From: a virus
Length of the DNA: 64,000 nt
IMG/VR virus record: IMGVR_UViG_3300020392_000008
Coordinates: 1 to 64,000 of that record
Strand: one strand, 5' to 3'
Shown here: in pieces, positions 1 to 64,000 of the stretch
How the letters are laid out: each line of letters begins with the position of its first letter
Numbering within the stretch: the first letter of the stretch is position 1
The notes under the pieces: generated by a model
What the model was told of the DNA's origin: nothing
Database searches by the model: none
Seen by the model: only the letters and a program-made list of their open reading frames with translations
Made by a program: the position numbers and the translations under genes

Positions 1-57
1 GAACCGATGACCTCCTGCGTGCAAGGCAGGCGCTCTAGCCAGCTGAGCTAATCCCCC
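1..57 (-). tRNA. tRNA-Ala (anticodon TGC), 3' end cut by window edge
   Basis: Read on the minus strand from 57 downward, the sequence begins GGGGGAT and has a D arm (GCTC/GAGC) and an anticodon stem CCTGC/GCAGG around the 7-nt loop CTTGCAC, giving anticodon TGC (alanine). The T arm begins (GGTTC) and the window then ends, so about 17-20 nt of the 3' half, including any encoded CCA, is not visible. The bases agree closely with bacterial tRNA-Ala. It would supply a GCA-reading tRNA, and the phage also carries a CCA-adding enzyme at 47980-49140. Confidence 0.93.
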
Positions 58-96
58 ATCTATTATTATTTATTTTAAAAACCAATTATGCAGACA

Positions 97-130
97 TAAA
101 AAAAACCCAATTTTAAAAAAAATTGGGTTT
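97..130 (-). terminator. Rho-independent terminator of the structured RNA
   Basis: A perfect 12-bp inverted repeat (103-114 with 119-130, arms AAACCCAATTTT/AAAATTGGGTTT, 4-nt loop) is followed on the minus strand by a run of T (plus-strand A at 97-105). It lies just after the gene-free structured region and just before the tRNA gene, so it ends the leftward transcript coming from about 580. Confidence 0.85.
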
Positions 131-580
131 AAATGTAAAAAGTGAAAGATGATATGAGAGGATTAAAGATTACCTCCAACATAATCGTTTACTACAAATT
201 ATCGTTGCTTTCTACATTTTCTGTCGAAAACTAACTCATTCTAAATTTGTACTCATTTAAAACATTGCTAGGACCGCTACGGTCTAAGAAACACCTTACC
301 ACGCAAACGTGATGGTTATTCAGTCATTAAATAGGATTTTTGTATTACCTATAAACGATTTGCGAATCTTTTAGATTCTAAGTTATTATGCACCTATATT
401 CTAAGAGCTATCTTAGTTCAACATTCTCATTAGAGTAGGCCCTTGGTATAGGGCTTTAGTTGCGATCCATCGATCTAATATATTCCTTTATAAGCTTCGC
501 TTCACTTATTATTCGGGCACATATCAATGTCATCCATCCGTCGATTTCTGACACCTTTCACCAATAAATTAAAGAACGTT
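131..580 (-). ncRNA. Large structured noncoding RNA, family unidentified
   Basis: About 450 nt without a credible reading frame but dense in short-loop inverted repeats. Visible stems include 217-230 (TTTTC/GAAAA, GACA tetraloop in the minus-strand RNA), 269-286 (GACCG/CGGTC, 3-nt loop), 298-316 (CACG/CGTG), 364-378 (GAATCT/AGATTC, 3-nt loop), 401-416 (CTAAGA/TCTTAG, 4-nt loop), 439-454 (GCCCT/AGGGC), 464-475 (GATC/GATC) and 490-509 (ATAAG/CTTAT enclosing AAGC/GCTT). A late-type promoter (586-593) and a terminator (97-130), both on the minus strand, delimit it. Large ornate RNAs such as GOLLD and ROOL are known beside phage tRNA genes, and this fits that pattern by size and position only. I saw no tmRNA, RNase P or group I intron core motifs. 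The structure and strand are inferred; the function is unknown. Confidence 0.7.
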
Positions 581-585
581 TATCT

Positions 586-593
586 TATTTATA
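586..593 (-). promoter_or_regulatory. Late-type promoter TATAAATA for the structured RNA
   Basis: The minus strand reads TATAAATA, identical to the T4 late promoter core. It sits between the 3' end of the upstream 73-residue gene and the structured RNA, and would start transcription near 575-580. Confidence 0.65.
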
Positions 594-615
594 AAATATA
601 ATACTAAATTTTTTA

Positions 616-837
616 TTAAACTTTAACTTTTTGAGGATAATTTTTATGTAAACATTCAAGTTTATCTTCTGCTTCTGCTAATTTAGTTAAAGCTTCATCT
701 GCATTAGAATAAAAATCCTCTGTTGAATGATCACCGATACCGGCTGCTTTTTCTCCTAAAATATGTAAGCTCATTTTAGCTTTAGCTATTTCAGCTAGAG
801 CCATTGTTTCTAACATAATGTACAATTCTTTTTTCAT
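616..837 (-). CDS. Small hypothetical protein, 73 aa
   Basis: Not recognised. The protein is short, mainly helical in composition (Ala, Glu, Lys and Leu rich), with a lysine-rich C terminus and no signal peptide or membrane segment. The ATG at 837 lies directly after the stop of the ClpP-like gene (839), so it is the last member of a leftward operon. It ends just before the late-type promoter of the structured RNA. Confidence 0.6.
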   Translation of the reverse strand: MKKELYIMLETMALAEIAKAKMSLHILGEKAAGIGDHSTEDFYSNADEALTKLAEAEDKLECLHKNYPQKVKV

Positions 838-838
838 A

Positions 839-1417
839 TTAATCTATTATTTCATCTATCACTCCAAATGATAGGGCTTCTTTAGAATCCATGTACCAAT
901 CTTGTTTTGTTTTTAAAATATCTTTTAATTTAGTCTTAGATATTTTAGTTAAATCTAATGTTATGTTTTCAAATTTTTGTTGAAGCCTTTTTGTTTCTTT
1001 ATAACTTTCTTCCATGTCTTGTGTTTTTCCCCAAAAACCAGTAGAAACTTGATGATACATAGGCGTTGCGTGCTTATAAGCAAACCTTTTATGACCTGAT
1101 ATAAGTATCATAAAACCACATGACATAGCGGCACCAGTGGCATAAGTATGCACGGGGGTAACTGATTTTTCCATTATTCCAAGTAGTCCCATACATTGAT
1201 ATACGTATCCACCATAGCTATCTATCATTATTTTTATAGGGCGTCTAACATAATCTATGTCGTAAACTTTATATAGTTTTTCTAAATGTTCATCATCTTC
1301 GTTTATTCTAAGTATATTTCTAGATAAAGTCTCTATTGATTCTAAATTTACGTCCTTTGCAAAAAATAAAGTTCTGTTTAAAGGAAGCGGTAACGTGTTC
1401 ATGTCTGCCATTTTCAT
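839..1417 (-). CDS. clpP: ClpP-like serine protease
   Basis: 192 residues, the usual size of the ClpP proteolytic subunit. The order of motifs fits: a strand and oxyanion-type glycines in IDSYGG (66-70), the nucleophile Ser99 in GAAMSCG, the base His122 in MYHQ, and an acidic Asp173 in KQDWYM, followed by the family-typical EALSFGVID near the C terminus. ClpP tetradecamers degrade unfolded substrates delivered by Clp ATPases, and the phage copy may join or redirect host ClpX/ClpA. A role as head-maturation protease is possible but not supported by its neighbours, which are metabolic and chaperone genes. Its ATG overlaps the stop of the 47-residue membrane protein gene (ATGA), indicating translational coupling. 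Confidence 0.88.
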   Translation of the reverse strand: MKMADMNTLPLPLNRTLFFAKDVNLESIETLSRNILRINEDDEHLEKLYKVYDIDYVRRPIKIMIDSYGGYVYQCMGLLGIMEKSVTPVHTYATGAAMSCGFMILISGHKRFAYKHATPMYHQVSTGFWGKTQDMEESYKETKRLQQKFENITLDLTKISKTKLKDILKTKQDWYMDSKEALSFGVIDEIID

Positions 1418-1557
1418 TGATTATTATTTAATAGTGAAAATAGCAGCGCGCCTAATGATAAAACGACACCTAATACTAATATATCAGGGACTTCTATTAT
1501 GTTACCACTACTAGTTTCACCTAGTTTTATCATAAAATCATGTTGATAATAATTCAT
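1414..1557 (-). CDS. Small single-pass membrane protein, 47 aa
   Basis: A short frame with ATG at 1557 and TGA at 1414-1416 encodes MNYYQHDFMIKLG..., followed by one hydrophobic stretch of about 18 residues (ILVLGVVLSLGALLFSLL) and a polar NNNQ tail. The stop overlaps the clpP start as ATGA and the spacing to the next upstream gene is only a few bases, so it fits the tight leftward operon. No family recognised. A membrane anchor or host-membrane effector is conceivable but not shown. Confidence 0.6.
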   Translation of the reverse strand: MNYYQHDFMIKLGETSSGNIIEVPDILVLGVVLSLGALLFSLLNNNQ

Positions 1558-1561
1558 GATA

Positions 1562-1855
1562 TTATTTTAAATCGTTATTTATTCTATCCCACCAATTCAT
1601 TCTTTTAAGTCTTTTGTATATGCCATATGGTTGTAGTAATATTCCAATTAAAAAACCATAAACGGCAATAAAAGTCCCTATGACTGGCCAAATAGGTATC
1701 CATCCTCCCCAATATTCTTCCATTACTGGTCCGGGTACATAAAAAGCCATAAAAAACCCAAATAATGTTCCTATAAACTTTAAAATACCTTGTTTATTAT
1801 TAAAATAATGGTCTGTAAAAACCCACGTTATATAATTTTTTGGTGCATTGCTCAT
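1562..1855 (-). CDS. Small membrane protein, two predicted TM segments
   Basis: About 97 residues from the ATG at 1855 (MSNAPKNYITW). An in-frame ATG at 1891 would overlap the end of the GMP reductase gene by 26 nt and adds only a polar stretch, so the start 10 nt after the upstream stop (1866) is preferred. Two hydrophobic segments are visible, around ILKFIGTLFGFFMAFYV and PVIGTFIAVYGFLIGILL, separated by a Trp/Gly-rich loop; the C terminus is basic and aromatic (KRLKRMNWWDRI). No family recognised. It sits between a nucleotide-metabolism gene and another tiny membrane protein. Confidence 0.6.
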   Translation of the reverse strand: MSNAPKNYITWVFTDHYFNNKQGILKFIGTLFGFFMAFYVPGPVMEEYWGGWIPIWPVIGTFIAVYGFLIGILLQPYGIYKRLKRMNWWDRINNDLK

Positions 1856-1865
1856 TTTATTATGA

Positions 1866-2900
1866 TTATTTTTTGAACCTATCATAAGCATTATTTGTTA
1901 TCATATCAATGTTAACTGCTCCTATAAAACTACTTAAATTTATAGAATCAGTATAACTCATGGCTGATCTTAAATAATGTTTAAAATTTTCAGTCCAACC
2001 TGAAAGAGTATATTTAACCTGTCTAATTTCAGATATACCCTCTGAGGTTTTTATATTTTGTTTTCCCCATTTTTTTTGAACTTCTTTAGTTGACATTCCT
2101 CTAAAGTTTTTAAATATAGGTCGCCCATCGTTAAACATTTCTAGTGCTTCTTTGTGGGTTAATTCATTTAAACCAGCTGAATATGCTGTTTTAGATTCAT
2201 ATAGACATGGAGCGCAACTTTCTAACGCTTTATTAAAGATAGAACCTAACATAACAAAATCAGCTCCTAAAGCCAAGGCTTTTATTATGTCAGAATATGT
2301 TTTCATTCCACCATCTGCTACTATGTTAGCAGGACTATCTAAAGCCATAGATTCTTGATAGCATTCTTGAATAAGAGAAGCCATTGGATAACCTATGCCG
2401 GTTTGTTGAGTTGTTAAACAACCTGCGCCATTACCAATGCCTACTCTAACTGAATCTGCCCCGGCATTAGATAGTAGAGTATAAGTTTTAGGATGTGCTA
2501 CATTACCAACCATTAAATAAATGTCATCACCGTATTTGTTTTTAATGTTTCTAGTGACTGTTTCTAAATCCTTGATGTGACCATTAGCAATATCTATTAA
2601 GTACCCTGAGTGTTTCTTAAGTTCACCAGAATTAAACATTTTTTCAATATCTCTAAGCGAATACGATTCAATCCCTGAAAATCCCGTCTTTTCACCTCTG
2701 GGTAAACATGCTATGATTTTATTAGAACTAAAAACATGTTCGTTTTGTCTTGATATAACGGTGTCCATTGGAGCCGTTATAATAGGTAAGTTTCCATCTG
2801 GGTAATATATGTCAATATTTTTTCTAGAAGAAATATTTGTTTGAATACTGGGTCTAATTAATATATCATTAAAATCAAACTTTGTACTATTCATATTCAT
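1866..2900 (-). CDS. guaC: GMP reductase / IMP dehydrogenase family enzyme
   Basis: 344 residues, the length of GMP reductase and without the CBS domains of IMP dehydrogenase. The N terminus (FDFNDILIRP...SSR) follows the GMP reductase pattern. The active-site loop GIGNGAGCLTTQQTGIGYP carries the catalytic Cys161, and the phosphate-binding segment VADGGMKTYSDIIKALALGA follows, then the flap FRGMSTKEVQ. GMP reductase converts GMP to IMP with NADPH, feeding nucleotide interconversion during phage DNA synthesis; IMP dehydrogenase activity cannot be excluded by eye. The start overlaps the end of groES by 14 nt (or 8 nt if Met3 is used), so the two are co-transcribed. Fits with the phage-encoded ribonucleotide reductase. 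Confidence 0.85.
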   Translation of the reverse strand: MNMNSTKFDFNDILIRPSIQTNISSRKNIDIYYPDGNLPIITAPMDTVISRQNEHVFSSNKIIACLPRGEKTGFSGIESYSLRDIEKMFNSGELKKHSGYLIDIANGHIKDLETVTRNIKNKYGDDIYLMVGNVAHPKTYTLLSNAGADSVRVGIGNGAGCLTTQQTGIGYPMASLIQECYQESMALDSPANIVADGGMKTYSDIIKALALGADFVMLGSIFNKALESCAPCLYESKTAYSAGLNELTHKEALEMFNDGRPIFKNFRGMSTKEVQKKWGKQNIKTSEGISEIRQVKYTLSGWTENFKHYLRSAMSYTDSINLSSFIGAVNIDMITNNAYDRFKK

Positions 2901-3186
2901 CTAGCTTAACTTCATTAATATCTTCTAAGATTGCTATTACTTCATTTGACATTATAACATAATGGGTTTCATCCTTGTATTTTATATCTATCCCAGAGTA
3001 TCTATTACACAAAACTATATCTCCCAGTTTTACTTTCATAGGGTTGTGCGGAGTACCTTCTCCGCATGCAATAACTGTTCCTATATTAGGTCGTTTAACC
3101 GATTTTCCAGGTAGCAGTATACCTGATTTAGTTTTAGTTTCCTTTTCAATTGGTTTAATTAAAATTCTTTCGTATAAGGGTTTCAT
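2887..3186 (-). CDS. groES: GroES-type co-chaperonin
   Basis: 99 residues with the GroES order of features: N-terminal PLYERILIKPI, the mobile loop KETKTKSGILLPG that contacts GroEL, then GTVIACGEG, KLGDIVLCNRYSG and the C-terminal strand NEVIAIL. It is a true Cpn10 by sequence rather than the distant gp31 type of T4. It would cap the phage GroEL (18022-19623) or host GroEL to fold capsid proteins. Its ATG overlaps the stop of the upstream nuclease gene by 4 nt, and the gene is separated from groEL by about 15 kb, unlike the host groESL operon. Confidence 0.93.
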   Translation of the reverse strand: MKPLYERILIKPIEKETKTKSGILLPGKSVKRPNIGTVIACGEGTPHNPMKVKLGDIVLCNRYSGIDIKYKDETHYVIMSNEVIAILEDINEVKLDEYE

Positions 3187-4292
3187 ATTAATACTGAATT
3201 ATTTTTTATTTCTAATAGTTTACTATAATTAAATTTTCTATACAGTTTATTTTCATGTATTTCATGATAATCATCCGTTTTAATTTTAGAAGGTATCATT
3301 TTAGTAGATAACCTCATTAATTTAATATTCAAACATATTGCTTCATTTAAAGTTGAAAGCACATCTTCGTCTTTTATTTTAGCTATCTCAATTACTTTTT
3401 TAGTACAATCATCTATAAAAGATGAATCATTTTTGTAGTTATCAATTTTATTTAAGACATCAGAGCCATGCTTTTCTAAGAGATAAGATACTACCTTTTT
3501 AACTTTTGAAGGAGTCATCTTATATATCCTAGGTATATTATCTGACTTATCCCCAGCAAATATTTTTGTTAATATTTCTTGTATAGGGTCAATTTCGTTT
3601 TTTTCATAACCTCTCTGTTCAAACTTTGAAATAACTCCTCCTATTCCTTTTGAAACGTCAGTAGAACTTAGGTTAAAAAAATCTTGCTCTTTTTTAGTTT
3701 CAGTATAGAACACTTTTTTACTTTTAGACATCATTTTAGGCATAACTAAAAAAACGTATCTGCCTGAGTCTTCTACTAATTGAAACATATCTTTATCAAC
3801 AGTGTATATTGCTATATTTTTTTTTGAAGATTCACAAAGGTGTGCAATTATATCATCGCCTTCCATTCCTGTTATTCTATGAAAATTAATTCCAGAATCC
3901 TTGTTTAAGTGTTTTTGAATGTTTTCTTGAAAGTATTCAAAGAATAAGTGAATCATTTCGTCTTTTTTTCTATCTTTATATTTAAAGTCACCAGACGGTA
4001 GATTTACTTTTTTTAAAGTAGAATTTACGTACTCTTTTCTCCAACTCTTGGAGTCAAAAACCATGTGTACTTCGTTTACTTCTTTTTGAATGGGTGAAAT
4101 TAACGAAGACAAATAATTTAAAGAAAAATCCCTAAAACGAATTCTAGCTGTTTCCTTTAAAATATAATTGCCTTCGTTAAATATGTCTTTCATATAATAT
4201 TCTTTACCTATTGTTTTGTCGTTAAATAGCATTCTTTTAACAACGTTAACAGCTACATTTATGTAAGCATTTCCATCTATAAGGTAAATCAT
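3183..4292 (-). CDS. rnh: RNase H-like 5' flap exonuclease (T4 Rnh type)
   Basis: 369 residues with the FEN/PIN metal-site motifs in order: DGNAY at 6-10, VFDSK around Asp80, a basic YKDRKK patch at 105-110, MEGDDIIAHL with acidic residues 144-147, TVDKDM at 165-169 and GDKSDNIP near 255, the last belonging to the helix-hairpin-helix side of the family. In T4 this enzyme removes RNA primers from lagging strands and works with gp32. Here it lies two genes downstream of a gp32 homologue, as in T4. It is longer than T4 Rnh (305 aa), with the extra length C-terminal. Confidence 0.85.
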   Translation of the reverse strand: MIYLIDGNAYINVAVNVVKRMLFNDKTIGKEYYMKDIFNEGNYILKETARIRFRDFSLNYLSSLISPIQKEVNEVHMVFDSKSWRKEYVNSTLKKVNLPSGDFKYKDRKKDEMIHLFFEYFQENIQKHLNKDSGINFHRITGMEGDDIIAHLCESSKKNIAIYTVDKDMFQLVEDSGRYVFLVMPKMMSKSKKVFYTETKKEQDFFNLSSTDVSKGIGGVISKFEQRGYEKNEIDPIQEILTKIFAGDKSDNIPRIYKMTPSKVKKVVSYLLEKHGSDVLNKIDNYKNDSSFIDDCTKKVIEIAKIKDEDVLSTLNEAICLNIKLMRLSTKMIPSKIKTDDYHEIHENKLYRKFNYSKLLEIKNNSVLI

Positions 4293-4312
4293 TTTATACT
4301 ATTGTTAGGTAC

Positions 4313-4639
4313 TTATTTTTTTTCTACCTTTGCTTTACTTTTTTTATTTGAGCCACTTTCAACGGTTGCTTCAGTAGAACCATTTTTAATTGCTCTAATA
4401 GCGGAAGATATTAGTTCAGACTCGGCTAAATTGTATAACCCTTTAGATTGAGCATAATTAGCACTCGCGACCATTACAAAAATAGCTTGACTAACGTCCA
4501 TATTAGCCAGCCATTCCGTATATTCCTTTTCATCATTATAAGAAATAGAGCCTAATAAAACTACTTTATTTGGATCATTTTCTGCTGTTTTTTCTTGAGT
4601 AGCTGCTTCATTAGCTGCACTTGTTTTAGTTGTTGCCAT
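4313..4639 (-). CDS. Hypothetical protein between gp32 and rnh
   Basis: 108 residues: a low-complexity Ala/Thr/Glu N terminus (about 1-25), a folded-looking middle part (about 26-92) and a lysine-rich tail (KKSKAKVEKK). Not recognised. It occupies the slot that in T4 holds genes 59, 33 and dsbA between 32 and rnh, so a replication- or late-transcription-related function is possible by position. I see no sequence match to gp59 or gp33, and no hydrophobic clamp-binding C terminus like that of gp33. Co-directional with both neighbours, with short gaps of 20-22 nt. Confidence 0.7.
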   Translation of the reverse strand: MATTKTSAANEAATQEKTAENDPNKVVLLGSISYNDEKEYTEWLANMDVSQAIFVMVASANYAQSKGLYNLAESELISSAIRAIKNGSTEATVESGSNKKSKAKVEKK

Positions 4640-4661
4640 GTTACTTGGTTTTTTTTAATTT

Positions 4662-5672
4662 TTATAGATTTTGAAATATATCTTCATATTCGTCATCACC
4701 TAACCCTGATTCATTCTGAGAAGAAGTTTCTGGTTTAGATACTTCGGCGATATTATTTTCAGTTGTTCCTGCAAAAGAAACATCGTTTGTAGGTTGGCTT
4801 TGACTAGAACCATTTGAAAGTAATTCTTTCATTCTTTCATCTCTGGTTTCGTTTATAAGCATATCTAATACCTCTTTATAAGGAATAGCTGCTTTTAAAG
4901 CTTCTGCTACTTGAACATATGTTTCATCTGTCCATGAAACATGCTTATAAGGATCCATTGAAGGAGCTGTTTTTTCAAAAAATTCAGTAACTAATTTTAT
5001 AGCACCTTGGTCATCTTTCATTGTAACTTCAGTATCTTTTATAGCAAACCTAAAAGGTGTTTGTTCGTCCATAAATTTACATTTTGTCCAATCTCTCCAA
5101 TTTTTAGTTTTTTTGCCTACTACACATAAAAAATCTTTCCCTTCTAATAGGTGAAATGGATTTACTTTTTTTGTGTCAACTAGTCCATCTTCGTCTGGGT
5201 TCATTTGTTGTTCAAGCAACTCGTTTATTTGGGCTCTGTATTTAAAAATCTTAATTTTTCCTGTTAAACTAGGTACAGTAGGGTCTTTAGACACATAAAC
5301 ATATGAATGATGGGTATACCACCTAGAGAAATTTTCATTTATTTCTTTTACAATAGTTGGCTCTTCTTTATAAAGTCTACCCAAAATAGTGCTTAAAGTC
5401 CATAAAACAGATGGTTTATTTTCATTTGATGGACAATCTACTATTAAAGATTTTCTAGCCACTGGGTTCCATATTTTAGCACTATACTTAGTATACTTAG
5501 AATCTTTATTTCCATTTCTTATATTTGGTATAAATCTAATAACTGATTTATATACTCCATTGCTTAAATCTGGATTAGGGTCGTATATGTTTTCATCTAC
5601 CTTTTTTTCGTAGGTTTGATTTTGATTACTTTGTGATAATGTATCTTCTGGTATGTTAAAAAAGTCGTTCAT
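4662..5672 (-). CDS. 32: Single-stranded DNA-binding protein, gp32-like
   Basis: 336 residues. The N-terminal region is polar. The core contains NGVYKSVIRFIPNIRNG, matching the FIPN region that opens the gp32 OB fold, then NPFHLLEGKDFLCVV and aromatic/basic segments typical of gp32-type binding. The C terminus is acidic and flexible, ending DDEYEDIFQNL, like the protein-recruiting tail of T4 gp32. The Cys/His zinc ligands of T4 gp32 are not evident. It would coat ssDNA in replication and recombination and recruit partners through its tail. Neighbouring rnh two genes downstream reproduces T4 order. Confidence 0.8.
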   Translation of the reverse strand: MNDFFNIPEDTLSQSNQNQTYEKKVDENIYDPNPDLSNGVYKSVIRFIPNIRNGNKDSKYTKYSAKIWNPVARKSLIVDCPSNENKPSVLWTLSTILGRLYKEEPTIVKEINENFSRWYTHHSYVYVSKDPTVPSLTGKIKIFKYRAQINELLEQQMNPDEDGLVDTKKVNPFHLLEGKDFLCVVGKKTKNWRDWTKCKFMDEQTPFRFAIKDTEVTMKDDQGAIKLVTEFFEKTAPSMDPYKHVSWTDETYVQVAEALKAAIPYKEVLDMLINETRDERMKELLSNGSSQSQPTNDVSFAGTTENNIAEVSKPETSSQNESGLGDDEYEDIFQNL

Positions 5673-5705
5673 AATAAATGTATTTTTTTATTTTTTTTAA
5701 TGTAA

Positions 5706-5969
5706 TTATTTAGTTTCAGAAATAGCTGTTCTTAAATCTTTAGCAGCTTCTTCTATTTTTACCATTTGTTTTCTAATAGATGGATGATGAATTTGCTTTC
5801 TAATTTGTTGGGCGCTTTTTCTAATTCTAGTACCTGCGCTCTTATTTCCTTTTTCATAAAACTTATTAGCGTCTTCTTCGCAAGTTGCGATTAATTCTTC
5901 TATTTCAGAGAAAAGATTTTCTTTCACGTCATAGACTGTTTTTCTGAGTTCTTCAAATTGATTATTCAT
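5706..5969 (-). CDS. Histone H1-like (Hc1-type) DNA-binding protein
   Basis: 87 residues, helical and charged, with the hallmark segment KFYEKGNKSAGTRIRKSAQQ that is characteristic of the small Hc1-type histone H1 proteins of Bacteroidota. Length and composition agree with that family. Such proteins bind DNA or nucleoid and may package or protect it. In the phage it sits directly upstream of the gp32 homologue in the same leftward run, which suggests expression with replication genes. It is probably acquired from a Bacteroidota host. A packaged DNA-condensing protein is an alternative role. Confidence 0.75.
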   Translation of the reverse strand: MNNQFEELRKTVYDVKENLFSEIEELIATCEEDANKFYEKGNKSAGTRIRKSAQQIRKQIHHPSIRKQMVKIEEAAKDLRTAISETK

Positions 5970-6015
5970 ACTTATTTGTTTTTTTTATCTTTTACAAATA
6001 AGTGCTAAAAAGGTT

Positions 6016-6774
6016 TTAAATATTGTTTATAATATTGCTATATTTATTAGATAAAATTGCATTAGGGTACAATTTTAAAGTATGGTGTAGCCATTTTTCT
6101 ATTATTTTCATTTTTTCAGAATCATTCATAAAACCTGATTCAACAAATGGATCTAAGTGTTTATCAAATAGCTCATCTATTGGAACATTTTGCTTTATTG
6201 ATTGCTTATTCATGCCGTAAACCATTGACTCTATTTCTTCAGGTAATAAAAAATAAGAGTAACTTTTATTATTTTTTTTACGATATTCCTGAGTTGATGG
6301 ATCTATATTTTGATAATCTTTGTTCCAGCCTTTTTGTTTTAAGTGATTTAATTCGTGTGAAATAGTGTTAATAAGATTAAGGTACATTTTTTTAAATAAA
6401 CCTTTGTTTAATCTATTAGAATCTAAAGCGACTGTTATTTCTATTTCTGGTATATTGCCGTCTGTCATAAACACGTTTCCAGTAACTACGTAACCATTTT
6501 TATCTAGTTTTAAACGTTGCCAATTCATTTTTTTAAAATGAGAATCTTTTTCTAATGAAATGTCTTTTTCTTTTCTTAAAAGAAACCTTACGTCTACGTC
6601 TAGGTCTGGCTCTGCTATTTCTAATTCTTGAAGTATTATATACTCGCCATTAGTTTCCTTTGCGTTTAGTACACTACTTATGAAAAAATCAGATAGAGTT
6701 TTTATAGTACTGTCAAACTCATTTTCTTGAGAATTTTCAAAAATATAATTTGAATATGACACTATGTTTTTCAA
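6016..6774 (-). CDS. Putative zinc metallopeptidase with head-targeting-like N terminus
   Basis: 252 residues. An HExxH-type motif is visible in TISHELNHLKQK, followed about 30 residues later by LLPEEIESMVYGM, where Glu could be the third zinc ligand, as in gluzincin-like folds. The N terminus MKNIVSYSNYIFE resembles the short capsid-targeting sequences of T4-like internal head proteins, with IFE fitting the (L/I)-x-E cleavage pattern of the gp21 head protease. This suggests a protease packaged in the head and perhaps injected, but both function and packaging are inferred. Downstream partner of the 180-residue gene at 6790, sharing the late-type promoter at 7353-7361. Confidence 0.6.
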   Translation of the reverse strand: MKNIVSYSNYIFENSQENEFDSTIKTLSDFFISSVLNAKETNGEYIILQELEIAEPDLDVDVRFLLRKEKDISLEKDSHFKKMNWQRLKLDKNGYVVTGNVFMTDGNIPEIEITVALDSNRLNKGLFKKMYLNLINTISHELNHLKQKGWNKDYQNIDPSTQEYRKKNNKSYSYFLLPEEIESMVYGMNKQSIKQNVPIDELFDKHLDPFVESGFMNDSEKMKIIEKWLHHTLKLYPNAILSNKYSNIINNI

Positions 6775-6789
6775 GTCGAATAATTATTT

Positions 6790-7332
6790 TTAAATATCTA
6801 AGAAGGTTACTTCTAATTCTGTAGTAACTGGCATTTTATTTTTATCGAATTCAACAGTGATAGTTTCTAAGGAATTAAAAGCGTCTTTGTTATCTTTATC
6901 TTTATAATGTTGAACTGAGTCGGTTCCATCTATTAAGCCAGCTTTTACATCAGCTTTAAACTTTTTTAGAAAAGAATTATCTAATCTAGATATAGAAAAT
7001 CTTTCGCCTGTTATGGCGTTTTTTAAGTCAGTTTTTACTTTTTCTATTTCTGATTTAGAAGAATCTGATAATTTTTCTTTTTTATTAGATATGTTTTTTT
7101 CTATCCAACTATCTAATTCACTTTCTTTTATTTTATATAAATTATATCTTTTTTCTAAAGGACCTGCTGTTGATATTTTTTTCCCATCTTTTAAAAAAAT
7201 AAAAGTATAAAATTTTTGCTTAGGAGCGGCAGCTGTCGCTCCCCCTTCTCCTCCTTCCATGCCCATTCCCATGCCCATGTCTTGTTCGTTTACTATAAAA
7301 CTATTAAAATCTTTTACGTATTTGTTTATCAC
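6790..7332 (-). CDS. Putative head-associated protein with Gly/Met linker
   Basis: 180 residues starting at GTG (7330-7332): no in-frame ATG is nearby, and the late-type motif at 7353-7361 lies 20 nt upstream. The N terminus MINKYVKDFNSFIVNEQD has the same pattern (aromatic/hydrophobic helix ending in a Glu) as capsid-targeting sequences of T4-like internal proteins. A Gly/Met-rich linker (GMGMGMEGGEGG) and an Ala-rich stretch follow, then a charged globular domain. No family recognised. A virion protein expressed late is the best reading. Confidence 0.55.
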   Translation of the reverse strand: MINKYVKDFNSFIVNEQDMGMGMGMEGGEGGATAAAPKQKFYTFIFLKDGKKISTAGPLEKRYNLYKIKESELDSWIEKNISNKKEKLSDSSKSEIEKVKTDLKNAITGERFSISRLDNSFLKKFKADVKAGLIDGTDSVQHYKDKDNKDAFNSLETITVEFDKNKMPVTTELEVTFLDI

Positions 7333-7352
7333 TTTATGTAGATTAATTTAAT

Positions 7353-7361
7353 TTATTTATC
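7353..7361 (-). promoter_or_regulatory. Late-type promoter GATAAATAA
   Basis: Minus-strand GATAAATAA, 20 nt before the GTG start at 7332. It matches the motif found before other late genes and differs from the T4 late core TATAAATA only at its first base. Confidence 0.6.
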
Positions 7362-7400
7362 TGAATATAATGTTTATTCTTTTTAGTTTCTAACAATTAA

Positions 7401-7410
7401 GAATAAATAA
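7401..7410 (+). promoter_or_regulatory. Late-type promoter GAATAAATAA for the secreted module
   Basis: Plus-strand GAATAAATAA, 17 nt before the TTG start at 7428. It is arranged back to back with the leftward promoter at 7353-7361, so this 90-nt gap is a divergent late promoter region. Confidence 0.55.
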
Positions 7411-7427
7411 AAAAAACAGCTGTAGCT

Positions 7428-7970
7428 TTGAAAAAAATGCTTTTAATTTTTTTGTCTCTATTTTCCTGTGGTAAAATAGATGAAAACGGTTTTAAAAAAT
7501 ACGTAATTAAAAAAGGTAAACATAGATCCGGTTGGAGGTATGTTACTTCAACATCTAATAAGTTTAATATAGAAGTTGTTTTTGATAAATCTGCAAAATA
7601 TACTACACAGGATCCTATTAATCAATATGACGTAAATAAATTATGGGGAGTAAGCGATTGTGGAAAACATCATCACGATAATTCAATTAGATTTGGATGG
7701 AGGTGGTTAAACGACAGCGTTGAAATATTGTGGTATAGGAGGCTAGCCGGTAATTTTGAATTTGAAAAAATAACTAGTGTTAACATAGATGAAGTAAATA
7801 AAATGCATTTATCAATAAATCAGAATAGTTATGAACTCAGAGTAAATGGAGTAATAAAAACAGTTCCTAGACCATGTTCTCAAGACTTTAAAAGATATAT
7901 GCTTTATCCTTACTTTGGGGGAGATGAAACGGCCCCTCATAGAATAGAAATAAAAATAAAAGAATTATGA
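7428..7970 (+). CDS. Surface lipoprotein of Bacteroidota type
   Basis: 180 residues from TTG at 7428, chosen because it supplies the positive n-region (MKK) of a lipoprotein signal; the ATG at 7437 would lack it. The signal MKKMLLIFLSLFSC ends in a lipobox with Cys14. The next residues GKIDEN contain a Lys followed by an acidic pair, similar to the lipoprotein export signal that sends Bacteroidota lipoproteins to the cell surface. The remaining domain is rich in Trp, His and aromatic residues (FGWRWLND, YPYFGGDETAPH) and looks like a Bacteroidota lipoprotein family of unknown function. Its stop overlaps the protease start (ATGA). The position suggests late expression and insertion into the host envelope; superinfection exclusion is one possibility. 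Confidence 0.7.
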   Translation: MKKMLLIFLSLFSCGKIDENGFKKYVIKKGKHRSGWRYVTSTSNKFNIEVVFDKSAKYTTQDPINQYDVNKLWGVSDCGKHHHDNSIRFGWRWLNDSVEILWYRRLAGNFEFEKITSVNIDEVNKMHLSINQNSYELRVNGVIKTVPRPCSQDFKRYMLYPYFGGDETAPHRIEIKIKEL

Positions 7971-9289
7971 AAATATTACTTTTTTTATCTTTATTAATTT
8001 TTAAAACATGCTTAGGTCAAACACCATGCGCAACAGACGAATATAATAAGCCTTTTATAGAGCAAAACCCACAAAAATATGCCGAAATAGAAAAAGATAT
8101 TCAACGCTATTTAAAGGCCCCTAGAGTTAAATCTGATGGAACATATGTAATTCCAATTGTAGTTCATGTAGTCTATAATGATTGGAGAGAAAATCTTCAT
8201 GATTCTATAATTTATCAACAATTAAAAGTTTTAAATGATAGATTTAATCTTAGAAATGCAGATACTGTATTATTAACAGATACTCTACAGAATTGGAAAG
8301 GTAATTTTAAAATCTCATTTGAATTGGCGCATCTCGATCCAGAAGGATATCCTACAACAGGAATTACAAGAACACACACAAATGTTGGTGAATTTTCTTA
8401 TTACAGTAATAATGTTAAAAAATCAAGTCAAGGAAAAGCGGGTTGGCCAAATAATAGATACCTTAATATTTGGATATGCGACCTTTATGATGGATTGATG
8501 GGCTATGCTCAATTTCCAGGCGGAGAAGACTGGTCGGATGGAGTTGTTGTAGATTGGCAAAGCGTTGGAGATAGGGTCTATTCTTGGACATATCCAATGT
8601 TTCATTCATGGGCAAAAGGACATGTTCTTGTTCATGAAATAGGACACTGGTTAAACCTTCATCACCCTTGGGGAGATTGGGGACCGTGCGGAGATGACTA
8701 TATTCCAGAAACAGGTTTACAAGACGGGCCTATTTACCCAAGTGCACAGTGTCCGGATACTCTATTTAGTCAATGTGATACACCGGAAAGAGTATTTGTA
8801 AAACATTATATGGACTATGTTGGAGCAGATTGTATGTGTACATTTACAAAAAATCAAGTTGCTAGAGGCATTGCGTCTCTTGAAAATAGCAGGGTAGAAT
8901 TATTAAATAGTTACGTGCCTAAACCTATTCTAACAGGGTTTGAGAATACTAAGGTTAGGCCAACGTTTACTAAAGGTAGAATTATTTTAGAATTTCCACA
9001 GTACGAAGGAACTTTAAAAATAGCAATATACGATATGCTAGGTAGAGAAATACATATGAGGCAAACTACATTCCCATTTATTGATATTAAATTAAATATA
9101 CCTAACGGTAGCTATATAATAGACGTACTTAAAAAAGATAAACGAGTATTCCAACAAAAAATAATAATTAACTCAGGTTCGCCGTATGGGGCTAATTTAA
9201 ACTATTTAAATCTTAAAACGAAAGCAGGTGTAGCGAACAGCCTGCTTTCTAATCCGATAACAATAATCGGTCCTAAAACCCTACGTTAA
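7967..9289 (+). CDS. Secreted M43 metalloprotease with T9SS sorting domain
   Basis: 440 residues. Signal peptide MKILLFLSLLIFKTCLG with cleavage before Q18. The catalytic domain carries HEIGHWLNLHH (His223, Glu224, His227, His233; the usual Gly of HExxHxxGxxH is Asn230), preceded by the M43 pattern RYLNIWICDL...GYAQFPGG and followed by the Met-turn region HYMDYVGADCMCTFTKNQ (Met282) with family cysteines. Residues about 336-403 (IAIYDMLGREI...LNIPNGSYIIDV...QQKIIIN) match the type A C-terminal sorting domain of the type IX secretion system. A further 37 residues follow, which is unusual. Translationally coupled to the lipoprotein gene. It should be exported to the outer surface or medium by the host T9SS. 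Substrate unknown; cell-surface or matrix protein degradation at lysis is plausible. Confidence 0.88.
   Translation: MKILLFLSLLIFKTCLGQTPCATDEYNKPFIEQNPQKYAEIEKDIQRYLKAPRVKSDGTYVIPIVVHVVYNDWRENLHDSIIYQQLKVLNDRFNLRNADTVLLTDTLQNWKGNFKISFELAHLDPEGYPTTGITRTHTNVGEFSYYSNNVKKSSQGKAGWPNNRYLNIWICDLYDGLMGYAQFPGGEDWSDGVVVDWQSVGDRVYSWTYPMFHSWAKGHVLVHEIGHWLNLHHPWGDWGPCGDDYIPETGLQDGPIYPSAQCPDTLFSQCDTPERVFVKHYMDYVGADCMCTFTKNQVARGIASLENSRVELLNSYVPKPILTGFENTKVRPTFTKGRIILEFPQYEGTLKIAIYDMLGREIHMRQTTFPFIDIKLNIPNGSYIIDVLKKDKRVFQQKIIINSGSPYGANLNYLNLKTKAGVANSLLSNPITIIGPKTLR
9221..9270 (+). promoter_or_regulatory. Two hairpins inside the 3' end of the protease gene
   Basis: AAAGCAGG (9221-9228) pairs with CCTGCTTT (9241-9248) around a 12-nt loop, and CCGAT (9254-9258) pairs with ATCGG (9266-9270). 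Together with the terminator at 9280 they give three consecutive stems in the last 80 nt of the reading frame. This is consistent with a 3' untranslated structure that has become part of the coding region. Confidence 0.5.
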
Positions 9290-9307
9290 TACGTAGGAAA
9301 TATTTTT
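9280..9307 (+). terminator. Rho-independent terminator after the protease gene
   Basis: CCTACGT (9280-9286), loop TAAT (which contains the first bases of the stop codon), ACGTAGG (9291-9297), then AAATATTTTTT. It ends rightward transcription just before the convergent nrdA gene, whose stop codon lies at 9307. Confidence 0.75.
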
Positions 9308-11475
9308 TATGCATCACATCCGCCTCCTGCACAGGTAAATACTGAATTTTCAGGACGCTTAGGTGTTTGAGAAACTATGTTTTCAGAGGCTGATAATTTT
9401 TTATTTTTAGAAAGCTTAGACTCAGTTCTTGTGTAATATGATCCTGTTTTAAGTCCATTTTTCCAAGCAAAAACAAGTGCACTAGATATTTTACTATATT
9501 TAGCATCTTTATGATAAACATTCATACTTTGAGATTGATCTACGTATTTGTTTCTTATTATTGCTAATTCTAATAAAACCTTTTGAGGTATTTCCCAAAC
9601 TGTTTTATATCTGTATCTAATGTCTTCTGGTATTTCATGTATATTTTGAACGCTTCCTTCGTTTGCTATGATTTTATTTCTAATATCTTCGTTCCATATA
9701 CCTAGCTCATTTAGTTCTCTTACTAAATATTTGTTAACAACTATAAATTCTCCATCTCCCACCATTCTAGTAAAAACATTGGACGTAATAGGTTCAAAAC
9801 ATTCAAATGCTCCTAATAAAATAGCGCTTGACGCAGTTGGCATCAGGCCTAGTAAAAGAGAATTTTTCATAGGGATAGGTTCTCCTTTTTCTAGAGGACT
9901 CCAATCTTCTATATATGTTTCACCTTTACTATATGGGCTTCCTTCCCAGGATGGATATGATTTATTATCCTCTCTAGCTATTGTCATGCTTTCTTCAACA
10001 GCTGCTTTATACATGGTTTCAAAAATATCATTATTCCATTTTTTAGCGTCTTCACTTTCAAATGAAATTTTCTTTTTAGCAAAAAAGTCAGCAAGTCCAG
10101 CTACGCCGATAGCTATTGCTCTCTGATCTTCGCCCGCTTTTTTTGACCATTTATCTGACCATTTGTTGTTATCGATTACTTTATTAAGGGCTCTTACAAG
10201 AACTTTAGTGGACTTTGCTATGCTTCTTAAAGTATCATGCTCAGCAAGATTTACAGATGCTAAAGTGCACTGAGGTGTATACTCAGGCAAACTTGCTTGT
10301 ATTATTTCTGCACATAGGTTAGATTGATTTACAATACCGATGTTACGCTGCATATTTCTTTTATTAGCATTATCTTTAAAAAATGTATATGGAGTACCAC
10401 TTTCAACCTGCGATCTAATTATAGCGTCCCATATTTTTTTAGGTTCTATGGGCTCGCCTAAACCTAATTCTATGGCTTTGTAATATTCTTCTTTAAACTC
10501 TTCACCATGAATTTCATAAAAAGGTTTTAATCCTGCTTTTTTAATATCATTAGGGCAAAAAAGGTAATACTTTTTATTTGATACTAAAGATTCCATAAAT
10601 ACATCATCTATAGTTACTGCCGTAAATAAATCTCTAGCCCTATTTAGTTCTTCTCCTATAGGCAATCTTAACTCCAAAAAAGGTAATATGTCTTTGTGCC
10701 AAGTGGAAAGATATAAGGCACAGCTACCTGATCTGTTTCCTTGTTTGTAAAATCTCATTTTGGCTTGAACCATGTCTGCGAATCGTACCACCCCTCCTGC
10801 TTTTCCTTTAAAGCTTTTTACCATACTTTTAGAGCTACGAAGCCTATCTATACACAGACCTATTCCAGAACCTTCTTTAGACCCATGAGCTATTTTATCT
10901 AAAGTGGCGTTGATTCCTTCAATACTATCGTCCATTAGCGTGGTAAGATTACAACTAATTAAACCATTTCTACCCTCTACACCTGAATTAGACAATATAG
11001 GCGTTGCAAAATTTATTTTTTTATCATATAATTCATTTAATAACTTTCGTCTATCTTTAAAAGAATCAGGGTATAAATGACTTGCTACTCTATTATGCAT
11101 CATTGATGGTATTTCAATAGGTGTTCCATTTTCATTTTTATCAGAATATTTAGTTAAAAAAGTAGAAGCAGCAAAAGAATCAAATTTTTCATCTACCTTT
11201 TTTTCTTCTACTTCTAATAACTTACCTTGCCTAGATATAAGTATTCTTCCTCCTAAGATTGCATAGTCTGGGTGCTCTATTTGTAAATCTGCTGTTTGAA
11301 ACGCGACTATTTCATCTATATCAGTAGCCGTCATACCATCTTTTATATGAGGTACAACTTTTTGAAATAACATATCGGGTTTTATATTTAACCCTACAGA
11401 TTGAGTTTTTATTCTACTTAAAATTTTATTAGGCATAAAGGACTGCTTTGTGCCATCTCTTTTAATTATTTTCAT
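9307..11475 (-). CDS. nrdA: Ribonucleoside-diphosphate reductase, large subunit
   Basis: 722 residues, class Ia alpha subunit. The N-terminal ATP-cone (MKIIKRDGTKQSF..., about 1-90) is present. It is followed by ISCNLTT (first redox Cys), KEGSGIGLCIDRLRSS, the active-site NLCAEI (Asn-x-Cys-x-Glu), CTLASVNL (second redox Cys), PTASSAILLGAFECFEP, and the C-terminal shuttle pair C715/C720 in TCAGGGC. All residues expected for catalysis are visible and no intein interrupts the frame. It reduces NDPs to dNDPs for phage replication together with NrdB encoded 16 nt upstream. Convergent with the secreted protease gene. Confidence 0.96.
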   Translation of the reverse strand: MKIIKRDGTKQSFMPNKILSRIKTQSVGLNIKPDMLFQKVVPHIKDGMTATDIDEIVAFQTADLQIEHPDYAILGGRILISRQGKLLEVEEKKVDEKFDSFAASTFLTKYSDKNENGTPIEIPSMMHNRVASHLYPDSFKDRRKLLNELYDKKINFATPILSNSGVEGRNGLISCNLTTLMDDSIEGINATLDKIAHGSKEGSGIGLCIDRLRSSKSMVKSFKGKAGGVVRFADMVQAKMRFYKQGNRSGSCALYLSTWHKDILPFLELRLPIGEELNRARDLFTAVTIDDVFMESLVSNKKYYLFCPNDIKKAGLKPFYEIHGEEFKEEYYKAIELGLGEPIEPKKIWDAIIRSQVESGTPYTFFKDNANKRNMQRNIGIVNQSNLCAEIIQASLPEYTPQCTLASVNLAEHDTLRSIAKSTKVLVRALNKVIDNNKWSDKWSKKAGEDQRAIAIGVAGLADFFAKKKISFESEDAKKWNNDIFETMYKAAVEESMTIAREDNKSYPSWEGSPYSKGETYIEDWSPLEKGEPIPMKNSLLLGLMPTASSAILLGAFECFEPITSNVFTRMVGDGEFIVVNKYLVRELNELGIWNEDIRNKIIANEGSVQNIHEIPEDIRYRYKTVWEIPQKVLLELAIIRNKYVDQSQSMNVYHKDAKYSKISSALVFAWKNGLKTGSYYTRTESKLSKNKKLSASENIVSQTPKRPENSVFTCAGGGCDA

Positions 11476-11491
11476 CTGCTTTATTTTTTAT

Positions 11492-12451
11492 TTAAAACTC
11501 TACGTCATCGAATATTCCAACATTGCTAGTAGGAATGTCTACTCTAGTATATCCTCCGCCTGTTCTTCTTTCAAAGAAATTATTTTTAGAAGATAAACCT
11601 ATTTTTTTCATAAAATCTAATGGGTTTTTAGTGTTAAATTTTGTTTCTCCTACAAAGTCTTTTAATACTATGTCAGTTACAAATTCAACATACTCTATCA
11701 TCATTTCTTTAGTCATTCCTTGCAAACCGTCAGGCAAACTTTCTTCAACAAATTTTTTCTCTGTTTGATAACAAGATAATATAACTTCTTTAATTCTTTC
11801 AGGGCTTGGTTTATATTCTTCTTTAATGTATTTTTTAAACATTTGAAGGGCAAATTCATAATGAAAAGACTCGTCCCTAAGTATTAATTCATTCATTTCA
11901 GCTAATCCTGGCATTTTATTTCTACTTCTAAACCAGAATACCCCTGCAAAAACAGAAGAAAAAGCAATACCTTCTACACAGGCAAATGCTATTAATTTTT
12001 CAACAAAAGTGCCGTTGCTTAACCAAAATTCTGCCCATGAAGCTTTACTTTTTACAGCTTCATTTGTTAACATTGAATTAAAAAGTTCTGATTTTTCAGA
12101 AGGATCTTCTATGTATGTATCAATTAATAATGAGTAACCGTTTGCATGAACCTGCTCTATAAACATTTGGTGATTATAATAATATTTGGCCTCTGCTATT
12201 TCCACATTATCAATTACATTATCACAAAGATTGTCTATTACTAGCCCATCTGATATAGTAAAAAAGGCTAATATGTTCTTTAGATAAAATTTTTCTGAAT
12301 CATTTAAAGAATTATAATCATCTTGTGCTAAATTTACTTCTTCAGCAACCCATGTTTGCTTTTCAGCCGCTTTATATGCGTCCCATAGATCTTGGTTTTT
12401 AATAGGAAATATAGAATATCTTTTTTCAGTATCTGAGTTTTTTAAATACAT
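11492..12451 (-). CDS. nrdB: Ribonucleoside-diphosphate reductase, small subunit
   Basis: 319 residues from ATG at 12451 (MYLKNSDTEKRYSIFP). An ATG at 12526 is in frame but lies inside a hairpin and would add a non-conserved hydrophobic leader. Diiron ligands are visible: Asp in FTISDGLV, Glu/His in MFIEQVHANGYS, Glu in CVEGIAFSS, and Glu/His in RDESFHYEF. The radical tyrosine is the Tyr of HANGYS, four residues after the His as in E. coli. It provides the tyrosyl radical for NrdA, which follows 16 nt downstream. The leader carries two hairpins (12471-12527), which may control expression. Confidence 0.95.
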   Translation of the reverse strand: MYLKNSDTEKRYSIFPIKNQDLWDAYKAAEKQTWVAEEVNLAQDDYNSLNDSEKFYLKNILAFFTISDGLVIDNLCDNVIDNVEIAEAKYYYNHQMFIEQVHANGYSLLIDTYIEDPSEKSELFNSMLTNEAVKSKASWAEFWLSNGTFVEKLIAFACVEGIAFSSVFAGVFWFRSRNKMPGLAEMNELILRDESFHYEFALQMFKKYIKEEYKPSPERIKEVILSCYQTEKKFVEESLPDGLQGMTKEMMIEYVEFVTDIVLKDFVGETKFNTKNPLDFMKKIGLSSKNNFFERRTGGGYTRVDIPTSNVGIFDDVEF

Positions 12452-12470
12452 ATGAATAATTATTTTTATT

Positions 12471-12527
12471 AGGGAATCAAATCCCTGGTGTTTAAAAAAT
12501 GGGCATATCAAAATAGATTTGCCCATT
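12471..12527 (-). promoter_or_regulatory. Terminator-like hairpin plus second stem in the nrdB leader
   Basis: On the minus strand AATGGGCA (12527-12520) pairs with TGCCCATT (12505-12498) around a 14-nt loop and is followed by T at 12499-12494. This has the form of a Rho-independent terminator. A second stem AGGGA/TCCCT (12486-12482 with 12475-12471, 6-nt loop) follows, and the nrdB ATG comes 20 nt later. It may terminate the upstream S1-like gene, or act as an attenuator for nrdB/nrdA. Confidence 0.6.
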
Positions 12528-12581
12528 ATAGATTTATTTATTTAATAGTTCGTTAAGTTGAACAAGTGGATATGTTTTTTA

Positions 12582-13775
12582 TTAGTTAGTTAATGAATAA
12601 TTAAGTCTCTTATTAAGAGGGTCTACGTTATGAATTAAAACTTTAGAAAAATTAGAAAGATCTAACTTTCTATATTGCTTATCTAGCTTTAATTCTATTG
12701 CTTCCCCATTATAATACATTGATATAGTATTTCTTTTTGTTTCATGTTCTGAAAAATCAAAAGTATTTCCTTCTAAATCTTCCTTTAATCTATCCCATTT
12801 TACTAGGTCTTCTGGTATAGAATCCTTTTTTAATGATAAAATTATTCTATATTGATTTTTTTTATATGAAACACCTTTTACATATACATCAATGTCGTCG
12901 CCTGCCTTTAAATTTTTTCTAATATCGTCATAATTTTCAAAATCAGAGCTATGAACAAGGCCGGTGTAATAATTTTCTAATTCTACAAATACACCAAAAT
13001 CATATGGTTTATTAGTTAAAGTACCAGTGTACATTTTTCCAAATCTTAAGTCTGAAACTTTTTCAGGAAGGCTATGCTTAATGTATTTTTTATAAGAAAC
13101 AATAAATAAATTATTTGACTTATCATAATTATCAACCATTACTGAAATGGTTTTATTTAATAATACAGAAAAATCTTTAATTACGTTTGCGCCGGCTTGA
13201 GAGCCCGGTATAAAGCAATCTATTTCACCTTTATATGTTGCTATATAACCTCCTTTTATTAGTTTTCTAATAGTAACATCAAACCAGGTGTTTTCTTCAA
13301 AGTGTGTTAATAGCTCGTCTCTGTAATTAATAGACCTACTTTTCTTTTCAGATGCAACATATTCACAATTAGAGTTAGATTTGTATAATATAACTTTAAA
13401 AGTTGTTCCATGGCCTTTTTTAAGTTCTTCTATGTCTCCTCCATATTCTTTTAGTGGAATACTTATTTCAACACCTGAAGTGTCTTCTATCGCTTTAATC
13501 ACGCCTGTGTTTAAGCATATGCTTTTTGCATGAACTTTGTATAACTGACCTACTTCTAAGTCCTTGCTTACGTGTAAATCAATTCCACGTTCCTGTTCGT
13601 ATTTTTTGTATAGATCATATAGTTCCTGCGCATAAGGTTCTTTGCATAGGATTTTAATATTATCATTAATGTCTTGGTCAGATAGCTTTACATTCCTATT
13701 GTATTTATCATTTGTTAATGAATCCCAGTCAAAGTCTTCTAGTGGCTGGCCGTTATTTGAATTGTTTTTTTGCAT
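12582..13775 (-). CDS. Ribosomal protein S1-like RNA-binding protein
   Basis: 397 residues. After a polar N terminus of about 70 residues, three S1-type OB repeats can be traced. The first is about 73-148 (GQLYKVHAKSICLNTGVI...). The second, about 158-235, includes GEIDCFIPGSQAG, the segment also found in genuine S1. The third is about 240-320 (GKMYTGTLTNKPYDFGVFVELENYYTGLVHSSDF), the clearest S1 repeat. A fourth degenerate segment may follow. Host S1 is longer, with about six repeats. S1 proteins bind mRNA at the ribosome or regulate RNA decay. In Bacteroidota, where Shine-Dalgarno pairing is largely absent, a phage S1 could steer initiation toward phage mRNAs. That role is inference; the domain assignment is firm. 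Confidence 0.8.
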   Translation of the reverse strand: MQKNNSNNGQPLEDFDWDSLTNDKYNRNVKLSDQDINDNIKILCKEPYAQELYDLYKKYEQERGIDLHVSKDLEVGQLYKVHAKSICLNTGVIKAIEDTSGVEISIPLKEYGGDIEELKKGHGTTFKVILYKSNSNCEYVASEKKSRSINYRDELLTHFEENTWFDVTIRKLIKGGYIATYKGEIDCFIPGSQAGANVIKDFSVLLNKTISVMVDNYDKSNNLFIVSYKKYIKHSLPEKVSDLRFGKMYTGTLTNKPYDFGVFVELENYYTGLVHSSDFENYDDIRKNLKAGDDIDVYVKGVSYKKNQYRIILSLKKDSIPEDLVKWDRLKEDLEGNTFDFSEHETKRNTISMYYNGEAIELKLDKQYRKLDLSNFSKVLIHNVDPLNKRLNYSLTN

Positions 13776-13819
13776 ATCTTGTATTTTTAAATATTATATT
13801 GAAAACCGGTTGTTTAGTT

Positions 13820-16800
13820 TTAAATAAATGACCTAAAAAATCCAACTTTATCCGCTGCTTCTGAAATAAACTCATCTAGGAATAATATAAATAAAAAATT
13901 CTTACTGGATAATCTTTCCCAAGGCGGTATATCATCTGCTCTCATAACGGGGTGAAGAAGCCTTTGTGTATCGGCTAAACCTATACTAGCAGCGCCTGCT
14001 GGTATTGCATAACTTAGTGGAACATCCATTATAGGGGACACTATTTTGTTTATTGTTTCCTTTGCTTTATCTAGCCCGGGTAAGTCAAAAGTAGGAATAT
14101 TAGATGAATTAGGAGACTTTATTTTAGCTAAAGCGTCGGCAGTAAATATAGCAAAGTCAATAGGACCAAATGGGGGTAACAAAAAAGATCTTATTTGAGA
14201 CCCCGATAAGGTTATTCCTTTTGTAGAAACTAATAAATTAATTAGCGCGTATATTGGTTTTATTATGTCAACCAAATCATTTAATTTAAACAATATTTTA
14301 TTTTCTATATAAACTTTTATATCTGAAGGGTTAAGGCTTTTAAAATTATTTTCAATATCAACAGGTAAACATCCATCCAAATTTTTCATATCCTCTTCTA
14401 TTTTGGATTTTAAAGGACCTAATAACATATTTAGATCAATTGGAATTTTTTTAGATAAAGTAAATGGTTTTAGTAAATCAACTTTTTTAGAAGGAATAGA
14501 AATAGAGGATAACACACCTGCAGATGATTCAAGTATTTTTTTAGAATCTGGTTTATTATTTAATTTTAAATCTGGTTTAACTTCACTATTAATAATATTA
14601 AAATATGCGTCTTGAATAGAAGAAACAGTGGTTTCTTCAGAACCTCCAAACAGTTCTTTTACGTCATTTACACTTAAAGAATCTATATATGACTTAAGTA
14701 AATTATCAGCGGTTATTATTGGTAAAAGGTCAGCTTTTTTTGGTGAAAAATCTATAATTTTTGGTTTAAGGTCATCTAGAGTTTTAAATGCACTAAATTT
14801 AAACTTAGATTCAGATACTTCTTTTCTTTTTTTATCGTTTAATGAATTATCTTTTTTGTATTCTAAAGCTTTTTTATGATTACTTAATTTAGATTCTTTA
14901 ATATTTAATTCTTTTTTGAGTCTTCTTTTTATTTTTTTATCATTTTCGTTTTTTATTTTACCAATTAGTTCTTCTATTTCTAACTTTGCTTTTTCTTCAT
15001 TTAAATCAGTGTTACCTTTTAGAGTGTTAGATATTTGTTCTCTAATTTCGTTAAATTTTTTCTTTATATCAACAAAGCTATCGTTTATAATAATTTTATT
15101 ATTTGAATTTACTGGTAGATTATTTAAATCAATTAAATCGATAGCGTTTGGTAATTCTCCTTTCATTATGTCTTTAATTATTCTATTTTTATCAGAAGTT
15201 GGGTCATCTTTTTTATCGCTATTTTTTTCTTCAACATTTTCCTTTAATTGCTCTAGAGGGGTAGGTGGAGGGTTTAGCTTAGTTGAGTCACTAGGTATTT
15301 TTATAGAGGGGAGAGATATGTTGTCAAAAAATTCCATAGTGTCTTTTCTAATTGCCTCTTCTTTTTCTGACTTTGAAACTCCTTCTTCAGATTTTTCTTT
15401 TCTTAAAGCTTTTAATTTTTTTCTTTTTTCTTTTGGCGGTAAAGACGACATATATATGTCATCTATTTCTTTTTGTTTTTGTAAGCGTCTTTTTTCAATA
15501 GCATCTTGTATAGCTAAACTATTTGTAAATTTAGGTTCGCCCATTTGATTCATTTTATCTTTTACGGATTCTTTTGCTTTTTCAATGGCGTCTAAGGCTG
15601 ACTCTTTTTTATCTACAGCATCTTTTACTTTTTCATTTTCAGATTTTCCAGATACAGACTCTTCTAAATTTTTTATTTTTTCACTAATAAGTTTATGCTT
15701 AGGTGTTTTTGGTTTTGCTTTACTAAGTTTATTTTTAAGAGATTCTATTTTTATATTATACTCGTTTTTTTCTTTTTCGGATAAGTTATCTAGGCCCGGT
15801 TTATTAAGAGATGCTTTTTTAGCAGCAGCAATTGATAATGAAATTTTTAAAAAATTACTAACAGGGTCTTTAGTGTATCCAAATTGTTTACTAGGGCCTC
15901 TTAAAGTAAGAAGATGCTGTTTTGAGCCCGTTGCATTTATGTTGAACATAATTGGACTTATAAACAATCCATTTATAGTTAAAAATATAACAGTTACACC
16001 AATGGGACTGGGGGTAACTAGTAAAGGTATCCATATAATAGGAAGAGGTATTTTAATAAGTTTACCCGCTGGAGTTGGAAAAAAGAAACCAACAGGCCAA
16101 TATCTTAAAGTGGTTGGGTTTTTAGGAATGGGTAGAAGTGCTACCTTATTTAAAATTTTTGAAAACTCTAACCAATATTTTAAATCATATATACTTGGCA
16201 TAGTGGGGTCAGTGCCGTTTAATGATTTTTCTCCAAAGGGATCGTCTCCTTTTACTTTATTTGCTTTGTTTTCTAGTTCTTCACTTGAATTTTGTAAAGT
16301 TTTTTTTGAAAAACACGCGCTATCTAGTTTTATAAGTAGTTCTTTAACCCTATCTTGAGTGGGTTTTATTTCTTCCATTCTTTTTTTAATCCTAGATATT
16401 TCAGACTTTAAGTTTTTATTCTTTTTTATAAAATCCTCCTGTGCGTTTTTAACCGTTTGCACGATAGTTTGTAAATTAGAACTATCATCAAGCAGGTCGG
16501 TATTTACACCGCCTATAGTTAACAATAGTTTAATATCTACCCTGGCTAAGTTTTTTAAGTTTTCAGCAACTATCTTAAAAGCAGGTTCTATTTTATTTTT
16601 TCTAATAGTTTCTTTCTTCTGTTCTAATTTTTGTTCAAAATTTTCATAAAAATTAGATAGTTTTTCTTGATCTTTTATAAAGTATTCTTTTGAGCCTTCC
16701 TTTTTTTTATTAAAAGATTTATCTCTTAAATTTTTATCAACAAGGTTAACCGAACTAGTTAGGCCCCTTTCATTTATTGAAAACAGTTTTTCAACAGGGT

Positions 16801-17932
16801 CGTTTAATTTATTATAATATTGAGTGTATAAAACCCCTGAAAAAGTTTTATTAAAACTAGCATTAGTTATACTTAAACCCGTTGTATTATTAAAAAAATC
16901 ATTTTTTTGTAATAGAGGATTACCTTTTATTGGAAAATTTATTTTTTTAGTAGATCTTTTTCCGTTTTTTTCATTATAAATATCTTTCTGTGACTTTATA
17001 AAATTAATTCCTATAAAATCTATTTCAAATTCTATAACAGGGGAACTTATATAAGATTGTATGTTATATGAAAGATTAGATTTTGCTTCTACGCATGTAG
17101 AATAATCGCGTATAGAATTTTTTATATCATTAAAGGAAACAGAATCTAACGCGTCACGGACAGCATAATAAAAAGAAGTTGAATATGTTGTATCAAAGTT
17201 AAAACTAGAGGTTAAACTAGAATCAGACAATATTGTTTCTAAATCTGTTTTATTTGATATATCATTTTGTAAAGATTGTATTTCTAATTCTATAGCGGCT
17301 TCTGCGTTAAGACAATCCTGATAAACGGAATAATATAACTCATAAATAGTAGATCCATATATTGAATTATTTACGTTATTAAGAGCGGTTGATGTTTCTA
17401 CTTTTTTTAATAATAATTCTGCTTTTAAACTTTTTATTTCCTCAAGTATAGGTTGAAATATTCCCATTAACCTATTCATTTCTTTAGATCTTTCTACGTA
17501 ATATTGTTCTAAAACTTTATAATTATCTTGATATTCAATTAGTTTTTGTAAAAGAATGTTTAGGTTTGAATACTCCTCCTGTTCTTTTTTTAAAATAGAA
17601 TTTGCTTTTTCTAAAGCCTGACCGCAATTATGGCCCTCTTCATTAGGCCCTGTGTTGATATCTTCTAAATTTACGTTTACTTCGGGTATTTCTTTAAATT
17701 CACTTTTATCAATACAACCTAATTTAGCCAACTGCTCAGGACTAATGACGGGGTTAGATGGAGATTTACATAAACTTTGAGAAGCAAGTTCTTGCAAAAT
17801 ATCTTCAATAGATTCTAAACTATCTTCATTAGGAGAAGTAAAATCAATTTGTTCATTTTGTTTTAACTTAATATCCTTGTTTATGTCTGAAACTAATTCA
17901 TTTATGTCTACTTTTTTATCTTCGCACGACAT
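13820..17932 (-). CDS. Giant putative virion protein with coiled coils, 1370 aa
   Basis: Not recognised. The N-terminal 600 residues are rich in Glu/Lys/Asn/Leu and include coiled-coil stretches (about 105-230 and 420-540). Residues about 607-670 form an unusual hydrophobic Pro/Ile/Gly segment (YWPVGFFFPTPAG, IPLPIIWIPLLVTPSPIG). A highly charged Lys/Glu region, about 715-1060, looks flexible or helical. The C terminus is globular. A late-type promoter lies 19 nt before its ATG, just after the groEL terminator, so it is expressed separately from groEL. Size and late promoter suggest a structural protein; a tape-measure or internal virion protein is possible. The long rightward frames inside it are by-products of its composition. 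Confidence 0.7.
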   Translation of the reverse strand: MSCEDKKVDINELVSDINKDIKLKQNEQIDFTSPNEDSLESIEDILQELASQSLCKSPSNPVISPEQLAKLGCIDKSEFKEIPEVNVNLEDINTGPNEEGHNCGQALEKANSILKKEQEEYSNLNILLQKLIEYQDNYKVLEQYYVERSKEMNRLMGIFQPILEEIKSLKAELLLKKVETSTALNNVNNSIYGSTIYELYYSVYQDCLNAEAAIELEIQSLQNDISNKTDLETILSDSSLTSSFNFDTTYSTSFYYAVRDALDSVSFNDIKNSIRDYSTCVEAKSNLSYNIQSYISSPVIEFEIDFIGINFIKSQKDIYNEKNGKRSTKKINFPIKGNPLLQKNDFFNNTTGLSITNASFNKTFSGVLYTQYYNKLNDPVEKLFSINERGLTSSVNLVDKNLRDKSFNKKKEGSKEYFIKDQEKLSNFYENFEQKLEQKKETIRKNKIEPAFKIVAENLKNLARVDIKLLLTIGGVNTDLLDDSSNLQTIVQTVKNAQEDFIKKNKNLKSEISRIKKRMEEIKPTQDRVKELLIKLDSACFSKKTLQNSSEELENKANKVKGDDPFGEKSLNGTDPTMPSIYDLKYWLEFSKILNKVALLPIPKNPTTLRYWPVGFFFPTPAGKLIKIPLPIIWIPLLVTPSPIGVTVIFLTINGLFISPIMFNINATGSKQHLLTLRGPSKQFGYTKDPVSNFLKISLSIAAAKKASLNKPGLDNLSEKEKNEYNIKIESLKNKLSKAKPKTPKHKLISEKIKNLEESVSGKSENEKVKDAVDKKESALDAIEKAKESVKDKMNQMGEPKFTNSLAIQDAIEKRRLQKQKEIDDIYMSSLPPKEKRKKLKALRKEKSEEGVSKSEKEEAIRKDTMEFFDNISLPSIKIPSDSTKLNPPPTPLEQLKENVEEKNSDKKDDPTSDKNRIIKDIMKGELPNAIDLIDLNNLPVNSNNKIIINDSFVDIKKKFNEIREQISNTLKGNTDLNEEKAKLEIEELIGKIKNENDKKIKRRLKKELNIKESKLSNHKKALEYKKDNSLNDKKRKEVSESKFKFSAFKTLDDLKPKIIDFSPKKADLLPIITADNLLKSYIDSLSVNDVKELFGGSEETTVSSIQDAYFNIINSEVKPDLKLNNKPDSKKILESSAGVLSSISIPSKKVDLLKPFTLSKKIPIDLNMLLGPLKSKIEEDMKNLDGCLPVDIENNFKSLNPSDIKVYIENKILFKLNDLVDIIKPIYALINLLVSTKGITLSGSQIRSFLLPPFGPIDFAIFTADALAKIKSPNSSNIPTFDLPGLDKAKETINKIVSPIMDVPLSYAIPAGAASIGLADTQRLLHPVMRADDIPPWERLSSKNFLFILFLDEFISEAADKVGFFRSFI

Positions 17933-17951
17933 TATAAGTAATTCTTTTTTA

Positions 17952-17961
17952 TTATTTATTC
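17952..17961 (-). promoter_or_regulatory. Late-type promoter GAATAAATAA
   Basis: Minus-strand GAATAAATAA 19 nt before the ATG at 17932. It lies directly downstream of the groEL terminator and so gives the 1370-residue gene its own late transcript. Confidence 0.6.
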
Positions 17962-17964
17962 AAA

Positions 17965-17993
17965 ACAAAAAAAAAGACCCATAAAGGGTCTTT
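17965..17993 (-). terminator. Rho-independent terminator of groEL
   Basis: On the minus strand AAAGACCC (17993-17986) pairs with GGGTCTTT (17980-17973) around a 5-nt loop. A run of T (plus-strand A, 17965-17975) follows. It lies 28 nt after the groEL stop codon. Confidence 0.9.
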
Positions 17994-18021
17994 AATATAG
18001 TATCCTAAATAAAAATATTAA

Positions 18022-19647
<1,626 letters not shown>

Positions 19648-19676
19648 TTATACAACTATATTTTTTTTAGTTTTTG

Positions 19677-20513
19677 TTATATAGCTAAATTTTTGTCATT
19701 TAAATAGGTTCTTATTTTGTCCCTATAATCTTTTGCTTTGAATGCTTTACAAGTCCCTTTTGGTGGAATCCATAAAAGAAAAGGATCATCCATTTCTATA
19801 CCGCATTCTTCTTCTATTATTAATCTATATAGACTAACTTGTATAGAGTAATTATTATGTTTATTGTCAAATACATTTTCAAAGGGTTCAAACAACCTAC
19901 GCCTACTACCTTTCCAATCTGAGTCTGTTGTAAATTCTTTATTTGTTTTATAGTCACCTATTATTAGTCTTTTTCCATCTACTGAAAAAACTCCGTCTAC
20001 TGTTCCTGCATAGCCCCATTTTCTAGAAAAAACCTTTACTTCTTGAAAAACAGATTTTATAGAGTTTAATCTCTCTTTATAGAATTCTCTAAAACTTTCA
20101 ACCCTATTGGCTACTTCTAGATTAGTTAAGCCGAGAGGTTCTTCTAATAATTTTTCGTGTTCTAAAGTAGCAAATATATTATCAGCAGTTACTGTTTTAT
20201 AAAAGTTCTCTATCCATTCATGAACCTCAGTTCCCAGTGCAGCTGCTGCTTTGCCTTTGTCACTCCATATTTTTAATATTTCGTCTACTGGTTTTCCATA
20301 AAGGGGGTTACTCTCTGAAAGGTTTTCTGCTACCTGTTTACCATTAAAGGCTTCTTTAAAATTATCTGCAAAACCTGACACTGACTTAAATGTTTGTAAA
20401 ACTTCGCCCGTTGTTTCATCATGATAAGTGTATTTGTGAAGTTCTTTGTTAAATTTAAAGTTAGGGTCTTCAAATATTTTAAATGTAGAGATGTTTTGTT
20501 TTGCTATATTCAT
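19677..20513 (-). CDS. PD-(D/E)XK nuclease, RecB/Cas4-like
   Basis: 278 residues with the RecB-family motif order: GTEVHEWIE with His98, an acidic residue in QEVKVF (Glu158), GYAGTVDGVF with Asp173, GDYKTNK with Asp187 and Lys189, and the QxxxY-type helix SIQVSLYRLI. These are the metal-binding and catalytic positions of RecB/Cas4-type exonucleases. It may resect DNA ends for recombination-dependent replication or degrade host DNA. It lies upstream of groEL in the same orientation (53 nt gap) and diverges from the late gene at 20603. Confidence 0.82.
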   Translation of the reverse strand: MNIAKQNISTFKIFEDPNFKFNKELHKYTYHDETTGEVLQTFKSVSGFADNFKEAFNGKQVAENLSESNPLYGKPVDEILKIWSDKGKAAAALGTEVHEWIENFYKTVTADNIFATLEHEKLLEEPLGLTNLEVANRVESFREFYKERLNSIKSVFQEVKVFSRKWGYAGTVDGVFSVDGKRLIIGDYKTNKEFTTDSDWKGSRRRLFEPFENVFDNKHNNYSIQVSLYRLIIEEECGIEMDDPFLLWIPPKGTCKAFKAKDYRDKIRTYLNDKNLAI

Positions 20514-20578
20514 ATTATATTAAACCAGATAACTTTTTTTGGTTTAGCTTTTTTTAAAAAAACAAAGCACAAAAAGTA

Positions 20579-20586
20579 TATAAATA
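20579..20586 (+). promoter_or_regulatory. Late-type promoter TATAAATA
   Basis: Exact TATAAATA on the plus strand, 16 nt before the ATG at 20603. A weak TAAACCA/TGGTTTA hairpin with a T-rich tail (20521-20553) lies upstream and might insulate it. Confidence 0.7.
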
Positions 20587-20602
20587 AAATAAAAATTTAA
20601 AC

Positions 20603-22138
20603 ATGGCACATATATCAGATTTTAAGAGGTTTAAAATTCTTTTAGAGAATAATAACCTTAATTACCTAGCGATAAATGAAGATTATCCAGCTTCAAAATC
20701 AACGCCAAATGCAGCCGGTGAAAAAATTAACTCCGGAGGTGACTCCTATCAAGGGCTTAAAAATATTTCTCCAGGAGGCGATGATGCTTTTAATGATTCA
20801 GGACAAGCGGCTGCTAGAGATGCAGCACAGGAATGTTTTGGAACTACAGCCATGCCAAATTTTAAAGTTGGTACCAGGTCAAGTGTTATATCTGACAATA
20901 CAGAAACATCAAACATATATAGAGCTCTTATAGGTGGAGCCGCAATAATGGCTGGAAAATCTAAGTTATTAGGAAGTGACGATGACATAGCTAAATATGC
21001 TTCAGCATTTGCTGCAAAAACTACTAAAGTAGGTACTAAAAAACTAATATTCAAGAAAGATTCCAATAGTCGTGTGCTATCTGTTGAAACGGTAAAGCCA
21101 AACTCGATTAAGACCGGATCAGGTAAAGAAGGCGATAGTCATTTAAATAGTGTAATGCAATATATTAATGCCTTTAACCTAACAAATTGGGCACTTGGAT
21201 CTGGTGTTCAATATGACCCAAATAAAATATTAAATGATAATAATAGAGTAGACCTTACCTCTAATAGTAATTCTACTATTGATGAAAAAGGATTTTTATA
21301 TCTAGTATCACCGGGTGAATTTGTACAAAGTAAAGGCGAAAGAAAAGATGTAGATCAAGTTGTTCAAGGTGAAGAAGCTAAAACAGGAGAAGTTGAAGTT
21401 TCTTTTGGAAACATGCAATATAAAGTTGACCCATCTAACCCTAAAGTAAAGGAGATTGGAGACAAAATAAAATCATACCTTGGTGATAAAGGACAAATCA
21501 AAGCTATTACATTAACGTCTTCAGCTAGTCCAAGTTGGAAAGGTGCTAAAACAGGTGTAAGTAATGGTACAGATGAACCTGGTAAAGGAAAACTAACCGC
21601 AGCAAATTTTGCTAATGAAACCTCTGAATTAGGTAATCAATATTTAGCCTATTTAAGAGGTAAAAGCTTTGAAGACGCTCTTCATGCATACTTAGGAGAT
21701 GCATACCCTCAGAATGCTAATACAACAATCGCTTGGAAAGTCTCTACAGAACAACCAGGTAATGGTAAACATATTAAATATACTGTTACAACTAAAGCAC
21801 AAGCACCACAAATAATTACTAAAACCGAGTTTCAAGGAGGAGACGGTGAAGTTAAAAAAGGTGCTGCTGAACTTGTAATTTATAAAGTTACATTTAAAAA
21901 CTCAGCCTTCGCTGGAGAATCTAAAGGTAAAAAGAAAGATTATTTCAAGTTGGAAGTAGGTGATCCAATACGTATTTATGGTCTTAAAAATCCAAATAAA
22001 AAATATAAAACCACAGTATCTAGAGTAGAAGGTAATAAAGTATATTACAAAAAGAAAGATGGTTCAGAAGAGTTCTTAAAACGGAGCAGGTATGCTGGAT
22101 TATCTAGTAAACCTAAAGATACAGGAGACGACTTTTAA
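20603..22138 (+). CDS. Putative virion protein with head-targeting-like N terminus, 511 aa
   Basis: The N terminus MAHISDFKRFKILLENNN resembles capsid-targeting sequences (amphipathic helix ending in LLE, a gp21-type cleavage pattern). A Gly/Ala/Ser-rich stretch follows. Around residues 285-360, ALTLTSSASP-like text, N-rich segments and YLAYLRG recall the OmpA-like order of a strand, then N..LA..R, but the match is weak. The C-terminal 90 residues (about 420-511) are basic and beta-rich. Preceded by an exact late promoter and followed by a terminator, it is a single-gene late transcript. A head or tail structural protein is most likely; the family is not recognised. Confidence 0.6.
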   Translation: MAHISDFKRFKILLENNNLNYLAINEDYPASKSTPNAAGEKINSGGDSYQGLKNISPGGDDAFNDSGQAAARDAAQECFGTTAMPNFKVGTRSSVISDNTETSNIYRALIGGAAIMAGKSKLLGSDDDIAKYASAFAAKTTKVGTKKLIFKKDSNSRVLSVETVKPNSIKTGSGKEGDSHLNSVMQYINAFNLTNWALGSGVQYDPNKILNDNNRVDLTSNSNSTIDEKGFLYLVSPGEFVQSKGERKDVDQVVQGEEAKTGEVEVSFGNMQYKVDPSNPKVKEIGDKIKSYLGDKGQIKAITLTSSASPSWKGAKTGVSNGTDEPGKGKLTAANFANETSELGNQYLAYLRGKSFEDALHAYLGDAYPQNANTTIAWKVSTEQPGNGKHIKYTVTTKAQAPQIITKTEFQGGDGEVKKGAAELVIYKVTFKNSAFAGESKGKKKDYFKLEVGDPIRIYGLKNPNKKYKTTVSRVEGNKVYYKKKDGSEEFLKRSRYAGLSSKPKDTGDDF

Positions 22139-22160
22139 TAAAGTATCATCAAATAATATT

Positions 22161-22190
22161 AAAGGAGAGTTTTTATAGCTCTCCTTTTTT
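22161..22190 (+). terminator. Rho-independent terminator between convergent genes
   Basis: AAAGGAGAG (22161-22169) pairs with CTCTCCTTT (22179-22187) around a 9-nt loop and is followed by T. The right arm is also the last coding bases (KKGEL, stop) of the convergent CAP-domain gene, so both genes share it. Confidence 0.88.
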
Positions 22191-22724
22191 TATGTACTTA
22201 TACCCGTTAATAGCAGCACCAACCCTGTTATCAACTGCGTGAAATGTTGCATCAAATCTAATAGATTGTTTTTCCCTGTCTATAATTATTATACAAAAAA
22301 CTGTTGCTACATCATAAACGTCCCTTGAAATAGCCTGTTCATGTGTAGGTGAGTTAATCCAGCCTGTTAAAGCTTGACTAGCAATAAACTCAAAGTCACC
22401 GCTTAATATGTCGTTAACTTTTTCTTCGAACGTAATAGATCCATTATGTCTCCATGTATAGAGACACTCAGCACTATTCCAATATCCTATGCTGTCAGAA
22501 TGTTTTGTAGGGTAAATATCTATATTTCTATTAGCAACTCTCTTTGAAAAGTCTCTCATTAAACCCTGTTCGAATTGAATAAATGGTTCTTTACCTTTTA
22601 CTACCCTATATTGGTTTATTTTTTTCCATACCAGTTTATCTAATTCAATAGAGGTATACCTTTCAGGTTGAGAAAAAATAGGGTTAAAAAGAATTGTAAA
22701 TGCTATTATTAGTAAAGTCTTCAT
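22173..22724 (-). CDS. Secreted CAP-domain (SCP/PR1-like) protein
   Basis: 183 residues. Signal peptide MKTLLIIAFTILFNPIFSQ with cleavage at FSQ, typical of Bacteroidota. The mature part follows the CAP pattern: an N-terminal helix with INQYRVVKGKEPF, a His in PTKHSD, then ASQALTGWINSPTHEQAI (W..S..H helix) and a C-terminal DATFHAV strand. CAP proteins are extracellular, with roles that include lipid or cell-wall binding and proteolysis; no enzymatic role can be assigned here. It is transcribed opposite to its late neighbours and its last codons overlap a terminator. Probably a host-derived accessory gene acting in the periplasm or outside. Confidence 0.75.
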   Translation of the reverse strand: MKTLLIIAFTILFNPIFSQPERYTSIELDKLVWKKINQYRVVKGKEPFIQFEQGLMRDFSKRVANRNIDIYPTKHSDSIGYWNSAECLYTWRHNGSITFEEKVNDILSGDFEFIASQALTGWINSPTHEQAISRDVYDVATVFCIIIIDREKQSIRFDATFHAVDNRVGAAINGYKYIKKGEL

Positions 22725-22741
22725 ATTTTTTGTAATTGTTA

Positions 22742-22775
22742 TATAAATAATATACTATTTTTTTACGTATAAATA
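22742..22775 (+). promoter_or_regulatory. Two tandem late-type promoters (TATAAATA)
   Basis: TATAAATA occurs twice on the plus strand, at 22742-22749 and 22768-22775, leaving about 52 nt of leader before the ATG at 22828. Confidence 0.55.
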
Positions 22776-22827
22776 AACAAGAGTAGGCTTTTTTTACAGC
22801 AATGCATAAAAATGGTATATTATACAT

Positions 22828-23541
22828 ATGAAAGAATTTGACTATGTAACCCATAAAAACGGAGACCGTGTTAGGATAGAATGGTATTGGGATGACGTAG
22901 AGGATCAAGAAAGCGAAGAATACCCTATTCAAAAGGGTTGGATAAGAGGATATGCAGAAGATGGTAGCGTTTGGACTTCATGGATACAATTTGCAGATCA
23001 TGAAGACTGGTGGGAACACCTAGATGAAGAAGACTTTGAAATGCTAGAACCGCCTGGTTCGGTTAAAGAGCTTACAATAGTTGACTATTGGAAAAGAGAT
23101 CACCCTGACTATTGGTTGATTAGTGGATTAAGACCAAACATGAAAAAACGTATAAAAGATGTATCCCGAAAAATTAACCCTAAACAATACTTTAATGAAA
23201 AACTTGGAAGAGTTGGCATTGATATAGAAAATGGAAGCTGGAATAAAAAAAGAAATTCCACATGGGAAGACCCTTATAAGTTAATGGTTAAAAACACTTA
23301 TAAGATACCTCTAGATATAGTAGAAGATAATTTAAATGAATATACAGAATTTATAAGAGTAAAAGAAAACGGTGAATGGATTATAAGAGCAACTGAATAT
23401 GGATTAGTTAGATGGTTAATGGGTTTATCAGATTATGGTTTTTTTATTAATGATAGAAATTCATTAAAAGGTTATGTTGGAAAATGGATTTTACCAGGTT
23501 CCCGCGACGCGTTACCTTTAGTAGATACTAAAGTAAAATAA
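22828..23541 (+). CDS. Hypothetical Trp-rich protein, 237 aa
   Basis: Not recognised. The N-terminal 75 residues are acidic and very rich in Trp and aromatic residues (IEWYWDDVED, HEDWWEHLDEED), suggestive of a small beta domain. The C-terminal part is basic to mixed (KLMVKNTYKI, IVEDNLNEYTEFIRV). No signal peptide or membrane segment. Two TATAAATA motifs upstream suggest late expression. It precedes the resolvase and sigma factor genes by 154 nt. Confidence 0.65.
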   Translation: MKEFDYVTHKNGDRVRIEWYWDDVEDQESEEYPIQKGWIRGYAEDGSVWTSWIQFADHEDWWEHLDEEDFEMLEPPGSVKELTIVDYWKRDHPDYWLISGLRPNMKKRIKDVSRKINPKQYFNEKLGRVGIDIENGSWNKKRNSTWEDPYKLMVKNTYKIPLDIVEDNLNEYTEFIRVKENGEWIIRATEYGLVRWLMGLSDYGFFINDRNSLKGYVGKWILPGSRDALPLVDTKVK

Positions 23542-23695
23542 TAAAAGTAAAGACTAGAGTAACTATAAAGTACCCACCCGCTTACCCTATTCTACTATGA
23601 GAAAATAAAAGGTTTTAGTTTTTTTAAAAAAATTTAGTAATGAAACTATTTCTTTTTTTATAATATAATATTTCTATTAAAAATATAAAGTATGA

Positions 23696-24364
23696 ATGAA
23701 TATAATTGGTATAGATTTTTCTATACTTTATCCAGGGATTTGTATATCAAATGATTTTAAAGATTTCAAATGGATAGGTATTGCAAATAATAAGATAACT
23801 AAAAAGGATACAAAATTAATGGAAGAAATTTCTTTAACTTATCCTAATCTTAAATTGCATTGTTTAGGTGAAAGAGCAAAAAAAGAAAACCAATATCACA
23901 TAAACGAAAGAAACAAACTAGAAAATTATATCAAATTAACTGACTATATAATTGACAAAATTAAAGAACATACCAAAAGAACAGATAATATAATAGCAAT
24001 AGAAGGAATTTCATTTGGTTCCTCAGGCAACAGTTTAGTAGACATATCACAGGCGACAGGTATAGTAAAATCAAAATTACTTACATTAACCGATACAATA
24101 CAAAAAGTATTTGTATTTAGCCCAAGCGAATTAAAAAACGCAATAGGTTGTAAAGGTAACGCCTCAAAAATAGATGTGTATAATCAATTTAAAAAAGATC
24201 CTATTATAGAAGCAGCTAAAAAGTCTGATTTGTATAAATTATTAAACCAGGACGAAGGCGTTATTTTTAATGGTAAAAATATAAAATCACCATATATGGA
24301 TATGGTTGATTCTTATTTACCTATAGTTAAAATATACAACATTTTAAAAAATAACGAACAATGA
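23696..24364 (+). CDS. RuvC-like Holliday junction resolvase
   Basis: 222 residues with a RuvC/RNase H fold signature: IIGIDFSILYPG with Asp7, IIAIEGISFGSSG with Glu103, the substrate-helix segment SPSELKNAIGCKGNASK, and a C-terminal MDMVDSY with Asp202/Asp205. These supply the four-acid metal site. It would cleave branched DNA before or during packaging, replacing T4 endonuclease VII (gp49). The start is ATG at 23696. The stop is followed after one base by the sigma factor gene, so the two are co-expressed. Confidence 0.82.
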   Translation: MNIIGIDFSILYPGICISNDFKDFKWIGIANNKITKKDTKLMEEISLTYPNLKLHCLGERAKKENQYHINERNKLENYIKLTDYIIDKIKEHTKRTDNIIAIEGISFGSSGNSLVDISQATGIVKSKLLTLTDTIQKVFVFSPSELKNAIGCKGNASKIDVYNQFKKDPIIEAAKKSDLYKLLNQDEGVIFNGKNIKSPYMDMVDSYLPIVKIYNILKNNEQ

Positions 24365-24365
24365 A

Positions 24366-24779
24366 ATGCCTCAAGCAAAAAGAACACGTAGAAAAAAAGG
24401 TGATAAAAACTACATAAACAACAAAGAATTCACCGCATCAGTTATAGAATCAAAAGAATTAGATGAACTTCAGCCTTTTACAATAGAATGCTTTGTAATG
24501 CTAGCAAATAGAGCAGTTGAAAGACTCTATTTTAAAGATTATAGGGACCGGGAAGACTGTATACAGTCAGCATTAGTAGATTGTATTAAATACTGGAGAA
24601 ATTTTGACCCAACCAAATCTGATCCACCAAATGCTTTTGCATACTTCACTCAAATGTGCAAAAACGGTTATGCAAAAGAATGGAAAAAAATTCATAAAAA
24701 AACAGGATTAGAAGATGGAGAAAATGTTGAAACCATTTCACTAAGCACTGGTGGAGATAGCTCGGTATATACTATTTAA
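24366..24779 (+). CDS. 55: Late transcription sigma factor, gp55-like
   Basis: 137 residues, the size of phage gp55-type sigma factors (T4 gp55 185). NYINNKEFTASVIESKE aligns with the T4 gp55 N terminus (YVNNKELLQAII). Then come FKDYRDREDCIQSALVD and NFDP...NAFAYFTQMCKN, the region-2-like core that in T4 binds polymerase and reads TATAAATA. The N terminus is basic (KRTRRKKGDK). It would direct host RNA polymerase to the late promoters seen throughout this window. A gp33-type co-activator was not recognised. Lies one base after the resolvase gene. Confidence 0.8.
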   Translation: MPQAKRTRRKKGDKNYINNKEFTASVIESKELDELQPFTIECFVMLANRAVERLYFKDYRDREDCIQSALVDCIKYWRNFDPTKSDPPNAFAYFTQMCKNGYAKEWKKIHKKTGLEDGENVETISLSTGGDSSVYTI

Positions 24780-24793
24780 TATGTTTTAATTTT

Positions 24794-24803
24794 TAATAAA
24801 TAA
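24794..24803 (+). promoter_or_regulatory. Variant late-type promoter TAATAAATAA
   Basis: TAATAAATAA, 21 nt before the ATG at 24825. It keeps the AATAAATAA part of the motif seen at the other late genes. Confidence 0.45.
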
Positions 24804-24824
24804 TCTAAATATTTAACCACTAAA

Positions 24825-27800
24825 ATGCAAATAAACAATCTTCATTTTTTTGATAGAGACGGTGAACTAATAAACCTTCAGGTTAACCCTGAAACAGGCG
24901 TTTTAGAAGGAAACATATATTTCGAACAGTTATCAATAGCTTTATATGATAATGAAAATATTTTTATACTTGAAAAGGTTGGAAATGATTATAAGTTTCC
25001 AACCCTAACAGGTGGTCAATCTATTGTTGCTAAATGGAATGAAAATGTAGCATCTAATATTTTTTTATATGATGTAGAACAGGACCTAAATGTAGGTGAA
25101 TTTGTAATTAATAAAAAAGATTCAATTACGGTTTCCTATGAAGACGTTTTACCAAACGGTTCAGGTGCGGCTATTGATTTAGAAATACCCCTACAATTAA
25201 ATGTTGGTTTTAACCCTGAAAGTGAAGTTGAATACCTAAGAAGCTTAACACTTTACCTAGAGGATCAAACCACTGGAACAAGCGAAAAAATAGCTGATCT
25301 ACTTTTTTATGGAGAAGGTGAAGACGAAGACGAAAGATTTAGAGTATGGTTAGAAAATTTTGGAATAAAATTTAATAGACAAGATGCAAATATTTTAGCT
25401 TCATATGACATAAAGGAGGTTAATCCAGATTGGAAAAAAATTAACGCATCTAGAAAAAGCTTACTTGTAAATCATAGCGAAATATATCCGTATATAGGAA
25501 CATATAAAGGTCTAGTTAACTTTGTAAACATGATGGGGTATAAAGACGCTTTACATGTAAAAGAATATTGGAAAAACGCAAATCCTAATTCACCTTATTT
25601 TAATAAATTATTTTTAGTTGATTTAACAGATATACTAGATGACGGTAAAATAGACAATTTAAATTTAGTTAACTTAAACAAAAACATTAAAGACGGCAAA
25701 CAATTTGTTAAAACGGAATTTTTAGCACTTACTTATGAATTTACAAAAGCAACAGATAATTTTGACGATGACGGTGTACCTGAAGTAGTTGAAACTACTG
25801 ATTTTACAGTAGACGAAATATTTTATAAATTAAATCAACTTGGTAAAAAGGTTAAAAACGAAATATTACCTATTAATGTTAAGATAAAAGATATTATAGG
25901 TGAATTTATATATTTTCAAAAGTATACAATTAAACATTGGCCAGATAGGACTGATATTTTAGATTATGATTTAAACGAAAGAGTAGGAATAAAATGTTCC
26001 CCTAATGAAAATCAAAGGTTGACAATTGTTCAACTTGACCCATTGTACTCTCAATCATACAGCGGTGGAATAGACATGGGTTTTAATAGAATTAACCAAA
26101 CTGCACCAAATCCATATAGCTCTTTTCAAAAATACAACCCAAATGATATAGATTCTATATGCGATTATATTGAAGAGTATTATAAATCTGTACAAACTCA
26201 ACGCTTCCCTGATATTTCAAAGAAACTTCTATGGGATATGGGGGATTCACCTGACAAAGAAATTGGTGCGCCAATAATACTAGACATGGATTTGGATAAG
26301 TTTACATGTGAAACTTTTAATGGCGTTACCTGGTTAGATTTATCAAACATACCTCTTTACTGGACTTTTGAAAATTTAGATTTAAGAAATGTTTATGAAA
26401 TAACCTGGAGAATTACTAAACCTACTCCTAATCCATATAACTTTGAATACAGGGGTTTAGCAAAAGACATTAGAAGACTACCTCATTTTTTACCATACGT
26501 AGGGGAATATACGGTTCATATAGATATTCACACGTTTAACGGTAATACAAGTACGTACACTAAAAAAATAAAAGTTGACGAGGATAAAAAACCAGAGATA
26601 GTGGCAGTGTCTAGACTAGAAGATAAATTTAACCTAAGACTAGACAATTTAGAAAATGTTCAAATAAAAGATTTTGGAACATCGCCGTTGTATTTTCCTA
26701 GAATAAACGTACTAGATAGTGATATAACTAATTTTGACATATATAAAAATTTATTAGAGTTTGAAACATTTTTTCAGCATCGATATGGATCAGGTAAAGA
26801 CATATACGACGTAGAATTTTACGATGAAGATACTCAATCATATTTAGCATATTCAGATCCATTAAATACTTTAGAAGCAAAAAAGAATTGGGGCCTTGGA
26901 AAAAATACAATTCCTTTTAAAATAAGCGACTTTGAACAAAAGACACTTAAAGATTTATACTTTATGAGGTTTAGTGATTTAATATATCAAGGTGATTTTT
27001 TAGCCGGTTTCTATATAGTTAATCCTACACCCGGCGATAGTATAATTATATCTCAATACCCTGTTTATAACATACCTAATTTTTCTACTCTTCAAGAATT
27101 GGTTGATATTTTAAATGATGAAAATGTTCATCAAGGAATACGAAAGTTTAATTATGAAATAATTGGTGGTAAAATTCATGCACAGGCTAATTATTTTAGT
27201 AGGGAAATGTATCATATACTTTCATTTTTAAATTACCATAGTCCGATTAGTCCTAATTTAAATCAAGGAAGTAGCGATTACACATTTTTTCACCCAAGAA
27301 ATGCATATTCTCAAAGATTAGTGGATTATTTAAATTCAACTTTTCCAATGTTTGAAGAAGACACTCTTTTTCTTTTTTCAAAAACAAAGGATATTTTATC
27401 TGGAGCTGTTCAAGATCCTTATTTTTGGTCTGATGAAGATTATTGGAGATATGAAAATGGTGAACAAAGAGGATATTTACCATCCACAATGGATGAAAAC
27501 GCATTAAATATAAATACTTTAAAATTCTTTAATGAAAGATTCAAGGTTCCGCAACACGCACCTGTTTTTTTTATAATAGATAATTTAGATGGAAAACAAG
27601 AGTATATATGGACATTAAAAGATTCTTTCTCTAAAAAAGAAATAGCAAAAGTAAAAGGAGTACCGTTTTTTGTATGGAAGTTTATTGAATTAGGAAAATA
27701 TGATATATCTGTTGAGATAAAAGATTCAGCAGGAGGTACATATTTTAATGAAATCGAAAACTTTATTACGGTGAGCAATAAAATAAATTATACAAAAAGT

Positions 27801-27848
27801 ATTGAAACAAGATTAAATCATAGAAAATTAAATTTATTAAGTTCTTAG
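24825..27848 (+). CDS. Large baseplate/tail structural protein, 1007 aa
   Basis: Not firmly recognised. Acidic, beta-rich, with no signal peptide. A segment around residues 200-265 (KSLLVNHSEIYPYIGTYKGL, VNMMGYKDALHVKEYW) resembles baseplate proteins in which a short helical domain joins fibre or wedge components. Later regions (about 500-600) contain Ig/PKD-like text (YTVHIDIHTFNGNTSTYTKKI), repeated near the C terminus (KYDISVEIKDSAGGTYF). Length is close to T4 gp7 (1032 aa) but no direct match is claimed. It opens a 19-kb rightward run of structural genes and has a variant late promoter. Confidence 0.6.
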   Translation: MQINNLHFFDRDGELINLQVNPETGVLEGNIYFEQLSIALYDNENIFILEKVGNDYKFPTLTGGQSIVAKWNENVASNIFLYDVEQDLNVGEFVINKKDSITVSYEDVLPNGSGAAIDLEIPLQLNVGFNPESEVEYLRSLTLYLEDQTTGTSEKIADLLFYGEGEDEDERFRVWLENFGIKFNRQDANILASYDIKEVNPDWKKINASRKSLLVNHSEIYPYIGTYKGLVNFVNMMGYKDALHVKEYWKNANPNSPYFNKLFLVDLTDILDDGKIDNLNLVNLNKNIKDGKQFVKTEFLALTYEFTKATDNFDDDGVPEVVETTDFTVDEIFYKLNQLGKKVKNEILPINVKIKDIIGEFIYFQKYTIKHWPDRTDILDYDLNERVGIKCSPNENQRLTIVQLDPLYSQSYSGGIDMGFNRINQTAPNPYSSFQKYNPNDIDSICDYIEEYYKSVQTQRFPDISKKLLWDMGDSPDKEIGAPIILDMDLDKFTCETFNGVTWLDLSNIPLYWTFENLDLRNVYEITWRITKPTPNPYNFEYRGLAKDIRRLPHFLPYVGEYTVHIDIHTFNGNTSTYTKKIKVDEDKKPEIVAVSRLEDKFNLRLDNLENVQIKDFGTSPLYFPRINVLDSDITNFDIYKNLLEFETFFQHRYGSGKDIYDVEFYDEDTQSYLAYSDPLNTLEAKKNWGLGKNTIPFKISDFEQKTLKDLYFMRFSDLIYQGDFLAGFYIVNPTPGDSIIISQYPVYNIPNFSTLQELVDILNDENVHQGIRKFNYEIIGGKIHAQANYFSREMYHILSFLNYHSPISPNLNQGSSDYTFFHPRNAYSQRLVDYLNSTFPMFEEDTLFLFSKTKDILSGAVQDPYFWSDEDYWRYENGEQRGYLPSTMDENALNINTLKFFNERFKVPQHAPVFFIIDNLDGKQEYIWTLKDSFSKKEIAKVKGVPFFVWKFIELGKYDISVEIKDSAGGTYFNEIENFITVSNKINYTKSIETRLNHRKLNLLSS

Positions 27849-27857
27849 TTTATTCTT

Positions 27858-27865
27858 TATAAATA
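27858..27865 (+). promoter_or_regulatory. Late-type promoter TATAAATA
   Basis: Exact TATAAATA, 19 nt before the ATG at 27885, immediately after the end of the 1007-residue gene. Confidence 0.7.
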
Positions 27866-27884
27866 ATTAAAATAATTAACAACA

Positions 27885-28811
27885 ATGGCATTTACACCAA
27901 TAGATATACCTACTCAGGAAATTTTAGAAACAGATTTCGTAGTAGATTTAAGAGTAATTAGCAACGCAAATACTCTTCTTTTAAAAGATTCTATAGAAGA
28001 TCTAATAAACAACTTAGAAATAGATACTAATACACTGTCAATAGGTACAGATACCCCGATTAGTTATATAAGATCAAACTCGTTGATAATGGAAGACACT
28101 GGGTTTGTTTTTCAAACAGGGTCGCCTAGTCAAATTATTTCAAGCTTAACAAAAAATTCAAGCGATCAGTCAGTACTAAATGTTGATATTTTATCAGTTG
28201 ACTCAGATTTTCAAGCAAACACCGTTAGTTCTAATAGTGTTATAGTAACTAACTCACTTACTAGTAATGGAATTATCACGTTAAATGCCCCTCTAGATAT
28301 ACAGTCAGCCGTTTCTCAATCTAAAGAATCTATTGTTGCTATTGTTTCAGATAACGCAGGAACTGCTGAAGCAACTATAACATTAACTGACACATCTAGA
28401 CAAAATATTTTTATTACTTTAGAAGCAGACGCATCAGTCTATACAGGAGGTGGTATAGTTGGAGGTATAAACGATTTTAAATTAAAAATAGATTTTGATG
28501 CATCTAATCCACCCATTCAAGATACTGAATTTACAATATGTTTAGTTAATGTACAAGAATTAGGCATGGCAGCCAATACTACTATAATACCAGATATAAA
28601 TTTGTCTGGTGGTTTAGTATTTACCATAGAAGCAGGTACTAATCAAAATACATCAGCCCCTATTACACTACATGATGGAAACTCTGAATTAACAATTGGA
28701 GCAGGAGACCTTGAACAATATAAGTCTCTAACAACAATGATATATGTTTTAGATGCTAACGCAACGGATAGGTTAATGGTTAAGTCATTAGTTAATATGA
28801 CGCTTGCTTAA
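27885..28811 (+). CDS. Putative virion structural protein, 308 aa
   Basis: Beta-rich, Ser/Thr/Asn-rich sequence with no signal peptide. An N-terminal helical piece (about 1-50) is followed by repetitive beta text like that of phage fibres (SVDSDFQANTVSSNSVIVTNS) and a C-terminal jelly-roll-like domain (about 160-308, IFITLEADASVYTGGGIVGG). The family is not recognised. It has its own late promoter, and short spacers lead into the next three structural genes, so it heads a late operon running to at least 44095. Confidence 0.6.
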   Translation: MAFTPIDIPTQEILETDFVVDLRVISNANTLLLKDSIEDLINNLEIDTNTLSIGTDTPISYIRSNSLIMEDTGFVFQTGSPSQIISSLTKNSSDQSVLNVDILSVDSDFQANTVSSNSVIVTNSLTSNGIITLNAPLDIQSAVSQSKESIVAIVSDNAGTAEATITLTDTSRQNIFITLEADASVYTGGGIVGGINDFKLKIDFDASNPPIQDTEFTICLVNVQELGMAANTTIIPDINLSGGLVFTIEAGTNQNTSAPITLHDGNSELTIGAGDLEQYKSLTTMIYVLDANATDRLMVKSLVNMTLA

Positions 28812-28827
28812 AAAAAGAAACTAATAA

Positions 28828-30933
28828 ATGGCAGTTACACCTTTAATAAAACCCATACAAAATAAGAAAGGAATATTATATAACTTTCAAAGCTCTATTG
28901 AGGATATACAATTAAATTTAACAAACAACCCTAATGGTGTTAGATATTCTAAATTTGCGCTTATTAGACTGCCTGAAATAGGAACACCTGATACATTAGA
29001 AACCGACAACAAAGTTCAATTTTTTGCACCCGGAGAAACCCCCATTGTAGAAGGATTAAACCCAGACAACAATATAAATCTAGCTGAAAGTTTTCAAAAT
29101 TACGCACTTAATTTAGAATCACTGCTTGTTAGTCAAGATGATTATAATTATGAAAATAAACTAACGGTATCTGAAAGGGTATTTTTTAAATGGGCAAAGG
29201 AATTAGGGTCAATTAGATTTGAAGACGCAAATAACCTTCAAAAGAATTTAAATACTTTAGGAACAGAAAAAAGATTTGTAGAACCCGATGATCCTACCTC
29301 AACATATAAGCGAGTTGTTCAATATGTAGCTGACATAGATGTTGTTAACTCCATTAGATCAGCAGATAATGCTTATACTGAAATATTTATACACGTTCCT
29401 ACTAATGTAGGAACAACTCCTTATGTATTGTTTAAATCTGTAAAAGATGAAAATTATTATCCTAATCAAACAATAACTAATAATCCACCCGATCCTTTAG
29501 ATATAGAATATTTAAAAGGTAGGCATTTTGATGAAGTTAACCCGTTTGGGTTAAGTCTTAAAGCTTTTTACGATAGAGACGACGGTAGTGTTAATACTCA
29601 AATAACCGATGATCCAAGTGATCCATCATCTCTGGCCCCGGGTAACTGGTTTACTGAACTTACTAATAATTCTTATTTTACAGATGATTATAATTCAACA
29701 GGAGAATATGACGTGGCTAAAGATCAATTAATTGTAAAGCAAGATAATTTAAATTCAGTTGAATACGTTAGAAATACATTAGACGGAATATGCATAGATT
29801 TTGATTTACAAAACTATAAACTTGCAGCTGAAAATCAAGAAATAAAAGCTTTTACTCAATTAAATGATTATGTAAACAATAAAGACTTTGAATATAATGC
29901 AGTTTTAATATATTATGATGTATTTGACCCAAACAATCTAGATTCTAGTGGAAACCCAATAAATCCGGTAACAAATTTATATGGCGTATTATTTTTAGAT
30001 AAAATAGAACAAGATGGATTAGAATTTATAATTCCACCTATTACTAAGTACATGCCAGATCCTTTGAATGGAACTAATGGTAATGCGTTTTCTCACAAAC
30101 CTAATTTAAAATTAGACACATCAGTTGAAAACGTATTAGTTGAAAAATCAATTAATGATTATTCAACCTTTTCTATGGACTTATTTTTAGATGTATTAAC
30201 CCAGTTTAAAGAGCTTCAGGTTAAATACAACGATAAACTTTTAGAATTAAATAATTTAAAAACTGAAGTGGATGGATTAAAAGATCTGCTATTAAATCAA
30301 GAAGATTTAAACGAATTCAGTATTAGATTATCTAATTTAGAAAATTCATTTACCACAAATCAAGCTTTATTTAGTAACACTAATGCTGTTATGGGAATGA
30401 TAGAAAACCTAAATACCAAGGTAAATGATATTCTTCAAGGAAAAACCTCAATAGAAGTTTCTTACAACCTAGACGTAATAAAAGCCGGGCCGGGAATTGT
30501 GTTAGATAAAAGTATTCCAAATAGACTAAAGATAATAAACTCTAGTCAAGAATATAATGTAGAAAATAATTCTATAACAAACGTATTTATTAATAACACA
30601 ATTAAGCTTGGTAAATTTTCTAATTATATTAAACATGAAAACGCGGGAGTAGGGATAACGCTAAATAAAGATCTTGATATTTATATAGACGACACTGATG
30701 TAGCTTGGTCAAAAGGACAGTCTTTAGATTTAGTTTTTGGAGATGAATTAGATGTAAATATTTACAATGTTAAAATACATACTGATGCTCTTAGTAAAAT
30801 AGGATTAGGCCCATTTGGTAAAACAATAATAACATTAGATGATATAGATTTTCAACCTGATGAAAAACCTATATTTAAAATAACATGCGTAGATGCTAAT
30901 CTATTAAAATTTGAAGTAGACAAAATAAGATAA
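28828..30933 (+). CDS. Putative tail/baseplate structural protein, 701 aa
   Basis: Begins MAVTPLIKPIQNKKGILYNFQSS, a conserved-looking N-terminal arm. A large acidic mixed region follows, then a coiled-coil stretch around 455-545 (FKELQVKYNDKLLELNNLKTEVDGL) and a beta C-terminal domain. No catalytic motif, signal peptide or membrane segment. Located between two other structural genes with spacers of 16 and 4 nt. A trimeric fibre or baseplate component is plausible from the coiled coil; the family is not recognised. Confidence 0.6.
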   Translation: MAVTPLIKPIQNKKGILYNFQSSIEDIQLNLTNNPNGVRYSKFALIRLPEIGTPDTLETDNKVQFFAPGETPIVEGLNPDNNINLAESFQNYALNLESLLVSQDDYNYENKLTVSERVFFKWAKELGSIRFEDANNLQKNLNTLGTEKRFVEPDDPTSTYKRVVQYVADIDVVNSIRSADNAYTEIFIHVPTNVGTTPYVLFKSVKDENYYPNQTITNNPPDPLDIEYLKGRHFDEVNPFGLSLKAFYDRDDGSVNTQITDDPSDPSSLAPGNWFTELTNNSYFTDDYNSTGEYDVAKDQLIVKQDNLNSVEYVRNTLDGICIDFDLQNYKLAAENQEIKAFTQLNDYVNNKDFEYNAVLIYYDVFDPNNLDSSGNPINPVTNLYGVLFLDKIEQDGLEFIIPPITKYMPDPLNGTNGNAFSHKPNLKLDTSVENVLVEKSINDYSTFSMDLFLDVLTQFKELQVKYNDKLLELNNLKTEVDGLKDLLLNQEDLNEFSIRLSNLENSFTTNQALFSNTNAVMGMIENLNTKVNDILQGKTSIEVSYNLDVIKAGPGIVLDKSIPNRLKIINSSQEYNVENNSITNVFINNTIKLGKFSNYIKHENAGVGITLNKDLDIYIDDTDVAWSKGQSLDLVFGDELDVNIYNVKIHTDALSKIGLGPFGKTIITLDDIDFQPDEKPIFKITCVDANLLKFEVDKIR

Positions 30934-30937
30934 TAAG

Positions 30938-33900
30938 ATGCCAAAAAAAGTACAAAATTCATTACAAGACGTATTAAAAAGATTATCTGTCGATATAGAT
31001 AATATGACGTCCTTTTTACATAGTTTAAATAACATACTTATATCTAAATCAGATAATGTAGATGTTAGTCAAACTAAAGATGATGGATCAAAATATACCA
31101 TAACCGTTCCTTCATTTGGTTATATGAAAGGTAAAATAGAAGATATTAATAATAATTTTAATACTTTAATCAATAATAACGATGACGTAGTTGGTATAAA
31201 ATCAGAAAATGGAGATGTAAGAAAATTTGAATTACAAAAAGTATCTAGTTTAATAAACGATTTAGAAAGCATAGGAGATGTTTCTTTTACTGTACCCAGT
31301 GATTTTAGAGTTAAAAATAATTGGTTTTTTGAATCTTTTTTAAATCCATTATTATTTGTTAGCTTAGATATTAGTTCAATAATAACGGACGATATAAATA
31401 GATTTTCAGTAAAAAGACTAGTTATAAATTCAGTAGAAGATGATGATTTAGCTTATTTCGACACTAATTACAAAGGGGTAAATAATCTTGATTTAGAAAC
31501 AGTTATAAATGATTTAGAGTTAGAAGGAATAGATTATATAGAAGACGATAATATAGTTGATTTACCAACAGGCATAAATAGATATAGAGGAGACTTTGAC
31601 GTATTAAGAGTCTTAGAAGAAGAAATAATCGACACAACAACTGGATCAGAAGTATCGGTTGTAAGAAGAAGATATGTATTAAACTCTTTACAATATTCTG
31701 ATGTTTTATCAGAAACAGAAGGAACTAAAATATTAGCCGTAGGCGATAGATTAATAACAAATCAAGATTCAGAGTATGAAGTAACCTCGTTAAATGTAAC
31801 TTCCAACGAAGTTATTTTAGAATCAGTATTTGGAGTAGAACCTATAACAATAGGCGCTTCTGTTTTGAAAATAAAACCTAGCGTATATATTGTACCTGAA
31901 TTACAAGTAAACGTTGGATTCAATGAAAGAGAGATAATTTTCGCTAAACCTATAAGTAAAAAGAGAAACTTAACAGTTGATACTTATTCAAAAGGATTTG
32001 GAGTTTACACAAATGAATTAACTATACCTCTAGATGATGATAGCGAAAGCACACTAGAAGATTATTACAATAATTTTGTATCAGACTTTGGGCTAATACT
32101 TTTAAACTTAGCTAAAGAAAAAAAGGTACCCGCAATACTTGCTGAAAAACCAGATGCACCTGTTCTTGACTCAGGTAATTTTCAAGTTATTCAAATAGAT
32201 TCACATATAAAAGAAGCTGAAAATACTATACAGTTAAAATCTAAAATAAAAGAAAAAGAAGATGCTCTTTCTCAACAAAAAGAAACTGATAGAAAAATAA
32301 CTGAATTAAAATCAGAGATTACTACTAAAGTAAAAACAGCAGCTGAAAAGCAAAGAATTGAAAAAGAAATTAAGAAAAAAACAGAGGACAGAAAAGTATT
32401 ACAAGATAGAATATCTACCCTTGTTAGAGATGTTACATTAACCGTGGCCACTACACCTCAATTCGTTACATCATCTAAATATCAGGTTAGAGGTTTTTGG
32501 CAAATACCTGAAGCAAAGCCTAGTCAATACGGAATTCAAGAAGTAGTTCAATTTAAATATAGATTTAGATATCTTAGTAAAAAAGGAACTGCTCCTAATG
32601 CTACTCAAACTGAATTTGTTGAAAGTAATGGAACAAAGAAATTTGCGGTTTTTTCACCTTGGACAGAGAGAAATACTAAATCTAAAACTAGAACACTTAA
32701 TGAAGACACTGGTTTATACGATTGGTCTACTGAAAATGTTTCAGACGCGGATGCAATAAACATAAACCAATTAGCTGTAACTATTAGAAAAGGAGAAATT
32801 TTAGAATTGCAAGTAAAATCTATTTCTGAAGCAGGTTGGCCAGAAAACCCTGCTGAATCAGAATGGTCAGATTCTATTCAAATAGAATTTCCATCTGAAA
32901 TAGAATCAGAAGAAGAAGGAAGTGCAATTGCAACTAGATTTATAGCTGAAAAGTCTAGAATTGAATTTCAAGATGAATTAAATGCAAAAGGCTTAGATCT
33001 TCATTTAAACTCTCAATTTACAACAGGTGAAAGGTTTTTTGCCCATCAAGCTAAAGACATATCAAGTGGATTTTTTACAAACGAAGGAAATGTAGTTGAC
33101 CTATTTGAACAACTAAAGAATGTTCAAAATAGTTTAGAATCTTTACAGCAGGCCATTTCACTAGCTAAAGGAGTTATAAAGGTTTCTATTGTTTCTCCGG
33201 CAGGGGATAGTACAGAGGTAAAAAATGGACAAACCTTAGAATTATTTGCAGGTTTTTATAGGGACTTAATCAAAGATACGACCGGAGGTACAACTGTATA
33301 TAATGAAGGTAGAATTATTACATCTCAATATGTTTTATCTATAGAAAACTCATCAGCAACTCCTCTTGAACTTGTTTCTCTTTTAATGGGAGGAATAGAC
33401 GAAGTTGCTTCTCCATCAGACCCGGTGGCTAATCCAGATCAAGATTACCATGTTAATCGTAGATATGATTTACCATCATTGAGTGTTACTGAAATACAAG
33501 ATCAAGATCAGGCTAGTATAAAACAGCCCCCTGGAAATCAATCGGCACAGGTTAAGAGTCAATTTGTATACAGTAGATTTAAAGATTTTGGATTAACTAA
33601 TCCTTTGTATAACGAAGGCGGTCCCTTTGATAATAACCTTTATCTTTATTTAGGAAATTCTGTTTCTGGTCAAAACGTTCCATATAATGGAAATAGTTAT
33701 TTACCATATGATCCTACGTCTACTATTTATCCAAATGGAGGAAGTAATGGTAGTATATGGATAGGAACAACAGATTCAAGTGGAGCAGCCGATGGAGGAG
33801 GAACCTTAAGTGAATTTTGCATACACTCAGGGCATCCTTTCTTAGAAACATTAGGTAATAACTATGACATAACGTCTACGGCCACCTCAATGAATGATCT

Positions 33901-34483
33901 GTTTAAACCTGAATTTGCAGGAACGTCTCAATCTTATTATCCTTTTTCACATGGTCTTCATTTTGAAACATCTGAATCAGAGAATTCAAATGCTTTTAAT
34001 GCAAACTACAAAAATCAAGTAATCAGAAGAACGCCTGTGCTGCCTCCATCTGTTTCTATTCTACGAAAAGATGAAAATTATCCAACTAAACTAGGTTTTA
34101 CGCCAGATGATGAATATTTAGTAGGTAAATATACATGTGGAGCATATCTTTATCCATTTCCTCTTAATTATAGTGTTATTTCCGTAGATGGAAATCATCC
34201 TAGATTATCATACAAGGAAGTTGTTACAGGTTCATCTAATTCAATAAATGTACCTATATTGTTTCAATTCAGATGTTCAGATAAATTAGGAAATGTTGGA
34301 GGTTTTAGAAATTCAGGAGCACTTACTAACGTAAAATATTCTAAAAAAATAGGGATAGATATTTATATAAAAGACGATGTTCCTTTTTCTTTTGATTTAC
34401 AGGTAGATTGTCAGTATAAAAAAGTAACAAGTTTAGATGCTCCAGTAATTCCAGCAAGTGGTCTTTCTAGTGCTTCTTTTTAG
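30938..34483 (+). CDS. Putative tail structural protein with coiled coil and FN3-like part, 1181 aa
   Basis: N-terminal helices (1-110) are followed by beta regions. A strongly charged coiled coil spans about 425-495 (IKEKEDALSQQKETDRKI). After it, about 505-655 looks like fibronectin type III-style text (YQVRGFWQIP, FKYRFRYLSKKG, ILELQVKSISEAGWPEN). A second helical stretch lies near 725. The C-terminal 400 residues are Gly/Ser/Asn-rich and fibre-like. The start codon is 4 nt after the previous gene's stop. Function inferred as a fibre or baseplate element; the family is not recognised. Confidence 0.6.
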   Translation: MPKKVQNSLQDVLKRLSVDIDNMTSFLHSLNNILISKSDNVDVSQTKDDGSKYTITVPSFGYMKGKIEDINNNFNTLINNNDDVVGIKSENGDVRKFELQKVSSLINDLESIGDVSFTVPSDFRVKNNWFFESFLNPLLFVSLDISSIITDDINRFSVKRLVINSVEDDDLAYFDTNYKGVNNLDLETVINDLELEGIDYIEDDNIVDLPTGINRYRGDFDVLRVLEEEIIDTTTGSEVSVVRRRYVLNSLQYSDVLSETEGTKILAVGDRLITNQDSEYEVTSLNVTSNEVILESVFGVEPITIGASVLKIKPSVYIVPELQVNVGFNEREIIFAKPISKKRNLTVDTYSKGFGVYTNELTIPLDDDSESTLEDYYNNFVSDFGLILLNLAKEKKVPAILAEKPDAPVLDSGNFQVIQIDSHIKEAENTIQLKSKIKEKEDALSQQKETDRKITELKSEITTKVKTAAEKQRIEKEIKKKTEDRKVLQDRISTLVRDVTLTVATTPQFVTSSKYQVRGFWQIPEAKPSQYGIQEVVQFKYRFRYLSKKGTAPNATQTEFVESNGTKKFAVFSPWTERNTKSKTRTLNEDTGLYDWSTENVSDADAININQLAVTIRKGEILELQVKSISEAGWPENPAESEWSDSIQIEFPSEIESEEEGSAIATRFIAEKSRIEFQDELNAKGLDLHLNSQFTTGERFFAHQAKDISSGFFTNEGNVVDLFEQLKNVQNSLESLQQAISLAKGVIKVSIVSPAGDSTEVKNGQTLELFAGFYRDLIKDTTGGTTVYNEGRIITSQYVLSIENSSATPLELVSLLMGGIDEVASPSDPVANPDQDYHVNRRYDLPSLSVTEIQDQDQASIKQPPGNQSAQVKSQFVYSRFKDFGLTNPLYNEGGPFDNNLYLYLGNSVSGQNVPYNGNSYLPYDPTSTIYPNGGSNGSIWIGTTDSSGAADGGGTLSEFCIHSGHPFLETLGNNYDITSTATSMNDLFKPEFAGTSQSYYPFSHGLHFETSESENSNAFNANYKNQVIRRTPVLPPSVSILRKDENYPTKLGFTPDDEYLVGKYTCGAYLYPFPLNYSVISVDGNHPRLSYKEVVTGSSNSINVPILFQFRCSDKLGNVGGFRNSGALTNVKYSKKIGIDIYIKDDVPFSFDLQVDCQYKKVTSLDAPVIPASGLSSASF

Positions 34484-34489
34484 CATTAA

Positions 34490-37400
34490 ATGAGAAACAT
34501 AGAATATAATAAAATATTAAACGATACTACTAGTTTTCAATTAGTTAGAACCAATCCTAAATTAACTTCAAATGTAAAACTAACTATCAACCAGCATGAT
34601 GAAATGTGGTTAGATTCAATAGAAGTTTCTTCAGAGTTAGCAGATGATAAATATAAAAGATTTAGAGTAAACCCAGAGGTTTCACACCCTGCGAATCTTT
34701 ATAATTTTTATGATAGTGGAAAAACCCCTAATGAAATAGCATTTTCATTGTCTGAGAACGTGTCAACTGTAAAAACATCAAAGGATTATAAAGACCAATA
34801 TGACTTCTCTGAATATTTTAGCGGAGCTAGATATTTTCCATCAAAACAATATACTGAAAGGCTATCTTACTTTGCGCCTATTTACCTAAAGCAGGATTTA
34901 CCTGAATATTTTGTTATATTTAAAATTGAAAATCCCCTAAACTATAGAATAGACGATTCTGAATCAAGCTACCCTTTTGAAAAAGGTCAGTATATTATAG
35001 ATATGTTAAAAAAATCTACTATAATAAAAACATATGATCTAACAGAATCAAGTAAAGTAGGATCATATTTAAGAAAACATGTGTCAGACCCTAGTTTTCC
35101 AAAAGGAGGCTTAACAGTTGACTATAATAAAGACACTTTTACTAAATTTAATGGTATTCTTATAGATTCAGGAGCATTTGGAAGTAGAAGTGAATTGTTA
35201 TCTGATTTTTATTCTTCTTCTACTCCTCTAAAACATTTTGAGCAGTTTATAACTAAAGGATACGAAAGAAATGGGGTTATTTACCCCAATATTATGAATA
35301 TTGAATTTATATTCGATGACGAAACATCTGAATATTATGATTTTAATAGATACCTTGGGGTTTACATAAATAAAGTTGAATTAGATAAAATATCGGCTGA
35401 CATAGATAGAGTTTATAATAAAAGGGCAACTTGGTTGAACACACCTAGACTTAGAAGAAATGTAAAAGAATACGAAGAAGTAGCAGTTATTCAAAAAAAC
35501 CCAAACGGTGTTATTTTTCCATATAAACAAACTCAATTAAAAATGTCAGAATTTAATGATTCATACTCAACTAATGACAAGTTATATATGAATTATATAA
35601 ATGATAAACATGGAAATTTATATTCATTTAAACTTAATAATAACCCTATAATAGAAGACATAGATTCCTCGTCAAATGAGTTAACTACGGGTAAAATAAA
35701 ACTATCTAAAAAAGAAATTAATTTAGGAGACTTCTTTGGACCCGGTAGAGATTTTTTACAGGACGAAGCTTTTTCAACAAATAACCCGGGTTATTCAAAT
35801 TCTTATTTAAAAATATTATCCGAATTAAAAAATGGAGATGTTATTAAATTTTACCACCCAACAGGAACTAAACAAGATTCGAGCGGTAAATATGATGACA
35901 TAATAGCTACAGTAGGATACTCGCTAGTCCCTAACTCGGGAGATTTTTATTTTTATAACGACATAGATAATGTAGTAGGTCATGATACTTTTTATTTTAA
36001 TGCGACAGGGCTTCCTAACGAAATAGCGAGCGCTATTAAAGGTTGCTTAGATAATATTAGAAGTAGAACGTTTAGAATTACTTTAATAGATGAATATCTG
36101 TTTATAAGATCCTCTTCATATGGAAATTATGACGACAGATATGGGCTAGAATATCAATCTCCTTCTTTAGATTATTCAAATATTGAAATAGCAAAAAAAT
36201 TAGGAAATGATTTAATAGGGAATATTTTTAGATTTGAAGGCGGTTCTTCTTTTTCAGGGAATAGAATAATAATGAAAGCCGACCAAAGACAGCGGCTGGA
36301 AGAAAATATTAACGATGTAATAGTAAAAACAGAAAACGGATGGTCTAAAATAAAGAAAATATCTAATTATATAGACACTATTGAAAAAGGTTATCACGAT
36401 TATTTTGATAAAATATCTATTTTATTAGAATTAGAAGAAAAACCTTTTATAAGATTTGGAGAAGTTATAACTAAATTAATACACAGACCTTCTTTTGGTC
36501 TACTGTCTTTTTTACCCATTAGAGATTTTGATTTTGATTTTTATTCTAGTAAATATTTAAATTTTCCTATAAATGACTTATATCAATTTTATTACATTCC
36601 CGATGATACTAATATATTAGAGGAAGGTATTTCTTATCAAGTATATGGAAATGGTAAAATACAATGGAATGGTAATTCATATTCATCGCCCGATGTGTTT
36701 CAACCTGGACCAGGAGATGAATTGTTTTATACGGTTTCATCAGGGGATCCTATTGTTTCTTTTGCAAACGTAAATTTAAATGGAAACGCAGGGTCTTCTA
36801 TTATTCCATATAACGATGAAAACAAAGAAATAAAAGATTTTGAAGGATTTTTCTTACTAAAAGATCCTTCTAAAGTTACGCCAGAAGAAGACAACGAAGT
36901 ATTTAAAAGAAAACAAAAATATTTAAATGGAGCTACTCAAACGGAGTATGATTATTATAAAGAAAATTTTACAAAGGATTTTTCTTTAGAATCAAAACTT
37001 ATTCCGTATATAACTAAATGGTCGTTATTAAATGGTAAAGATTCTAGAAATAATCCTTATAGACTTAATAATGAATTGGCCTTTGGATTTAATAACTTTT
37101 CACCTAGTCATGATGATACTACTCAAAATCCATCTAATTTTACTCATGAATGGTTTTACTTAGAATCAAAGTTTAACTATACTGAAGATAAAAAAACAGT
37201 TACGTTAAACAATAGTTATTTTGATATTCCATTAGATGAAAATAAGCTTTTGAATGAAGAAGATTATTTTATAAAATATTTTACATATACGCCTACACTT
37301 AACTCAATAGAAGTGGGTGAAACTCAAACGAGATATTCTATAATAACTAAAAATCAAGTTAATCAATTTGAAACATTTTTAAAAGGTTTTAAACTAAATT

Positions 37401-39463
37401 TTAAAGATGTAATAAATGAAAACGATATAGGACCAGATGGAAAGCCAGTCGCTAGCCAAAATACTACTAGATTTGAAAATTATAAATTTTCTTGTATACT
37501 AAAAACTTTTAAAGAAGATATTAATTCAGACGATAAGGCCCCTATTAAATATAGGGTTGTAGAACATAAAGACTTTAAATTTATATTAGTTATTATAGAA
37601 CTACGAATAGGTAGTGAAGATGAAATACATGATTTTTGGAAAGAATTGAGCCTTCAACCTTCTCCCGCAGTGTTTAACGTAAACAGGTCAAACTTTTTAG
37701 ACTTAGACCCAAGTGGCTTTTACGAATTATATGACACCATAAATGGTGATTATAGAATAAAATTTAAAACTGATTTGTCTACTAACTTAGATATTTCTAA
37801 TATAACTTACTCATTGCTTTATTCTTTAAAGCATAAAAAAGTAAATAACTTTATTGATAATTATTCTAACATAAAACTTACTCCTAAATTAGATTTAAGT
37901 TCAAGTGGAGCTTTTTTATCAGGTGGAAATGAGATAGAAAAAATAGAAAATATAAACGCTTCTAATTATCCCCAATCTATATCTGATGAATTATCAACAT
38001 CTACCTTAAATCTAAATACTTTTATAATTCCTAGGTTTAAAATCATAAATAAAGACTATTTTATTAGAAGCAACTCTTTTCCTAATGATTCAAACCCATT
38101 TATAGCTTCGTTTGATGAAGGTTTAATATGCGAAGAACCGGCAGCTAGGATATATGATGGAGTTCAATATATAAGTAATATTCCAACAGGCACCTTCGCT
38201 GCATATCAGCTGCAATATACTTTTAAAGCAATGGTATCTGGAGCTAATTATTATGAAAAAATAATTGAAAAATTATCATTTGCTAGGTTTAAACAATATG
38301 TAAATGAGTTAAATTCATTTATTGAATACGAAAGCTGGAAAATAAATAGCTTAGGCCAGGCTCAACAGTTGGCTTTGCCTAATTATTACATAGAAATACC
38401 TGATAACGAAAGTATAATTAAAAAACAAGGACTAGCTGCTTTAATAGATAGTAACAGGCCTTCTAATTTTTCATTTATTAACGATATAGGTTATAATTAC
38501 TTTACATCAAATTTAGATAATACATATGAAATAAACAGATATAAAGGAACATATGAACCTATCTTTACAGATGTTATATTCTTTAATTCAAAATATATTT
38601 TTGATCAAACTAAAAATAATATTAAAGAAATAGATTTAGCCAATATATCGCTTAATGTTAATATAGATTCATTCGGTACAATTGAAAACTTTAGTCACAT
38701 AAAAATATCACCTACTAAAATACTAGATTTAGAAGCAGATGATTCATTTGAACCTAGATATGAATTAATAGACGAAATAGCTATTTCTAAAAAACCCTAT
38801 TTTTTATTTGGTTCAAATTGGGAATTTGGATATCACCACAAGTACAAAGATAAATCTAATTCAAAACCTGCTGCAGGGACTTTAAGAATAGAAGAAGATG
38901 ATTCCTTTATAGGTAAACTAATTAACTTACCCAATGAAGTTGATTTAGAAAACTTCAATATTCTTGAATTAAGCGAACTTGAGCTTTTAGAAAACGTAAA
39001 CTTAGATCAAATAGAAATTGTTTCAAAAGAAACCTCTACTGGCATAGAAGGTTATATAAATCTAAATAATATTTTATCAAGATATTTTATAGAAAATGGT
39101 ATATCTAATAGTTTTTATCAATATTTAGTAAATCAAGAAAAATACATAGGTTCTTTTGAATCAATAGACAAATACATAGAGCAATATATTAAATTAAACA
39201 TATTAAAACTTTATGAAACCAAAGAACTGTTTTTTTATACAAAACAAGATAGAACATTAAAGTCAAAACTGCAAACACCTATCAATTCAAATAATATTGA
39301 ATTTATTTCATTGAATGACAATCAACGCAATGAACAGGGGTTTTTTATTAATAAAAATTTAGAGATAAATAAATATGAAAGATTAATATTGAGTTTTAGC
39401 TTTAATAAAAATAATGAGAGTGGAACACTGGTTAGTCCAAAAATTAAAATGAAATTTATTTAA
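34490..39463 (+). CDS. Giant virion structural protein, 1657 aa
   Basis: The largest gene in the window. It is rich in Asn, Ser, Tyr, Asp and Lys, without signal peptide, membrane segments or enzyme motifs that I can identify. The N terminus (MRNIEYNKILNDTTSFQLVRTNP) leads into a domain with many aromatic residues (YFAPIYLKQDLPEYFVIFKI). The rest alternates beta-rich and helical parts, ending with basic residues. Placed between other late structural genes with spacers of 6 and 2 nt. A baseplate periphery or proximal tail-fibre role is plausible from position before the S74 fibre gene. Confidence 0.6.
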   Translation: MRNIEYNKILNDTTSFQLVRTNPKLTSNVKLTINQHDEMWLDSIEVSSELADDKYKRFRVNPEVSHPANLYNFYDSGKTPNEIAFSLSENVSTVKTSKDYKDQYDFSEYFSGARYFPSKQYTERLSYFAPIYLKQDLPEYFVIFKIENPLNYRIDDSESSYPFEKGQYIIDMLKKSTIIKTYDLTESSKVGSYLRKHVSDPSFPKGGLTVDYNKDTFTKFNGILIDSGAFGSRSELLSDFYSSSTPLKHFEQFITKGYERNGVIYPNIMNIEFIFDDETSEYYDFNRYLGVYINKVELDKISADIDRVYNKRATWLNTPRLRRNVKEYEEVAVIQKNPNGVIFPYKQTQLKMSEFNDSYSTNDKLYMNYINDKHGNLYSFKLNNNPIIEDIDSSSNELTTGKIKLSKKEINLGDFFGPGRDFLQDEAFSTNNPGYSNSYLKILSELKNGDVIKFYHPTGTKQDSSGKYDDIIATVGYSLVPNSGDFYFYNDIDNVVGHDTFYFNATGLPNEIASAIKGCLDNIRSRTFRITLIDEYLFIRSSSYGNYDDRYGLEYQSPSLDYSNIEIAKKLGNDLIGNIFRFEGGSSFSGNRIIMKADQRQRLEENINDVIVKTENGWSKIKKISNYIDTIEKGYHDYFDKISILLELEEKPFIRFGEVITKLIHRPSFGLLSFLPIRDFDFDFYSSKYLNFPINDLYQFYYIPDDTNILEEGISYQVYGNGKIQWNGNSYSSPDVFQPGPGDELFYTVSSGDPIVSFANVNLNGNAGSSIIPYNDENKEIKDFEGFFLLKDPSKVTPEEDNEVFKRKQKYLNGATQTEYDYYKENFTKDFSLESKLIPYITKWSLLNGKDSRNNPYRLNNELAFGFNNFSPSHDDTTQNPSNFTHEWFYLESKFNYTEDKKTVTLNNSYFDIPLDENKLLNEEDYFIKYFTYTPTLNSIEVGETQTRYSIITKNQVNQFETFLKGFKLNFKDVINENDIGPDGKPVASQNTTRFENYKFSCILKTFKEDINSDDKAPIKYRVVEHKDFKFILVIIELRIGSEDEIHDFWKELSLQPSPAVFNVNRSNFLDLDPSGFYELYDTINGDYRIKFKTDLSTNLDISNITYSLLYSLKHKKVNNFIDNYSNIKLTPKLDLSSSGAFLSGGNEIEKIENINASNYPQSISDELSTSTLNLNTFIIPRFKIINKDYFIRSNSFPNDSNPFIASFDEGLICEEPAARIYDGVQYISNIPTGTFAAYQLQYTFKAMVSGANYYEKIIEKLSFARFKQYVNELNSFIEYESWKINSLGQAQQLALPNYYIEIPDNESIIKKQGLAALIDSNRPSNFSFINDIGYNYFTSNLDNTYEINRYKGTYEPIFTDVIFFNSKYIFDQTKNNIKEIDLANISLNVNIDSFGTIENFSHIKISPTKILDLEADDSFEPRYELIDEIAISKKPYFLFGSNWEFGYHHKYKDKSNSKPAAGTLRIEEDDSFIGKLINLPNEVDLENFNILELSELELLENVNLDQIEIVSKETSTGIEGYINLNNILSRYFIENGISNSFYQYLVNQEKYIGSFESIDKYIEQYIKLNILKLYETKELFFYTKQDRTLKSKLQTPINSNNIEFISLNDNQRNEQGFFINKNLEINKYERLILSFSFNKNNESGTLVSPKIKMKFI

Positions 39464-39465
39464 AC

Positions 39466-42400
39466 ATGGCAGTCATTATAAATCTTAAAGAACTATTTGC
39501 ATCTGACGCACAAGAAATGTACGTTGATAAGGTAAATTTTAACTTTAACAAACTTTTAGAATTAGGAATAGGACAGCCTGGGCCTCAAGGTATAACTGGT
39601 CCATTAGGATCAGCCGGCCCTATTGGTGTACAAGGCGTACCCGGTGAAAGGGGAAATAAGTGGTACACTGGAACCGGTGCACCGTCAGGTCAAACTTTTA
39701 CCGGATTATTATTAAATGATTTTTATTTAGACACTTCTACTAATAGTATATACCAATATCAAGGTTCACCTGCATCCTGGATACAAATATCAGACTTTAG
39801 CTCAATAGTAAATGGTATAATAAACAGTTCAGGAACTCCCTTTGTTAGAGGTTTTGGAGAAACTAGCCCTGATGATCAGCGATACATAACCTTTACTAGA
39901 CATGGTAATGATTTAACAGATCAAATTTTAGATATTACCCTAGGTAACCCTTCTTCCAATGACATTTTCTTATTAAATAATTGGAATGAAAAACATTTAC
40001 AAGGTGGAATATTAAATTTTCCAAATAACACTGATGAAGAGTTTAATGCAATACAGCATATTTCAGTTGATCATAGCAGCGGTACTGCAACAGGTAGATA
40101 TCACTTAGAATTCGGTTCAATTTATAAAGATTCAAATTCAGATAATTTAATAAGTAATTTATACAATAATCTTAAAATACGATATGTAAAACAAGTTCAA
40201 ACGCCTAGTTATTATTCTAACTCTAATGAAACTATTAATCTGGCAAAAATATCACTAGGACTACCTGAATCTGTGGTTGACCTCAATGCCAATACTACTC
40301 AACAAGGTATATTTTTATTAGATACTCCCCTCTATAACATAGAGGATTCTGCTAATCCAGTAAAAGGAAAATTAAAAGTTAATATTGGAACAACTGAACC
40401 TATAAAAGAAATTAGTCAACTAGCTACCCCTGTAGATGGTATTGAAATTAACACAAATGATTTAACAGGTAGAAATGATTCAGTTGCAATAGGTCTTCTT
40501 AGAAAAGAAAATCACCCAAATTGGACTTTACCATTTGGAATAGATGGAACATTGTATACTATTACTAAATCAAACAGCGTAGGAGCAACTATTATAGAAG
40601 GAGATACCTACAGTTACGATGGTTCACTAAACTATATGCACACTGAAAGTAAGGTAAGAAGCAATGAAAATTTAAGAATGCTTCCTTATCAAAATTCAAA
40701 TATACAAGGTTGGCAGGGTATAGTTAGTGATGGTAAATACCTGTTAGCAGTTTCACCCGGAAACAAAAATCAACAAATTTATACGGACAACGGTAGTTTA
40801 CTTATATATGATGTAACAAATCCAGACGACCCTATTTTAATAAAAGAATATGAAACATCTTCATCTACAAATGGAAATACACCCGCGCCTAGTGAAGAAT
40901 ATGATATTCATGGAACCCCATCAGGTAATGGACCAATTCCAGGTTATCCTAGTTCAAGTAATGGGCAATTCTTAGATCTCCCATTAACTGGTGCAAGAGA
41001 TGTAGCGTTTAAAGGAGATTATGGATATATTGTTAGAAGAAAACCTGATCCAGGTAACGTAGTACCTCCTCCTGGAGTAAATCAGTTTACGGATTCTTTT
41101 TTAGTTTTTAATTTAGGATCAGATTTAAATTTCCCTAAAATAGTTTCTTGGTTAGGTACAAATAATACTTTTTCTCCAGGTTCTTCAAAAATGGATAAAT
41201 TGAGAAGAGTTAAAACATTTGGAAATTGGGCAATGTGTATAACAGACTCAGAATCAGTAAATGCTGACTCATATCTTTTAGCTGTTGATGTATCAAATCC
41301 AAAGGCTCCTATTTTTAATAATAGTAATAGTCATCATACTTTTTCAGGTAGACACATAGACTTTGATATAGATAATGAAGTAGCATATATTTTATCTATA
41401 GAAAACACAGGTGGTACTCAAGAAAATTCAATTTTAACAAAAGTTGGTTTAACAGATCCATTTTATTTAAATACCGCGGTTTCGACGAGTTTAAATATGA
41501 CATTAAATACGCCTATTCCTGCTAATTTAAAAGATATTGGAGGAATAAAAGCTGTTGGTAAAAAAGTATATACTGTTCATGGTAATAGATTTTTTATATA
41601 CAACAGTGGTGAAAGGTTAACAACCACTCCTATTCAACTAAGCAATACATATTTACCTCAGGATCATTATGGAACAGATGTAGATGTTGTTGGAAATTAC
41701 GCTTACATATATGCAACTAATGATATTACAAAGAGTTCATGCATACTTATATACGATATAAGTGACATATACTCCCCAGTATTACTTGATCCAATAACGT
41801 ATTTTGGAAGCGGATCTGGTAAAAGTTTAGGAAGTAAATTCACAACTGTTGGAAATAGAATTTATACAGTTTCAGCTAGACATGATGATGGGCAAGGAAA
41901 TTTAAGTCCTTCAGGAGTTAATTCAATTCATATAGGAGGAATTAGTTCTCCGTCTGCTAATTTAGCTAAAATAAGCGCTTCTGAAATAAATGTATCTAAA
42001 AAAATAAATATATCTAATGACCTAGATGTAGGAAATTCTATTTCAGTTGGTTCTGGAGGAATTAATGTAAATGGAGACGCAGGTATTTCAACAAGCACTA
42101 TTATAGCCAAGCCTCAGCTATTGAGAAAAAATCAATCATTACCGCTAGCTCTAGGCTCTAAATCTTGGATGCACAAACTTAACCCAGGTAATCTTGCATA
42201 TGCAACAGCAATATGGGGTAATCAGATTTTATTAGAAGATATTGATGTAAGTTCTATTACTTTTAACGCATTTGATCTTCCAAAGGTAGCTGGTTTAGTT
42301 ATTAACATAAATAATGTAAATACATATAATTACCCTGGATCAAGTTCACTAGGCTCTTTTGTATATGGAATAAGACAGGACCAGGATTCTCAAACAACTT

Positions 42401-43455
42401 CTAATGGAACGACTGTAATAAACGATTTTAGTGGAGCTATAAGAAACTTAGATGATAATACTCAAGAAAACGGAATATACTTCTTTGGAACAGATAATAA
42501 TTGTGCTTCAACATATGATGCAAACATTAAAAATATACCTGCCGTAAATAACACCCCCGATCAATATTTAGGTCAATGGGGTATTGAATACGTAGGCAGC
42601 CAAAGTGACACAGACCCTAATGTAAATGGACTTAATTTTTGGAAACCTAGTCCTTCTCACAATCCTGGTAACTTTAAATTATTCTTAACAGATGGCGGAA
42701 GAATTGGAATTAATACTGGCACGCCTCAATACACATTAGATGTAAATGGAGATATAAATGCCAATGGAGGTATAACTGCTACTGGACCATCTACTATTAA
42801 TAATTTCTCTAGCAACGGTGTTGATATTACCGGCGGTAGCATAACAGGACAAACAAGCTGGGATTCATCAGGATCGTTTAATCAACAAGGTACTGCGACA
42901 ATCGCAACAGTAGGAGGCTTTTTAGGAGTAGGGACTGCTCAGAGTAATTATAGCACGACTGGAACAAGTGGTAGTAACAACCAACATCATGTGGCAATAT
43001 ACACATGGACTAATTCAAACCAAAGCGGTGATCTTAAATATTATAACAGAGTAGTAAACACGTCTAATGTATTTCATAAACTAGCCGTAAATGGTTACAT
43101 ATACGGAAAAGGTATACATTGTGCTTCTGATAAAAGAGATAAAGATCATATAACATATGTCGACTCTAAAGAAGCATTATCTGTTATAGAAAAATTAAAT
43201 CCAGTGTTTTATAAAAGAAAAAGCAATGGATTATTAGAAACAGGTTTTTATGCACAAGACGTAAAAGAAATTTTACCTGAAGCAGTTTTATCATCTGATA
43301 ATGAAGAAGAAAATTTAATATTAAGTTATAACCAAATAACAACATGTAACACTTCAGCTATTCAGGAATTAAATAATATTATAAAAGAAAAAGATAAGAA
43401 AATAAACGATTTAGAATCAAGATTGGCAGCAATCGAAGAAAAAATAGGATTATAA
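39466..43455 (+). CDS. Tail fibre with collagen-like repeat, LVIVD propeller and S74 chaperone
   Basis: 1329 residues with readable domain order. Residues 1-35 form an attachment part. About 36-62 is a collagen-like Gly-x-y segment (GQPGPQGITGPLG...). About 400-800 holds repeated LVIVD-type propeller blades (SLLIYDVTNPDDPILI, LLAVDVSNPKAPIF, CILIYDISDIYSPVLL). About 840-1210 is fibre-like with LDVNGDINANG repeats. The C terminus is an S74 intramolecular chaperone with Ser1221/Lys1226 in CASDKRDKDHI, then NPVFYKRK and a terminal coiled coil. S74 domains trimerise fibres and usually cut themselves off. The protein probably binds the host surface. Confidence 0.85.
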   Translation: MAVIINLKELFASDAQEMYVDKVNFNFNKLLELGIGQPGPQGITGPLGSAGPIGVQGVPGERGNKWYTGTGAPSGQTFTGLLLNDFYLDTSTNSIYQYQGSPASWIQISDFSSIVNGIINSSGTPFVRGFGETSPDDQRYITFTRHGNDLTDQILDITLGNPSSNDIFLLNNWNEKHLQGGILNFPNNTDEEFNAIQHISVDHSSGTATGRYHLEFGSIYKDSNSDNLISNLYNNLKIRYVKQVQTPSYYSNSNETINLAKISLGLPESVVDLNANTTQQGIFLLDTPLYNIEDSANPVKGKLKVNIGTTEPIKEISQLATPVDGIEINTNDLTGRNDSVAIGLLRKENHPNWTLPFGIDGTLYTITKSNSVGATIIEGDTYSYDGSLNYMHTESKVRSNENLRMLPYQNSNIQGWQGIVSDGKYLLAVSPGNKNQQIYTDNGSLLIYDVTNPDDPILIKEYETSSSTNGNTPAPSEEYDIHGTPSGNGPIPGYPSSSNGQFLDLPLTGARDVAFKGDYGYIVRRKPDPGNVVPPPGVNQFTDSFLVFNLGSDLNFPKIVSWLGTNNTFSPGSSKMDKLRRVKTFGNWAMCITDSESVNADSYLLAVDVSNPKAPIFNNSNSHHTFSGRHIDFDIDNEVAYILSIENTGGTQENSILTKVGLTDPFYLNTAVSTSLNMTLNTPIPANLKDIGGIKAVGKKVYTVHGNRFFIYNSGERLTTTPIQLSNTYLPQDHYGTDVDVVGNYAYIYATNDITKSSCILIYDISDIYSPVLLDPITYFGSGSGKSLGSKFTTVGNRIYTVSARHDDGQGNLSPSGVNSIHIGGISSPSANLAKISASEINVSKKINISNDLDVGNSISVGSGGINVNGDAGISTSTIIAKPQLLRKNQSLPLALGSKSWMHKLNPGNLAYATAIWGNQILLEDIDVSSITFNAFDLPKVAGLVININNVNTYNYPGSSSLGSFVYGIRQDQDSQTTSNGTTVINDFSGAIRNLDDNTQENGIYFFGTDNNCASTYDANIKNIPAVNNTPDQYLGQWGIEYVGSQSDTDPNVNGLNFWKPSPSHNPGNFKLFLTDGGRIGINTGTPQYTLDVNGDINANGGITATGPSTINNFSSNGVDITGGSITGQTSWDSSGSFNQQGTATIATVGGFLGVGTAQSNYSTTGTSGSNNQHHVAIYTWTNSNQSGDLKYYNRVVNTSNVFHKLAVNGYIYGKGIHCASDKRDKDHITYVDSKEALSVIEKLNPVFYKRKSNGLLETGFYAQDVKEILPEAVLSSDNEEENLILSYNQITTCNTSAIQELNNIIKEKDKKINDLESRLAAIEEKIGL

Positions 43456-43456
43456 A

Positions 43457-44095
43457 ATGGCATTAATAATAACATCAGAAATACCAACCAGTGCTGGAGT
43501 AACAAACCAAGCATTTTTAATAATAGAAAAAACTAGTTACGCAATTGATCAACTTGCTCTTAGATATGGTACTGACACTTTATCTGTTAGTACTAGGTTA
43601 TACTTAAATAAAGAATCTTGGGAGTCAGATCCTACATCTTCATGTGTATCCAATAGTGTACTTGAATCATTTTCATTTCAAGGAGGTGCTAGTCCAGATA
43701 TACTATTCCCCCTTAAAGATAGTATTCCCCTTTTAGAAGCTTGTTATGATTTAGTTAAGCAAGAACTTGAAGCAATAGGGTTAAACGTTGAATATGGAGA
43801 TGATACTGACGCTAGAATATCAGAAAAAATGCGAGACTGGAGAGAGGGAAATAAAAAAGATATAGCTAACGCTAAACAACGTGAGACTGATAGATTAGTA
43901 GCATTAAACGAAGCGGCAGAAAGAGAAGCTCGTGAATCTTTAGAAGCCGCTCAAGCTAAAAAAGATGCTGAAGCTGAACAAGCTGCAATCGACGCCGAAG
44001 TTGCTAAAAAAGCAGAAGCCGAAGCTGAAAAAGAAAAAGCTGAAGCTGAACAAGCTAAAAAAAATAAAGAAGATTCTAACGAAGGTTACGCCTAA
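43457..44095 (+). CDS. Fibre-associated protein with Ala/Glu/Lys coiled coil, 212 aa
   Basis: Residues 1-120 are a small globular domain (MALIITSEIPTSAGVTNQAF..., with two cysteines). Residues about 125-205 are an almost pure Ala/Glu/Lys helix with repeated AEAEKEKAEAEQAKK units, predicted as a long coiled coil. It starts one base after the fibre gene stop, so it is co-translated and may attach to or chaperone the fibre. Its last codons overlap the end of the convergent gene at 44092. Family not recognised. Confidence 0.65.
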   Translation: MALIITSEIPTSAGVTNQAFLIIEKTSYAIDQLALRYGTDTLSVSTRLYLNKESWESDPTSSCVSNSVLESFSFQGGASPDILFPLKDSIPLLEACYDLVKQELEAIGLNVEYGDDTDARISEKMRDWREGNKKDIANAKQRETDRLVALNEAAEREARESLEAAQAKKDAEAEQAAIDAEVAKKAEAEAEKEKAEAEQAKKNKEDSNEGYA

Positions 44096-44961
44096 AGAAA
44101 GTCTTCTGATAGTTTAAAAGGTAATATATTTTCGTCTATTAAAATATCAAGCGCGTTCTCTAAAAGATTTGGGTCAAATCTATTGTCATTAGCCATTAAT
44201 TTATTAAGAAGAATAGTGTTTTTTATAGAATCAGCCACTATATCTAAATCTAATTCCTTTTCTTTACAAATACAAAAAAGTAAATTTATATCAGGATCAA
44301 GTTTATTTAATTCCTTGTTATCTATTTTTTCTATTACGTCTTTAATAGGTGTTTCTTCGATATTATCTACTTTTAAAGTTTCTACTTTAAAAAATTTATA
44401 ACCTTTTGTATATCGCTTATCCATTTTTAATTTCCATATGTTATATGTTGAAGTTTCATTTATGTTTATAATAACATACACTTCATTTAAAAATTGAATT
44501 TCACTGTTTACATAATATATGTTAAAGTTTTTTATATTAAAAATTTCACATTGTTTTTCTAGGTAATCTATACATAGGTTTCTAAATACTTCGTTGGCCT
44601 TTTTAACTGTTTCGCCAGATTCATTATCTGTTTTATAAAAAGAAGATAATTCATTAGATATCTCTATAATTCTATCGTTTCTCCAAGAAGATTTCATTTT
44701 AAAATTAAACATGTTTCCATCTAATACTAAATTATTTAGGTTTAAATAATGAAAAAGGATTTCATAAAAATACTCGTTATTTCCATTCTCTAATTCATTA
44801 GTGTATTTTTGTTCAGCAGCCTTTAATACATACGTAAAGTATTCAGAATCTATATAATCCTTTTTAGTTATCCACATTGGATCTAGTATGTGTTTAGACT
44901 TCAAAACCAACATATTTATTTTTATATATTCTACAACAAAACAGCCTATTGGTTCTATCAT
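44092..44961 (-). CDS. Hypothetical protein, 289 aa
   Basis: Not recognised. Lys/Asn/Asp/Ile-rich with mixed helix and strand, no signal peptide or membrane segment. The start at 44961 gives MIEPIGCFVVEYIKIN; an in-frame ATG at 44913 (MLVLKSKHILDP) is an alternative. The stop overlaps the convergent structural gene by 4 nt and the 5' end diverges from the neck gene at 45025 with only 63 nt between. It is a single leftward gene set into a long rightward late block, as often seen for inserted accessory genes. Confidence 0.6.
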   Translation of the reverse strand: MIEPIGCFVVEYIKINMLVLKSKHILDPMWITKKDYIDSEYFTYVLKAAEQKYTNELENGNNEYFYEILFHYLNLNNLVLDGNMFNFKMKSSWRNDRIIEISNELSSFYKTDNESGETVKKANEVFRNLCIDYLEKQCEIFNIKNFNIYYVNSEIQFLNEVYVIININETSTYNIWKLKMDKRYTKGYKFFKVETLKVDNIEETPIKDVIEKIDNKELNKLDPDINLLFCICKEKELDLDIVADSIKNTILLNKLMANDNRFDPNLLENALDILIDENILPFKLSEDFL

Positions 44962-45024
44962 AAATTGGGTATTAATTAATTAAATATATAAACATATAGA
45001 GCATAAACATAATACCTTGTATAT

Positions 45025-47184
45025 ATGAACATTACCATAAAAATAATACCTGAAGCAGGTTCAAATAATTTAACATTTAGTAAAAATTTTAGAATATTTT
45101 CAATAGCAGAACCTATTAGGGGAATAACTGGAATAGTAGATATATTAGAGGACTTAGAAATATCTTCTTCAAGTGGCGTAGACATATCTAATTTAAAAAG
45201 ATTTTTTAGATATTCATGCAATAATATAGATTGGTCCCTATGGTATGGATTTACCCCAATTAGTATTGACCCAAACGGTCTTGATTCTATAAAAGATATA
45301 GAATTAGACCCAGAGCAATGTATTCATATAGAGATAAAATACGAATATGACGATGGTACTTTTGAGGAACTAGACAGTGTAATACAAATAGATGAAATAA
45401 AAATAAGAGGTAAAAGAAATGACCCAGGTTTACCAAATGTATTAACGCCTGAAATAGCATGTACTGATGAAAAATGTCCGGCTTTAATTTTTGAGAGAGA
45501 AGCAAGCTTTAGGCCATATCAAGTAGATAGTGCAATTGGAATATACAAGGAATTAAGTTTTCACACTAATAAAATATTTGGACACGAAGTTGTTTATTTT
45601 AGAACAGTTCCAGAGTCAGACAGTGGAGATTATATATTTAAGGAATGGACGCTTTACAAAAACGTAGATAGAAAATGTGTAAAAATACTTGTACCAGATA
45701 ATAATTTTCCAGATAATAAACCCAAGTTTTCTGAGTTTGGAATAGACTTTGAAGTGCCCTTTGAAATACACATTGACCACAGATATTTTCAAACTATTTT
45801 TGGAAATGAATCAGAACCTAGAAAGAGAGACTTTCTTTATTTTCCATTAATCAATAGAATGTTTGAGATACAGGGTTCTTATTTACACAGAGGTTTTATG
45901 ATGGAACCTAGTTATTGGAAAATACAACTTTATAAGTTTAATCCAAATATAGACATGTTAATGAAAGATGAAAACCGTCAATACATGGATAATATTATAA
46001 CAAGCGCTGAAGAATTGTTTGCAGAAGAAGTAAAAGAAGACATCGAGGACGCTACAATGCCTGAACAATATGAAACTATATCTAGAAAATACGATATCAC
46101 TAGGGGCTCTATTCACCCTGATCTTAAAATAAAAAATATAAAGTTTAATTTTAATTATGCCCCATTAATGGAAAACTATTACGATCTTAGTGGAATAGAA
46201 GCAACTTTAAATCTTTATGATTTAACCAGCGGATCCCCATTATTGTCTACGTCTCAAGAGGTAGTTACAGTACAGGGAACTGTTAATAATAAAAAACAAT
46301 TTGAAGTTATTAGAGCATATCAAGAAAGTCCAATATTTAAAACCTGGCAAAATAACTCATTAATGACAAATGATAAAAATGTTTTAGGAATAGACGTTAA
46401 GTATTTAAGAGTAAGGGGACCATTTGATACAATACCCGACCATATTGGTCAATCTGAATCTGGTAGATATTTACAGTTAGAAGCATATAAAGATTTAAGC
46501 TTTTCTACCCAAAGAAATATTATGATAAATGACCCCGGAGGTGCACAACCTCAGGTAGGTTTAAAACTAAGAGAAACATCTATAGTATATAATAGATTGC
46601 CAGAGTTTGGCACAGAGGAAATAGATAATTTATCCTATACAAGTATGTTTAATGTTCCATCAGATTCAGAAATAGTTAGTTTTATAAACGGATATGATAA
46701 TGAATCACAATCAGGCTTATATGTATATGCTCAATTTAATAAATACACTAATGATGAACCTGAAGGCGATTTGATTTTAAATATTAAAGTTAACGATATA
46801 TTAAAAACTTACACACTGTCTGGTTTTGAATCAGGGAAATGGCATTCAACTGTTATATCTATATCTAATGAGTTTAATCAAATGGGAGTTTACGTATATA
46901 AAACAATTGAAGACCCTTCTGATTTGTCTAATCATTCTGATTTTAGTAAAATATTTGAAAATATATCATCTATGCAAGATCAGTCTTTTAAATTAGATCA
47001 ACCTTATACTATACCTACTTCTAATTTAAAAATATCTAACATTAGGTTATTCAAGACTATGATTAAAGAAGAACAACACGATTTTATATTAAGTCAACAA
47101 TTTATTAAAGACGAATCTATGTTATTGTTAATAGATAATTGTAGACCTCAGGTCAAAGTACCTTTCATAACTAGAAATAGATAA
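45025..47184 (+). CDS. Neck/tail structural protein, distantly gp14-like, 719 aa
   Basis: Residues about 165-320 contain FHTNKIFGHEVVYFRTVPES, then FGIDFEVPFEIHIDHRYF and RDFLYFPLINRMFEIQGSYL..YWKIQLYKF. This order (a gp14-style front region, then 'GD.IYFPL...FEI......Y..KL') recalls the T4-like neck protein gp14, though the overall length is nearly three times T4 gp14 (256 aa). The C-terminal 350 residues are a beta-rich, jelly-roll-like extension. The next gene resembles gp15, giving the 14-15 gene order of T4. The assignment is tentative; a gp8-type wedge protein is an alternative. Confidence 0.5.
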   Translation: MNITIKIIPEAGSNNLTFSKNFRIFSIAEPIRGITGIVDILEDLEISSSSGVDISNLKRFFRYSCNNIDWSLWYGFTPISIDPNGLDSIKDIELDPEQCIHIEIKYEYDDGTFEELDSVIQIDEIKIRGKRNDPGLPNVLTPEIACTDEKCPALIFEREASFRPYQVDSAIGIYKELSFHTNKIFGHEVVYFRTVPESDSGDYIFKEWTLYKNVDRKCVKILVPDNNFPDNKPKFSEFGIDFEVPFEIHIDHRYFQTIFGNESEPRKRDFLYFPLINRMFEIQGSYLHRGFMMEPSYWKIQLYKFNPNIDMLMKDENRQYMDNIITSAEELFAEEVKEDIEDATMPEQYETISRKYDITRGSIHPDLKIKNIKFNFNYAPLMENYYDLSGIEATLNLYDLTSGSPLLSTSQEVVTVQGTVNNKKQFEVIRAYQESPIFKTWQNNSLMTNDKNVLGIDVKYLRVRGPFDTIPDHIGQSESGRYLQLEAYKDLSFSTQRNIMINDPGGAQPQVGLKLRETSIVYNRLPEFGTEEIDNLSYTSMFNVPSDSEIVSFINGYDNESQSGLYVYAQFNKYTNDEPEGDLILNIKVNDILKTYTLSGFESGKWHSTVISISNEFNQMGVYVYKTIEDPSDLSNHSDFSKIFENISSMQDQSFKLDQPYTIPTSNLKISNIRLFKTMIKEEQHDFILSQQFIKDESMLLLIDNCRPQVKVPFITRNR

Positions 47185-47194
47185 ATAATAATAT

Positions 47195-47977
47195 ATGAAT
47201 ACAGATAATCAAAACGTAAGAAACAATAACACACAGGATATATTCTTAAGAAATGCTGTGCTATCTTTATTAGATGTTTTAAATAGGGAAATTATAGTTG
47301 ACCTTGTTAGAGATGGAAAAATAGAAAAACATGAAATACCTTTTTTCTATAATATGGCAGCCGATGAAGGTTTTATGAAAGATTTTTTTATACAAGTACC
47401 AGATGGTTGTAAAGTTCCAGTAGTAGCTGAAGGAAATTACGATATTGTCCCTAGAGGAATCATAACACTTAATTCTTTTCAAATAAAATCTAGTGACATT
47501 ACTAATAAATTTGTAAGAGGTAGTTTTAATCAACAGGTTTTAGATGACAATGAGCAAAAGGTAAATAAAGCCTTTTCAGCACGTTTATATAGCCTACCTA
47601 TGTCACTTAAATTTTCTGCAAAAATATTATGTGATAATCTAAATAAAACGTTTAAAATAATTGAAAGATTGATTGATCTTTTTTATAAAAACAGGGTTGT
47701 TTATTTTCAATATAAAGGTGTTAGAATACCTGGACAGTTTACTTTTCCAGAAACAGAGGCATTTGAAAAAAAATACGATTTTGATTACACAACCGATCAG
47801 CGAGTAAATATATCCTTTGATATAGAAATGGAAACTTACTTCCCAAGCTTTAATGAAGATAGTGTATTCTACAAAGGAAATACTATAAGACAAATTAATA
47901 TGAACACTAAGTTGGAAGATACTGGAGTAAACATAGATAGTTCTTTTATAGATGAAGATCATCCACCTAGCGAGTAA
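47195..47977 (+). CDS. 15: Tail sheath stabiliser/completion protein, gp15-like
   Basis: 260 residues (T4 gp15 is 272). The pattern agrees: IVPRGIITLNSFQIKSSD matches the 'LPRI.L....' strand, then SLPMSLKFSAKILCDNLNKTFKIIERLIDLF matches the 'P....Y.L.I.......QI.EQIL..F' helix, and RVNISFDIEMETYFPSF the late strand. gp15 forms the hexameric ring that closes the tail at the neck. The upstream structural gene ends 10 nt before, and a CCA-adding enzyme gene follows after 2 nt. A GATAAATAA string at 47180 lies too close to the start to be its promoter. Confidence 0.6.
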   Translation: MNTDNQNVRNNNTQDIFLRNAVLSLLDVLNREIIVDLVRDGKIEKHEIPFFYNMAADEGFMKDFFIQVPDGCKVPVVAEGNYDIVPRGIITLNSFQIKSSDITNKFVRGSFNQQVLDDNEQKVNKAFSARLYSLPMSLKFSAKILCDNLNKTFKIIERLIDLFYKNRVVYFQYKGVRIPGQFTFPETEAFEKKYDFDYTTDQRVNISFDIEMETYFPSFNEDSVFYKGNTIRQINMNTKLEDTGVNIDSSFIDEDHPPSE

Positions 47978-47979
47978 AC

Positions 47980-49140
47980 ATGGAGATAAGAAAAAAATAC
48001 AATATAGAACTTCCAAAAGACATTCTAATGATACGAGATGTATTTAAAAAGAATGGCTATAAATTATATTTAGTAGGAGGCGCCGTTAGAGACGCGGTAT
48101 CTGGGATCACTCCTAAAGATTACGATTTAGCAACAGACGCGTTACCAGATGAGGTAGATAAAATGCTTTCTCCAATTTATAAAATGTTACCTATAGGAGA
48201 AAAATTTGGCATATGGCTTGCCATAACACCTAGTGGTGAATTTGAAATTGCTACTTTTAGAAAAGACGTAGGTACTGGCCGTAGACCAGATTCGGTTGAG
48301 TTTACAACTATAGACCAAGATGTTCTTAGAAGAGACTTAACAATAAATGCGTTATTCTATGATATTGAAAAACAAGAAATAGTTGATTTAGTTGGAGGAA
48401 TAGAAGATCTTAAAAATGGGGTAGTCAAATCCGTTGGCAATCCGGCTGATCGATTCGAAGACGATAAATTAAGAAAACTCAGAGCAATTCGTTTTGCCGG
48501 AGTAACAGGGTCTGAATTAGACAGAGAAATCCACCAATATTTATTAAAGGACCCTGGGCTTGAAGAAATCTCAGCGGAAAGAATAAGGGATGAGTTTTTA
48601 AAAGGTATAGCTAAATCATCTTCAGTTGTTTATTTTATGAACCTTTTAGATAAGTATAATTTTTTTAATTCAATATTTCCTAATTTAAATATAAATGCAA
48701 AATACGTAGAAGAAAAAGATTACATAATAAACCTAGCAACTCTTCTTAAAGAAAACGATTCAATTGAACTTAAAGATGTTTTAAATAAAGTAACTTATTC
48801 TAATGAAGAAATTAAAAACATATTATTTCTAAAATCTCTTGTTCACTTAAATGAAGAAAATGCACTTAACATTAAAAAGTCTCAATACAATACTTCTGTT
48901 ACAGATGAGCAAATATTAAAATTTGCTAAATTAAATGAACTAGATGAAAAATTAATACGTACTTTTATTCAATATATACCTAGTATAAGTGGAAAAGACG
49001 TAATGGATAAGATGAATATTAAAGGTGGACCTGAAGTTGGCGAATATATAAAAAAAATGGAAGCTGATATATTTAAAGACTTGATGTCAAATGAATCTTA
49101 CCGTTTTAAATACATAAAAGAATTTATAAGTTATGAATAA
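47980..49140 (+). CDS. cca: tRNA CCA-adding nucleotidyltransferase
   Basis: 386 residues, class II bacterial CCA/poly(A) polymerase head. Motifs in order: LVGGAVRDAV (31-40), the catalytic DxD in KDYDLATDA (Asp47, Asp49), FEIATFRKDVG, RRDLTINALFYD, GNPADRFEDDKLRKLRAIRF and ISAERIRDEF. All nucleotidyltransferase residues appear intact. The C-terminal part (about 230-386) is helical and divergent. It repairs or adds the 3' CCA of tRNAs and probably serves phage tRNAs such as the tRNA-Ala at the window start. Its insertion in a block of tail genes is unexpected. Overlaps the next gene by 8 nt. Confidence 0.92.
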   Translation: MEIRKKYNIELPKDILMIRDVFKKNGYKLYLVGGAVRDAVSGITPKDYDLATDALPDEVDKMLSPIYKMLPIGEKFGIWLAITPSGEFEIATFRKDVGTGRRPDSVEFTTIDQDVLRRDLTINALFYDIEKQEIVDLVGGIEDLKNGVVKSVGNPADRFEDDKLRKLRAIRFAGVTGSELDREIHQYLLKDPGLEEISAERIRDEFLKGIAKSSSVVYFMNLLDKYNFFNSIFPNLNINAKYVEEKDYIINLATLLKENDSIELKDVLNKVTYSNEEIKNILFLKSLVHLNEENALNIKKSQYNTSVTDEQILKFAKLNELDEKLIRTFIQYIPSISGKDVMDKMNIKGGPEVGEYIKKMEADIFKDLMSNESYRFKYIKEFISYE

Positions 49141-49582
49141 AAAGCACATAAAATTGTACGAAAACTTTGATTTAAACGATGATAGTTATACAGAAATAAT
49201 TGACAAAAACGTATATCAAAGAGTAAGTGTATATAATTCTCCAGAAGAAACCAGTCAATGGGGAGACTCTATAGACAGTGATTCCGAAATAGAGCTAAAC
49301 AGAGTTGTTGTTAAATTTAATTTAGACATAAATTATAAACGCAGTGGAATAGAAGACATTACATTTAGATTAATTTCTATCGCATTAGACGGATCAATAA
49401 TAGACTATGATGGTAATGAAATAGAAAACTTTGATATAGTAGATGATGACATATCTTATGAAAAATATGAAACACAAATGGGAACGTTTCCACTATATTT
49501 AGGAGATATAGAAATAAACATGAACAAAACATTTGATACTAGCAAATGGAAATACGAAATAGCAATTGGTAACTTTAGATAA
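49133..49582 (+). CDS. Hypothetical protein, 149 aa
   Basis: Not recognised. Acidic (many Asp/Glu), beta-rich, starting MNKKHIKLYENFDLNDDSY. The N-terminal text KLYENF resembles head-targeting leaders seen in other genes of this window, but lacks a clear cleavage pattern. It overlaps the cca gene by 8 nt and precedes the tail-type gene at 49585 by 2 nt, so it is co-transcribed with tail proteins and likely a virion or assembly protein. Confidence 0.6.
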   Translation: MNKKHIKLYENFDLNDDSYTEIIDKNVYQRVSVYNSPEETSQWGDSIDSDSEIELNRVVVKFNLDINYKRSGIEDITFRLISIALDGSIIDYDGNEIENFDIVDDDISYEKYETQMGTFPLYLGDIEINMNKTFDTSKWKYEIAIGNFR

Positions 49583-49584
49583 TT

Positions 49585-50133
49585 ATGATTTTAAATGTAA
49601 GAAATAATAGCTTTGTATTTTTATTCCCTGAGAATTTTTTTACAAATTCAATTAAAGAAAAATATAAAGATTACTATCAAAGTTTAATACTTCCATATGA
49701 TACTATTGATGATTTTATGTCATCCACTGTTCAGCAGATAGATTTTCCATCTTGGAATATGCCAACGGCCGAACAAACTAGGCCCTTAGGTAAAAGACAA
49801 GACTATAAAAGTTCAAAACCACTAAAGGAATTATTTAACAGGGAAATTACTATAACTATGAAAATATCTGACGCTTATCTTAATTATTTTATTTTCTTAG
49901 AAAATTCATTAGAATTTTTAGATTTTTCAAATAAAAAACAAACACTTTCCCCTATAAGATTAATGATGTTGAATAATGAAGGATATTCAGTGTCTTCTAT
50001 TATATTTAATAATCCAATATTAACATCACAATCGGGCATTAAATTATCTTATAGTTCAGTAACACCTCAATTTAATACTTTTGACATAAAGTTTAAATAC
50101 TTTGATTTTGATTTAAAAGTTGATTTTAACTAA
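49585..50133 (+). CDS. Tail tube-like structural protein, 182 aa
   Basis: Begins with NSFVFLFPENFF and contains PYDTIDDFMSSTVQQIDFPSW, then KPLKELFNREITITMKISDAYLNYF and a terminal FDIKFKYFDFDLKVDF. The strand-rich layout, about 180 residues, and the final amphipathic strands resemble tail tube or tube-initiator proteins (T4 gp19/gp54 class), which share one fold. I cannot separate these, so no number is assigned. It is the last rightward gene of this block and overlaps the convergent membrane protein gene by 8 nt. Confidence 0.45.
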   Translation: MILNVRNNSFVFLFPENFFTNSIKEKYKDYYQSLILPYDTIDDFMSSTVQQIDFPSWNMPTAEQTRPLGKRQDYKSSKPLKELFNREITITMKISDAYLNYFIFLENSLEFLDFSNKKQTLSPIRLMMLNNEGYSVSSIIFNNPILTSQSGIKLSYSSVTPQFNTFDIKFKYFDFDLKVDFN

Positions 50134-50611
50134 TTTCAATTCTTTCTTTTTGAATACTATATAATTTATTAAGGGTTAATAAATGAAACATGCATATTGC
50201 TAATATTCCAACTATTTCGGCTACTAATAAACTAAATGGTAAAAATAAAAGCCCAGAAAAATATACCCATTTACAAAATTTATAATTATTTGAAACATAT
50301 AATGGGTAAATGCAACACCCAAAAAATATTATTGCAAAAATATTATGTAAATCGGGATACATACTTACTGAAAAAGAAGTTACTAATAATAAGCAACACG
50401 CCGAAGCTCTCCATTTAGGTATACCTACTAAGTAATATGCTGTTAAAGAATTAGCTATAATAAAAATAGGTTGGGCCTCGGTGTTCCAATATTGAGATAT
50501 CGATTTTTCATAACCCGAAAATAATAAGCAAATAAATGGAGAAAAAGCAGCGAAGAGAACTACGCAAACTCTTAACAAGTAGTCAAACCTGGTTATATTT
50601 CCACTAATCAT
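50126..50611 (-). CDS. Polytopic membrane protein, about 6 TM segments
   Basis: 161 residues, mostly hydrophobic, with roughly six membrane segments (for example LLRVCVVLFAAFSPFICLLF, IFIIANSLTAYYLVGI, ASACCLLLVTSFSV, IFAIIFFGCCIYPLYV, FSGLLFLPFSLLVAEIVGIL). Several Cys residues. No family recognised. It lies at the downstream end of the leftward tail-fibre cluster and has its own late-type promoter about 50 nt upstream. T4 keeps its holin gene t next to the fibre genes, but this protein has more membrane spans than a typical holin, so the lysis role is only a guess. Confidence 0.6.
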   Translation of the reverse strand: MISGNITRFDYLLRVCVVLFAAFSPFICLLFSGYEKSISQYWNTEAQPIFIIANSLTAYYLVGIPKWRASACCLLLVTSFSVSMYPDLHNIFAIIFFGCCIYPLYVSNNYKFCKWVYFSGLLFLPFSLLVAEIVGILAICMFHLLTLNKLYSIQKERIEIS

Positions 50612-50660
50612 TTCCTGTTTTCATAATATAAATTTTAGATTATAGAGAAGATCTATAATT

Positions 50661-50669
50661 TTATTTATC
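50661..50669 (-). promoter_or_regulatory. Late-type promoter GATAAATAA with leader hairpin
   Basis: Minus-strand GATAAATAA 49 nt before the ATG at 50611. Between them an AT-rich hairpin (ATTATAGA/TCTATAAT, about 50639-50659) would form in the leader. Confidence 0.5.
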
Positions 50670-50694
50670 TTATGCACAAGAAACTTTTATTATG

Positions 50695-50946
50695 TTAAAG
50701 GTTACCTAGTCCTTTAAATGACGTTTCTCTCAAAACAACCTTAAGTAATCCAGATTTTTCAGCTTCTGTTTCAATTATAGGGTATTCATCCGAAGCAGCA
50801 TCGTTTATCATGCTTATCGCGTCGGTTAAATTTTCACTAACAGGTTCGTTGATTTGTATTGCAATTCCTAACTTTCCAGTGTCTATGACATGTTTAATTA
50901 TTGTTCCAACCGTTTCTAATTTTGTTTCTAATTTTTCCCAATCCAT
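50695..50946 (-). CDS. Small hypothetical protein, 83 aa
   Basis: Acidic, soluble, with a helical N terminus (MDWEKLETKLETVGTIIKHVIDTG) and an alpha/beta continuation. It starts 2 nt after the stop of the upstream 208-residue gene, so it is translated from the same transcript as the tail fibres. No family recognised; a fibre assembly factor is possible by position only. Confidence 0.6.
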   Translation of the reverse strand: MDWEKLETKLETVGTIIKHVIDTGKLGIAIQINEPVSENLTDAISMINDAASDEYPIIETEAEKSGLLKVVLRETSFKGLGNL

Positions 50947-50948
50947 TT

Positions 50949-51575
50949 TTAAGTATAAAATAATTTTACGTTTGCTAAATTGTTTGTTTGTCTTTTTGTA
51001 AATCCAGTTGATCCGCTAGGATAAGAATTATCTCTATACCCTTGAATCATTACATTATTTGAAGTACTTCCGACGTTGCTGTATCTTATAGATGGGTACC
51101 CATAATCATAATCTCCCCAGCGGTTTTCCCATTTAATTATAAGATTATAAGAATTATTATAATTAAAATTAGTATCAAATGGATATTCTCTCCAGCCATC
51201 GTTTCCGCTAAAATTAACACTGAAATTACTTTTAACGGTTGTTACGTTAAAAGGCGATGCTGAACTAAGCGATTCATTATTTGAAGAAAAACTAGAAGAA
51301 TTAGTATGCGCAAGTATAAGTGTCTGATTAGTAATAGACGGTGTAACTGGTGGATATGGATCATCGTCTAGTTTATAATAAAACGCTAATTTATTAAAAG
51401 TGTAATTTCCACCTATGCTAGCCGCTGGTATAATCATACCTAAATAACCATATTCATACAAATAATATGCAGGCTGATATACTGAAGTATTAGTCTCTGA
51501 ACCTATGGTAATATCACCTGGCACGGTAGGATTTGTCCTAGATCCCTGGTTTAAAAATTGAGGCATATGTATCAT
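50949..51575 (-). CDS. Putative tail fibre tip or accessory protein, 208 aa
   Basis: Rich in Ser, Asn, Tyr and Gly with strand-rich text (NYTFNKLAFYYKLDDDPYPP, NLIIKWENRWGDYDYGYPS). This looks like a beta-sandwich, carbohydrate-binding-like domain and similar in style to Bacteroidota extracellular domains. No signal peptide. The start overlaps the stop of the 1603-residue fibre gene (ATGA; Met4 at 51566 is an alternative), the arrangement of a distal fibre subunit or adhesin downstream of its shaft. Receptor binding is inferred. Confidence 0.55.
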   Translation of the reverse strand: MIHMPQFLNQGSRTNPTVPGDITIGSETNTSVYQPAYYLYEYGYLGMIIPAASIGGNYTFNKLAFYYKLDDDPYPPVTPSITNQTLILAHTNSSSFSSNNESLSSASPFNVTTVKSNFSVNFSGNDGWREYPFDTNFNYNNSYNLIIKWENRWGDYDYGYPSIRYSNVGSTSNNVMIQGYRDNSYPSGSTGFTKRQTNNLANVKLFYT

Positions 51576-54500
51576 GATGGTACAGAATAATTTTGCGCAA
51601 AGTTAGCATACATGTCTACTCCATCATAATAGAATACAACAGTATCTATTGCATTTGCCCCGGCGGATAGAGATATGGCTGTTCCTCCTGGCCATTTTAC
51701 ATTACCTCCAGTGAGTGTCCATGTATCTATTTCTACTGGGCTAGAACTCTTTTGCTTTATTTTTAAAAAGTATGTTCCTCCCTGTTTAGCATTATCAAAA
51801 GTTACTGCTACGGGACCTGTTGCATTTGCTAAATCTAAAGATTGACCATTACCGGTATCACAATCAAATACAGTGGCGTTATTTGCTACGGTCATGCTAC
51901 CTTGAGCAGCAGTTATTTGTCCATTCGATGCTTCTAAATTACCGTTTGGTATTTGTACATTATCATCTGTATCTATCTTTAACGTTGTAGTTGAAGGGGA
52001 TGGACTAGTAGTTATATCATCTCGTGTAATTTTTAAACAATCGTCACCGCCATCTGAATATAGCTGCCAACGTCTACCGTTAGCTTCATTAAATTGAAGA
52101 ACTGCGTAGCTAGATGTATTGGAATCTATTACAAATCTAGAATAGCCTCCGTTGCTTTCTAGTTTAGTAGTGATATTATTTGCGCTAAATACATGAAGAG
52201 GATATCCTGGAGTATCTGTTCCAATACCAAAATATTTGTTTGAATTATCCCATGTAAAATCAGTGTCTCCCTGTAACTCTCCCATTGTTCCGACAAAAAG
52301 CACTTTTTTGGCATCTGCACTACTTGATGAACTGCTTAACGTTTGACCAATATATGGTGCTCCATTTTCCCAACTTGCATTACCATTAGCATCACTTGTA
52401 AGTACGTAGCCATCTTCCTCAGTTCCATCTACTAGTTTTAATGCATAGTTATTTGTTCCACCTGTTACGGATATATCTATTCCTATATTAGTTGTAGCAT
52501 CCGTATCTATATTAATACTTTGGCCCCTTGATGTAGTAAGAGTCGCTCCATTTGTACTTTCTATTTCTATTTCATTACCTAGTATAGAAGTTGCTTGTGC
52601 ACCGGGATCTATATAAATCTTGCTACCTATGTTAATTGTTGCGTTTCCGCCAACGCTTATAAGACTACCCATTATACTATTTACGTAAGTATCTGACATA
52701 GTAGTAGAAACTCCATATACATTAGTTTGCCCAGTGTTATGTGCACCGCCGGAAGAATTCTTTATTAAATATTTTGATTGCAGAGAATTAACAGCATTAT
52801 TGCTATTCATTATACCTACTGCAGAACTTTTATTATTAGTTAAATCACTAGTTATACTATTTACTATACCCACGTTAGCGTTATTCACAGTGGTAGGTCC
52901 TGAATATCCAACGGTATTTCTTATTCCATAAGTACCTTCATTAGTTGCACCTTGGCTAAGGTCTGTATGTAAATCTAAAGCTACACTGTAATCGTTTTCT
53001 GGACTAAATCCACCCGCTACTTTTCTTATATCTACGCCTATTTCTTCACTATCACTACTAATTAAAAATAGTTTATTTGAAGATACATTAGCGCCTATTG
53101 CTACTCTTATTCCATCATCTTTTATGGTTCCAGTAGCTAAATTATTATTAACGTCTTCCCTAAGAGTAGTGTTTGCTGTTCCTCCTGTAATACTATCCCC
53201 TATTGTAAGGCTTCCTCCTGTTGGTATGGCCTGAGCTGATAGAATACCGGTAGCACTTGCTACTACCATTCTAGTACCTGTTCCAGAGAGACTTGACATT
53301 TCTATAATGCTGTCTTCGTCTATTACAAATCCCGTATCGGTGTTACCTGAAGAATCAGTCGTCAGCATTTGTATTTTATTTCCTGCTTCTTTATTTGCTA
53401 TTATAAGATTATCATTAGCTGTACTTCCATATCCTACATAGCCTTTTTCACCAGATCCATCATAAAATTCTAAATAGTTTTTACCAATGGCCTCGGTAGT
53501 TTCTAATTTAAGTATTGAACTAGAACCCTTAACATGAAGTTCTCTATCTGGAGCATTTGTACCTATACCTACGTTTCCTTCGGCATTTATTCTCATTCTT
53601 TCGCCTACTAAATCCTGAGGGTTAGCTCCTTCTAAGGATGGAGTTAATCCAGTTGCAGTTGCAAATATTATTGAACTATCAGCATTTGATGCCTGTATTC
53701 CACCTATATAACTCTTAACACCGCCTCCACCGCCACCGGTGGCGGTGTTTTCATTACTAAAGAACTCAATTTTACCTATAAATTGTTCCTGAAATGATGT
53801 AATGACAGTATCATTGTCTCTAAATCTTAATGTATTATCTAATGCATACGTATTTCCTGCTGAGTATAACTCTAATTTTGTAGCCGGGTTATAAGTTCCT
53901 ATACCTACTAGGCTTGAACCCATTACCATTTTAGCACGCTCTAGGTCTTGATTAGTTAGTTCTATTTCTAAATCCTGTGTTCCTCCAAAAGTAGATGCTG
54001 CAAGCGTTATAATATCTCCAGCTCTAAATCCGCTTCCCTGAGCTGTTTTGGCGTTGTTGCCGCCTGCAGATTGGTATCCACTGCTAACTAGTATTGAGGT
54101 TGCAATTCCTCCTGATATAACTACTGTTAATCTTAAACCTGTTGCGTCTACATTATTTACTGTAACCCCAGGCGTAACTCCAACTACTAGATTATCTATA
54201 TTTGTACTATCTGTTGCTCCATTAAAGTTTGTTGTAACTGATCCTATTAAATCTTTTCCAAATTCAATAGAACCAAGCGCTCTAACAGTCATTATAATAT
54301 CTCCAGCATTTGAATTAATATTTATAGATTCGCCGGCTTCTGGTCCAAGTGAATCTATTCCACCGGTATTGCTATCATCTAAACCATTATATGTATAAAT
54401 TCCAATTCGTCCTCCTTTTGACTGAATACTTAAATCTCCGCCCGCAGTGGTTGTCCCGGCGTTACCTGTTCTAATGTCAACTTTTCTTTTAGATTGTAAT

Positions 54501-56383
54501 ATTATATCTGAACCTGCCGCCCCGTAATTATAGGTATCAATAATATAAGTCCCTGTTAAATACCAAGATAAGGCACCTGACCATATTTGATTTCCATTCA
54601 TGTTTATTCTACCTCCTGAGTTTAAACTTATGTCTTTACCGCTTGGAGAGGTAAGAGTAATGTTTCCATCACCTGTATTTAAATTTATTCCATTACTTGT
54701 TCCACTAGTTTCTATTTTAAATGACCTAGTAGTTGATATACTACTGTCACTATATTCTGTATTCCAAGTAGCGCTGTTATTAGTTAAATTAATAACATCA
54801 GTAGAAGTATTATTTATGCCTAGTACTCCGTCTAAGCCTAGAGACTGTCCGCCCGTAGGTGTGCTTATCCACTTTAATTCACCTGAAGCATTTGCCTCTA
54901 ATATTCTACCGCCTGAAGCGTGTGCAGTAGTAATAGCTATTGAGTTAGGTAGCTGTATAGTGTAGCTAGCTGGAGAACCTCCTGTATGTTCAGGGCCTTT
55001 TATACCTACATGATGAGCCGCGTTAGATGCTTCGCAGTATAATTTAAGTAATCCATGATTACTACCGTCTCCTCTTAAACCTAATTCATATATAATATCT
55101 ACTTTAGTGGCTTTATCTGTAGTAAAAAAGCTACCTGCTCCAAATGCTCCAGTATCATTGTATTGTATTTCAGTATCATTACCAAAAGGAGTTCCTCCCC
55201 CTGTTCCAGTGGGCGTGTTTATCCAAGAGAGCTGGCCTGTAGCATCGGATTCTAATATTTGATTAGCATTAGCGGGGCCAGTTGGTGGTAGTGTTATATT
55301 ATAACTTACAGCATTGGTTGTAAGAGGACCATTTAATTGCACGAATTTTTGAGAATTAGTACAAAATAACCTTAGAGCACCCGCTGGACCATTTGTTGCG
55401 TTTTCACCATATATTTCTAACATTCCAGGGTATCCGACACTTCCTCCACCACCTGCTCCTATTCTTACTTTTTCCCAGGCGGTTGCTGATCCAATAGTGC
55501 CTGATCCTGGAATATAAACAAATTCATCAGATCCAGCGAACGTATTATTATCATTATATTGTATTTGAGTAGGCCCGCCTCCAGGAGAAGGTATTCCGCC
55601 TGTTATATCAGATGCAGTTATATTAGCCCAATTAGCTTTACCGCTCCCTGTATCTTTTAAAAATTTTCCACCTAACGTAGTTTGTGTTCCATCAGATAAG
55701 CGAACTGAGTAGCTCGTTCCTCCACCGCTACCTGGAGAAGCGGAAAACACTCCTCCTATGTTTTCCACTGTACCGTTATTTGCAGCGGCTTGAACACCTA
55801 TATTAGTACTCGCGGCACCTTGAGATGAAAATAATCCTGCTTTTGCTAAAGTTCCGGTATGTGTATTTATGATTCTTAAACCGTTGACTAAATTATCTTC
55901 TATATTTAAAGAAGACTGTGGGTTTAAAGCACCTATTCCAATTACGCTGCCATTGTCTAATAATGTACCTGTTGCTAAATTATTGTTAAGATCTTCCCTA
56001 AGAGTGGTGTTTGATACCCCACCGGTGATTGGGTCTCCAATATTAATTCCAACCCCAATTGTTCCATTTGATGCTGATGTAATTCTACCCTGAGCGTCTA
56101 CTGTAATATTTGCATTCGTATAAGAACCTGCTTGAACAGCAGTGTTTGCTAGATCTATTGTACCTGACCCAGTTATGGTTCCTCCATTTAATCCAGTTCC
56201 AGCTGTTATTGAAGTAACTGTACCGGAACCTTGTGAAGTTTGCCATGATATGTTTCCAAGCCCATCTGTTACTAAAGATTGACCCGCAATTCCATCAGTA
56301 ATTGGCATAGTAAAGGCTCCATTACCAATTGTTAATTCATCTACTGATAAGTTTATGTATTTTCTAGTAGTCTTTGGTGGCAT
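51572..56383 (-). CDS. Long tail fibre with repeated linker motifs, 1603 aa
   Basis: Gly/Thr/Ser/Asn-rich fibre protein. Linkers of the form 'L..DA.G.LSW..TPTG' recur (SLVTDGLGNISW, ILESDATGQLSWINTPTG, ILEANASGELKWISTPTG, VLTSDANGNASW). A longer unit, GGVSNTTLREDLNNNLATGT, near residue 120 recurs near 1070 as GGTANTTLREDVNNNLATGT. Poly-Gly stretches and 'VGIGT.AP.RELHVKG' text typical of bacterial and phage fibres are present. The C-terminal 100 residues (about 1500-1603) form a distinct beta domain likely to be the tip. Late promoter at 56404-56412. It probably binds host surface glycans or proteins. Confidence 0.8.
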   Translation of the reverse strand: MPPKTTRKYINLSVDELTIGNGAFTMPITDGIAGQSLVTDGLGNISWQTSQGSGTVTSITAGTGLNGGTITGSGTIDLANTAVQAGSYTNANITVDAQGRITSASNGTIGVGINIGDPITGGVSNTTLREDLNNNLATGTLLDNGSVIGIGALNPQSSLNIEDNLVNGLRIINTHTGTLAKAGLFSSQGAASTNIGVQAAANNGTVENIGGVFSASPGSGGGTSYSVRLSDGTQTTLGGKFLKDTGSGKANWANITASDITGGIPSPGGGPTQIQYNDNNTFAGSDEFVYIPGSGTIGSATAWEKVRIGAGGGGSVGYPGMLEIYGENATNGPAGALRLFCTNSQKFVQLNGPLTTNAVSYNITLPPTGPANANQILESDATGQLSWINTPTGTGGGTPFGNDTEIQYNDTGAFGAGSFFTTDKATKVDIIYELGLRGDGSNHGLLKLYCEASNAAHHVGIKGPEHTGGSPASYTIQLPNSIAITTAHASGGRILEANASGELKWISTPTGGQSLGLDGVLGINNTSTDVINLTNNSATWNTEYSDSSISTTRSFKIETSGTSNGINLNTGDGNITLTSPSGKDISLNSGGRINMNGNQIWSGALSWYLTGTYIIDTYNYGAAGSDIILQSKRKVDIRTGNAGTTTAGGDLSIQSKGGRIGIYTYNGLDDSNTGGIDSLGPEAGESININSNAGDIIMTVRALGSIEFGKDLIGSVTTNFNGATDSTNIDNLVVGVTPGVTVNNVDATGLRLTVVISGGIATSILVSSGYQSAGGNNAKTAQGSGFRAGDIITLAASTFGGTQDLEIELTNQDLERAKMVMGSSLVGIGTYNPATKLELYSAGNTYALDNTLRFRDNDTVITSFQEQFIGKIEFFSNENTATGGGGGGVKSYIGGIQASNADSSIIFATATGLTPSLEGANPQDLVGERMRINAEGNVGIGTNAPDRELHVKGSSSILKLETTEAIGKNYLEFYDGSGEKGYVGYGSTANDNLIIANKEAGNKIQMLTTDSSGNTDTGFVIDEDSIIEMSSLSGTGTRMVVASATGILSAQAIPTGGSLTIGDSITGGTANTTLREDVNNNLATGTIKDDGIRVAIGANVSSNKLFLISSDSEEIGVDIRKVAGGFSPENDYSVALDLHTDLSQGATNEGTYGIRNTVGYSGPTTVNNANVGIVNSITSDLTNNKSSAVGIMNSNNAVNSLQSKYLIKNSSGGAHNTGQTNVYGVSTTMSDTYVNSIMGSLISVGGNATINIGSKIYIDPGAQATSILGNEIEIESTNGATLTTSRGQSINIDTDATTNIGIDISVTGGTNNYALKLVDGTEEDGYVLTSDANGNASWENGAPYIGQTLSSSSSSADAKKVLFVGTMGELQGDTDFTWDNSNKYFGIGTDTPGYPLHVFSANNITTKLESNGGYSRFVIDSNTSSYAVLQFNEANGRRWQLYSDGGDDCLKITRDDITTSPSPSTTTLKIDTDDNVQIPNGNLEASNGQITAAQGSMTVANNATVFDCDTGNGQSLDLANATGPVAVTFDNAKQGGTYFLKIKQKSSSPVEIDTWTLTGGNVKWPGGTAISLSAGANAIDTVVFYYDGVDMYANFAQNYSVPS
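53131..56013. repeat. Direct repeat inside the tail fibre gene
   Basis: About 45 nt near 53131-53175 (containing TCTTCCCTAAGAGTAGTGTT) recurs with few changes near 55970-56013 (TCTTCCCTAAGAGTGGTGTT). The coordinates span both copies, which lie about 2.8 kb apart in the same frame and encode the TTLRED.NNNLATGT unit. Recombination between them would delete the intervening fibre domains in frame. Confidence 0.7.
53728..53747. repeat. Perfect 20-bp GC-rich palindrome
   Basis: CACCGCCACC (53728-53737) is followed without a loop by its reverse complement GGTGGCGGTG (53738-53747). It lies in an otherwise AT-rich genome and falls within the codons for a Thr-Ala-Thr-(Gly)6 linker of the fibre. Confidence 0.85.
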
Positions 56384-56403
56384 TTATTTAAGATTTATTT
56401 AGT

Positions 56404-56412
56404 TTATTTATC
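56404..56412 (-). promoter_or_regulatory. Late-type promoter GATAAATAA
   Basis: Minus-strand GATAAATAA, 20 nt before the ATG of the 1603-residue fibre gene at 56383. Confidence 0.6.
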
Positions 56413-56430
56413 TAAATATATCTTTGTGGT

Positions 56431-57993
56431 TTATGACATAACTACAACTTTAATATTATTTTGAAATTTACTTTTAATTTCAATCTCATTAGGTCCTACT
56501 ATTCTGATTCTGCCTCCGCTAGCGATTTTTGTAGGATAGGGTGGGATATCCATATCCCATAACTCTACTAGTATGTCTTCTGTATTTAATTGATGAATAA
56601 TACTATCCCAAACTTGGCCTCCTGTTGAAAGATATTCTTCTACATATTTTTTACTATTTACCCATTCTTTTGTTACATATACATTATCATCTTGAGTATT
56701 TATAGCATCTGTAGAATCTCCTGCATTCCATACATTTTGTATATCTGTCCAAAACATATGATTTCCAAAAGTAGTATCGCCTTGATTTAAAGTATATGCA
56801 AGATTAGTTTTAACAAGTTCAAATTCACCAGTAGGGCTTTGATTATAAGTACCGTTATTTATTAAGCTACCATTTACTATAATTAATCTACCATTGTTAT
56901 CTACCGTAACCCCGGGTAATATTTCCATGTCTCCCCATACAATATACATTGCATGCTCAGGTATTTCTAAATCAGAAGTAATAGTATGCCATATACAGTG
57001 TTCATCTCCGGTTCCTCCTCCATATATTGGTATATTTAATACGCCGTTTAATAAGGTAGATGGGCCAGATGTTCCATTGGTAGTTAAACTCGTAACGCTC
57101 CCTCCGCTTCCTGTTCCACCGGCTGATAATATAACTATTCTTACACTAGACATATCTTGAGTCATAGTTACATCTATTGAGTTTAAATCATAATCATCTA
57201 TATGTCCATCTATTCTATCTCCGGTAACCGTGTCTATAAAATCTACAACCACACTGTCTGTCCCTAAACCATGTGTTATGGTTTTAGTAACATTAGATAC
57301 AAAGTTAGTTGTTTCAATGTAAGAAGCATTGTTTCCTCCGCCACCTCCGCCGCCACCGCAACATGTTAATCTAAATATTTCACCATTTTCATCAGTAAAA
57401 TAAAGATCTTGCGTAGTAGGCGTGTGAGTTGTGGCTAGGTTAGGGTTACCTATCCATACTATTCCACTACCTGGAGCCGGTGTTGGTGCTATTCCTGGAC
57501 TACCTGTAGTTTCAAGTAATGTAAGTCCATACATTACACCTCCATTTTCTGTTAAACTAACCCATCCTCTTCCATCTAAGTAGCCAATAAAGTCTTCTCC
57601 AAATTCAGGTCTTTGGTTTTGTATACCTGTGTATATTATTTCACCGGCTACTCCTACATCTGGCCAGTTTGGAAAATCAGTGTGTCTATATCTTTTTGCT
57701 TCAGCTACTTCAACTAAAAACGAGTTACCTTCAGCTCTTCCTTGTGAATCTATGTTAAATGTAGTTACGCCATTTAGTTTAACACTTAAATTATTATCTA
57801 CATTAATTTCTTTTACGTTAATGCTATCAAGCCCCTTAATGGCATTTGTAGTCTCATCATATTCAACATTATTTAAAAATTCAAGTAATGCAATAGATAA
57901 ATCATTAAAATTAAGGTTTGAAACCTCAATAATTGACCCTAGACTTGAATTAGTTAATCTTCTTATATTTGAAAGTTTGGAATATATAGCCAT
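56431..57993 (-). CDS. Tail fibre protein with poly-Gly hinge, 520 aa
   Basis: The N-terminal 70 residues are helical (SNIRRLTNSSLGSIIEV...), a likely attachment part. The rest is beta-rich. Around residue 210 a CC pair followed by eight Gly forms a hinge. The segment after it (NFVSNVTKTITHGLGTDSVVVDFIDTVTG) is a small beta domain seen in phage fibres, and another domain follows near 330. The C terminus is short and basic. A late-type promoter lies 21 nt upstream. It probably forms a proximal fibre subunit that pairs with the longer fibre encoded next. Confidence 0.75.
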   Translation of the reverse strand: MAIYSKLSNIRRLTNSSLGSIIEVSNLNFNDLSIALLEFLNNVEYDETTNAIKGLDSINVKEINVDNNLSVKLNGVTTFNIDSQGRAEGNSFLVEVAEAKRYRHTDFPNWPDVGVAGEIIYTGIQNQRPEFGEDFIGYLDGRGWVSLTENGGVMYGLTLLETTGSPGIAPTPAPGSGIVWIGNPNLATTHTPTTQDLYFTDENGEIFRLTCCGGGGGGGGNNASYIETTNFVSNVTKTITHGLGTDSVVVDFIDTVTGDRIDGHIDDYDLNSIDVTMTQDMSSVRIVILSAGGTGSGGSVTSLTTNGTSGPSTLLNGVLNIPIYGGGTGDEHCIWHTITSDLEIPEHAMYIVWGDMEILPGVTVDNNGRLIIVNGSLINNGTYNQSPTGEFELVKTNLAYTLNQGDTTFGNHMFWTDIQNVWNAGDSTDAINTQDDNVYVTKEWVNSKKYVEEYLSTGGQVWDSIIHQLNTEDILVELWDMDIPPYPTKIASGGRIRIVGPNEIEIKSKFQNNIKVVVMS

Positions 57994-58014
57994 TTATCAG
58001 TCCTACTATTTTTT

Positions 58015-58024
58015 TTATTTATTC
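58015..58024 (-). promoter_or_regulatory. Late-type promoter GAATAAATAA
   Basis: Minus-strand GAATAAATAA, 21 nt before the ATG at 57993. Confidence 0.6.
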
Positions 58025-58036
58025 TAGAAAACATGA

Positions 58037-59365
58037 CTAATTATTACGTGATTTATTTATTAATTCAGTTTTACTATCTATCTTTGATTCTTGTGAAAAA
58101 TTGCCATTAAAAACTATGCAATTATATAAATCAGCATTTATGACTTTATCTAAGTCACTATAAATAGAAGAAGACTTTATTTCATTTAAATATCCTCCAT
58201 ACACACAATCGAATATTTTAGAATACTTAATATCGTTATTTGAATGTAAATTACTGTCTTTTATGTTAGAATTTCTAATTATGCATTGCTCAAAAAGACA
58301 ATCCTCTAAATCTGCTTCAATATTACAATTGAAAAAATCCATATTTGTTAAAGAAAAACCTTTTTTAATTTTTGCATCTTTAACCTGTATTCTTTTTCTA
58401 GCTGTATCAAAATTAATGATTGCTTTATTCATTTCACAACAAGATATTAGTTCAAATAATTTATTTCTTATAGTTTTATAATTAGATTCTATTAAGAAAG
58501 AATGTTTTTTTAAATCGACTAATATTTGAATATCTGGATATGAGTGTTTAAAAATATCATAAGACTTAGTATTGTCTATTGTAGATTGATATTTTTCTAA
58601 TATTTTTTGTATTTTTCTTTTTTCGTCTAAATCAAATGAAAAGTTATTTTTTAAAGTTTCATATAAATGTTTACATGTGTAATTTATTAACTCAACCGAT
58701 TCCTTTTTCTTTTTTTGATAATTTTTACCGCCTGCGTATTTTATGGAAATATATCCATTTTCAATATTTGAAAAGTCAGTACCAAAATTAGATGATCTTG
58801 GAAAATTATACTCCATGGGATTTGCTCTTTCAAGTAGATTTCCTGTGAGCCTACTGGAATAAAGTTTTTTTGGATATATAAACATGGCTTTACTTTGATG
58901 TATCTTTTGTTTTTCAGAAGAGGATTCTGGCCACATTTCAAATATGTTTTTTTCATTAATATTTAAAATATATTTAAACTTATTTAAGGTTTCTAATTTA
59001 TTCTTTAAACCTAAATCCATTTCATTAAGGGATATTTTAATATTTAGATTAGATCTACTATTTGTAAAACCATTTTCATTTATAAAGTTCATACATTTAA
59101 GCATTGTATGAATAGCTTCATGATATGGCATTAGGTCTATATCTATTCTATTCATTCTATGTCCTCCTTCAAAGTCAGGAGATACGTATATTGCTTCATC
59201 AACAAACTTAACATTGGAGGATTTCTCTAGAGGTATTACATTTTTGCCTAAATATTTACTTAGTTTTAGAGAAATCTTTTCTTTAGATAAAGGGGTAAAA
59301 AATTGAAATGTAAATCCGACATTAGTATTATCAAAAAGAAATTTATTTTCTATATTATTATACAC
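58037..59365 (-). CDS. Amidoligase-like protein with pentapeptide-like C terminus
   Basis: 442 residues from GTG (59363-59365); no in-frame ATG lies nearby and a stop precedes it. Residues about 15-115 follow the phage amidoligase-like pattern: VGFTFQFFTPLS, LSKYLGKNVIPLE, SPDFEGGHRMNRIDIDLMPYHEA, INENGFTNSRSNLNIKIS. Positions that are acidic or His in active members (FEFF, siHiNIS) read FQFF and SNLNIKIS here, suggesting loss of activity. The middle is helical. Residues about 350-420 show pentapeptide-like repeats (TNMDFFNCNIEADLEDCLFE). A hairpin over the start codon and a late promoter indicate tight late control. The assignment is tentative. Confidence 0.5.
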   Translation of the reverse strand: MYNNIENKFLFDNTNVGFTFQFFTPLSKEKISLKLSKYLGKNVIPLEKSSNVKFVDEAIYVSPDFEGGHRMNRIDIDLMPYHEAIHTMLKCMNFINENGFTNSRSNLNIKISLNEMDLGLKNKLETLNKFKYILNINEKNIFEMWPESSSEKQKIHQSKAMFIYPKKLYSSRLTGNLLERANPMEYNFPRSSNFGTDFSNIENGYISIKYAGGKNYQKKKKESVELINYTCKHLYETLKNNFSFDLDEKRKIQKILEKYQSTIDNTKSYDIFKHSYPDIQILVDLKKHSFLIESNYKTIRNKLFELISCCEMNKAIINFDTARKRIQVKDAKIKKGFSLTNMDFFNCNIEADLEDCLFEQCIIRNSNIKDSNLHSNNDIKYSKIFDCVYGGYLNEIKSSSIYSDLDKVINADLYNCIVFNGNFSQESKIDSKTELINKSRNN

Positions 59366-59400
59366 GAGTAATGTTTTTTATTATTTATCCCATTATCGTG
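59363..59400 (-). promoter_or_regulatory. Hairpin covering a GTG start, with late promoter in its loop
   Basis: The minus strand reads CACGATAATG (59400-59391), a 17-nt loop, then CATTACTCGTG (59373-59363), pairing over 10 bp with one bulged base. The GTG start codon is the last triplet of the right arm. The late-type motif GATAAATAA (59389-59381) is inside the loop, 15 nt before the start. Read-through mRNA would hide the start; mRNA from the late promoter would lack the left arm. Confidence 0.6.
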
Positions 59401-59410
59401 AATTTTTTTA

Positions 59411-59635
59411 CTAATTAACTATTTGTATAGATACTTCATCTTTATGAACCCATACTTCTTTCCCTGCCATAAACGCAGTTTCATCTAGTTGATCATACAA
59501 ATATGTTTTTGTAGGATATTTAGCTAGCTGATATACGCCCATTTCATATCTCCAAGCAAATTCAAATTCTTTTTTTACTATTAAGTCTGGTAAGGTGTCT
59601 AATTTATTGTTGTAATCTTTTATTATAACTTTCAT
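59411..59635 (-). CDS. Small hypothetical protein, 74 aa
   Basis: Not recognised. Soluble, mixed charge, with aromatic residues (EFAWRYEMGVYQLAKYPTKTY) and no signal or membrane segment. It begins at ATG 59635 and ends 46 nt before the GTG start of the next leftward gene. Read-through from it would give the long transcript in which that start is folded into a hairpin. No late motif precedes it, so it may be expressed earlier than the fibre genes. Confidence 0.6.
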   Translation of the reverse strand: MKVIIKDYNNKLDTLPDLIVKKEFEFAWRYEMGVYQLAKYPTKTYLYDQLDETAFMAGKEVWVHKDEVSIQIVN

Positions 59636-59675
59636 ACTTTAAAACTTTTATATATTATACTAAATAAAAAATAAA

Positions 59676-59684
59676 GATAAATAA
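59676..59684 (+). promoter_or_regulatory. Late-type promoter GATAAATAA
   Basis: GATAAATAA on the plus strand, 16 nt before the ATG of the baseplate wedge gene at 59701. Confidence 0.6.
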
Positions 59685-59700
59685 AAAAAAATACACCTAA

Positions 59701-61362
59701 ATGGCTAAAACGGTTTCTAATTGGAAAATATTTAAATCTTTAGACTATTCTGTACAGATATTATTAAAACAAACCATAGATTATTTGTCAGGTAAGTTTA
59801 ACCAAAGTTTACAGGTTTTCACAGCAGCCAGTCCTTTTGGTCAAATTTTACTTGTTTTAGAAAATCTTAGTCAAATGATTTTTTACTACATCGAGGATTC
59901 TATAACTGAATTAAGTATGAAAGAGGCGACTAGAGTGTCTTCAATATATTCATTATCTACTTTAGCTGGTCATAGTCCTAGTAGAGCAATATCTGCAAAT
60001 GGAGAAATATCCCTTGTTACTACGTCTAATGCAGCAACGGCTGATTTTGATACTATTATAATACCTAATTTAAGTAAAATTAAATCTAGAAACAATGGGT
60101 TAAACTATATAATAAAATTACCTCAAGACGACATTAAATTTTCTATGAAAGGAAACAACAATGGACTTTCAATGAAAATATTACAGGGAAACATTGAAAC
60201 TCAAACATTAGTGGCGATTGGGCAAGAAATGGAAAGTTTTTCACTAAACTCAGCTCAAAATTATTTAGTTGATAATTATTTAGTAGACGTTTATGTAAAT
60301 GGAGAAAAATGGAAAAGGTATGATTCAATATTAGACATGCCCAGGGGAAAAAAAGGATACATAGTAAAAACAGGAATAACAACCGGCGTTGACATATTTT
60401 TTGGAAATGATTTTTTTGGAAAAGTACCTGCTAAAGGTTCAGAAATAAAAGTAGAATATTTAGTAAATAGTGGAGCATCTGGAAATATAATAACCGATCA
60501 AACTTCACAAGTATTATTTGATTGGTCAGATACAGGTTTTACGTTAACTGGAAACGAAGTAGATTTAAACGAATTCATCAAAATCAATACTGTCCATTCC
60601 CCTCAATTTGGAGCAAATCCAGAAGATTCAGAATTAACTAGATTATTGGCGCCAAAGCAGTCAAAAAGTTTTGCTTTAGTAAATATAGATCATTATGTAT
60701 CTATATTAAGAAGGTTAAAATTGTTTTCTGTAATAGATATTTTTCTTGACGAAAACGACAGTAGAATGCTAAATTTATTTTTAATACCTGACGTAACGAA
60801 GTTATTTAATTCTGGAAAAGATTATTTTAATATAGATTCAAATAGTTTTAAATTTAGCGAATTTAGAAAAAATGAATTACTTAGATATTTGAATATGACA
60901 GGGTCTAAATTAATATCTACAGATACCAAAATAGTAGACCCTATTATTAAAAAATATGTAATTAATATAAATACTATAGTATTCGATGACGTAGCAACTG
61001 AAATAATAAAAAAAGACATATATAATAATTTAGGTAATTATTTTATATCTAATAAAAGAAGAAAGAGAATACCTAAAAGTGACTTAATAAAAATTTTAGA
61101 AGAAATAGCTGGAATAGATTCAGTAAGTATTAATATAGTATCTGAAGATAATGAAGTGTCAATAATTCAAGACCCAAACGCAGACCTTATTGGAATTGAT
61201 GAATTTAATGACATTATCATAAAGGAATATGAGCTACCTATTATACAGGGAGGTTTTAAAGATAGATATGGAAATGAATATTCGCAAGGTATTTCCGAAC
61301 AGGCATTAGGTTCTGTAAATATACAAATAAAAAAAATAGTGCCTAGGCCACTTGAAAACTAA
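59701..61362 (+). CDS. 6: Baseplate wedge protein, gp6/J-like
   Basis: 553 residues (T4 gp6 is 660). The N-terminal helical region (ILLKQTIDYLSGKFNQSLQV, YYIEDSITELSMKEATR) is like the gp6 dimerisation helices. The C-terminal half has the baseplate J-like signature: STDTKIVDPIIKKYVININTIVF, then KKDIYNNLGNYF, RRKRIPKSDLIKILEEIAGIDSVSI. In T4 gp6 builds the inner iris of the baseplate and connects wedges. A late promoter is present and the following small gene overlaps its stop (TAATG), so this starts the operon that leads to the terminase. Confidence 0.8.
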   Translation: MAKTVSNWKIFKSLDYSVQILLKQTIDYLSGKFNQSLQVFTAASPFGQILLVLENLSQMIFYYIEDSITELSMKEATRVSSIYSLSTLAGHSPSRAISANGEISLVTTSNAATADFDTIIIPNLSKIKSRNNGLNYIIKLPQDDIKFSMKGNNNGLSMKILQGNIETQTLVAIGQEMESFSLNSAQNYLVDNYLVDVYVNGEKWKRYDSILDMPRGKKGYIVKTGITTGVDIFFGNDFFGKVPAKGSEIKVEYLVNSGASGNIITDQTSQVLFDWSDTGFTLTGNEVDLNEFIKINTVHSPQFGANPEDSELTRLLAPKQSKSFALVNIDHYVSILRRLKLFSVIDIFLDENDSRMLNLFLIPDVTKLFNSGKDYFNIDSNSFKFSEFRKNELLRYLNMTGSKLISTDTKIVDPIIKKYVININTIVFDDVATEIIKKDIYNNLGNYFISNKRRKRIPKSDLIKILEEIAGIDSVSINIVSEDNEVSIIQDPNADLIGIDEFNDIIIKEYELPIIQGGFKDRYGNEYSQGISEQALGSVNIQIKKIVPRPLEN

Positions 61363-61607
61363 TGACAAAAGATAGTATATACAGAGCAGCATATAATAGA
61401 AGAAAAAAATTGCTTAATACCGGGTACCAGTATAAAGAAAATATCCTTAAAAATACTTTATCTAAGCAAATGTATGGAGTAAATGAAACATTAGATACTT
61501 TTTTAAAAAATATAAATGATGTAGTTTATGAAAACATTGAAGCTGTAAAAAACATAAAAATTTTTGCAAATCCAGCATTAGATAAGTACGAAAGGGATAT
61601 AAAATAA
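61362..61607 (+). CDS. Small hypothetical protein, 81 aa
   Basis: Basic, helical protein (MTKDSIYRAAYNRRKKLL...), with no signal or membrane segment. Its ATG shares a base with the stop of the gp6-like gene, indicating coupling. The next gene starts 17 nt after its stop. No family recognised; a baseplate or packaging accessory protein is possible by position. Confidence 0.65.
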   Translation: MTKDSIYRAAYNRRKKLLNTGYQYKENILKNTLSKQMYGVNETLDTFLKNINDVVYENIEAVKNIKIFANPALDKYERDIK

Positions 61608-61624
61608 AGTATTAAAATTTAAAT

Positions 61625-62335
61625 ATGCTTAAGGATAAAGACAATAGAAAGGCTTTAAAAAATGAAATCGAAAGCCTATTAAGTGGAATAAATCATGAAG
61701 AACATAGTGACCTAAACGTAGATTCAGAATTATTAGAAGAAACTAAAATAGAAAGCCCTTATGATTTTGATGAAATGACTAGAGAATTTAATCAAAAGGC
61801 AAAGGAAATAACAGATTCCTTATTTGAATATTATGTAGAGCTAGGTATCTTAGAGGAAAACAATTATATAAAGTTAAAAAAAGAAATGGACACCGTTAAT
61901 ATGTCTAATATTTTTTTTCAAATAAAAACACTAAAGATAACTATAACTAAAATAATGGAAGAAATTACAACCGGTAATACTGCTCCTCGTTTAATGGAAG
62001 TATTTGGTCAGCTTCAAGATAAGTTAAAAACCCTAGTTCAAACACAGGCTAATCACATGTTATTTTTAGAAGAAACCTATAAGAAAATAAACAATGATGA
62101 TCCTAAAAATTCGAATAACTCTTTAAACAATTCAAATCCAGAGGGAGAATTTTTTATATCAGTTGGAACAAAAACAATGGTAGAAAGTCTACCTGAAAAC
62201 TCGCCAGAGTATGAAATGAAAGATGATTTAATCAACCCATCTAATAAATCAGATTTAATGAAAGAAAATAACATAAAAATAAAAGGAGAAGAAAATGATG
62301 ATTCTGATTTTATAGATGTTACTGAAATAATTTAA
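61625..62335 (+). CDS. Candidate small terminase subunit, gp16-like
   Basis: 236 residues. The central part (about 45-160) is helical with coiled-coil character (MTREFNQKAKEITDSLFEYY, FFQIKTLKITITKIMEEITT, GQLQDKLKTLVQTQANHMLF), as in the oligomerising core of gp16-type small terminases. The N and C termini are acidic and polar. It lies 5 nt before the large terminase gene, the position of gene 16 in T4. The assignment depends mainly on that position and the helical core. Confidence 0.5.
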   Translation: MLKDKDNRKALKNEIESLLSGINHEEHSDLNVDSELLEETKIESPYDFDEMTREFNQKAKEITDSLFEYYVELGILEENNYIKLKKEMDTVNMSNIFFQIKTLKITITKIMEEITTGNTAPRLMEVFGQLQDKLKTLVQTQANHMLFLEETYKKINNDDPKNSNNSLNNSNPEGEFFISVGTKTMVESLPENSPEYEMKDDLINPSNKSDLMKENNIKIKGEENDDSDFIDVTEII

Positions 62336-62340
62336 AGCTT

Positions 62341-64000
62341 ATGCAAAACCCATTGTCAAAAGGAGGAGGATTTACATCTTTAAAATTATCTAGTCTTAAT
62401 TCTGAAAGTGGAAATAATCACGTATGGAATTCTGAAAAAGTTAATTCCATTATTCATAAAGTTTCTCAAGAAGGATTAGATATTAGAGGAATGCAAAATA
62501 CTCCATTCAAAGAAAACGATATCCTATTAAAAAGAGCAAACTTACCCTTTGAATATACTAAAGAGGAATGGAATCACATGCAAGAATGTAAAAAAAATCC
62601 CATGTATTTTGCTCAAAAATTTGCTTTTATAAGAACACCAAAAGGAGATATGTCTGTTGAAGAAGCAGGGGGTTTACGAGATTTTCAAGAACAACTTGTT
62701 AAGAACATGCATAACAATAAGTTTAATATACTTATGGCCAGTAGACAAATTGGTAAAACCGTTACAACAGCAATATACATAGTGTGGTTTTTACTATTTA
62801 ATAAAGAGAAAAACGTACTAATGGTAGCTGATAATATGACAACCACTAAAGAAATAATGGAAAAACTAAGAATAGTTTTAGATAATCTTCCTTTCTTTAT
62901 GAAACCTGGAATTGTTAAAATAAATGAGTCATCTATTAGGTTAGACAATGACTGTAGATTAGTACTTAGAACAACTACAAAAAAGTCAGGTATTGGTATG
63001 ACTGTGAACTTTCTTTATATAGATGAATTTGCACATATATCAGAGTCTAACTTGGATAAGTTCTATAGAGCTATTTTACCCACAATTACAGAGGATCCAT
63101 TTGCTAAAGTAGTTATAACATCTACCCCTAATGGTAGAAATAAATTTTGGGATATTTGGTCAGACGCCGTAGATGGAGAAAATGACTATAGCCCAATGAG
63201 AGTAGACTGGTGGCAAGTACCTGGAAGAGACGAAGAGTGGAAGAAAAAAACAATAGCTAACATGGGATCTGAAACAGATTTTAACCAGGAATATGGTTTG
63301 CAATTTTTTTCATCTGATCAACTTTTATTATCTTCTAATGATCTTCAAAAGTTAGAGACCTTTCAATCAACGTATTTAAATACAACTTTAGACTTAGACG
63401 AGGACGATTTTTACATAAATGAATATTTAACCTTTCATAAAAAATATAAAGACTTTAAATTAGAAGATTTTAAAAATGACCCTTCCTATTTTGTTTTTTC
63501 AATAGACACAGCAGATGGAGTAGATCAAGATTATTCAGTGCTAAATATATTTAAAGCAGTGGCTTTACCAATTAAAGATCTTTTAAAAAATAAAAATAAT
63601 ATTAAAAGCGAATTAGATTGTATTTCCATGGTTCAAATAGGTAAATTTAAGTCTAACTCTTTGAATATCAACGACTTTGCAATAGCATGTGAAAAAATTA
63701 TATATGAAATATTTAACCCAGAAAAAATAAGAATAATTTTAGAGTTAAATCATAAGGGAGAAATATTACATAACAGGTTTGCTCTAAATGAACAATACTG
63801 GTGGGGACAAATGGTTCACACTAAGCACACTGAATTATCTAAAAATATAAAAGCAGGTGTTAGATTAGGGCCTACTAATAAATTAAAATATTGTGAAAAG
63901 TTTAGGTATTATGTTTCCATTAATAAGGTGTTAGTTACATGTTATGAAACTTTTTTAGAGTTATCTTCGTTTGGAAGATCTAGAGGAGGTTCCTATAGAT
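62341..64000 (+). CDS. 17: Terminase large subunit, gp17-like (3' end cut)
   Basis: 553 codons visible from ATG 62341; the frame is open at the window end. The ATPase domain shows Walker A SRQIGKT (134-140), Walker B FLYIDEF with catalytic Glu229, and the coupling motif TSTPNG (260-265). The nuclease domain begins near residue 384 with FSIDTADGVDQDYS, providing the first metal-binding Asp. This is the order of T4 gp17, the motor that cuts and pumps DNA into the head. The N-terminal 100 residues are divergent. It follows the small-terminase candidate by 5 nt. Confidence 0.93.
   Translation, partial: MQNPLSKGGGFTSLKLSSLNSESGNNHVWNSEKVNSIIHKVSQEGLDIRGMQNTPFKENDILLKRANLPFEYTKEEWNHMQECKKNPMYFAQKFAFIRTPKGDMSVEEAGGLRDFQEQLVKNMHNNKFNILMASRQIGKTVTTAIYIVWFLLFNKEKNVLMVADNMTTTKEIMEKLRIVLDNLPFFMKPGIVKINESSIRLDNDCRLVLRTTTKKSGIGMTVNFLYIDEFAHISESNLDKFYRAILPTITEDPFAKVVITSTPNGRNKFWDIWSDAVDGENDYSPMRVDWWQVPGRDEEWKKKTIANMGSETDFNQEYGLQFFSSDQLLLSSNDLQKLETFQSTYLNTTLDLDEDDFYINEYLTFHKKYKDFKLEDFKNDPSYFVFSIDTADGVDQDYSVLNIFKAVALPIKDLLKNKNNIKSELDCISMVQIGKFKSNSLNINDFAIACEKIIYEIFNPEKIRIILELNHKGEILHNRFALNEQYWWGQMVHTKHTELSKNIKAGVRLGPTNKLKYCEKFRYYVSINKVLVTCYETFLELSSFGRSRGGSYR

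What the first reader, a model, noticed from the sequence alone, without database searches (positions are those of the whole stretch)
7401..9307. Phage-encoded protease addressed to the host type IX secretion system
The M43 protease has a signal peptide, an intact zinc site and a T9SS-type C-terminal sorting domain. It is coupled to a lipoprotein and placed between a late-type promoter and a terminator. A phage that uses the host's gliding/secretion machinery to export its own protease late in infection would be an unusual strategy, perhaps clearing surface proteins or matrix before progeny release.
Basis: partly seen in the sequence, partly recalled or inferred. Interest (0 to 1): 0.82.

Follow-up and report, generated by a model that had tools for sequence, protein, structure and literature searches.

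The report
Phage protease tagged for host secretion
A marine Bacteroidota virus carries, as a movable add-on, a zinc protease whose two ends carry the host's own export address labels. It probably makes the infected cell put a virus-chosen protease on its surface, and close relatives of the enzyme occur in at least twelve other viral contigs from several phage lineages.

Summary
ORF 7967-9289(+), 440 aa, has a Sec signal peptide that obeys the Bacteroidetes Q-rule, a cysteine-switch pro-segment, an intact M43/pappalysin zinc site and a type A T9SS sorting domain. The sorting domain scores 25.5 bits on TIGR04183 (cut-off 23); its AlphaFold2 model matches the NucA sorting domain solved in the T9SS translocon (8glk_D, TM 0.84). 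Residues known to matter for T9SS recognition are invariant in 12 of 12 full-length phage homologues. The 13 phage proteins form one phage-only clade (100/100) under purifying selection. A sister phage is collinear but lacks exactly the ~1.83 kb lipoprotein-protease cassette, while phages with a 76-86% identical protease share no detectable late sigma or RNR: the gene moves between phage lineages. A gp55-like sigma and a position-enriched promoter motif support late expression. Two details change: the lipoprotein is not a conserved partner, and the terminator is older than the cassette; the ORF has lost its own stop and runs into it. Export through the host T9SS is very likely. The target (receptors or other surface proteins) is inferred, not shown. 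Phage T9SS cargo was predicted once before (Cryophage, 2020): a new variant of a known kind.

The parts
7368..9202 (+). Inserted cassette (about 1.83 kb) present here and absent from the collinear sister phage G028
   Evidence: blastn of window 72-13736 against L118: collinear at 77-88% on both sides; the cassette is replaced by about 37 bp
7402..7409 (+). Late-type promoter element AATAAATA, 26 nt before the first gene of the cassette
   Evidence: Motif [AT]ATAAATA before 18/97 genes, 13/18 at -33 to -23; gp55-like sigma present
7428..7970 (+). Lipoprotein gene (TTG start, lipobox LFSC), 180 aa, all-beta, lectin-like fold at low confidence
   Evidence: homologues in L008 (69%), giant phage LR756504, cyanophages
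7967..9289 (+). M43 pappalysin zymogen with T9SS type A sorting domain, 440 aa
7967..8017 (+). Signal peptide, residues 1-17; predicted SPI cleavage before Q18 (Bacteroidetes Q-rule)
   Evidence: Q at this position in 12/12 full-length phage homologues; rule described in PMC5837995
8018..8134 (+). Pro-segment, residues 18-56, with invariant cysteine-switch Cys21
   Evidence: C21 in 12/12; equivalent of mirolysin Cys23 (PMC6949598); model matches promirolysin/proulilysin
8135..8911 (+). M43 catalytic domain, residues 57-315
   Evidence: PF05572 45.9 bits; dN/dS 0.07-0.08 against the three nearest phage homologues
8633..8665 (+). Zinc motif HEIGHWLNLHH, residues 223-233 (HExxHxxNxxH)
   Evidence: H223, E224, H227, H233 invariant in 12/12
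8939..9172 (+). T9SS type A sorting domain, residues 325-402, seven-stranded; invariant G359 (loop beta3-beta4) and K398 (last strand)
   Evidence: TIGR04183 25.5 bits; 8glk_D TM 0.84, rmsd 2.2; G359, K398 12/12
9173..9286 (+). C-terminal tail, residues 403-440: short phage extension (NSGSPYGANLNYLN), then about 25 residues read through recipient DNA
   Evidence: Alignment A4; sister phage alignment begins at 9203; tail disordered in model
9220..9297 (.). Three hairpins at the 3' end, older than the cassette; the last (9280-9297) is terminator-like with the protease stop codon in its loop
   Evidence: fold z -5.3; terminator scan; same three hairpins in the sister phage
24366..24779 (+). gp55-like late sigma factor
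   Evidence: phrog_234, E 1.3e-19

Best explanation
The gene is an accessory, horizontally moving phage gene for a secreted pappalysin zymogen. Late in infection the phage sigma factor reads it from its own late promoter. Sec exports it; the host signal peptidase cuts before Q18. Cys21 keeps the enzyme latent in the periplasm. The host T9SS recognises the C-terminal sorting domain, moves the protein across the outer membrane and (inferred) removes the domain, leaving the protease on the surface or in the medium, where it self-activates. There it most likely trims host surface proteins, including T9SS-exported adhesins that flavophages need for adsorption, and so limits superinfection and re-adsorption of progeny. 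Shown by sequence: domain anatomy, conservation, insertion and mobility. Strongly supported: late expression, Sec and T9SS targeting. Inferred: self-activation, the target and the benefit.
For: Domains above curated cut-offs (TIGR04183 in 7/7 of the first homologues). Model: catalytic part matches promirolysin/proulilysin (E 8e-21) and the C-terminal domain matches 8glk_D, NucA bound to the T9SS translocon (TM 0.84). Q18, C21, zinc ligands, Met-turn, G359 and K398 are 12/12; G359 and K398 match the loop glycine (RgpB G699) and the conserved C-terminal lysine, and those motifs are required for T9SS export, while C-terminal extension is tolerated (PMC11285876). dN/dS: catalytic 0.07-0.08, sorting domain 0.17-0.27 among the window, L001, L002 and L003. 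Phage-only clade 100/100. Late sigma and promoter. Empty site in a sister phage. Phage resistance in F. columnare maps to gld/spr genes of the T9SS (PMC9233685).
Against: No expression, secretion or activity data. The host is unknown, so presence of a T9SS in it is inferred from kinship only. Pfam's own sorting-domain model stays below cut-off for this member (21.5 of 27). The S1' aspartate that gives known pappalysins their Lys/Arg preference (mirolysin D289) is not conserved at that column (A/S/N/C/D), so the substrate preference may differ. The window copy has a 38-residue tail that could weaken export or CTD removal. The gene is patchy (1 of 32 records that share a window structural protein), so it is dispensable.
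Confidence: 0.65

Rival explanations
1. It is a virion protein: the protease rides on the particle and clears surface proteins at adsorption; the Ig-like C-terminal domain is a virion domain.
For: In other large phages M43 sits inside long proteins without a signal peptide (L041, L043, L047, L049), and those genomes hold weak sub-threshold TIGR04183-like stretches. In L003 the gene lies near the major head protein gene.
Against: Q-rule signal peptide, cysteine-switch pro-segment and a C-terminal domain that matches a translocon-bound sorting domain. Presumed capsid-targeting N-termini exist in this phage, but the protease lacks one. The gene sits among replication genes.
Confidence: 0.07
2. 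It is an envelope or lysis helper that acts in the periplasm or on the inner face of the outer membrane; T9SS transport is incidental.
For: Late promoter; a lytic-transglycosylase-like gene lies near the homologue in L004 (weak SLT match); the signal peptide alone would place it in the periplasm.
Against: The sorting domain is under purifying selection and keeps the functional residues in 12/12; the cysteine switch would keep it latent in the periplasm.
Confidence: 0.12
3. It is an auxiliary nutritional gene: the secreted protease digests environmental protein and feeds the infected cell.
For: Related M43 proteins are found in 197 of 298 Flavobacteriales genomes; Cryophage carries T9SS-tagged glycoside hydrolases (PMC7468147).
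Against: A late promoter gives little time for nutrient gain in a lytic infection; the phage enzymes form their own long-branched clade and are not recent host copies.
Confidence: 0.13
4. A hitchhiking or decaying gene without function in the phage.
For: Patchy occurrence; the window copy has lost its own stop codon.
Against: dN/dS well below 1 in both main domains in the pairs measured and intact active site in every full-length copy.
Confidence: 0.03

Closest known systems
Cryophage T9SS cargo proteins (Bellas et al. 2020, PMC7468147)
   Same: Phage genes with T9SS type A sorting domains; the authors propose hijacking of the host system and superinfection exclusion.
   Different: Their cargo is an endoglucanase, a GH39 and a PA14 protein in one phage. 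Here it is a pappalysin zymogen forming a phage-only clade shared by several phage lineages, with a demonstrated insertion site, late promoter and conserved recognition residues.
Mirolysin (Tannerella forsythia, MEROPS M43, PMC6949598)
   Same: Signal peptide, short pro-segment with cysteine switch, M43 catalytic domain, secreted; best match by sequence and structure. That it is a T9SS (KLIKK) protease is from general knowledge.
   Different: Phage-borne; about 35% identical; the S1' specificity aspartate is not conserved at its column; no pro-segment arginine two residues before the cysteine; short SPYG-type extension after the sorting domain in most phage copies.
Q-rule exported proteins of Porphyromonas gingivalis phages (PMC10367356)
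   Same: Phage proteins adapted to the Bacteroidetes Sec/SPI pathway.
   Different: Those are of unknown function and no sorting domain is reported.
Receptor-blocking phage lipoproteins such as T5 Llp (from general knowledge)
   Same: Phage product placed at the outer membrane to stop re-adsorption (as proposed here for the protease, perhaps with the lipoprotein).
   Different: Llp blocks a receptor by binding; here a protease would destroy surface proteins. No homology was tested.

Membership tests
Peptidase family M43 (pappalysins) | M43 domain above curated cut-off | tested here: met
   PF05572 45.9 bits, cut-off 23; mirolysin 7e-51
Peptidase family M43 (pappalysins) | Zinc-binding HExxHxx(G/N/D)xxH and Met-turn followed by Tyr | tested here: met
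   H223 E224 H227 H233 M282 Y284 in 12/12 full-length copies
Peptidase family M43 (pappalysins) | Cysteine-switch pro-segment | tested here: met
   C21 12/12; model aligns with promirolysin
Peptidase family M43 (pappalysins) | Asp in S1' pocket (mirolysin D289) for Lys/Arg at P1' | tested here: inconclusive
   Column holds A/S/N/C/D; the next residue is D, S or E. Whether the neighbour can replace it is not known.
T9SS type A cargo | C-terminal TIGR04183 domain above cut-off | tested here: met
   25.5 bits, cut-off 23; 7/7 of the first homologues over cut-off
T9SS type A cargo | Seven-stranded Ig-like CTD with loop beta3-beta4 glycine and C-terminal-strand lysine | tested here: met
   Model strands, pLDDT about 80-91; 8glk_D TM 0.84; G359, K398 12/12
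T9SS type A cargo | Sec signal peptide | tested here: met
   Hydrophobic N-terminus and Q-rule site 12/12; no dedicated predictor was available
T9SS type A cargo | T9SS-dependent secretion and CTD removal | not testable with these tools
   Needs an experiment
T4-like late gene | TATAAATA-type promoter and gp55-like sigma | tested here: met
   the element here is AATAAATA, one base off the T4 consensus
Fixed lipoprotein-protease system | Conserved neighbourhood of the two genes | tested here: not met
   Not adjacent in the other phages with the protease; lipoprotein homologue in G007, which has no TIGR04183 match

The most novel reading that the evidence does not exclude
Bacteroidota phages keep a phage-specific, horizontally traded family of latent proteases that they send out through the same T9SS that displays their receptors, so that the infected cell strips its own T9SS-exported surface proteins before lysis: a protease counterpart of viral receptor-destroying enzymes.
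Probability: 0.35. Interest if true: 0.85.

Novelty: new variant of a known kind. Interest (0 to 1): 0.68.

Why it matters
If right, a phage chooses which enzyme the infected cell displays by using the host's dedicated surface-secretion machine. That links phage infection to gliding, adhesion and polymer degradation in marine Bacteroidota, and it offers a ready source of diverse natural T9SS substrates. It also makes a concrete question testable: whether phages remove their own receptors by secreted proteolysis.

Tried and rejected
Rfam search of 6500-10000 found nothing. PHROGs and PADLOC give no hit for either cassette protein. The phage GenBank collection holds only one remote M43 hit. Sigma-70-type promoters are no more frequent than in shuffles. 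The idea that the C-terminal tail with its three hairpins is a functional extension or RNA element of the protease was rejected: the hairpins are in the sister phage without the cassette. The idea of a conserved lipoprotein-protease pair was rejected. L016, filed under a Prochlorococcus single-cell genome, was rejected as a cyanobacterial gene: it falls in the phage clade and shares a neighbour gene with phage L034. Comparing whole phages with the baseplate wedge was uninformative (nothing matched in any record, sister phages included), so late sigma and RNR were used instead. One pfam call failed on coordinates, two genome searches on the form of a handle, and a paper was not held.

Full report
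WHAT IS THERE. The window is the first 64 kb of a 105,022-base virus record with gp32-like SSB, RNR, GroEL, ClpP, baseplate wedge and a gp55-like late sigma: a T4-like phage, by its gene content probably of Bacteroidota. Two plus-strand genes, a 180-aa lipoprotein (7428-7970) and a 440-aa protease (7967-9289), sit inside a long block of minus-strand replication genes.

THE PROTEASE. It holds an M43 domain (45.9 bits, cut-off 23) and a TIGR04183 sorting domain (25.5 bits, cut-off 23). Pfam's equivalent model stays below its cut-off (21.5 of 27). The nearest solved structures are mirolysin and ulilysin. The AlphaFold2 model from 13 homologues is of moderate overall confidence (pLDDT 68) but the sorting domain is well predicted (about 80-91). 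Foldseek finds promirolysin/proulilysin for the enzyme and 8glk_D, the NucA sorting domain bound in the T9SS translocon, for the C-terminal domain (TM 0.84 on the target, rmsd 2.2).

FUNCTIONAL RESIDUES. In 12 of 12 full-length phage homologues these are invariant: Q18 at the signal-peptidase site (the Bacteroidetes Q-rule, PMC5837995), C21 (cysteine switch, as Cys23 of mirolysin, PMC6949598), the three zinc histidines and the glutamate, the Met-turn Met and its Tyr, G359 and K398. G359 lies in YDMLGRE, which I read as the counterpart of RgpB FDMNGRR; [quoted passage not shown] The S1' aspartate of mirolysin is not conserved at its column, so the cleavage preference may differ.

SELECTION AND ORIGIN. 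Pairwise dN/dS between the window copy and its three nearest homologues is 0.07-0.08 for the enzyme and 0.17-0.24 for the sorting domain (pro-segment and signal peptide are too short or saturated to judge). A tree of 51 M43 domains puts the 13 phage proteins of this type in one clade with full support on a long branch; the closest bacterial proteins, drawn from 298 Flavobacteriales genomes, are only 38-42% identical. Bacterial sampling was by similarity and is not exhaustive, and several long branches are present, so the deeper placement is unsure.

A MOVING CASSETTE. Sister phage G028 has a 92% identical late sigma and an 88% identical RNR and is collinear with window 72-13736, but 7368-9202 is replaced by about 37 bases. 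It lacks any M43 or TIGR04183 match on its 85.5 kb. By contrast, the phages with 76-86% identical proteases (G001, G002, G003) show no match to the window's late sigma or RNR (G001 is only 54 kb, and the baseplate wedge matched nothing anywhere, so it says nothing). Only 1 of 32 records that share a window structural protein has the protease. The gene therefore travels between lineages. From 9203 on the window aligns with the sister's RNR-side terminator region with the same three hairpins: the protease ORF has lost its own stop and reads about 25 residues into older DNA.

EXPRESSION. [AT]ATAAATA lies before 18 of 97 genes, 13 of them at -33 to -23 (4e-6 by binomial). Mononucleotide shuffles of the upstream regions give 9.1 +/- 2.7 genes, so position, not mere presence, carries the argument. 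The cassette brings its own copy at 7402. In relatives a similar element is within 60 nt before the protease in L001, L016 and L037 only.

THE LIPOPROTEIN. It is all-beta and weakly lectin-like by fold (pLDDT 63), with relatives in a phage without a T9SS-tagged protein, in a giant phage and in cyanophages, and in 4 of 298 Flavobacteriales genomes. It is not a conserved partner of the protease.

WIDER PICTURE. T9SS sorting domains were found in further large viral contigs, several with two to four such proteins (G010, G012, G014, G015, G024). M43 enzymes in phages come in three forms: with sorting domain, as lipoproteins without it (L045, L046, L048, L050), and inside long proteins without a signal peptide (L041, L043, L047, L049). 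This suggests that cutting proteins at the cell surface helps such phages, whichever way the enzyme gets there (inference).

HOW IT PROBABLY WORKS. Late transcription; Sec export and cleavage before Q18; latency by Cys21 in the periplasm; T9SS export by the sorting domain; activation outside. F. columnare mutants in gld/spr (T9SS) genes are phage resistant (PMC9233685), so T9SS-exported proteins matter for phage adsorption; a secreted protease could remove them. Step estimates: real, selected gene 0.97; active protease 0.9; Sec and T9SS export 0.85; late expression 0.8; surface or receptor trimming as main role 0.45.

NOVELTY. Phage T9SS cargo was proposed by Bellas et al. 2020 (PMC7468147), and Q-rule phage proteins by a 2023 study (PMC10367356). 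New here: a zymogen protease as cargo, the phage-only clade, its exchange among lineages, the empty site, and residue-level support for T9SS recognition. The library used holds only open-licence papers, so earlier reports may be missed.

Noticed in passing
window 22173-22724 (-): A second protein with a Q-rule-like signal peptide (MKTLLIIAFTILFNPIFSQ), 183 aa, with a CAP/SCP-like motif by eye; no Pfam or PHROGs hit.
   Followed up: partly
window 6016-6774 (-): A 252-aa protein near the cassette carries HELNH, a possible zincin motif, without signal peptide; no family hit.
   Followed up: partly
window 6790-7332 and record positions 84858-98116: Seven of 97 genes begin with an F/Y..F/Y...(N/E)E motif (control rate 0.26%), like a capsid-targeting N-terminus of T4 internal proteins.
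   Followed up: partly
G010, G012, G014, G015, G022, G024 (L077-L083): Other large viral contigs encode one to four further T9SS-tagged proteins, for example a PKD/MAM-domain protein of about 1,030 aa.
   Followed up: partly
L041, L043, L047, L049: M43 domains inside 850-1130-aa proteins without a signal peptide in freshwater large phages, in runs of long co-oriented genes that look structural.
   Followed up: partly
L016 (QCKH01000018.1): A contig filed under a Prochlorococcus single-cell genome carries the phage-type protease and a neighbour gene shared with phage L034: probably co-sorted phage DNA.
   Followed up: partly
window 9220-9297: Three successive hairpins downstream of RNR conserved in a sister phage (z -5.3); possibly a bidirectional terminator cluster.
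   Followed up: partly
L006 10844-11329: Directly after the protease in L006 lies a 161-aa protein with a signal peptide and HELGH: perhaps a second small secreted metalloprotease; no Pfam hit.
   Followed up: partly
window 52000-58000: Higher G+C (0.35-0.39 against about 0.30) over long tail-fibre-like genes.
   Followed up: no
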